Assembly: GCA_016930435.1 (NCBI GenBank)
Contig: JAFGGQ010000168.1
Coordinates: 1-33,676, forward strand
DNA: 33,676 nucleotides
Reading direction: 5' to 3'
From: a bacterium
GTDB taxonomy: Bacteria; UBP14; UBA6098; JAFGQG01
Each line of letters begins with the position of its first letter. The first letter of the stretch is position 1. Made by a program: the position numbers and the translations under genes. This document shows, in pieces, positions 1-33,676 of this stretch. The notes below the pieces were generated by a model. It was given only the letters and a program-made list of their open reading frames with translations, had not been told where the DNA came from and searched no databases.

Positions 1-216
1 AAAAAATGCAAATTTTATTCTGAAGTTTATATTCAAATATTCTGTTTTTCGATATTTCAGGCATTATAGTTAATTGCAACTGCATTAAACGGGATAATCC
101 TAATTAGAGTTATCTCATCTCCACCAATAGAGTCGGAAATTCTTTTTGGTGGCAATGCTTCTCGCCAGTCAGAGAGGGATTGAGCATAGAAGAGCTTGAA
201 GGCCAATTGTATCAGC
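1..216. other. Left-end non-coding stretch, nothing recognised
   Basis: This AT-rich flank lies downstream of the minus-strand universal stress gene. The plus strand has an open stretch of about 37 codons (70-183) without a start codon or ribosome binding site, and I cannot match it to a family. No convincing terminator follows the stress gene. It may hold a decayed gene end or plain spacer. Confidence 0.4.
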
Positions 217-681
217 TTAAATCTCTGTAAGTTTAAACTCGGGATGCCGGATGGTCAGAACCGGGCAGGGGGCATTTTGTACTACACGTTCCGCGGTACT
301 TCCCATCAGGAAATGGGACAAACCGGTGCGGCCATGAGTAGCAATAATAATCAGGTTAATATCGTTATTCCGTGCAAATTTAACAATTTCAGCAGATGGT
401 GTGCCATTGGACAGGATAGGCTGAAAATTCACTTCTTTTAGGTTTTCTCCCTTCAGGAACTGGGAGATCATATCCATGAATTTCTTCTCAACCTGTTCGA
501 AATACCGGGCTGAATTTTCGCCCTCGGAAAAGAAGAAGGGGTCCAGAATATTTTCATCAAAAACATGCTGAATATACAACTTGGCATTGTACTGCCTGGC
601 TAAATCCACAGCATATTCCAGGGCGATCTTGGAGTGCTCGGAAAAGTCGGTGGGGAATAATATATTTTCTATCTTTATCAT
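217..681 (-). CDS. Universal stress protein, UspA family
   Basis: A 154-residue single-domain UspA protein, of normal length for the family. Members are cytoplasmic, dimeric, often ATP-binding, and linked to stress or energy limitation. The N-terminus KIENILFPTDFS is the usual first strand and loop carrying the conserved Asp. The C-terminal motif HGRTGLSHFLMGS followed by AERVV and APCPVL is the phosphate-binding loop of ATP-binding members. The first Gly of the consensus G-x2-G-x9-G-S is Ala here, a common variation. The ATG has a strong ribosome binding site (GGGAGG) four bases upstream. It is the last gene of the minus-strand run, 80 bases after the ATPase subunit gene, so it may be co-transcribed or have its own promoter. 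The family call is secure; the stress to which it responds cannot be read. Confidence 0.93.
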   Translation of the reverse strand: MIKIENILFPTDFSEHSKIALEYAVDLARQYNAKLYIQHVFDENILDPFFFSEGENSARYFEQVEKKFMDMISQFLKGENLKEVNFQPILSNGTPSAEIVKFARNNDINLIIIATHGRTGLSHFLMGSTAERVVQNAPCPVLTIRHPEFKLTEI

Positions 682-761
682 CTTACCTCCCGGATAATAA
701 TAAATTTAGCAACTATTAACATTCAGAGATATCATATCTTTTTTTTCAAGTTATGGTTTTG

Positions 762-1433
762 TTACAAACCAGCTGCTTCCCTCTTAGATCTGCGATCTGC
801 CCTTTCTTTTTCCTCCTTTTGTTCAAGCATATCTTTTACCTTCATCAAACGGGTCAGGTTCCCCCTTTCGAGTTCCTCTAATTTCATTGTAATATAACGG
901 ATGGTCTCCCGAATATTGGGAATGAGCAGATACTCAAGGGCATTTACTCTGCGCCTGGTTTTATCAATTTCATCAGCTAAAAGTTCCAGCTTCTTCATAC
1001 TTTCAGCAAGTTCGATCATCATAGTCAGTGATTCCCGGAGATCTTCCAAGGCGAAATCCACATCACCGGGCATATTGCTGTAACCATAAGAAACAAGGTC
1101 TCCTTCGAATTCCGGTTGAAAAGAAGGCACTCTCAAATTCATCACCTGCTTTTCAGTTACTTTCAGATTAAACTTCAAAGCCGGTAACAAGAAGGCCTCC
1201 TGGATTTCTTCACGGTTCAAGGGAGCTGTTGCAATTGTAAAACGATGCAGCGCTTTTAAATAGCTATCTTCAACATTTTTGCGAAAACCCTTCAGGCGAT
1301 CGATCAACTCAATGAATTGTTTCATCAATTCATCCTGCTTGTCCTTAAGGAGCTTATGCCCTTTTTGGGCTAATACCAGTCTCTTCTTTAACCGAAGAAG
1401 CTGCATCCGGTTTGGATTGACATTTAATCTCAT
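762..1433 (-). CDS. atpD: V/A-type ATP synthase subunit D
   Basis: A 223-residue protein matching subunit D of V/A-type ATPases, the long coiled-coil central rotor shaft that with subunit F couples the A3B3 head to the membrane ring. The conserved N-terminal helix is visible (NPNRMQLLRLKKRLVLAQKG, then HKLLKDKQDEL). So is the C-terminal helix with RRRVNALEYLLIP and the Ile-Arg-Tyr-Ile segment, followed by a charged tail. Length is normal. The ATG has no strong ribosome binding site, but the protein start matches the family. The gene sits 36 bases after the UDP-sugar dehydrogenase. Subunits A, B and the rest, which normally flank D, are absent from the neighbouring genes, so this copy is either separated from its cluster or a solitary extra copy. 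Symbol follows V-type naming and is not the F-type beta subunit. Confidence 0.93.
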   Translation of the reverse strand: MRLNVNPNRMQLLRLKKRLVLAQKGHKLLKDKQDELMKQFIELIDRLKGFRKNVEDSYLKALHRFTIATAPLNREEIQEAFLLPALKFNLKVTEKQVMNLRVPSFQPEFEGDLVSYGYSNMPGDVDFALEDLRESLTMMIELAESMKKLELLADEIDKTRRRVNALEYLLIPNIRETIRYITMKLEELERGNLTRLMKVKDMLEQKEEKERADRRSKREAAGL

Positions 1434-1469
1434 TTTTTCATTCAGGCTCAGTTACTTATATTCTCACGG

Positions 1470-2795
1470 TTAATATGCCCCCAAACGCTTTACATGTTTG
1501 GCTATAATATGCCTGGTAGCGTTCCGGGTATCAAAAACCAGTTTACTATTATCGACTATCCATTGATAATCGTATGATTTATGATTAGTCACGATTATCA
1601 CGCAATCACTGTTCTGTAAACTCTCGCGGTTAAGCTCCTGTGACTTCAGTATTTGCTCCTTCCATTTTATAGAAGGGACAAAAGGATCGTTATAATGGAC
1701 TTTAGCGCCCTTTTCTTCCAGAATTTCGATAATTCCCAGGGCTGGAGATTCGCGCACGTCGGAGATATCCGCCTTATAAGCGATACCCAACAGTAGTATA
1801 TTTGACCCGGTGAGGGGTATTCCGTTGCGGTTCAATAATTCAGTTAATTTATTGACCACATAATAAGGCATATTGGAGTTTATATCACCGGCTAACTCGA
1901 TAAAACGGGCATAGTAGTTCAGGGCTTTCAGTTTCCATGAAAGGTAATGTGGGTCGATGGGGATGCAGTGGCCTCCTAATCCGGGTCCGGGATAGAAGGG
2001 CATAAAACCAAAGGGTTTGCTGGAAGCCGCTTCGATAATCTCCCAGACATCGATTTTTAATTTGTCGCACATCAGGGCTACTTCATTAACCAATCCAATG
2101 TTCACACTGCGAAAGGTATTTTCCAGCAATTTAACCATTTCGGCGGCGCGGGTAGAGGAAACAGGAACGACCGTATCTATGGATTCATCATAGAAAACCG
2201 CTGCAATTTCAGTACATTTAGGGGTAATTCCACCAACTACTTTGGGGGTATTTTTTATTTTATAAACGGGGTTGCCGGGATCCACGCGCTCCGGGGAGAA
2301 CGCCAGGAAAAAATCCTCTCCTACTTTTAATCCGGTTTCTTCCAGCATAGGACTTAAAAGTTCCTCAGTGGTACCCGGGTAAGTGGTGCTTTCCAGAACA
2401 ATAAATTCCCCCGGGTGCAAAGTTTCCTTTACCTTTTCAAAAGCATCCAGAATATATGATACATCGGGATCCTTTGTTTTATTAAGTGGAGTTGGCACAC
2501 ATACCACCGCGCAGTCCACATCCTTAAATATATGGTAATCATCATAAGCTTTAAGCAATCCACTTGCAACCAGCTCTTCTACATCCTTGGACTCTACGTC
2601 GATGATATCAGATACCCCGGAGTTAATAAGATCCACCTTATTTTTACTGACATCATACCCAAGTACCTTAAAACCCGCTTTCCCAAATTCGACTGCCAGA
2701 GGTAAACCAACATAACCCAGTCCAACGATCCCTACCAATGCTTCGTGTTTCTTAATCTTATCCACTAATCGTTCAAACACCGTATTTTTTTCCAT
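1470..2795 (-). CDS. Nucleotide sugar dehydrogenase (UDP-GlcNAc 6-dehydrogenase-like)
   Basis: About 441 residues, of the UDP-glucose/GDP-mannose dehydrogenase family. These enzymes oxidise the C6 hydroxyl of a UDP-sugar to a carboxylate using two NAD+, giving uronic acids for surface polysaccharide. Seen here: the N-terminal Rossmann loop VGLGYVGLPLAVEFG, the SPERVDPGNP segment, the central helix block LLENTFRSVNIGLVNE, and the catalytic cysteine in GGHCIPIDPHYL (Cys277). The C-terminal UDP-binding domain includes GIAYKADISDVRESPA. The pattern resembles WbpA/UDP-N-acetylglucosamine dehydrogenases more than plain UDP-glucose enzymes, but the substrate is not proven. I chose ATG 2795 over the longer start at 2828. 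It has GGAG five bases upstream, removes an 11-residue non-homologous tail, and avoids overlapping lptE. The gap to lptE is then 13 bases. Confidence 0.92.
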   Translation of the reverse strand: MEKNTVFERLVDKIKKHEALVGIVGLGYVGLPLAVEFGKAGFKVLGYDVSKNKVDLINSGVSDIIDVESKDVEELVASGLLKAYDDYHIFKDVDCAVVCVPTPLNKTKDPDVSYILDAFEKVKETLHPGEFIVLESTTYPGTTEELLSPMLEETGLKVGEDFFLAFSPERVDPGNPVYKIKNTPKVVGGITPKCTEIAAVFYDESIDTVVPVSSTRAAEMVKLLENTFRSVNIGLVNEVALMCDKLKIDVWEIIEAASSKPFGFMPFYPGPGLGGHCIPIDPHYLSWKLKALNYYARFIELAGDINSNMPYYVVNKLTELLNRNGIPLTGSNILLLGIAYKADISDVRESPALGIIEILEEKGAKVHYNDPFVPSIKWKEQILKSQELNRESLQNSDCVIIVTNHKSYDYQWIVDNSKLVFDTRNATRHIIAKHVKRLGAY

Positions 2796-2808
2796 CCTAT
2801 CTCCAGTC

Positions 2809-3300
2809 TTAACTTTGAAGTTGCTCAATAATTTTATCAGCTATCATTTCGAGGGCGTCTTCCCGGGCGACATCATCACTTGCTTCGGGAGAATAGGTGC
2901 CCCAGCCATCCAAACGTTTTTGCCACAACTGCTGGTTATTTATTTTATCATAAAAAGTGATCTGGGCGATTATCTTCACCCGGTAAAGTTCAACTTGCTC
3001 CTCCTGATTGTAGGAATAAGCTTCCCGAATAACATCCAGTATCTTTCCTTCAAACCTTGAATCCGCCAGTTCATCAGATTCGATGCTGAATTGATGTCCT
3101 CCAACAAGTGCATTAATTACCTTCTCGTTCAGGGTTATCTCAATTCCATATTCGCTGGTCTCGTTCTCAAAAGGCGCTACATAAGTGGTCTTAAGGTGTG
3201 AATATGCCTTGTCCGTAAAAGAGTAATACCAGCATCCCGAAATCATGTAAAAGATCGTCATGAAAATAACTAAAGCCAACCTACATCTAAATAGCCGCAT
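2809..3300 (-). CDS. lptE: LptE-like LPS-assembly outer-membrane lipoprotein
   Basis: A 163-residue predicted lipoprotein. The N-terminus is a hydrophobic signal ending in a lipobox (Ile-Ser-Gly-Cys), with Cys23 the expected lipidated residue. The mature start Cys-Trp-Tyr-Tyr-Ser-Phe and the later VAPFENET resemble the opening of LptE proteins, which plug the LptD barrel and help insert lipopolysaccharide into the outer membrane. The C-terminal region with ALEMIADKIIEQL also fits that family. LptE is poorly conserved in sequence, so the call rests on lipobox, size, opening motif and pattern. The start lies inside the end of hutI (14-base overlap), suggesting translational coupling. A UDP-sugar dehydrogenase follows, so two envelope-related genes sit together. 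LptD is not in the window. Confidence 0.75.
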   Translation of the reverse strand: MRLFRCRLALVIFMTIFYMISGCWYYSFTDKAYSHLKTTYVAPFENETSEYGIEITLNEKVINALVGGHQFSIESDELADSRFEGKILDVIREAYSYNQEEQVELYRVKIIAQITFYDKINNQQLWQKRLDGWGTYSPEASDDVAREDALEMIADKIIEQLQS

Positions 3301-4552
3301 TGTTAACCACTATTTGTCCTCTTTTAATTACTTTATCCAAAAGATTAACACCATAATAATAGGGAATTTTTTCGAAGTTGTCAACATTCCATATTAAAAT
3401 ATCGGCGATTTTTCCAGGTGAGATGCTTCCCCGATCAAAACCCTTTCCTACGGCAAAGGCATTATTAAGGGTAGCGGCTGCAAGGGTTTCGGCGGGAGAC
3501 AGCTTTAACTTGATACAAGCCAGTGAAAGGATCAACTGCATATTGGTAGTGGGAGATGAGCCCGGGTTAAAATCAGTAGCCAGTCCAATAATTGCATTCG
3601 CTTCCGCTAATTTACGGGCAGGAGCATACTTTTTAAGGTCCAGAAAGAAACTTGTTCCGGGAAGCATAACGGCAATAGTGTCAGATTTTCCTAAATTTTC
3701 AATGCCGGACTCAGAGACCGCCAGGAGGTGATCCACGCTGACTGCTTCAAGTTCTACTCCCAGTTCCGCTCCACCCAGTGGTTCAAACTCATCCGCATGC
3801 ATTTTAAGCTTAAAGCCCAGTTCCCTGGCTCTTCCCAAAATCCGCCGGCAGTCATCTAATTCGAAAACACCCTTTTCGCAAAATACATCGCAATATTCAG
3901 CAAGTCCTTTTTCCATGACAGATTGTAACATTTCTGTTACAATTATATCAATATATTTTGCCTTTTTATTTGTATATTCAGGGGGTATCTCATGAGCACC
4001 CAGAAAAGTGGGCACTAAATCTATAAGATGCTCTTGATTAAGGATCTCGATCACTTTCAGCTGTTTTATCTCTGATTCGACAGAAAGTCCATAGCCGCTT
4101 TTTGCCTCCGCAGTAGTGGTCCCTGTTTGGAGCATCCAATCCAGATGTTTTTTGCCTGAATTGACCAGTTCTTCCAATGAAGCATCCCGTACAGATCGCA
4201 CCGTAGAGTTTATACCCCCTCCCTGACGGGCAATTTCCATATAACTGCTCCCTTCGATTTTCATCCTGAATTCATTTTCCCGGGAACGGTTAAATATCGG
4301 GTGGGTATGAGGGTCCACCAAGCCCGGAGTAACTACTTTACCAGTTCCGTCTATAATAATATCGGCGTCGAATCTGCCTTTGAATTTGTCAGAAGATCCA
4401 TAATCAAGGATTTTCCCATCTTTAATAAGCAAAAACCCATTCCGGATAACACCGATCTGGGAAAGTTCTTTCCCCCTTAAAGGCTCTTTACCCTCCCGGA
4501 AATCGAGAGTAACCAACTGTGATATATTAACAACCGCTAAATCCGACCTCAT
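3287..4552 (-). CDS. hutI: Imidazolonepropionase
   Basis: A 421-residue amidohydrolase-superfamily enzyme of normal length. It hydrolyses 4-imidazolone-5-propanoate to N-formimidoyl-glutamate, the third step of histidine breakdown. Metal and substrate motifs are all visible: HTHPIF after the first strand (two His ligands), the family block GGGINSTVRSVRDAS, KSGYGLS, the His of FLGAHEIPPEY, the ligand in HADEFEPLGGAEL, and the Asp of ATDFNPGSSPT. The C-terminal small domain (GSISPGKIADILIW) completes the beta-sandwich. The ATG is preceded by AGGA at normal spacing. It is the first gene of the minus-strand run and overlaps lptE by 14 bases. No other hut genes (hutH, hutU, ftcD) are present, so the pathway must be completed elsewhere or be partial. 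Confidence 0.95.
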   Translation of the reverse strand: MRSDLAVVNISQLVTLDFREGKEPLRGKELSQIGVIRNGFLLIKDGKILDYGSSDKFKGRFDADIIIDGTGKVVTPGLVDPHTHPIFNRSRENEFRMKIEGSSYMEIARQGGGINSTVRSVRDASLEELVNSGKKHLDWMLQTGTTTAEAKSGYGLSVESEIKQLKVIEILNQEHLIDLVPTFLGAHEIPPEYTNKKAKYIDIIVTEMLQSVMEKGLAEYCDVFCEKGVFELDDCRRILGRARELGFKLKMHADEFEPLGGAELGVELEAVSVDHLLAVSESGIENLGKSDTIAVMLPGTSFFLDLKKYAPARKLAEANAIIGLATDFNPGSSPTTNMQLILSLACIKLKLSPAETLAAATLNNAFAVGKGFDRGSISPGKIADILIWNVDNFEKIPYYYGVNLLDKVIKRGQIVVNNAAI

Positions 4553-4693
4553 AAGCCATCCTATTGATTAATTTATAGGGCAATAAATATATTCTCTGAC
4601 ACACGGTTGTCAACGAATTTATATTTTTCAAGAATACCTGTGCAAATCTGTTGTCTTGAATATATAGGTTTATAATCGTAATTAAAGAAGACT

Positions 4694-4743
4694 ACCGGAT
4701 CCCCGGTCATGAAAACCCCGGCCACTCAGGCCCGAATTGAGAT
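4694..4743. other. GC-rich dyad cluster, possible structured RNA or DNA site
   Basis: Within AT-rich DNA this 50-base island holds several self-complementary elements. ACCGG-ATCC-CCGGT (4694-4707) is a perfect five-base stem with a four-base loop. GGCC-ACTCA-GGCC lies at 4720-4732. CTCA at 4725-4728 can pair with TGAG at 4740-4743. The hexamer CCCCGG occurs twice (4701-4706 and 4716-4721), so alternative pairings are possible. No U-run follows, so it is not a standard terminator. Its function is unknown. Confidence 0.35.
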
Positions 4744-5102
4744 TTTATTCATACTTTAATTTTGTTTTATTTTATCTTTAATATAATTTTCGCAGGTTTT
4801 TGCTATAACTGATCGCTTTTTTATCTACTATATCATATTTTGTTTCCACCATTTGGGTGAAATCTTCTTGTTTAGGGTTAGTTCTTTAAAACCAAAATTT
4901 AGAATAAACCGGGGGGTTTCGCTGTTGTTTTTTTATAGTTACCGCTCAATATAGGTAGTAGCCTCAATTCTGATTACAACAGCTTTATTACCTTATTTCA
5001 ATAATTCTTGATTTTTAACAAATGATTTTGATGGTATTAAAAGAGAGCCTAATTTAGTGGTGGGATAGAGGTGGATTGGGCAGTACCCGTAAACAAATTT
5101 AT

Positions 5103-5130
5103 TTGCATTTTCAGTATTACCGTTTAAATT
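5103..5130 (+). promoter_or_regulatory. Possible promoter for the S74 fibre-like gene
   Basis: TTGCAT (5103-5108) and TAAATT (5125-5130), spaced 16 bases, resemble weak sigma-70 boxes 54 bases before the ATG at 5184. Such boxes are easy to find in AT-rich DNA, and the lineage may use a different promoter consensus, so this is tentative. Confidence 0.2.
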
Positions 5131-5183
5131 AAGACACTATTGTCAAATAATGCTATTTACAACTATCGGATAGGAGATTAACC

Positions 5184-7751
5184 ATGAATACAATTCGCAC
5201 AATATATGCAATCTTTTTATTGCTGGTAACGATCACAGCATCGGCCCAGGTGCCCCGATCAATCAACTATCAGGGCAAACTGACCAATCCCTCCGGAGTA
5301 GCCCTTGAAGGTTACGCAAATATCGACTTCCGCTTATATGCAACCGAGACTGGCGGAACGCCCCTATGGCATGAGACCAAAACGGTCTATATTGACAAGG
5401 GTCTGTTCGATGTACAACTGGATTTGAGTATTAACGGCGGAGATACCCTTAAGTTCAATATGCCTTACTGGCTGGCTTTAGAGGTGGACACAGATGGTGA
5501 AATGGATCCCCGGCAGACCTTGGCGACGGTTAGCTACTCCTTCAGGTCTATCTATGCCGATACCGCGTATCATGCCATCGGTGGGGGAAGCGCATCTGAC
5601 GATGACTGGCAGGTGTCCGGTGATGATATGTATTCCATGCCATCCGGTAAAGTAGGTATAGGTACATCAACACCCGGTTATAAACTTGAAGTTAACGGAA
5701 CAATGCAGGCGGATAATATCCGTTCCGGAAGCTTTGATCTTCCCACTTCAATAGGCGCTTCAGGCCAATTTCTTTCTTATAACGGCACCTGGGAAATACC
5801 ATCTGGTGGATCAGGAATTCCCGGCGGTGATTATGGAAATGTCCAGTTCAACAACAGCGGCACATTTGGAGGGACGAACAACTTTAAGTGGGTCAACGAT
5901 AGTGCATATTTGAATATTATGGGTTCTGGCACTACCCCCGTGGTAAACATTATTGATATAAAAAACGATATTCAGGCAAAGATGGCTATTCATACCTATT
6001 GCAGCACCTATCCCACCCTCGGATCGAACATCACTTTAAGCAGAAACAGGGGGACTTTGGCCAGTCCGGAGGCCGTAAAGACTGATGATGTAATCGGCTA
6101 TATCACCTTTTCAGGAGGCGGCATTCCTTATTCGGGACATATCGCCGCTAAAATAGAAAGCGCGTCCGAGAGGGACTGGGGTACTTCTTCCAATGATAGC
6201 AAGGCAAATTTGAAGTTTTATTCCAAACCGTACGGTAGCGCACTTACCGAAAGGATGAGAATTTCTGGTGATGGTTATGTGGGCATTGGCACAACAAACC
6301 CGAGCGCCCAGCTTCATACGACAGGCAGCGTTCGCTTCGCCGGGATTAGCGGTTCCGGTTCCCATCTGACTATCGACGAGGACGGAAATATCACCCGTAC
6401 AACTATATCGGGCAGCCCATCCACAGCATGGTCGCTCGACGGAAATACAGGCACTATCGATGGTACAAATTTCATCGGTACAACGGACAATGTTCCTTTT
6501 AATATAAGGATCAACAATCAGAAGGCCGGTAGGATTTCAACCGATAATACAACCTATGGATATCTGGCGGGTAACGCAATCTCCACCGGCACGGCCAATC
6601 AATTCTCCGGAACCGAAAGCGGATACTATCTTTTGTCCGGGAGCGAGAACACCTTTTTGGGAAGAAGAGCTGGTTATTTCATGCAGTCTGGAAGCTCCAA
6701 CACAGCGGTCGGTTATAATGCCCTTTACTGTTATGGCGCAGCTGGTGGAGGGCCTTTTCCCGGTGGAAACGGGAATGTCGCCATTGGCAAATGGGCGATG
6801 TTCAATCCTACCTCAGGGGACTATAATGTCGCCATTGGATTCAGTACTTACAGCCTCCCCCATTCAGGATCGCAAAACGTATTCATTGGCCATTACTCTG
6901 ATGCCGGCTCCGGAACTAACATCAACGGCTCCGTAGGTATTGGAGCTTATAGTGAAATTAGTGGAAATTACGCTACAGCATTAGGATACAGGGCTTATGC
7001 AACCCAGGACAATACCATTATACTGGGTAGCATCAATGGACAAAACAGTGCTACTGAGACCGCCAAGGTGGGAATTGGTACAAATGACCTGCGCTCAAGA
7101 CTGCAAGTCGAAGGAGGATTTGCTCTGGGCTCCGGAAATGCAATAGCATCTGCGGATGGCGTTAAAAGAAGCATACAGATAGCCTCCGATACCTATTACG
7201 GTGGAGAACATGACAACCATACCGGATATCTTATCTATTCCACATTCCCTATCGAGGGCTGGACACATGGCAAATTGCATTTCGCCTGCGGTACCGATTG
7301 GGGTATCTACAACACGACTACTCCAGCACTGACTATTACCCAGACGGGTATATACGTTAACAGTACTTATTACAGCAGTGACAGCCGAATTAAAACCGAC
7401 ATCAGGAAAATTCCATACGGTTTAGAGCAGGTCATTGAGATGAAGCCTCTTTTATTCACCAAACATATCGCCGAGGATTTAGAAACAGGTGTTCCGATTT
7501 TGGGGAAGGGAATGGAGGAACCCGGCTTTATTGCGCAGGATTTGTATGAAATCATCCCCGAAGTTGTCTCAAAACCCAAGAACGAAAACGAGGCATTTTG
7601 GGCAATCGATTACGCCAGAATAGTTCCTGTCCTGGTCCAGGCGATTCAGGAGCAACATGCATTTTCAGAGCTTCAACGGGAAAAGATTGAAGCTCAAGAT
7701 AAACAAATCGAGATACTTTTTGAACGAATCGAGGCTCTGGAGAACAGGTAA
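5184..7751 (+). CDS. Secreted fibre-like protein with C-terminal S74 intramolecular chaperone domain
   Basis: An 855-residue protein with a signal peptide (cleavage likely after Ala21). The mature N-terminus INYQGKLTNPSG begins a beta domain common in FCB-lineage surface proteins. Two tail-fibre-like segments follow near residues 154-180 (VGIGTSTPGYKLEVNG) and 365-385 (VGIGTTNPSAQLHTTG). Residues about 457-634 are short beta repeats of the kind GxxAG...SGSxNTxxG, resembling YadA-like head repeats, and a third VGIGT segment follows. The C-terminus has the S74 (endosialidase chaperone) signature SDSRIKTDI at residues 732-740. Ser732 and Lys737 have the spacing of the Ser-Lys self-cleavage dyad of phage endosialidase tailspikes. 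GFIAQDLYEIIPEVV and a terminal coiled coil follow. The expected behaviour is trimerisation and chaperone self-release, producing a surface fibre. AGGAG precedes the ATG. The ligand or target is unknown. Confidence 0.85.
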   Translation: MNTIRTIYAIFLLLVTITASAQVPRSINYQGKLTNPSGVALEGYANIDFRLYATETGGTPLWHETKTVYIDKGLFDVQLDLSINGGDTLKFNMPYWLALEVDTDGEMDPRQTLATVSYSFRSIYADTAYHAIGGGSASDDDWQVSGDDMYSMPSGKVGIGTSTPGYKLEVNGTMQADNIRSGSFDLPTSIGASGQFLSYNGTWEIPSGGSGIPGGDYGNVQFNNSGTFGGTNNFKWVNDSAYLNIMGSGTTPVVNIIDIKNDIQAKMAIHTYCSTYPTLGSNITLSRNRGTLASPEAVKTDDVIGYITFSGGGIPYSGHIAAKIESASERDWGTSSNDSKANLKFYSKPYGSALTERMRISGDGYVGIGTTNPSAQLHTTGSVRFAGISGSGSHLTIDEDGNITRTTISGSPSTAWSLDGNTGTIDGTNFIGTTDNVPFNIRINNQKAGRISTDNTTYGYLAGNAISTGTANQFSGTESGYYLLSGSENTFLGRRAGYFMQSGSSNTAVGYNALYCYGAAGGGPFPGGNGNVAIGKWAMFNPTSGDYNVAIGFSTYSLPHSGSQNVFIGHYSDAGSGTNINGSVGIGAYSEISGNYATALGYRAYATQDNTIILGSINGQNSATETAKVGIGTNDLRSRLQVEGGFALGSGNAIASADGVKRSIQIASDTYYGGEHDNHTGYLIYSTFPIEGWTHGKLHFACGTDWGIYNTTTPALTITQTGIYVNSTYYSSDSRIKTDIRKIPYGLEQVIEMKPLLFTKHIAEDLETGVPILGKGMEEPGFIAQDLYEIIPEVVSKPKNENEAFWAIDYARIVPVLVQAIQEQHAFSELQREKIEAQDKQIEILFERIEALENR
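6556..7085 (+). repeat. Short Gly/Asn beta-repeat array inside the fibre-like protein
   Basis: Degenerate units of roughly 14-20 codons recur, each with an aromatic or Gly-rich opening and a SGSxN or SGxxN turn followed by a small hydrophobic-Gly ending (for example SGSENTFLG, SGSSNTAVG, SGDYNVAIG, SGSQNVFIG). The repeat is in the protein rather than exact DNA. It resembles left-handed beta-roll heads of trimeric adhesins. Confidence 0.6.
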
Positions 7752-7863
7752 TTTTTACAGACAGGATTATTCCCCGTTTAATATAATGATAGATTTATGA
7801 ACAAATCGTTGTATCCTTTTACCTAAATTCTGCTTTATCATATTTTTAACCCGTTTAATAACC

Positions 7864-7880
7864 TACAACCTGGGGTTGTA
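7864..7880. other. Short perfect hairpin after the PurF-like stop codon
   Basis: TACAACC-TGG-GGTTGTA forms a seven-base stem with a three-base loop, immediately downstream of the minus-strand stop codon and 113 bases after the plus-strand fibre gene ends. Neither strand shows a T-run after it. It could aid transcript ending or stability between the convergent genes, but it is not a classical intrinsic terminator. Confidence 0.35.
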
Positions 7881-7881
7881 C

Positions 7882-9294
7882 CTATCCGCTGGCTTTCCCC
7901 GGGCATTTACCATTCCAGCAATACAAGCAGAGTTTTTCTTCGGGCAAACCGATAGCCTCAACCATATCTTCCAGGGTCTGATAGCGGAGCGTAGTCACGT
8001 TCAGGTCTTTAGCTATCCAATCTACCATCTTTTGATATTTAGCGGAACCGGCATCTATATATTCTGAGACATCCTCCAGGTCATGCCCTTCAATGGCCTT
8101 GATAGCTTTTCGGGCAGCCAACTCGTGAATGCTCCGGATAGAACGATTAAAACGGCATGGGAACATCAGGGGGGGACATGCCGGGCGGACATGGATCTCC
8201 TTAGCTCCGCAATCCCAGAGTTTGCTAATGGTATAATTTTTTAACTGAGTACCCCTTACTATGGAATCATCCAGAATCACAATACGATTATCCTTGATGA
8301 TTTCGCCGATGGGTATCAATTTCATTCGAGCGATGAGGTCCCTGGTTTCCTGGGCAGGCGGTGTATAACTTCTGCCGTATCCCGGTGTATATTTGACAAG
8401 TGGCTGACGAAATGGGATTCCCGATTCCATCGCATAGCCCAAAGCGTGGGCGAGTCCGGAATCCGGCACGCCTGATACAAGATCAGCCTGTATATCCCGG
8501 TCCCTTCGGGCAAGCGCGCGGCCACACCGCTCCCTTACCACCTCTACATTATTGCCCTCATAATTGGAACCCGGAAAACCGGTATAAATCCAGAAAAATG
8601 AACAAATCTGGTTATCTTTCCGGCCAGGACGAAGCATATCCATTCCACCCTCGTGGAGAAGCACTATCTCCCCCGGCTCCAAATGCTTTACCAGATTAAA
8701 ATCAAGGTTGGGAAATGCCGCGGTCTCCGAAGCTATAGCCCAGCCTTCCTCACCCTTCCCTACGGCAAGAGGGGTATAACCAAGGCGGTCACGGGCAGCA
8801 TAGATCCCTTCATTATTTAAAAGCAACAAGGAGCAGGAACCCTTTATCTTCTCAAACATTTGCTCTATACCATCCACAAGACTATCGCCCAGGTTTATCA
8901 GCTTGGCTATCAATTCAGTTGTGTTCACTAAACCATCACCAATTTCACTGAACGAAAAACCATGCCTCATAAGTTCATCGGAAAGTTCCCGGATATTTTC
9001 CAAAAACCCCACTGTGACGAGGCAAAACGGTCCAAATTTGGAGTTCAAAAATATAGGCTGCACCTCCTGGTCGCTGATCACTCCAATACCCCGGTTGCCC
9101 TTCATGGCCTGATAATCATCACAGAACTTGGATTTGAACTGGCCCTGGTTGATCCGGTGAATTTGCCGGTAGAACGTATCGTTTAATACAGCGATCCCCC
9201 CGTATTCAGTACCCAGGTGAGAATGATAATCCACGCCGTAAAAAAGGGTCCGAGCACAATCCCTGTTCGAAATTACTCCGAATACACCACTCAT
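7882..9294 (-). CDS. PurF-like amidophosphoribosyltransferase homologue lacking the catalytic cysteine
   Basis: A 470-residue homologue of glutamine-PRPP amidotransferase, which makes phosphoribosylamine in the first step of purine synthesis. True PurF exposes an N-terminal Cys (MCGI...) as glutaminase nucleophile; here the protein starts MSGVFGV, with Ser at that place. The GAGGAG ribosome binding site six bases before this ATG makes a misplaced start unlikely. The Asn of the usual NGNL glutamine-binding motif is replaced by Val95, and the HxRYxTxG segment is also altered. By contrast the phosphoribosyltransferase half is intact: VPDSG (277-281) and the PRPP loop VILDDSIVRGTQ (339-350). Four cysteines (231, 380, 456, 459) match the [4Fe-4S] ligands of Bacillus-type PurF. 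It may use free ammonia, another protein's ammonia, or be regulatory. Similar second homologues occur, as I recall, in Bacteroidota. Confidence 0.85.
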   Translation of the reverse strand: MSGVFGVISNRDCARTLFYGVDYHSHLGTEYGGIAVLNDTFYRQIHRINQGQFKSKFCDDYQAMKGNRGIGVISDQEVQPIFLNSKFGPFCLVTVGFLENIRELSDELMRHGFSFSEIGDGLVNTTELIAKLINLGDSLVDGIEQMFEKIKGSCSLLLLNNEGIYAARDRLGYTPLAVGKGEEGWAIASETAAFPNLDFNLVKHLEPGEIVLLHEGGMDMLRPGRKDNQICSFFWIYTGFPGSNYEGNNVEVVRERCGRALARRDRDIQADLVSGVPDSGLAHALGYAMESGIPFRQPLVKYTPGYGRSYTPPAQETRDLIARMKLIPIGEIIKDNRIVILDDSIVRGTQLKNYTISKLWDCGAKEIHVRPACPPLMFPCRFNRSIRSIHELAARKAIKAIEGHDLEDVSEYIDAGSAKYQKMVDWIAKDLNVTTLRYQTLEDMVEAIGLPEEKLCLYCWNGKCPGKASG

Positions 9295-9441
9295 TTGATG
9301 CTCCTCTATATTAATTATTGATCAGAACTTGCCCTTGTTCAAAATTCGGTAAGATCCGATTAGAATTAAAGTTTTTAAATTAATTAAATTGAATCAGGTG
9401 TCAACAGGGATTTTTCGATAATTATTAAGAATAATAATCTA

Positions 9442-9469
9442 TTGACTTTTATATAATATTAAATATCAT
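9442..9469 (+). promoter_or_regulatory. Possible promoter of the M1 peptidase gene
   Basis: TTGACT (9442-9447) and TATCAT (9464-9469), 16 bases apart, lie 22 bases before the ATG at 9492, in the divergent region between the PurF-like gene and the secreted protein block. A perfect TATAAT also occurs at 9452-9457 without a good upstream partner. The short leader that would result lowers confidence. Confidence 0.25.
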
Positions 9470-9491
9470 TTGACATAAGGTATTTTAGGCA

Positions 9492-11474
9492 ATGGAAACT
9501 ATGCAATATTATAAGAAATCCTTCTATATTCTACTTCTAATATTTGCCACAGGATGGGCTGCCGGCAACGCGATTCACCCCCACAAGGAAATTATGCCCG
9601 TTAATAATAAAGAAACCATGTTTACCAATCCCACCGAATCCTGCGTGGAACCGCTTACCCTCTACGATATTATCAAATATGATTTCAATATTGAGTTCTT
9701 AATCCCGTCCGAAGAGATCCAGGCTGAATTGAAGATTTCACTAGGTACTCTGGCTGAGCTGGACACCATAAAGCTGGATCTGGTGGACATGGTTGTTGAC
9801 AGCATTAAAATGGAGGATTCAGACCTAAGCTTTTTGCATACCGGCGAGGTACTTTATATTTTTTTGCCCGGCAGCATTCCCGAATTAACATATTTAGAGC
9901 TTTCAGTCTGGTATCACGGCACCCCTTCCGATGGGTATAACCGTTACCGAAATATGTACATGGACTATGTATTCACAACACTCTTCTGGGCTTCTACCGC
10001 CCGATATTTCTTTCCCTGCGTGGACCACCCCGGCGACCGGGCACTATACGAAGCCATAGCAACAGTACCCTCCGACTATACGGTGGCTTCCAACGGAAAA
10101 CTGATTTCCGATTCAATCGATGTTGAGATCGATAAACGAATCTTCCACTGGCAGGAGAATCACCCCATCTGTACCTATAATATCTGCTTTTCCATCTCCC
10201 AATACCATTTATTGGTAGATACCCTGGATACCCTGCCGATATATTATTATGTCTTTCCGGATAATGCCGCAAATGCCCTGTATGATCTGGGCAGAACCCC
10301 GGAATTGATCGAATTCTTCTCATCATTGTTCGGCCCTTACCCCTTCGACAAATATGGCATAAATATAGCACCCGGAGTAGGGGGCGGAATGGAGCACCAA
10401 ACCATGGTCTCCCTGGACCAGTATCTTATAGACGGACACCGCACTTATGAATACCTGTTCGGCCATGAACTCTCCCATCAATGGTTCGGCGATGCTATAG
10501 GGCTTGAAGACTGGCGGGATTTCTGGCTTAACGAAGGATTCGCCGTTTACTCTGAAGTGCTGATGGAGGAATATTTCAACGGGTGGGATGACGCCCTGAC
10601 CTACATCCAGAGACTGCGCTGGGATTACCGGGATGGCGAGGTCTCAGAAGGACGATTCCCTATCTACGACCCGGAGGTTTACCTCGGAGTGACTATTTAC
10701 CGTAAAGCCCCTTGTGTCATGCACATGCTCCGATTCGTCATGGGCGACTCATGCTTCTTCACAACCCTAAAGGAATACGCAATCAGGTTTAAATACCATA
10801 CCGTTACTACCCCAGATTTCCAGGAGATATGTGAAGAATTTTATGGCTCCGAACTCGCCTGGTTCTTCGATAAATGGATCTATGACAAGGGATTTCCTGA
10901 ATTCGATTATACCTTCCGGGTGCAACCATCCGCAATCCCCGAGACCAACCATCTTCTCATCATTACCGCTCAGGTTCAATACGATGCTCCCCTATTCACC
11001 TTGCCCATAGAGATATTAATAGAATTGACAGATTCAATATTCTATGATACACTATGGATTGAAGATTCAGTCGATACCAACATAATCCCTATACCGTTCG
11101 ACCAGGAAGTAACCAATCTGGAGATCGATCCCAATTCCTGGTTGCTTATAAGCTCACGTTTCGTTTCAGCAATTGATGATGTGAGCCCTTTAAATTGCCA
11201 TTATCAATTGTTTATATTCCCTAATCCCTTCAATTCTGCAACCAGTATTATCTTCTATAATCAAAAACCTGATAGATACTCGGTTGAGATCAACAATCTG
11301 ATCGGCCAGCGGATCACCAACCTGTTCGATGGCTTCCTGATGCCGGGCGAACACCGCTTTACCTGGGATTTCAGCTATAACAATAGAACTCCCCTTCCAC
11401 CAGGGCAATATTACTGTACGGTCAGGCGCGGAGGAGAGATTTTTCTAAAGAAGAAACTGATCTTATTAAAATAA
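9492..11474 (+). CDS. Secreted M1 family zinc aminopeptidase with C-terminal sorting-type domain
   Basis: A 660-residue exported metallopeptidase that should remove N-terminal residues from peptides outside the cytoplasm. The N-terminal hydrophobic stretch is a signal peptide. The M1 core is complete: exopeptidase motif GGGMEH (297-302, in place of the usual GAMEN), zinc motif HELSH (His325, Glu326, His329) with the third ligand Glu348 at the standard distance, and the transition-state Tyr403 in TIYRKAP. The C-terminal ~85 residues start FPNPFNSATS and end in LILLK, a FlgD-like/type-IX-sorting type domain also present on two neighbours. It is shorter than four-domain M1 enzymes because the long helical C-domain is replaced. 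It is the first gene of the secreted block, 23 bases before the subtilisin gene. An alternative ATG three codons in is equally possible. Confidence 0.92.
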   Translation: METMQYYKKSFYILLLIFATGWAAGNAIHPHKEIMPVNNKETMFTNPTESCVEPLTLYDIIKYDFNIEFLIPSEEIQAELKISLGTLAELDTIKLDLVDMVVDSIKMEDSDLSFLHTGEVLYIFLPGSIPELTYLELSVWYHGTPSDGYNRYRNMYMDYVFTTLFWASTARYFFPCVDHPGDRALYEAIATVPSDYTVASNGKLISDSIDVEIDKRIFHWQENHPICTYNICFSISQYHLLVDTLDTLPIYYYVFPDNAANALYDLGRTPELIEFFSSLFGPYPFDKYGINIAPGVGGGMEHQTMVSLDQYLIDGHRTYEYLFGHELSHQWFGDAIGLEDWRDFWLNEGFAVYSEVLMEEYFNGWDDALTYIQRLRWDYRDGEVSEGRFPIYDPEVYLGVTIYRKAPCVMHMLRFVMGDSCFFTTLKEYAIRFKYHTVTTPDFQEICEEFYGSELAWFFDKWIYDKGFPEFDYTFRVQPSAIPETNHLLIITAQVQYDAPLFTLPIEILIELTDSIFYDTLWIEDSVDTNIIPIPFDQEVTNLEIDPNSWLLISSRFVSAIDDVSPLNCHYQLFIFPNPFNSATSIIFYNQKPDRYSVEINNLIGQRITNLFDGFLMPGEHRFTWDFSYNNRTPLPPGQYYCTVRRGGEIFLKKKLILLK

Positions 11475-11497
11475 CACTTTTTCGATTTATTGGACTG

Positions 11498-14400
11498 ATG
11501 TATAAAATGCCTGATAATAAATCCTATCTATATATTTATCTTTTGCCCTTTATATTTATCATCTTAATATGCTTTAACGGGTATGGAGCAGGGCCCTTTT
11601 CGCACACCCGAGTTTCCACTCCGTCCAGCCAGCTTGTCCCCCTGATAATAATAATGGAGCAACAGGCCGAGGCGAATGACCTACAGGCTTTCAAGCTTCT
11701 TAGCATTGAGGAGCGGAGGGACTCTGCCATTTCAATATTAAAAGGGATTGCCGAAAATACCCAGGCTCCTATTTTCTATGCATTGCGGCAATTAGAGCAG
11801 GAAGGGATAATCAAGGGTATCCGGAGTTTATGGATCATCAATGCAATTTCCTTGTATTCCCCCGAGGAGTGGATTCCACAGCTTGAACAATTGCCCGGAA
11901 TACGCAAGGTAACCATTGACCACCCACAACCAGCGTTACTCTCGGTGACGACTCCTTCTGACACTACCTGGGGTTTGACCCGCATTCAGGCTTTAGAGAT
12001 CCGGGAGAATCTCGGATTAATGGGAAAATCGGTTCTGTTAGCTATTCTGGACACCGGGGTAGGATACAATCACCCTGACCTGTTCGGGCAGATCTGGCGT
12101 AATTTAGGTGAAATTCCCTATGATGGTATCGACAATGATTCCAACGGCTATGTGGACGACTGGCATGGTTACAATTTTGCTGACAGCAGCGGAGAGGTTG
12201 CGGATAATGAGGGTCATGGAACCCATGTTGCGGGTAGCATTGTAGGGGATGGTAGTCAGGGGACGTATATCGGGGTAGCGCCTGAGGCACGGTTAATGGT
12301 CTGCAAGGTATTGTCCAGTTCGGGTTCAGGCCGTCAGGCCAATGCCTGGGAGGGAGTGCAATATGCGGTTCAGGAGGGCGCGCAGGCAATGAATCTATCC
12401 ATAGGTTGGCGTTATACCGATGGCGGTGATCGTTCCTCCTGGCGTACGGTAGTCTCCAATGCGGTTGCCGCAGGTGTAGTAATGGTTATTGCAGCGGGTA
12501 ATGAACGTTCATTTGGCGAACCGCCACCCAATAACATGAGGACCCCCGGGGACGTCCCGGAAGCGTTGACCATAGGTTCTACTACATTTATCGACAGCCT
12601 TTCCTCTTTTTCCAGCATCGGGCCGGTGGGCTGGGGTGAGATCGAACCGTTTTTTGATTACCCCTATCCCCCCGGACTCCTTAAACCGGATATTAGCGCT
12701 CCGGGAAGTGAAATACTATCATCCACATTAGGGGGAGGATACGGGAATAACAGCGGGACATCTATGGCTTCTCCGCATGTTACCGGGACGGTTGCCCTTA
12801 TGCTTCAGGCCAATCCTGAACTAAGTCCGGAAGAGGTAAAAGGATTCATTCAGGCCTCAGCGGTGGACAGGGGCCCAGCAGGACCGGACAGCCTATTCGG
12901 AGCAGGGCGGTTAAATTCCTACCAAGCCGTGCTGTTAGCCATGGAAGAAGTCTCATCCATCTCGGGGACCTGCCTCCCACCCGCAATTATCAACATTTCA
13001 CCGGGTTACCTGACCTTTTTCTGCGAATCACCGGGCGGAGAATATTCCGCCATACTGAAAGCCGATACTACCTATCAGATTACCTTCTCCCAATTCGGGT
13101 ATTATCCCGAAACACTTTATGTTTATTTGCCTCCGGATACCGCCCTTGAAATTGATATAAGCCTGAGCATCCTCCCTACTATTACCGTTAATATGGAGGT
13201 ACGCGATTTCGACAGCGGTGAACCGGTCCGATTCTCCAAAATCCATTTTCAGGATGATCATCTTTCTAGGCTTGATGGGGATTCCCTTGGATTAGTGGTT
13301 TTAGAATCAATCCCGATTTTCACCGATATCGGATTAACCATCGCCTGTCCCGGATATGCAAGCGAAATCCGCAATTATCGTTTTAGAGCTGATGATGGAG
13401 ACCAGACCATTCATGTATTCTTGCATGCCGCTTTTGATTTTGAAAGCGACAGCGGCTCATTATTCACAACCGGTGCTATCAACGACGATTGGGAATGGGG
13501 AATCCCGGGTTTCGGACCAGATTCTGCCCGTTCCGGAGTCATGGTATGGGCTACAGGTCTGGATACCGCTTACTCCAATACTTCCGATTCCCGGCTCTAT
13601 ACTCCGTCATACTATCTACCAAGTGGTTTCTCGCCACGGGTTTCCTTTTTTCACTGGTACGACTCCGAGGCTACAAGCTGGGGCTTCTGGGACGGTGGGA
13701 ATCTGTCTATTTCCGTGGATGATGATTCTTTCCGGGTAATCTATCCCGAGAACGGTTACAGGGGTATCATAGACCCTTACGATTCAATCCTGGCTTATCA
13801 ACCTGCATTCAGCGGAACTACCGGCGGGGATTTTTGGCATCAGGTACAGTTCGATCTCACACCCTTCGAGGGCTCTGAAGTATCCTTTATGTTTCATTTC
13901 GGAAGTGATGACAATACCATCCGGCCCGGGTGGTACATAGATGATCTTTCAGTAATTCCGCGGATGATCCGTGGACCATGGATATATTATCAGCAGGACA
14001 GCTTTTTTATTGCGTGCGGGGATAGCTTTCCCATTCGCTGCAGGGTACTGCCGGTAATCAATCCAGTTAATCCTTCACTCAGCTGGGCTATATACTCCGA
14101 GGATTCCCTGTTTTTTTCACCGGACTCGATTCCTTTCACCGGGTTTTACAGCGATTCCTATTATGCTGCTATTCCCCCTGTACCAGGTGCTGAAAGGGTA
14201 TATTATTATCTGGTTTTCAGGGATAGCGCCGGTATCGCCAGCGTGAGCCCGGAAGGGGCTCCACACGCCTGTTTTGCTTTTTGGGTGGGTTCGGACACCA
14301 CCCCCCCGGTAATCAGGGTCGTTCAGCGGCCTTATTATCAGGCTATGGACAGAAGCGGCAGCTACGTGGTCAAAGCCGACATCTATGACAACTGGCTTCT

Positions 14401-15448
14401 GGATAGTTCTTCAGTTTACCTTTACTGGCGCAAGAACCGTGGACCCGAGAACGCCATCCTTTTTGATTCCCGAACAGAAGACCTGTACCTGTTTAATATC
14501 AACGCTCCCGCTGAAGTGGGCGACCTCTTTGATTTTTACATCTCTGCTTCAGATGCCGCCCTGAGTCCCAATACCACACGCTATCCGGAAACTGATTACC
14601 TTTCTTTCGAAATTGTAGGGGAGTTATTCTGGGATTTTGAGAGCGGTGCTGACTTTACAACGTTGAATGGAATTTGGCAATGGGGCGCACCGGACGGGAT
14701 CGTTCCCTTTTCCGGGGATCAATGCTGGGGCACCATACTAAATGATTCCTATCCCCCCAATTCCCGCGATTTTCTTTACCTACCCCCACTAAAGCTTGCC
14801 GGATTTGATAACTTCACCCTGACCTTCTGGCATTGGTACGCTTTCGCCGGGGATGCTTCCCCCTATTCAGATGGCGGAAACATTCAACTCGTTAACACTT
14901 CCGATTCTATTTACATTCTCACCCCTTTGTCAGGCTATGATGGAATAAGCACCCCTGAAACGTTCGGGGGTAACCCGGTATTCGGAGATTCAAGCGGAGA
15001 CTGGCGCATGGAAACAATTAATCTTAATCCTTATGCCGATGATTATATCCAGATCCGTTTTGCCTTCGCTGCTGACCATTCAATTGAAGATCTGGGATGG
15101 TATATAGATGCAGTAAGAATCGACACCAGCTTCCTGAAAATTGCCGATACTCCCAACAATCGGCCCGGACAATATCAACTCCTTCCTGCTTTCCCAAATC
15201 CTTTTAACCTGGCCACCAGAATTTGTTACATTCTTCCCGGCGGAGAGCACTCCATCAAGCTGGGAATATATAATTTGCAGGGTAAAATAGTGAAACAATT
15301 AGCGGAAGGAGAACATGAAGGAGGGCAATATACGGTTATCTGGAACGGCAGAAACGATGCCGGTATTGAGCTTCCCAGCGGGATATATTTTATTTCATTT
15401 ATAGCAAATAATAATTCTATTGTCAATACTTTATTGTTGTTGAAATAG
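11498..15448 (+). CDS. Large secreted subtilisin-like (S8) protease with duplicated accessory domains
   Basis: A 1316-residue exported serine protease. After a signal peptide and a prodomain-like region (to about residue 160), the S8 catalytic domain shows Asp185 in ILDTGVGYNHPDL, His240 in GHGTHVAGS, AAGNE for the oxyanion-hole Asn, and Ser422 in GTSMASPHVTG. After about residue 490 come a carboxypeptidase-regulatory-like beta domain and a lectin-like module (about 645-825). An Ig-like spacer follows, then a second similar module (about 1045-1210). Both modules share FDFESG-like openings, FFHWY or FWHWY, and GWYIDD or GWYIDA ends, as in M6 immune-inhibitor-A-type accessory domains. The last ~90 residues (FPNPFNLATR to LLLLK) are the sorting-type domain. 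It probably degrades extracellular protein together with the M1 peptidase, with which it seems co-transcribed. Confidence 0.92.
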   Translation: MYKMPDNKSYLYIYLLPFIFIILICFNGYGAGPFSHTRVSTPSSQLVPLIIIMEQQAEANDLQAFKLLSIEERRDSAISILKGIAENTQAPIFYALRQLEQEGIIKGIRSLWIINAISLYSPEEWIPQLEQLPGIRKVTIDHPQPALLSVTTPSDTTWGLTRIQALEIRENLGLMGKSVLLAILDTGVGYNHPDLFGQIWRNLGEIPYDGIDNDSNGYVDDWHGYNFADSSGEVADNEGHGTHVAGSIVGDGSQGTYIGVAPEARLMVCKVLSSSGSGRQANAWEGVQYAVQEGAQAMNLSIGWRYTDGGDRSSWRTVVSNAVAAGVVMVIAAGNERSFGEPPPNNMRTPGDVPEALTIGSTTFIDSLSSFSSIGPVGWGEIEPFFDYPYPPGLLKPDISAPGSEILSSTLGGGYGNNSGTSMASPHVTGTVALMLQANPELSPEEVKGFIQASAVDRGPAGPDSLFGAGRLNSYQAVLLAMEEVSSISGTCLPPAIINISPGYLTFFCESPGGEYSAILKADTTYQITFSQFGYYPETLYVYLPPDTALEIDISLSILPTITVNMEVRDFDSGEPVRFSKIHFQDDHLSRLDGDSLGLVVLESIPIFTDIGLTIACPGYASEIRNYRFRADDGDQTIHVFLHAAFDFESDSGSLFTTGAINDDWEWGIPGFGPDSARSGVMVWATGLDTAYSNTSDSRLYTPSYYLPSGFSPRVSFFHWYDSEATSWGFWDGGNLSISVDDDSFRVIYPENGYRGIIDPYDSILAYQPAFSGTTGGDFWHQVQFDLTPFEGSEVSFMFHFGSDDNTIRPGWYIDDLSVIPRMIRGPWIYYQQDSFFIACGDSFPIRCRVLPVINPVNPSLSWAIYSEDSLFFSPDSIPFTGFYSDSYYAAIPPVPGAERVYYYLVFRDSAGIASVSPEGAPHACFAFWVGSDTTPPVIRVVQRPYYQAMDRSGSYVVKADIYDNWLLDSSSVYLYWRKNRGPENAILFDSRTEDLYLFNINAPAEVGDLFDFYISASDAALSPNTTRYPETDYLSFEIVGELFWDFESGADFTTLNGIWQWGAPDGIVPFSGDQCWGTILNDSYPPNSRDFLYLPPLKLAGFDNFTLTFWHWYAFAGDASPYSDGGNIQLVNTSDSIYILTPLSGYDGISTPETFGGNPVFGDSSGDWRMETINLNPYADDYIQIRFAFAADHSIEDLGWYIDAVRIDTSFLKIADTPNNRPGQYQLLPAFPNPFNLATRICYILPGGEHSIKLGIYNLQGKIVKQLAEGEHEGGQYTVIWNGRNDAGIELPSGIYFISFIANNNSIVNTLLLLK

Positions 15449-15499
15449 CTAAAGTGGTTTAATTATAAGATTATATATAATTTAAGGAGGCATAACAGA

Positions 15500-17209
15500 A
15501 TGTTAAAAAGGTTACTGTTGAGCATTGTATTAGTTTTGATATTTTCTGCTTCTGCGACACTTCCGGATACTGAGAACCCCCTTCTGAAAGCAATGGAGGA
15601 GGAATTGGAGCGTTCGTTTGCTGCTCTCAGGGATACCGGAGATGCCCCATTGTATTTTTTGAATTATGCTGTTACTGAAGAGAAAGGGCAGTCCGTATCG
15701 GCTGAATTCGGGGCTCTGATCAGCAGTGATGAATGGCATGATCGCTACCTGGATGTGGATGTAAGGGTGGGTTCTATGGATCTCGATAACACCCATGAGA
15801 TAAGGGAAGAGGGTTTTGGATCTTTACTGGATTTCAGCGGCCAGATCCCTACGGAAATGCCCCTGGACAGTTCTCCGGAGGTCGTCAGGCGTTTTTTATG
15901 GCTAAAAACCGATGAGGAATTCAAGGCTGCACAAAAACGATTTATCAAGGTGCAGCGCAACGTTGCGGTAAAGGTAGAACAAGATGATACTTCCCCGGAC
16001 TTCAGTCCGATTGATCCGTCGGTAGAGTTAGGCCCTTTATCCTCGGAGTCTTTTGATCAGGAGCTATGGAAGGAAAAAACCCGGAAATTTTCCCAGGTAT
16101 ATAAGAAGTATGAAAAAATATTAAACTGCAGGGTAACCTTGCATCTTGAGAACATTAACAAGTACATTGTCAGTTCGGATGGTACTCGGTTGCGTTTTGG
16201 CCAAAGTTATATTCGTTTATCTACTTTTGGGGTTGTAAAGGCTGATGATGGGATGCATCTTCATCGTTATCTAATCTTTGATGCCGCCCGAATGGAGGAG
16301 CTTCCTGATGATACCGTGATAGAGGCCAGTATTGATAGTCTGATCCAGGACCTTTTAGCGCTAAGGGAGGCTCCTGTTGTGGAGCCTTATTTGGGTCCCG
16401 CAATATTGAGGAATAAAGCCAGCGGAGTATTTTTCCACGAAATATTTGGGCATCGTATCGAGGGACACAGACAAAAGACCGAGAAGGAGGGCCAGACATT
16501 CGCCAAGAAACTGGGAGAACAGATATTGCCGGAATTCATTTCGGTTTATGATGATCCCACCCTGAAATATTACGATAAAACATTTTTACGGGGTTATTAT
16601 GAGTATGATGATGAAGGTGTAAAGGCAGAAAGAGTAAACGTTGTAGAAGACGGCATATTAAAGAATTTTTTATTGAGTAGAAGCCTTGTGGAGGGCTTTA
16701 ACTGCTCAAATGGCCATGGCAGGCGAAACCATACAAACCAGGTTACTTCACGGCAGGGCAATCTTATAATTGAATCCCAAAAAACCTTACCCTTTTCAGA
16801 GTTAAGGGAAATGCTGATCCAGGAATGCAGGGATCAGGGTAAGGACTGGGGTCTGATCTTCGAGGATATTTCAGGCGGTTTCACTATGACCATGAAATAT
16901 TTGCCCCAGGCTTTCAAGGTAATGCCCCTTAAAGTCTGGCGAGTATATACCGATGGCAGACCTGACGAGCTTGTACGGGGAGTTGATATTGTGGGTACAC
17001 CGTTGACCAGCTTCAGCAAAATATTAGCTACCGGCGATGATTATCTGGTATTCAATGGCACCTGCGGAGCGGAATCAGGTTATATTCCGGTTTCTGCGGT
17101 ATCACCTTCGATACTGGTCTCTCAAATCGAAATCGAAAAGAAGTCCAAAAGCCAGGATAAGCCGCCTGTACTTCCTCCACCCGGCAAAAAGATAAATATC
17201 GATAATTAA
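15500..17209 (+). CDS. Exported TldD-family metalloprotease homologue, zinc site intact
   Basis: A 569-residue protein of the TldD/PmbA (peptidase U62) family. E. coli TldD is a cytosolic metalloprotease that acts in a TldD-TldE heterodimer, trimming unfolded peptides such as the microcin B17 leader. This copy carries a clear signal peptide (MLKRLLLSIVLVLIF, cleavage near residues 18-20), so it should work outside the cytoplasm. The signature HEIFGH (His313, Glu314, His318) and the distal Cys522 in GTCGAESG match the three zinc ligands plus catalytic Glu. The central ISVYDDP and the GHGRRNHTNQ loop are also typical. A family-unlike proline-rich tail ends the protein. The ribosome binding site AAGGAGG (15484-15490) is one of the best in the window. 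It lies 51 bases after the subtilisin gene. A degenerate paralogue lies at 26429-28225. Confidence 0.9.
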   Translation: MLKRLLLSIVLVLIFSASATLPDTENPLLKAMEEELERSFAALRDTGDAPLYFLNYAVTEEKGQSVSAEFGALISSDEWHDRYLDVDVRVGSMDLDNTHEIREEGFGSLLDFSGQIPTEMPLDSSPEVVRRFLWLKTDEEFKAAQKRFIKVQRNVAVKVEQDDTSPDFSPIDPSVELGPLSSESFDQELWKEKTRKFSQVYKKYEKILNCRVTLHLENINKYIVSSDGTRLRFGQSYIRLSTFGVVKADDGMHLHRYLIFDAARMEELPDDTVIEASIDSLIQDLLALREAPVVEPYLGPAILRNKASGVFFHEIFGHRIEGHRQKTEKEGQTFAKKLGEQILPEFISVYDDPTLKYYDKTFLRGYYEYDDEGVKAERVNVVEDGILKNFLLSRSLVEGFNCSNGHGRRNHTNQVTSRQGNLIIESQKTLPFSELREMLIQECRDQGKDWGLIFEDISGGFTMTMKYLPQAFKVMPLKVWRVYTDGRPDELVRGVDIVGTPLTSFSKILATGDDYLVFNGTCGAESGYIPVSAVSPSILVSQIEIEKKSKSQDKPPVLPPPGKKINIDN

Positions 17210-17545
17210 TAGGCTTTGAATTACTTGAAATAATAATACCGTAGATGAAAAAATATTGCAGAACAAGAATACTTTACTATTAAACAGCCTTATTAATGAT
17301 ACATTAAGAAAAAGCTATGATAATTGAGGTTCGAACTGGAGATAATAACTGGATAAATTTCGTGGGTTAAAAGGGGATTTGGATTGAAATAGAATTAGCG
17401 GTATCAAGAATTTAGGCTTGCTAATTTTGCTTATATTTAGATATTATAATGTTAATAGTATGACATTAGTTTTCTGGAAATATTACCTGATTTACTATGG
17501 TAAAATTGTGAATCGCAATTTAAAATAACAACTTTAGGAGTATTT
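17210..17545. other. 336-base gap inside the secreted block
   Basis: No gene seen. The gap is AT-rich and probably carries a promoter for the genes from 17546 on. A perfect TATAAT lies at 17445-17450, but no good -35 box is at the right distance. A dyad AAATTG-TGAATCG-CAATTT (about 17503-17521) sits shortly before the ribosome binding site AGGAG (17536-17540) and could be an operator. No terminator is evident after the TldD-like gene. Confidence 0.4.
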
Positions 17546-19585
17546 ATGTCGATAAGGACTTCACTATTTTTAACAGTGTTGGTTTTAACACTAATATTCA
17601 CCTCCTCGTTTGCCTGGATCTATCATGGCAACTACGGTTATTATCATGATGAGGCCCGGGACATCGTTATCTGTGCAGATGGAGGGTTTTTTATTACCGG
17701 GCGTTCATTGGCCTGGGCAGCGGGTGACTACGATTGGGAGGTTTTTCTGGCGAAAATTGATGCCATGGGTAACGAGGAGTGGGTCAATCATTACGGGCAG
17801 ATCGGGGAGGGTTACTACGATGCCGGCTGGAGCTTGTGCGCAACGCCCGATTCGGGTTGCCTGATTGCTGGTAAAACCCAGTCGCCCCAATGGTGTTCTT
17901 ACCCTTACTGGGACAATATGCTTTTGGTAAGGGTTGACAAATACGGCGATACCCTTTGGACCAATGCCCATGGGGGTTACTATTTTGACCGCGCCTGGTC
18001 CATAATCTCTATTCCCGGTACCAACGAGTTCTATATTGCCGGTTGTACTCACACTCATGGGCCGGGCACCCCTGATGCCGACCAATCCAATATGTGGGTG
18101 ATGAGGGTGGACTCCCTTGGAAATATCATTTATCAGAACGCCTGGGGCAATTTTCTTCCAGGCACATCCGATTGCCGGTGGTGCTGTTTGGCGCACGACG
18201 GGGGCGTAGTTATCGCCGGAAATACCGCCGATCACGACACTACCTATACCGAAGATGATACCCCGATTACTCGCCGGATCTGTAAGACCGCAGTTGTGAA
18301 ATATGATGAAGAATGCAACCAGGAATGGGAAAGGATATACGATAACCGCTACTTCCATTATACACGGGGAATCACCCCATCACTTGATAGCGGATATGTA
18401 GTAACCACCTACGATTGGGATCCAAATGTAACCTGGGTCTTAAAATTGGATATAGATGGCGATACCCTTTGGACCAAGCATATCTCACTGGATTCCACAG
18501 GTACCAGGGCGAGGGTGAATTATTATATGGTTTGTCCCGCGCCGGACAGCGGTTTTTATTTCGCTGGCGGAGGGGGCGGCGCTGCCGTTATACTATACCT
18601 GGATCAGCATGGCAACGAGGTTTGGGAATATGGTTTTGATTGGGGCAGTGAATCCGAGAACTTTTTATCCTGTAAAATGACCCCGGACAGTGGCTGCGTA
18701 GCTACCGGAGTAACCTACTCTTATTATCACCACTCATATATGGATGTATTTGCCGGGCGGGTGGACCGCTGGGGACATGACGTTTCCTACTACCACCTCC
18801 TATCCGGATGGGTCTTCGACCAGATTACCATGGAACCAATCGCCGGTGTGAATATTTACGATACCACATCGACTTACAGCACCACCAGCCTTCACGGGGA
18901 TTCCGTGGGCATCTATTATATTGATGATATCGTAAGCGGGAATTATACCTTCAAAGCTGAGCATCCGGATTACCGTACCCGCTTCATCGACCTCAGCTTC
19001 TCAACCTTCGGCCACCAGGATTTCTACTTGATACCGGCAGTTGGTTTCAACCTCAGCGGAATGGTCGTTGATGAATCCGAGGTCCCAATTGATGGAGCAA
19101 TACTTACCGCTGTTACTGCTGAAATGACAATAGTAGATACTTCCTGTTGCGGAGGCCACTATTTACTCGGAGACATCCCGGGATATATGGTCGCTACTGT
19201 TACCATCGTAGCTGACAGCTTTCTACCTGAAACCCTGTGCATTAACCTGCGAAATCACCTGGAACGCAATATCCGGATTATCAGCAGTACCCGTATAACT
19301 GATAGAGGACCACTCACTCCCCAAAAATCAGATATCAGTTGCTATCCTAATCCCTTCAATGCATCCTGCAGGATTGAAGTGCTCGAATCGGGTAAACTTC
19401 AAGATATAACTTATATCCGTATTTATGACCTATTGGGTAATCTGGTTGAGCAGTTCGGGCCGGAAACCTTTGCTGATAATCGCGTAACCTGGACCCCGGA
19501 GCCCATACTATCCAGCGGCATTTACCTAATTTCATGCAGTAGCGGGGATATGATCATCAATAAAAGGATCGTACTATTAAAATAG
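17546..19585 (+). CDS. Secreted propeller-like protein with carboxypeptidase-regulatory and sorting-type domains
   Basis: A 679-residue exported protein of unknown function. After a signal peptide (cleavage near Ala23) residues 24-415 hold repeats of the type DGGFFITGRS...VFLAKIDAMGNEEW, with recurrent PDSGCLIAG-like and VDKYGDTLW-like segments. This is the pattern of delta-60/PQQ-like beta-propeller repeats in secreted proteins of FCB lineages. Two carboxypeptidase-regulatory-like beta domains follow (about 418-495 and 500-580), with openings such as LSGWVFDQITMEPIAG and LSGMVVDESEVPIDG. The last ~85 residues (CYPNPFNASCR to RIVLLK) are the same sorting-type domain as in the M1 and S8 proteins. 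No catalytic motif is visible. It may be a surface binding or scaffold protein. AGGAG lies five bases before the ATG. Confidence 0.8.
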   Translation: MSIRTSLFLTVLVLTLIFTSSFAWIYHGNYGYYHDEARDIVICADGGFFITGRSLAWAAGDYDWEVFLAKIDAMGNEEWVNHYGQIGEGYYDAGWSLCATPDSGCLIAGKTQSPQWCSYPYWDNMLLVRVDKYGDTLWTNAHGGYYFDRAWSIISIPGTNEFYIAGCTHTHGPGTPDADQSNMWVMRVDSLGNIIYQNAWGNFLPGTSDCRWCCLAHDGGVVIAGNTADHDTTYTEDDTPITRRICKTAVVKYDEECNQEWERIYDNRYFHYTRGITPSLDSGYVVTTYDWDPNVTWVLKLDIDGDTLWTKHISLDSTGTRARVNYYMVCPAPDSGFYFAGGGGGAAVILYLDQHGNEVWEYGFDWGSESENFLSCKMTPDSGCVATGVTYSYYHHSYMDVFAGRVDRWGHDVSYYHLLSGWVFDQITMEPIAGVNIYDTTSTYSTTSLHGDSVGIYYIDDIVSGNYTFKAEHPDYRTRFIDLSFSTFGHQDFYLIPAVGFNLSGMVVDESEVPIDGAILTAVTAEMTIVDTSCCGGHYLLGDIPGYMVATVTIVADSFLPETLCINLRNHLERNIRIISSTRITDRGPLTPQKSDISCYPNPFNASCRIEVLESGKLQDITYIRIYDLLGNLVEQFGPETFADNRVTWTPEPILSSGIYLISCSSGDMIINKRIVLLK

Positions 19586-19595
19586 AATATCTAAA

Positions 19596-20225
19596 ATGCA
19601 ACGCTTGTTTTTCATAATGTCTCTGACCTTTTTATTCTCTTCTGCGCCTGAAGCGGCTTATGAATTCCCCCTGCTCTTAGGAGTGGGAAGCGGAGGTTTG
19701 AAATCTTACCAGATAACCACTTCAGCAGGTTTGCGAAACTTCCGGGAATGGCCCCTTCCCTGGACCGACCTTAATTTTAATGCGCATTTAAACCTGAAAT
19801 ACAGGGCTCATTACTATGATAAAGGCCAAGATACACGTGAAGGGCTTTACAACCAAATTATGCTGAATTTCAGGTTTGGAAGTATATATATCATCCGGGA
19901 CCTCGCCAGCGTGGGTCTGGCAGGAGGATTATGCTATTCCCGATTCCATGATTTCAAGACTTTCTTACCCTTAATGGGCTTTAGTTTCAATGCAGACTAT
20001 TCCTTCTTATGGGAAAAAGACCTCTTGCTTATGGAAGGATTCATCATGTTCGCTCAGGATTATATGCTATGCGAGGTTATACTATCCGGCTATGTTTACC
20101 GGAATTTCAGAATATATAGCGCTTTTTCCTATGACGGGGAATTTGACCATTATTCCCATAAAGGCTATAATAATGCTATGTTATGGGCTTTTGGAGTGGA
20201 GTATTCAACCATTAACGAAAGATGA
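19596..20225 (+). CDS. Small exported protein, possible outer-membrane beta-barrel
   Basis: A 209-residue protein with an N-terminal signal (MQRLFFIMSLTFLFSS). I do not recognise the family. The mature part is rich in aromatic residues and has alternating hydrophobic/polar strands with Gly and Tyr turns, such as LNFRFGSIYIIRDLASVGL, and aromatic strand ends. The pattern fits an 8-stranded outer-membrane barrel of about 190 residues. Unlike classic barrels it does not end in Phe, and its last residues are charged. It follows the propeller protein by ten bases, has no clear ribosome binding site, and precedes the paired Asp-box proteins, so it is probably in the same transcript. It could anchor or export a neighbour, but that is only contextual inference. 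Confidence 0.6.
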   Translation: MQRLFFIMSLTFLFSSAPEAAYEFPLLLGVGSGGLKSYQITTSAGLRNFREWPLPWTDLNFNAHLNLKYRAHYYDKGQDTREGLYNQIMLNFRFGSIYIIRDLASVGLAGGLCYSRFHDFKTFLPLMGFSFNADYSFLWEKDLLLMEGFIMFAQDYMLCEVILSGYVYRNFRIYSAFSYDGEFDHYSHKGYNNAMLWAFGVEYSTINER

Positions 20226-20253
20226 AAAAGATTAGATTTATCAGGGAGGTTTG

Positions 20254-23200
20254 ATGCTAATAAAACGTTTGATTATTTTGGGAACCCTGATTCTGTGCTT
20301 AACTGCCTTTTCCGCAAACAGTGCTAACATAGTAGCCCGGGAAGTTTATGGAGTAGGTTCTGGTTTGAATAACCAGCGGACAATCGTCCGGGACTCGGAG
20401 GGAAATCTCTATGTTGCTTATCCTGGCTTTGATGGCTTCAATTACCAGATCTTCGTAGCATTTTCCGAAGACCGGGGAGAGAGCTGGGAAAGTGAGTGGG
20501 CTATTATCACGGAGGGTGAACTTGACAATATACAGGTTACCCTGGCGATAGACTCACACGATACCTTGCACCTCGTATGGTGCGGAAATCTAAGCGCTAA
20601 TGATGCGGACCTTATGTACCGCAGATATCCAGGTGGAGTTAACACTGTTATCTGCACCCAAACGGGTTATCCGGGGGCGCATTGTCCTTCCCTGGCAGTG
20701 GGTCCGGATGATGATCTCCATGTAGTCTATAGCGGTTGTCCTCAATCCTGGCTGGTCCGTTATCTTCATTATGATCGCCGAAGCGGGTCATGGGAAGCGC
20801 CTGTGGACATCGGCACTCATACCCCCTCCCGTTGGCCATCTGTGGAAGTTAACAGCGATAATGAAGTCCATGTGATCTACCGTAACCAACCCGCTGCTCA
20901 TTATCAGGCAGCTCACCGGGCTTGTGTCGGCGGGATATGGCAGCCCGTCGAACAAATAGATGCAGTACTAAATTCCATGGAATACACTTCTATCTTCATC
21001 GATGAGAATGACCATATTCATGCGGTTTGGCTTCTCCGCAACACCTTCTACGGAAATCCCGACACCATCCGTTACCGCCGCTATGCATACGGGGATTGGG
21101 AGGAAATCCTTACCATTTTCGGAATTGACACATCTTTGACCTACAGTGGCGATGTCGTCGTCGATGCCGAAAGCACCTGTTATGTATTCTATCATGATTT
21201 CGATTCATGCTACATGCGGCGGTCATGCTGTGGGGGCACAGATTTTGAACCCGAGATTACTATAACAACATTGCCGGGCTGCAAATTTCCAAACGCCCGG
21301 GGCTCAAAATACCCCTATTTCAACCGTGTCGAGAGTGCATGTATCGATTTCGTTTATACCTGGCGTCACCCCGACTCCACCGTAAATTACCTGATGTATG
21401 ACAATCTCTGTCCCTATACTCCCGAGACAACCGCAATTTCAGCCCGGTTTATCTTCCCGGAGGAGGGCTCATATACATCCTGCCAGGACCAGTCCATCCT
21501 TATCTCGTTTTCCAGCGAGGAAACAATGATAGAGCGTCTGGATATTCCAAGCCTGGCAACAACTACTGAGTATTTCGATACACTGACCGATAGCTGGCGC
21601 CCCGCAGTCGAAGTCCACTATTCCGGTTGGGGCTCCTATCTGCTGCCTGGAAGCAGCTGGCTCTGGGACAGTACCTACTCCGGTTCTATATATTACCGCT
21701 GTTTAACCTTCCGCAGCATTTTTGAAACTCCGCCCGGAGCAATTATCGATTCCGCATTTGTGACCATGTACGCAGATAACAGCGCTACTTTCCTTATGAA
21801 TGGCATCGTGATCGGGATGGACGACGACGGTTCAACCTGGAATCATGCTTTCACATTCGATATGCTCCCTTACATGCACGGGGGAATTGATACACTTTCC
21901 GCTGTCGTATGTGATCTGACCGGCGTAGCGGTAGGTTTTAACTTCCTGGCCTCGGTATTTTACAGGGTTAATTGCGAGATCGATTCGAGTTCAATTATCT
22001 TCTCCATTAACAGCGAACGTTATGAACTGGGGGATGGCTACCTGAACCTTGCCCTGGATACACTCCTGGTCTGGACCCCATTAGAACCTCTTGAAGACGG
22101 GGATACATTGAACGCTTTCCTGATCGCTTTGGAGGATAATTGCGGTGGGATACTGGAAACTCCAATATCCAGAACCTTTTACGTGGACCTTTCCCCACCT
22201 GTAATTACGAATATCATCCCTCCACCGGGAAGCATGGCCGACGGGATATTCCCTACCATCCAGTTCTGCCTGAACGATCAGTTCTCGGGTGTTGATACCA
22301 GCTCGCTAATTTTACTCGTTGACGACAGCCTTTCGATCCCATCTATATCCTGGAACGAGGACCACTGGGAGGTCAGCTGGACACCGGAAGAGGCATTCAG
22401 CTCCGGAGGAGAGGTCAGGATTTGTCTTATTGTTACCGATTCTACAGATTATTGCGCGGACAATATTCTTGATACATGCTGGTATTTTATGATAAATACA
22501 GATACGCTATTCCTAACTTTACCGGAAACTTCCGCTTATGCTGGTGATACCATTCTGATACCGGTTTATTCCGGAGATGTATCGGGTCTTTTTATTACTT
22601 CAATTTCCATGTGTATTTGGAGCGATCCCGCAGTCCTTCAACCGCTGGGGATTCAGACTCCCGGTTCCATCCTCGGATCCTGGTCAGACATAAATGATAC
22701 CATTACTGAAAGTACGATATGCCTGGAGGCTTCAGGAACTGCTTTATCAGGTGATTCAGTACTGGTCTTTTTAAAGTATGTAGTAAACGCTGAGGGATAT
22801 GGCGGACTATATTCAAGTCTCGATTTCGATCTTCTTATCTGCAATGAAGGCTCAATCAATACTGTAACCCAGAATGGCATTCTAACCATTCTCTGGAATT
22901 ATCCCGAATGGTTATCTGACTTGGTATTTTCAAGTCCGATTTTTCCCAACAGCAACACCTTGACCTTTGGGGTTTCCCGGACCGGTAGTGAAGGTTTCGA
23001 TCCCGGACTGGACATTATCTGGTTACCCAGCGGGGAAGCTTTTATGTCATGTTTTCCACTTGACGATACTGATTATCCCCATATTCAGAAACTGGACAGA
23101 GATATACGTTACTCCCGGGAGTTGCCCGTCACCTGGCTGGTTGATTTAAAAATCGATCCGGAAAGCGCTTCATGGGAAGTCGAATGGTTCCCCGAGTATC

Positions 23201-23769
23201 TTCCTGAAGGCAAACTGGAGATTTACAAGCTGGATGGTCCGCATTTCGATATGCATACTAACAACGTCTTCCGTGGTACCGGAAATGATTATCTTTTTAT
23301 TACATATTCTCATCCCGGTATTGCGACTCCGGTGATCAGTCTTGAATACGGGTGGAATCTGATTTCTTTCCCGGTAATACCCACCGGTTCCAGAACATTT
23401 GGTGAGCTTTTACCTGCTATGGCTGGTGCAGCTTACTGGTACAATCCATTGATCAGAAGCTATGAAGAAAAAACATTCCCGGAAGCTGGAAAAGGTTACT
23501 GGATATTTTCCACCGAACCCGCTGAATTAATTATCGGCGGAATGGAAGTGGATCATTATGTTGTTCCTGTTTACCCCGGTTGGAATTTGATCGGGGTTCC
23601 CTTCTCACCGGTAGGTACGGTTCCAACATCTACCGATTGCTGGGGCTTTGATCACGAAATGGGAAGATATGAAGATGCTTCAGGAATATTGGAATTATGG
23701 AAAGGGTACTGGTACTTCTCCGGTTCTGAAGGGACATTGAGTGCTGACAGCACCGGTTTATGGCCATAA
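20254..23769 (+). CDS. Large secreted Asp-box propeller protein with Ig-like and cohesin-like domains (paralogue 1)
   Basis: About 1171 residues; I start at ATG 20254 rather than the TTG one codon upstream, because GGGAGG (20244-20249) is better spaced. After a signal peptide, residues ~25-390 form a sialidase-like propeller with an Asp-box (SEDRGESW) and repeated DSHDTLHLVW, DDLHVVYSG, ENDHIHAVW segments. Next come Cys-containing beta domains (SCQDQSILISF), an Ig-like PPVITNIIPPPGS domain, and a region near residues 750-875 resembling a cohesin fold (AGDTILIPV, then DPAVLQPLGIQTPGSIL). The C-terminus has two GWNLI repeats (GWNLISFPV, GWNLIGVPF) with GKGYWIF or WKGYWYF, seen in exported proteins of candidate phyla. 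It lacks the PNPFN domain. No sialidase Arg triad is evident, so glycan binding is more likely than hydrolysis. Confidence 0.82.
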   Translation: MLIKRLIILGTLILCLTAFSANSANIVAREVYGVGSGLNNQRTIVRDSEGNLYVAYPGFDGFNYQIFVAFSEDRGESWESEWAIITEGELDNIQVTLAIDSHDTLHLVWCGNLSANDADLMYRRYPGGVNTVICTQTGYPGAHCPSLAVGPDDDLHVVYSGCPQSWLVRYLHYDRRSGSWEAPVDIGTHTPSRWPSVEVNSDNEVHVIYRNQPAAHYQAAHRACVGGIWQPVEQIDAVLNSMEYTSIFIDENDHIHAVWLLRNTFYGNPDTIRYRRYAYGDWEEILTIFGIDTSLTYSGDVVVDAESTCYVFYHDFDSCYMRRSCCGGTDFEPEITITTLPGCKFPNARGSKYPYFNRVESACIDFVYTWRHPDSTVNYLMYDNLCPYTPETTAISARFIFPEEGSYTSCQDQSILISFSSEETMIERLDIPSLATTTEYFDTLTDSWRPAVEVHYSGWGSYLLPGSSWLWDSTYSGSIYYRCLTFRSIFETPPGAIIDSAFVTMYADNSATFLMNGIVIGMDDDGSTWNHAFTFDMLPYMHGGIDTLSAVVCDLTGVAVGFNFLASVFYRVNCEIDSSSIIFSINSERYELGDGYLNLALDTLLVWTPLEPLEDGDTLNAFLIALEDNCGGILETPISRTFYVDLSPPVITNIIPPPGSMADGIFPTIQFCLNDQFSGVDTSSLILLVDDSLSIPSISWNEDHWEVSWTPEEAFSSGGEVRICLIVTDSTDYCADNILDTCWYFMINTDTLFLTLPETSAYAGDTILIPVYSGDVSGLFITSISMCIWSDPAVLQPLGIQTPGSILGSWSDINDTITESTICLEASGTALSGDSVLVFLKYVVNAEGYGGLYSSLDFDLLICNEGSINTVTQNGILTILWNYPEWLSDLVFSSPIFPNSNTLTFGVSRTGSEGFDPGLDIIWLPSGEAFMSCFPLDDTDYPHIQKLDRDIRYSRELPVTWLVDLKIDPESASWEVEWFPEYLPEGKLEIYKLDGPHFDMHTNNVFRGTGNDYLFITYSHPGIATPVISLEYGWNLISFPVIPTGSRTFGELLPAMAGAAYWYNPLIRSYEEKTFPEAGKGYWIFSTEPAELIIGGMEVDHYVVPVYPGWNLIGVPFSPVGTVPTSTDCWGFDHEMGRYEDASGILELWKGYWYFSGSEGTLSADSTGLWP

Positions 23770-23781
23770 ATTAATAAAAAA

Positions 23782-26370
23782 ATGAAAAAAACGCTGATTA
23801 TATTTACCTTTCTGACCATTCTTATTTGTTCCGGGTTGACCGGCGTAAGCTCTGCGGTATTGGTTGCCCGTAATGTTCATCCATCCGCCGCCGGCCTGAA
23901 TAACCAGCGCCAGATCGTCCGTGATTCCAGCGGAAAATTATACATTGCCTATCCCGGTTATGATGGCGCTCACTGGCAAATTTTCATTGCCTGTTCTGAC
24001 GATAATGGGGCTACCTGGGACCCACTGTGGGCGACTATAACTTCCAATGCTTTGGATGACCTTCAGGTCACCTTGGCTATCGACTCACACGATACTCTGC
24101 ATTTAGTCTGGAAGGGCAACCTGGCTTCCAACGATGCGGATTTGATGTACCGTAAGTATCCTGGTGGTTCGAACTATTCGATCTGCAATAGTACTTCATA
24201 TCCGGGGGCAAACTGCCCTTCACTCGCCGTTGGACCCAATGATGACCTTCATGTAGCTTATTCCGGATGCCCTTCTTCCTGGAGTATTCGTTATTTGCAT
24301 TTTAACCGTAGTACGGGAACGTGGGATCCGCCAGAAAACGTAAGTTTTCTTAATCCGTCCCGGTGGCCCTCGATAGAAGCGGATAGCGCTAACGATGTTC
24401 ATATAATTTATCGAAATCAACCAGCTTCACACTACCGGGTAGCCCATAAGGCTAAAATTAGCGGGATATGGCAACCCGTAGAACAATTAGACATACTGCT
24501 TAATTCGGTGGAGTACACCTCTCTCTTTATTGATAACCAGGAAAATCTCCATGCCACATGGGTGTACAGGAATACCTTCTACGGTAACCCTGATACGGTC
24601 AAGTACCGTCGGTATAACGATAACACCGGTACGTGGGAGGGTGTACGCCGTATCTTCGGAACTACTCTCTCCCTGACTTATGATGGTGATGTAGTGGTGG
24701 ATACAAGCGGCAACATCTACGTGCTTTACCATATTTTCGATTCATGTTTCGTTACAAAATCCACTGATAACGGAGTTACTTTTTCGGGGGATAGTTGTTT
24801 TACGTCATTTCTGGGCTCCCGTTATCCAAACGCCCGGGGTTCCAAATACCCACCCTTTAACCGGGTAACAGATGGCTGTCTGGACGTAGTATATACCTGG
24901 ACCCATCCCGACAGTATGGTAAGTTACCTGGTCTATGATAACCTATGCGGGATCATCCCCGAAGAGGAGGAAACAACCTGGCTTTGTGCTAATTTTATCG
25001 AGCCCAATGAAAACAGCTACAGCTCCTGCTCCGACCAGCAAATTGTCCTGAATGTTGGCTGTTGTGATATAGGGGATTCAATGCGATTCATCTCCAATAC
25101 GAACTCGGTGGAGTTCCTTGATTCCACCACCATGACCTGGGAACCGGCATTCGCCCCTGATCCTTCTATTTGGCTTTCCTTGACCCATATCCCTGATGCG
25201 GTCTGGATTTGGACCGATGATTATCCTGCACCAAGCTACCATGGCGATTGGTTCCGAAGCATCATAAACAGCGGATGCAGTGAGATCGATTCAGCCTGGA
25301 TCGGAGTGCAATGTGATAACCAGGCTACTGTTTATATGAATGGGACCTATGTGGATACCACGCATGGAAATTCCGGTTCTGGTTATGCCGGCTGGCGAAC
25401 ACGTTATGAATTTAACCTTACCCCTTATATGCATGGTGGGCTGGATACACTGACGTTCATAGGATTCAACTCCGGCGGCCAGGCTGGTCTGATTTTTGAG
25501 GTGTTCGTACTCTGCAAAGGGGCTTGCTGCGGGGAGATCGAACCTGCCGGATTCGAATTCTCGGTCAACGGAGAGTCTTTTTTCATCTCCGATCCCGAAT
25601 TATCCTTTGATGGTGATTCCCTGCTAACCTTCACCCCATTGCCACCCGATACTTTCGGGAACGGGGATACAATCCACGCATGCCTGCTGAATGCGGCTGA
25701 CACCTGCGGCGGAGTGCTGGATTCCGTAATCTGCAGGTACTTCTTTATTGACCTATTACCCCCCGCGATCCGGGGAATCCAACCCGCTATCGATACCACT
25801 ATTACCGATACCACTTTCATCCTTGAATTCTTCCTGCATGATTCCCTTTCCGGCCTCGATACAACCAGCATCTTCTTAAATGTAAACGGAATGGAAATAA
25901 CTCCGCTGATCGACTGGCAGGACAGTTTATGGTATCTTAATTGGAGCCCTCCCTCAGCATTCAGACGGGGAGACACTATTAATATATGTCTGGTCGCATC
26001 AGACACTACGGATTATTGCCCCGACAATGTTCTGGATACTTGCTGGTCATTTTACATACAGCCCTGCGTGCCCATTGAAACCTGGCTGCTCTGCCCGGCT
26101 ACTACAGACTGGTCATCATGCACAACCCAGGTTTCCCGGTTTGGAGCCCGGGATTCCACAGGTTTCGGAATCGATACCAGCAAGGTGTTTTTTTCCGCAA
26201 TAATCCAGCACGCCCCGGGTATTTTAGATACCATAATCCCAGACCATACCTTCAGATACTCTGATGATACACTTTTTATTGATGTTCGCGGAGAATGGGA
26301 GGACGGGGATACCGTTACTGTTATCCTTGATTCACTTTTCTCCAATGATGGGTGTAAAACTATACCCTGA
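23782..26370 (+). CDS. Secreted Asp-box propeller protein, shorter paralogue 2
   Basis: An 862-residue exported protein, a tandem duplicate of the preceding gene. The first ~390 residues align without large gaps, about 60% identical by eye. They include the same GLNNQR and IVRDS opening, the Asp-box (SDDNGATW) and the block VTLAIDSHDTLHLVW. The middle beta domains also correspond (SCSDQQIVLNV; TPYMHGGLDTL; SDTTDYCPDNVLDTCW). It then diverges. Where paralogue 1 has the cohesin-like and GWNLI regions, this one starts another Cys-containing Ig-like unit and stops at DSLFSNDGCKTIP, apparently in mid-domain. No other frame downstream resumes a homologous sequence. It may therefore be C-terminally truncated, or naturally ends so. 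It starts only 12 bases after paralogue 1 with no visible ribosome binding site. Confidence 0.8.
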   Translation: MKKTLIIFTFLTILICSGLTGVSSAVLVARNVHPSAAGLNNQRQIVRDSSGKLYIAYPGYDGAHWQIFIACSDDNGATWDPLWATITSNALDDLQVTLAIDSHDTLHLVWKGNLASNDADLMYRKYPGGSNYSICNSTSYPGANCPSLAVGPNDDLHVAYSGCPSSWSIRYLHFNRSTGTWDPPENVSFLNPSRWPSIEADSANDVHIIYRNQPASHYRVAHKAKISGIWQPVEQLDILLNSVEYTSLFIDNQENLHATWVYRNTFYGNPDTVKYRRYNDNTGTWEGVRRIFGTTLSLTYDGDVVVDTSGNIYVLYHIFDSCFVTKSTDNGVTFSGDSCFTSFLGSRYPNARGSKYPPFNRVTDGCLDVVYTWTHPDSMVSYLVYDNLCGIIPEEEETTWLCANFIEPNENSYSSCSDQQIVLNVGCCDIGDSMRFISNTNSVEFLDSTTMTWEPAFAPDPSIWLSLTHIPDAVWIWTDDYPAPSYHGDWFRSIINSGCSEIDSAWIGVQCDNQATVYMNGTYVDTTHGNSGSGYAGWRTRYEFNLTPYMHGGLDTLTFIGFNSGGQAGLIFEVFVLCKGACCGEIEPAGFEFSVNGESFFISDPELSFDGDSLLTFTPLPPDTFGNGDTIHACLLNAADTCGGVLDSVICRYFFIDLLPPAIRGIQPAIDTTITDTTFILEFFLHDSLSGLDTTSIFLNVNGMEITPLIDWQDSLWYLNWSPPSAFRRGDTINICLVASDTTDYCPDNVLDTCWSFYIQPCVPIETWLLCPATTDWSSCTTQVSRFGARDSTGFGIDTSKVFFSAIIQHAPGILDTIIPDHTFRYSDDTLFIDVRGEWEDGDTVTVILDSLFSNDGCKTIP

Positions 26371-26428
26371 TGGTATATTTATGGATACCTGACAATAATA
26401 TATTAATCATTAATATTCAGGAGGAAGC

Positions 26429-28225
26429 ATGTGGAAGCCTAAAAGCAAAATTCTTGCCCTTCTATTACTTTTCTTTTACCTTACAAGCGGGTTATTTGCA
26501 AAGGAGAATGACCCCATTTTTCAGGCTTTAAATGACGAGATGATCCGGTCTTTAAATGAGCTTAAAATGCAAAATTTAGAGAAACCATATTTTATTTCCT
26601 GCGGTATTCAGGAAAGACAGTCCGTCGAAATTGAAGCTTCATTCGGGGCAATATTGAACAGCGATTCGGACCATTACCGGGAGCTGGCAATCGATCTGAG
26701 AATCGGCGACTATAAGTTTGACAATTCCAATTATGGTATGGACTTTATGAATATCATGGTCGGGGGAGGCGGACCCTTTGATATGGATTATAGCAGCACA
26801 AAAAAGGTTACCCTTGACAATGATTATGACATCCTCCGTCACCAGATCTGGTATGAAATGGACGGGGCCTATAAACAAGCCCTGGAGGATTATGCCGGAA
26901 AAAAGGCGGCCTTATCAGGTGCTCCCCAGGAGGAAGATGCTCCCGGGGATCTCAGCCAGGAGCAACCCCAGGAATATTATGAACCCCCATTAGAATGGAC
27001 CATTGATAAAATGGTGTGGGAAAATAATCTAAAGGAAGTATCAGCCGTCTTTAACAACTATCCTTTTATTAAGGAATCCTATGTGCATTTCAACGCAGTC
27101 AATAACCGCAATTATATCCTTAACACAGAAGGGACCAGGGTAGTTTTCAATGATCTTAGCTTCACGGTCTCTATTTCGGCTATGATGCAGGATGAAGATG
27201 GTTTTCAGAGAGGGGATAATTACAGTGTTTATGGCTTCGAGCAAGGCGATCTGCCTTCACTGGCCGAGTTAAAAGCGGAAGCTGAAAAATTGGCCCGGGG
27301 CTTGCAACGGCTCAGCGATGCTGATACAATTAAGTATTATGTCGGTCCGGTTCTCTTTGAGAAGGATGCTTCTATCTCTTTATTCAGCAATCTTTTAGCT
27401 AAGAAATTAATTGCTTTTGATCTACCCGTTGTGGAGGCAAGTCAGTCGATGTTCATGAAGCCCCTGATGGAACAAATGGGAATGGGGGATAATATCGGAA
27501 AAAAGATTGCTGCCGGTTTTATTTCCATCTATGATGATCCCACAATTGTTGAATATAAAGGGATAAAATTAGCGGGGCATTACAAATACGATCTGGAAGG
27601 GGTCATTGCTCAGCGTGTGGTGCTCTGTGAAAATGGTATTTTAAAGCAGGTTCTTAATCATCGCAAACCGACTAAAAAACAACCCACTTCAAACGGACAC
27701 GCTTTGCTGGGCAGCCCCGGTGGCAATGTAAAACCATCCATTAGCAACCTGTTCATTAAGGCAGAGGAGACAATCTCAAGTGAAGGGCTTATCGAGCAAT
27801 TCAAACAGAAGTGTTTAGAGAACGGCTTGGAATATGGTTTGATCATTCGTAATTTTTATACCCCCTCTTCCGAGAAGGAATTAATGAAATCGGTATTCAG
27901 TTCGATTATGAGCATTGGAGGAGGGGGCAAGCTGAATATTCCCATGGATCCTCTTTATATATATAAGATCGATCTGGAAACGGGAAATGAGACCTTGCTG
28001 AAAAATCTGCAGATTGACAATCTTGATGATAATTCTCTGAAGGACATCATACTCGCTTCAGAGGAGGAATACCTTTTGAATCGTGGTAGTACGACTTTGG
28101 GCAGTTCGATAGGGGTTGCCATCGTTGCGCCTGAAATGATAGTGATTGATGATCTGGAACTTTCCTGGAAACAGCCTTCTTCAGAGGAAAAGCCATACCT
28201 CCCAAATCCCAGTTTTGAGAAGTGA
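26429..28225 (+). CDS. Exported TldD-like protein with destroyed zinc site (TldE-like partner?)
   Basis: A 598-residue paralogue of the TldD-like protein at 15500. The signal peptide (ILALLLLFFYLTSGLFA, cleavage after Ala24) is again clear. The alignment is evident throughout: opening ENDPIFQALNDEM against ENPLLKAMEEEL; FGAIL; the AGFISIYDDPTIVEY block; HYKYDLEGVIAQRV. At the zinc site the HEIFGH of the partner is SNLLAK (Ser320, Asn321, Lys325), and the distal Cys segment is RGSTTLGSS. All three ligands and the catalytic Glu are gone, so it cannot be a zinc protease of the known type. In E. coli, TldE likewise lacks the motif and pairs with TldD. A structural partner or substrate-holding role is inferred. 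GGAGGAA lies before the ATG. An acidic Gln/Glu/Pro-rich insert occurs near residues 165-190. Confidence 0.85.
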   Translation: MWKPKSKILALLLLFFYLTSGLFAKENDPIFQALNDEMIRSLNELKMQNLEKPYFISCGIQERQSVEIEASFGAILNSDSDHYRELAIDLRIGDYKFDNSNYGMDFMNIMVGGGGPFDMDYSSTKKVTLDNDYDILRHQIWYEMDGAYKQALEDYAGKKAALSGAPQEEDAPGDLSQEQPQEYYEPPLEWTIDKMVWENNLKEVSAVFNNYPFIKESYVHFNAVNNRNYILNTEGTRVVFNDLSFTVSISAMMQDEDGFQRGDNYSVYGFEQGDLPSLAELKAEAEKLARGLQRLSDADTIKYYVGPVLFEKDASISLFSNLLAKKLIAFDLPVVEASQSMFMKPLMEQMGMGDNIGKKIAAGFISIYDDPTIVEYKGIKLAGHYKYDLEGVIAQRVVLCENGILKQVLNHRKPTKKQPTSNGHALLGSPGGNVKPSISNLFIKAEETISSEGLIEQFKQKCLENGLEYGLIIRNFYTPSSEKELMKSVFSSIMSIGGGGKLNIPMDPLYIYKIDLETGNETLLKNLQIDNLDDNSLKDIILASEEEYLLNRGSTTLGSSIGVAIVAPEMIVIDDLELSWKQPSSEEKPYLPNPSFEK

Positions 28226-28253
28226 TCATGCAGATATTAAAGGCGCATATATT

Positions 28254-28289
28254 GTCAGGGATTTGAAGAGAGATTACGGAAATCCCGAC
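28254..28289 (+). terminator. Hairpin after the secreted block, possible terminator
   Basis: GTCAGGGATTT (28254-28264) pairs with AAATCCCGAC (28280-28289), ten base pairs with one bulged A and a 15-base loop. TGTCATTTT follows. The T-run is short, so it is a weak intrinsic terminator candidate. Its place, 28 bases after the last gene of the secreted block, supports it. Confidence 0.4.
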
Positions 28290-28364
28290 TGTCATTTTAA
28301 ATGCAAATAGAATGGTAATCCAATCAAGATGACATTTAGCTGAATATCGATATAAGGGAGCCCA

Positions 28365-29543
28365 ATGAATATAGAAGAGAACTTATCCGGCCAGAGTTCC
28401 ATTAATGAAGATAGTTTTGAAATAGAGTTAAACCATGGCGACAATATAATCGGGATCAATATGGAGATCAGCAACAGGATACATCTTATCGATCTGATGT
28501 TGAATGCCTTACAGATAACCTATCGCGGCAAAATACCTGTGATACTCAAGAGGATCCATTTTACATTGCTGAATGATGGTTCTCCGCTTCATGAATTAGT
28601 TCTCAAGGAACGGTTGCTGGAGGAGGAGATCTGTGGAGTTTATCAATATATTACTTCTAATAAAGATAATCCAAATCATCTTAAGGTAGTTTTCGGCTCG
28701 GATAATTTTTTTAAGATTAGACAGCTTACTTCAGAGATCAACCTGGAGTCCGGTCAATCCATCGGGATTATCAACAAGCATTTTTCTTTACAAACCGGAG
28801 AGAAGGTTGACGCTCTGGAGATTTCGGTATTAGGTAAAACCCTGGATGATAAATTTCTGTATTCTTCACAGGTATTCAAATACAACGTTTACAAAAACCG
28901 GCAAAAGCTGCTTTTCCCTTTAGGGGGCACCTGGTTATCCTGTAATAATTTTGATTATATTTATGCACATCGAAGATGTTGGTCGCAGGAATTTGCCCTG
29001 GATTTTGTTCAGTTAAGTATTGATGGCAAATTATTTAAAGGACAGGAGCCTGGTTTAAACGAGAATTGGGCGTGTTACGGGCAGGATGTTTATGCTCCCG
29101 CCGACGGTGTGGTAGTGGATATAGTTGATGGTATTCCCGATAACCCCGGTGGATTTGCCAGCCGGCTGCCAGGAAATCAATTAGAGGAAATCTATAAACA
29201 ACGGGGTTTCAAAGCTGTAATGGCGGGTAACTATATTGTTTTGGATCATGGTCAAGCCGAATTCAGTTTCCTGGCTCACCTTCAACCTTTCAGTCTAACC
29301 GTAGAGCTTAATGATAAGGTCAAGGCCGGACAACTCCTGGGCCGTATCGGGAATAGCGGCAACTCCGATGCTGCACATCTTCATTTTCAGTTGATGAATG
29401 GCCCCGATTTCCTTACAGCGAAAGGGTTGCCCATGGTTTTTAACAACCTGACTGATATAAGCGGTGCTCCCGTATCCTTTATATATCCCAATAATTCTAT
29501 TATAAGCACTTCCGGTGAGAAAAAACCAAAAAAGAATAGTTAA
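28365..29543 (+). CDS. M23-family metallopeptidase without signal peptide
   Basis: A 392-residue protein with a C-terminal LytM/M23 domain. M23 enzymes are zinc endopeptidases that usually cut peptidoglycan cross-links or peptides. The metal site is complete by pattern: His202 and Asp213 (segment HRRCWSQEFALDF), His305 in LAHLQP, and His338/His340 in AHLHFQ, after the usual VYAPADGVVVDIVDG and GRIGNSGNS turns. The N-terminal ~190 residues form a beta-rich domain that I do not recognise. There is no signal peptide or membrane segment, unusual for a cell-wall enzyme. It may act inside the cell or leave by another route. AAGGGAG is four bases before the ATG. The stop codon overlaps that of the convergent amidohydrolase gene. 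Confidence 0.85.
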   Translation: MNIEENLSGQSSINEDSFEIELNHGDNIIGINMEISNRIHLIDLMLNALQITYRGKIPVILKRIHFTLLNDGSPLHELVLKERLLEEEICGVYQYITSNKDNPNHLKVVFGSDNFFKIRQLTSEINLESGQSIGIINKHFSLQTGEKVDALEISVLGKTLDDKFLYSSQVFKYNVYKNRQKLLFPLGGTWLSCNNFDYIYAHRRCWSQEFALDFVQLSIDGKLFKGQEPGLNENWACYGQDVYAPADGVVVDIVDGIPDNPGGFASRLPGNQLEEIYKQRGFKAVMAGNYIVLDHGQAEFSFLAHLQPFSLTVELNDKVKAGQLLGRIGNSGNSDAAHLHFQLMNGPDFLTAKGLPMVFNNLTDISGAPVSFIYPNNSIISTSGEKKPKKNS

Positions 29544-30913
29544 ATAATTGCCGGAATAAACCTGCCACGCGGAATTTGCGTTTTGATCACGTAATTTTCT
29601 ACCATAATTTCACCGCGCCTGATCACCGTTTCGGGATAACCCTTTACCTTCATTCCCTCATACGGGCAGAAATCAGTATTCATGTGTAATCCTGAGCTGG
29701 AAAGGGTCACCTCCCGGTCAGGATCGAAAATTACCAGATCCGCATCACTGCCCTTTCTAATTACTCCTTTGCGAGGGTAGAGCCCGAAGATCTTAGCCGG
29801 ATTTGTACAAAGCACCCTTACCAAATCATTTACGCTATATCCCCTTTCCCGAACCGCTTTTTGGTACATTAAGGGCAACAAGGTTTCTATTCCCGGAAGC
29901 CCCCCTGGCACCCTGTAAAATTCATCCTTATGCCTTTCCTTCTGTTCTTTCCAAAACGGGCAGTGATCGGTTGCAATGACATCTATATAACCCTTTTGCA
30001 AGGCATCCCACAATGCCGACTGGTCTTTTTTGTTCCTGATCGGCGGAGTAGTCACAAAATTAACTCCATCCGGGGAGCGATAATTTTCCTGGTCTAACAG
30101 GAGGTACTGAGGGCAGGTTTCCAGGAAGACAGGCCATTCAGACAGCATTTTTTGCTTTGCAGCTAATTCTATCCCCTGAGCAGAACTTATATGGACGATG
30201 TAGAGTGGACATTTTGCTTTTCTATTTAGATCAATTGCCTGTTGAATACCCTGCGATTCGCTGTGTGGATCCCTTGAGCGTGAGTAATGCCAGTATTCCT
30301 TTTTACCATCCCTGATAAGTGCCTGGGTCTGCTGGTGAACAAGATCGTCATCTTCAGCGTGGATCATTAAAAGTCCGCCGTTACTATTAATTTGTTCCGC
30401 CAGAAGCAAATAGTGATCCTTACTGATCATCATCCCGGTTTCACGGTAGGTAAAAAAAACCTTAAAGCTCGTTACACCTTCCCTTATCATTGCAGGAATT
30501 TCTGCAAGAGTGTTATCTGACCAGGATGTAACATTGCAGTGCAGCCCATAATCTGTAAAGGTTTTATTATCGGCTTTACTTTTTCGGCGCTGCAATGCGC
30601 AATATAGAGTCTCACCCGGTTCTTGTACAGTGAAATCCAGGATAGTCGTTACACCGCCCATAATAGCAGCACGGGAACCACTCGTGAAATCATCTGATGA
30701 CCAGGTGCCAGAAACAGGGATACCAAGATGAGTGTGAGCGTCGATAATCCCGGGGAACACGATCCGGTTACGTGCTTCCAGTACATAACAATCATCAACT
30801 TCATCAAGAGCACAACCGATCTCGGCGATCAAACCTTCTTCTATCCTCAGATCACGCTTAAAAGCACCTGATTCAGTTACTATATATCCATTTTTAATAA
30901 GTAAGGCTTTCAT
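29540..30913 (-). CDS. Dihydropyrimidinase/hydantoinase-family amidohydrolase
   Basis: About 457 residues. The family opens cyclic amides such as dihydrouracil or hydantoins, in pyrimidine breakdown or related pathways. Metal ligands are all visible: DAHTHLGIP (two His), the carbamylated Lys in TSFKVFFTY, His in MIHAEDDDL, His in YIVHISSAQG, and Asp in IATDHCPF. The pattern ETCPQYLLLD, NPAKIFGLYPRKG and the C-terminal PRGRFIP place it nearer dihydropyrimidinases than dihydroorotases or allantoinases. I chose ATG 30913 (MKALLIKNGYIV), where homology begins. Upstream in-frame starts at 30946 (ATG) and 30976 (TTG) would only add an unrelated leader. The ribosome binding site is weak in every case. 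No dihydropyrimidine dehydrogenase or beta-ureidopropionase is nearby, so the true substrate is open. Confidence 0.88.
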   Translation of the reverse strand: MKALLIKNGYIVTESGAFKRDLRIEEGLIAEIGCALDEVDDCYVLEARNRIVFPGIIDAHTHLGIPVSGTWSSDDFTSGSRAAIMGGVTTILDFTVQEPGETLYCALQRRKSKADNKTFTDYGLHCNVTSWSDNTLAEIPAMIREGVTSFKVFFTYRETGMMISKDHYLLLAEQINSNGGLLMIHAEDDDLVHQQTQALIRDGKKEYWHYSRSRDPHSESQGIQQAIDLNRKAKCPLYIVHISSAQGIELAAKQKMLSEWPVFLETCPQYLLLDQENYRSPDGVNFVTTPPIRNKKDQSALWDALQKGYIDVIATDHCPFWKEQKERHKDEFYRVPGGLPGIETLLPLMYQKAVRERGYSVNDLVRVLCTNPAKIFGLYPRKGVIRKGSDADLVIFDPDREVTLSSSGLHMNTDFCPYEGMKVKGYPETVIRRGEIMVENYVIKTQIPRGRFIPAII

Positions 30914-31114
30914 TTTGCCGGTTTGTTTCCATTTTTCAAATATCATTAATCTATCTGTCAGAAGGCGAAAATTCAAACATATTTTTAGTTTTTTACTACT
31001 TTTTTTATTTTATTATTTACAACCAATTTATAGCAGCTATTTTTTGTGGCATAAGTTAGTTAATATAATGGGACTAATAGCTCCCCCTGAAAATAAGAGC
31101 ACTAAGGAGGATAG

Positions 31115-31663
31115 ATGACTCGCGATGAAGCCCGGGCTTTAGTGGAGAAGACAGTCAGCAACCGGAATCTGGTCAAACATATGATCGCTACCGAGGCAGC
31201 CATGCGGCAGTTAGCCATATATTTTGATGATGATGAGGACACCTGGGGTTTAACCGGATTACTGCATGATCTTGATTATGATGAAACCCAGAGTGATTTT
31301 GCAATGCATGGAGTAGTTGCTGCCCGGATGTTAGAAAAGCTGGGCCTGGACAAGAAGATCATCCAGGCAGTCAGGGCCCACGTTGGTCATAAGGGATACG
31401 AACCAAAATCCAGAATGGACTGGGCTCTTTACGCAGTGGATCCGCTTACCGGTTTAATTGTTGCCGCGGCTCTCATGCATCCTAAGGGATTGAAGGAAAT
31501 GGACGCTAATTTTGTGATGAGACGTTTCGAAGAGACCCGTTTTGCGGCTGGAGCAAATCGTGACCAGATCAAAAAATGCGCCAAGATCGGTCTGGAACTG
31601 GATGATTTCATAACTATTACCTTAAATGGGATGAAAAAGGTTGCTAACCTTTTAGGGATATAA
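31115..31663 (+). CDS. HD-domain hydrolase-like protein
   Basis: A 182-residue cytoplasmic protein of the HD/HDIG phosphohydrolase superfamily. The first His (VKHMIATEAAMR), the HD pair in GLLHDLDYD, and a later Asp in the DWALYAVDPLTG helix are the expected metal ligands. Short free-standing proteins of this size are common and mostly uncharacterised, with nucleotide or phosphate-ester hydrolysis the usual guess. A strong AAGGAGG (31104-31110) lies four bases before the ATG. The gene is first of a plus-strand trio; its stop codon TAATG overlaps the start of the next gene by one base, so the two are translationally coupled. A TATAAT sequence at 31064-31069 may be its promoter, but the -35 box is poor. 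Confidence 0.88.
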   Translation: MTRDEARALVEKTVSNRNLVKHMIATEAAMRQLAIYFDDDEDTWGLTGLLHDLDYDETQSDFAMHGVVAARMLEKLGLDKKIIQAVRAHVGHKGYEPKSRMDWALYAVDPLTGLIVAAALMHPKGLKEMDANFVMRRFEETRFAAGANRDQIKKCAKIGLELDDFITITLNGMKKVANLLGI

Positions 31664-32091
31664 TGAAGGCTTGTTTCTTCACAATTTTAATTGCAATATT
31701 AGTATTATCATCAAACTCAGGATTATGTCAAGATAAATATCTGGTAGAAAAGCACTCAGTTTACTTCAGTCAGGTAAATCCAAAAAGCGCTTCGAGCAGT
31801 CCGGACACCCTGGCCCCTTTTAGTTCCCATGACTATTTTTTTTCACCGGACAAGGCATCGCACCTGGTTTTATCAGCTTTAATAGTAGGGCTAAGCTATA
31901 ATATTTTATCAGAACAGGACCTGATCCGAAACAATGATCAACGACGCAAGGCATCGGGGGGAATCGCGCTTGGGATTGGTTTGGGCAAGGAACTCTACGA
32001 TGCTCTGTCCAGTCAGGGTGAAGCCAGTATGAAGGATGTTCTTGCAGATCTTTTAGGGATAAGCCTGGGAATTTACCTTTTCACTCAATAA
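31663..32091 (+). CDS. YfiM/DUF2279-like exported or membrane protein
   Basis: A 142-residue protein with an N-terminal signal (LIAILVLSSNSGLC). The mature part carries a DKASHLVLSALIVG segment, then a glycine-rich hydrophobic helix and the C-terminal GKELYD...SMKDVLADLLGISLG. This arrangement (Asp-Lys-x-x-His, then Gly-Lys-Glu, then Lys-Asp-x-x-Ala-Asp) is that of the YfiM/DUF2279 family, distantly like VanZ. Its function is not known. The cysteine near the signal end (Gly-Leu-Cys-Gln) might be a lipidation site, as in some YfiM proteins, but the lipobox is imperfect. It is coupled to the HD gene by a one-base overlap. Confidence 0.7.
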   Translation: MKACFFTILIAILVLSSNSGLCQDKYLVEKHSVYFSQVNPKSASSSPDTLAPFSSHDYFFSPDKASHLVLSALIVGLSYNILSEQDLIRNNDQRRKASGGIALGIGLGKELYDALSSQGEASMKDVLADLLGISLGIYLFTQ

Positions 32092-32093
32092 AA

Positions 32094-33407
32094 TTGAGCA
32101 ATCATATTTCACATGAAAAGCGGAGGATATTCAGTTGGATCCTCTATGATTTTGCCAATACCATGTTCTCCATGAACGTGGTCACAATGTATTTCCCATT
32201 ATGGATAACGTCCACCCTGGGCAAGGAAGATATCTGGGTGAGCATGGCAAACTCCATCTCCATGGCATTGGTAGCATTAACGATACCTGCAATGGGTGTG
32301 CTTTCGGACCGGAGTCGGAGGAGAACACCTTATCTCTTCGGTTTAACCGCAACGAACCTCTTTTTCACCGCATTAATTGGTGTTATTGGGCTCTCCGGTT
32401 TACCTTTGCAAGCCAAGCTGGTAATGGGTATAGTAGCCTTCATTGCTGCTAATTGGGCTTATCAGGGGGCATTACCTTTCTATAATTCCTTGTTGCCCCA
32501 GGTAACCCAACCCCACAGGTATGGCAAAGTAAGCGGATTAGGGGTATCACTGGGATATGTGGGAGCTATTCTCGGATTGCTTCTGGTTATGCCTTTCAAT
32601 GAAGGACAGCTATTGAACTGGGACATCCCCTTTATCCCGGGTTGGGGCCGCGAAGCTACCTTCCTGCCCACTTCCCTGTTCTTTGCACTTTTCTCCATCC
32701 CTACTTTCGTGGTGTTATGGGAACGAAAGAGCCGGATTAGCACCCCTAAAGTTTCTTTGAGGAAGGCATATTCCCAGCTCTGGGAGACCCTTCGGGATTC
32801 TCAGAAATACCCGGGGATACTACGTTTTCTCGTAGCAAAGTATTTTTACGAGGATGGAATTCAAACCGCTATTATTTTTATGGCCGTTTATGCCGAAAAA
32901 GTTATGGGATTCCCTGACTCGGTAAAAATACCGTTCTTTATTGTTGCCACAATGGGAGCAACGATTGGATCCTATCTGGGAGGCTTCATTGTTGATAAAC
33001 GAGGAGCCAAAAACACCCTCCAATTGGTACTTATAGGTTGGGTGTTGGCTTTGGTTATCCTGGTGATAATCCAGAACAGATATGCTTTCTGGATACTTGG
33101 ATGCTTAATCGGCGCATTAATGGGCTGTGTCTGGACCTCTGCCCGGCCGCTTTTAATTCAGCTTTCACCCCCCGATTGTCTGGGCCGCTTCTTCGGCCTA
33201 TATGCCCTATCGGGAAAGGTCGCTGCTATCTCGGGGCCCATCATCTGGGGATTAGTAGTTAAATTCCTCAGCCCTTATGGCGACCAGGTACGCTATAAAG
33301 CCGCGGTAGGCGCCCTGGGAATAATGATCCTGACCGGATGGCTGATCATCCGAAAAGTGCCTGATATAAGCTATTCTATTCATTACCAAACTGATAACCG
33401 TTCATAA
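32094..33407 (+). CDS. Atg22/UMF1-type major facilitator transporter
   Basis: A 437-residue inner-membrane transporter with about 12 hydrophobic segments. The opening FSWILYDFANTMFSMNVV is the UMF1/Atg22 family signature; Atg22 exports amino acids from the yeast vacuole, and bacterial members have no firm substrate. The MFS loop between helices 2 and 3 is GVLSDRSRRRTPY. The C-terminal half includes GGFIVDKRGAKNT and GKVAAISGP. The reading frame begins with TTG two bases after the previous stop codon. No ATG exists upstream of the first membrane helix, so a TTG start is likely, helped by translational coupling because no clear ribosome binding site is seen. Confidence 0.88.
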   Translation: MSNHISHEKRRIFSWILYDFANTMFSMNVVTMYFPLWITSTLGKEDIWVSMANSISMALVALTIPAMGVLSDRSRRRTPYLFGLTATNLFFTALIGVIGLSGLPLQAKLVMGIVAFIAANWAYQGALPFYNSLLPQVTQPHRYGKVSGLGVSLGYVGAILGLLLVMPFNEGQLLNWDIPFIPGWGREATFLPTSLFFALFSIPTFVVLWERKSRISTPKVSLRKAYSQLWETLRDSQKYPGILRFLVAKYFYEDGIQTAIIFMAVYAEKVMGFPDSVKIPFFIVATMGATIGSYLGGFIVDKRGAKNTLQLVLIGWVLALVILVIIQNRYAFWILGCLIGALMGCVWTSARPLLIQLSPPDCLGRFFGLYALSGKVAAISGPIIWGLVVKFLSPYGDQVRYKAAVGALGIMILTGWLIIRKVPDISYSIHYQTDNRS

Positions 33408-33676
33408 TCAGGGGTTATTGATCGCTTTATTATCATTAACATCCAATAACATCAATACCTTTTTATTCCCTGACGAATGTCGTTTTGGGATTTATTTACC
33501 TTGTTTTTTAATCCCGCAAGGGATTATGTGAAATTAGCCCATCAATCAAATAGCGCCGTTTCTTTTCTTCACCTTATGTTCTCTACCCATCATCCCGTAA
33601 AATGCAGTTGATAATGTTGAATGTAAGTTATATATTTGATGAACATGTATTTATGAGTATTACGAATTGAACAAAA
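33408..33676. other. Right-end non-coding stretch
   Basis: No gene recognised. A perfect hairpin TAATCCC-GCAA-GGGATTA (33509-33526) with a GNRA-type loop is preceded, not followed, by T residues, so it is not a terminator in either direction by the usual rule. The rest is AT-rich. Confidence 0.4.

Follow-up and report, generated by a model that had tools for sequence, protein, structure and literature searches.

The window analysed here is the whole stretch of 33,676 nucleotides, one contig of a draft bacterial genome (2.85 Mb, 90% complete). Two genes on its plus strand encode exported homologues of the peptidase TldD, which we call the active and the dead copy according to the state of the metal site. 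Four further open reading frames lie between them. The genes that concern us are:

9492..11474, plus strand: secreted M1-family aminopeptidase with a T9SS-like tail (context)
11498..15448, plus strand: secreted S8 subtilase with a T9SS tail, ending 51 nt before the active copy (context)
15500..17209, plus strand: exported active-type TldD homologue, 569 aa; signal peptide at about residues 1–19, HEIFGH at 313–318, third ligand Cys522
17546..19585, plus strand: secreted beta-propeller-type protein with a CarboxypepD_reg-like domain and a T9SS sorting tail (intervening)
19596..20225, plus strand: exported 209-aa protein, no family assigned (intervening)
20251..23769, plus strand: secreted 1172-aa BNR-like/cohesin-like protein (intervening)
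23782..26370, plus strand: secreted 862-aa paralogue of the preceding protein, without the C-terminal part of the latter (intervening)
26429..28225, plus strand: exported catalytically dead TldD homologue, 598 aa; signal peptide at about residues 1–24, S320, N321, K325 and S554 at the ligand positions
28365..29543, plus strand: protein with an M23-family peptidase domain, immediately downstream of the dead copy (context)

Sequence features of the two copies

The start of each copy is preceded by a good Shine-Dalgarno sequence, AAGGAGG ahead of 15500 and AGGAGG ahead of 26429, and both N-termini resemble type I signal peptides (MLKRLLLSIVLVLIFSASA-TLP in the active copy, MWKPKSKILALLLLFFYLTSGLFA-KEN in the dead copy). 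The C-terminal PmbA_TldD domain (PF19289) scores 114.9 bits in the active copy and 62.7 bits in the dead copy, above the curated cut-off of 22, placing both proteins in the TldD/PmbA peptidase family (MEROPS U62). These features confirm the two exported TldD homologues that the first-pass annotation had described on this strand. Pfam's first TldD domain has no match in either copy at an E-value of 0.01; the predicted fold does span that region. The active copy scores below both NCBIfam TldD equivalog cut-offs (84.1 versus 635 bits and 38.4 versus 513 bits). Searching the sequences of the PDB returned E. coli TldD for the active copy and no useful match for the dead copy, the best being a serpin with an E-value of 0.14. 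Aligned with each other, the two copies match end to end at 25% identity (8e-55).

The metal-ligand pattern of catalytic TldD, HExxxH with a distal Cys, is present in the active copy as H313, E314, IFG, H318 and C522, and the H, E, H and C positions are invariant in all 85 aligned active copies. In E. coli TldD the ligands are His262, His267 and Cys454 and the base is Glu263; TldE lacks every ligand (PMC5810440). By analogy, H313, H318 and C522 would be zinc or iron ligands and E314 would activate water. In the dead copy the HExxxH and the Cys are gone, with S, N, K and S at the ligand sites, so the earlier statement that one copy keeps HEIFGH and Cys522 and the other has lost them holds. All 85 dead copies lack the first His and the Cys, and the second His occurs rarely if at all. 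The evolutionary rate of the dead copy is about twice that of the active copy. Forty-seven alignment columns are conserved in active and dead copies alike and 24 mainly in the dead copy, including R40, P53, K149 and K158, indicating that the dead copy is maintained rather than decaying.

Pairing across genomes

To ask how widely the two types occur together, as the first-pass annotation had proposed, public genomes were scanned with the active copy. We named the best-scoring 80 of 553 loci, a choice that favours the paired type. Among these best 80 of 553, a dead gene follows the active gene on the same strand at 79 loci; at the 80th, the contig ends shortly after the active gene. The spacing between the active and dead domains in this best-scoring set has a median of 81 nt and is usually within about 100 nt. 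One locus is spaced at 1.2 kb, and a distance of about 9 kb is found only in the window and in G001 (locus L059), the nearest sampled genome, which belongs to the same family. About 13 phyla are represented, under the names as deposited: Planctomycetota, Acidobacteriota, Verrucomicrobiota, Melainabacteria/Cyanobacteriota, Eisenbacteria, Zixibacteria, Cloacimonadota, Aminicenantes, Calditrichota, Elusimicrobiota, Electryoneota, Caldifarciminota and two MAGs labelled Pseudomonadota.

A sample of 386 genomes with less bias, 36 of them with an exported TldD-type member, was counted and the count repeated with another profile. In the first count, scoring was limited to the top three first-look candidates of each genome, which may miss a weak extra copy. 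The paired-type active copy occurs in 14 of the 386 genomes, and all 14 also have the dead copy. The expected co-occurrence was thus borne out in both samples. In 19 genomes the exported active-like protein is solitary, with no dead copy, so that not every lineage needs a dead partner. Two genomes, G143 and G279, combine a solitary active-like protein with a remote dead copy, and in one (G363) fragmentation prevents a reading.

No third gene is conserved beside the pair across phyla. The sole recurrent neighbour of known function found beside the dead gene is a fused LptF-LptG permease gene in Acidobacteriota, which directly follows the dead gene at 14 of the 18 loci with enough sequence, often with a 4-nt overlap.

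Descent of the dead copy

The careful tree, with 74 sequences and cytosolic TldD and TldE as outgroup, was accompanied by a quick tree of 108 sequences. In the careful tree all exported proteins form one clade separate from the cytosolic ones (support 100/100). Within it the active clade (100/100) and the dead clade (100/100) are sisters (95/88), and the solitary exported actives are nearest to them. Descent of the dead copy from TldE was rejected: forcing it to group with TldE lowers the log-likelihood by 138 units (AU p 1.4e-43). On the basis of these sequence trees, the dead copy arose by duplication within the exported TldD-like clade, and its site was lost independently of the loss in TldE; TldD-type enzymes have therefore gained an inactive subunit more than once. 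A further dead copy in G143 (L188) is sister to the active copy of the same genome (L187, 100/100), on a long branch, and is likely a third loss of the active site.

The distances among active copies mirror those among dead copies over 20 pairs with a Mantel r of 0.66 (p 0.0001), a correlation that co-inheritance alone could yield. Adjacency of the two genes would likewise follow from simple co-inheritance.

Natural fusions and predicted structure

In four lineages the two copies are fused in one open frame, in all cases with the active half first: L063 (Eisenbacteria), L110 (Acidobacteria), L180 (G169, 1158 codons) and L046 (G084), where the contig end cuts the dead half. Each joint holds a short linker, and no clear signal peptide recurs there; this is what one would expect of two halves working in a single compartment.

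The two-subunit model was built on the natural fusion L063, which comes from a different phylum than the window. Its folding alignment (A6) contained the fusions and dead rows only, and the dead rows fall on the second half. A joint alignment in which active and dead rows were combined with the fusions (A4) was dropped for folding, the dead rows having landed on the active half. AlphaFold2 predicted the 1091 residues of L063 with a pLDDT of 87.0 and a pTM of 0.84, the active half being backed by four aligned rows only. The scores suggest that the relative placing of the two halves is predicted with confidence. The first half superposes on E. coli TldD with a Z score of 35.5 and an rmsd of 3.3 Å over 447 residues. 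Folded alone, the window dead copy reaches a pLDDT of 87.4 and a pTM of 0.88, and structure comparison gives Z scores of 24.5 to TldD and 22.9 to TldE. The TldD/TldE fold is therefore seen in both models, the active half of L063 and the window dead copy.

Taken together, the conserved order and adjacency of the genes, the fusions in four lineages, the mirroring of the two trees and the confident folding of a fusion as one unit make it well supported that the exported active and dead copies act as one unit. The first-pass annotation had proposed an envelope heterodimer with a TldE-like dead partner. The exported unit stands; the partner is TldE-like by analogy only, as it descends from an exported active protein.

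Location and the genes between the pair

Signal peptides were judged by N-terminal hydropathy, a heuristic rather than a trained predictor. By this measure, 47 of 56 active copies and 64 of 67 dead copies have signal-like N-termini, and all 14 cytosolic relatives stay below the same threshold. In the window, T9SS tails are carried by the upstream S8 and M1 enzymes and by the protein at 17546; the active and dead copies have neither such a tail nor a lipobox. We infer from this that both are retained in the periplasm after Sec export. A T9SS-specific role for the pair was considered and argued against on the same ground, the missing tails. The window genome has about 148 matches to T9SS sorting tails and a SprA homologue, and the protein at 17546–19585 is a probable T9SS cargo, outside the pair.

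All four intervening frames lie on the same strand and have signal-like N-termini, as first annotated. The first of them is separated from the active gene by 337 AT-rich nucleotides. A relative of the 209-aa protein was found only in G001 among four genomes searched, at the same position. The two large frames are tandem paralogues with 45% identity, and domains of both recur in many other secreted proteins of the window lineage. With 9.2 kb between the active and dead copies, balanced co-expression of the window pair is not assured.

Ten TldD-family matches were found in the window genome: the window pair, a second exported pair and several cytosolic members. The second pair (L041, contig C110) is directly adjacent. 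G001 reproduces the window layout gene for gene, with the same four genes within the pair and the same downstream genes, including the M23-family gene; it too has an adjacent pair of its own (L043). In the same-class genomes G003 and G012, the active and dead genes are adjacent. Because G001 alone shares the split, and G003 and G012 have adjacent pairs, the separation of the window pair by four genes is a derived, family-level insertion. As to the question whether these genes travel with the pair, they do so only in the window genome and G001, and this limited distribution also means that the four proteins are probably not its substrates.

Discussion

The most likely reading is that the pair is a chambered heterodimeric metallopeptidase of the periplasm that acts on unfolded peptides; we infer complex formation, activity, compartment and substrate alike. 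The active and dead copies probably assemble into a shell of two subunits that encloses a single metal site, that of the active copy, and would admit unfolded peptides as TldD/E does; the chemistry and chamber of TldD/E are described in PMC5810440. The two genes would each supply one subunit of a single exported TldD-type metallopeptidase, and Sec would deliver both subunits to the periplasm. There, the active copy would bring the catalytic site, with zinc or iron held by H313, H318 and C522 and water activated by E314, and the dead copy would complete the hollow shell, like TldE. Unfolded or extended peptides could then enter and be cut without strong sequence preference, as by TldD/E, and the likely job would be clearance or trimming of envelope peptides. 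In the window organism, peptides might come from the action of secreted proteases, among them the S8 and M1 enzymes whose genes lie immediately upstream. These two genes fit a peptide-scavenging role in this organism, yet they are not general neighbours of the pair. As to its history, an exported, probably homodimeric ancestor gave rise to the dead subunit by duplication, independently of TldE; in the window lineage, four unrelated secreted-protein genes were inserted between the halves.

The heterodimer could also be a protease dedicated to maturing one particular exported peptide or envelope protein, possibly with a link to outer-membrane biogenesis. The LptF-LptG gene at 14 of 18 usable Acidobacteriota loci points this way, as do yhdP, which adjoins tldD in E. 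coli, and a RiPP leader among the known TldD/E substrates (PMC5810440). We consider such dedication unlikely: the LptFG link is restricted to one phylum, and across phyla no precursor or other neighbour is conserved.

It is rather unlikely that the active copy is a homodimer and the dead copy a separate homodimeric regulator, peptide-binding protein or inhibitor that is merely co-transcribed. The solitary exported actives of 19 sampled genomes would suit this arrangement; TldE homologues form homodimers in crystals, and activity has been reported for a homodimeric TldD of Sulfolobus, in work cited in PMC5810440. Fusions in four lineages, the near-universal adjacency of the paired type and the prediction of a fusion as a single confident unit all argue against it.

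The LptFG linkage in Acidobacteriota offers a lead towards outer-membrane assembly. One may speculate, as a distinctly doubtful extension of the heterodimer reading, that the exported enzyme is a dedicated peptidase of the envelope and, through its cuts, controls outer-membrane or LPS-export assembly.

The first-pass annotation had raised the idea that the pair processes a peptide or tail of its neighbours. Propeptides or tails of the four intervening proteins might seem plausible substrates, as the four genes lie within the pair in both family members with all genes in the same order, and the window genome encodes SprA and many proteins with T9SS tails. These genes are shared by the window genome and G001 only; they are absent at the second pair of the window genome and in G003 and G012, and the pair is found in many phyla without them. 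Neighbour processing was dropped for this reason as very improbable. Finally, despite the loss of all ligands and a doubled rate, the dead copy is almost certainly no decaying pseudogene of the active copy, given intact full-length frames across phyla, the columns conserved in common and of its own, and a single origin followed by long retention.

Comparison with known systems

TldD/TldE is widely conserved. The exported pair shares with the E. coli enzyme (TldD/PmbA) the fold, the division into one subunit with HExxxH and a distal Cys and one dead subunit, and, by prediction, the two-subunit arrangement. It differs in having export signals, whereas the E. coli enzyme is cytosolic, and its N-terminal half is too diverged for Pfam's first TldD domain. 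The exported genes are adjacent or fused, the dead subunit is of separate origin, and the clamp residue Lys456 of E. coli TldD is replaced (CGAESG in the exported type versus CGKEG). The TldE homodimers of known structure (PDB 1VL4, 3QTD, 3TV9 and 1VPB) are likewise dead and have the same fold, which the window dead copy matches with Z scores of 21–23; in descent, however, the window dead copy groups with the exported actives and not with TldE. The solitary exported TldD-type proteins (mostly HEA[IVLM]GH, for example L047–L051) share the export signal, the long N-terminal region, the zinc motif and the Cys. They are the nearest outgroup of the pair and have no dead partner.

We found no description of the solitary exported proteins in the open-access papers searched, nor of exported TldD pairs in those papers, which is weak evidence of absence as subscription papers lay outside the search. 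The fold and chemistry are already known; what does not appear in the open-access papers searched is the exported paired form whose dead subunit arose independently.

That many little-studied bacteria, from about 13 phyla, have an exported counterpart with a pseudoenzyme subunit of its own suggests a use for a chambered TldD enzyme in the envelope too. The exported pair also provides a repeated evolutionary experiment, in which a presumed homodimer turned into a heterodimer of active and dead subunits on at least two occasions, or perhaps three if the G143 lineage is counted. Comparing the independent dead subunits can reveal what such a subunit is for, be it gating, stability or substrate choice, and the natural fusions offer ready-made single-chain enzymes for structure determination and assay.

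Genes around the exported pair

The protein-coding features of the window considered here are as follows.

5184-7751: exported 855-aa protein with a Peptidase_S74 (endosialidase chaperone) domain at its C-terminal end
9492-11474, 11498-15448 and 17546-19585: proteins with T9SS sorting tails
20251-26370: two secreted paralogues in tandem, 45% identical to each other
28365-29543: M23 peptidase-domain protein, with no obvious signal peptide

The second tandem paralogue lacks the C-terminal part of the first, and both are kept in G001, the nearest sampled genome. The M23 gene adjoins the dead TldD copy in the window and in G001. In the 855-aa protein there is also a weak YadA-head-like match, and its sequence suggests a phage-tail- or adhesin-like architecture. 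The genome to which the window belongs encodes a SprA homologue and yields approximately 148 matches to type A sorting tails; the T9SS secretome of this lineage is extensive.

Dead homologues and LptF-LptG in other genomes

Two further exported TldD homologues, L188 (G143:C160) and L190 (G279:C227), lack HExxxH, and each is remote and unpaired. L188 is sister to the solitary active copy of its own genome, G143, and its active site was likely lost independently, which would be a third loss besides those of TldE and the dead copy of the exported pair.

In Acidobacteriota, 18 loci have sufficient sequence, and in 14 of them (L113, L115, L116, L124, L125, L127, L129, L131-L135, L137 and L138) the gene directly downstream of the dead copy encodes an LptF-LptG fusion permease; there is often a 4-nt overlap with the stop of the dead copy. 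In E. coli K-12, yhdP (phospholipid transport) adjoins cytosolic tldD (L168, locus positions 3584-5029), perhaps a parallel to the association of the exported pair with LptFG.
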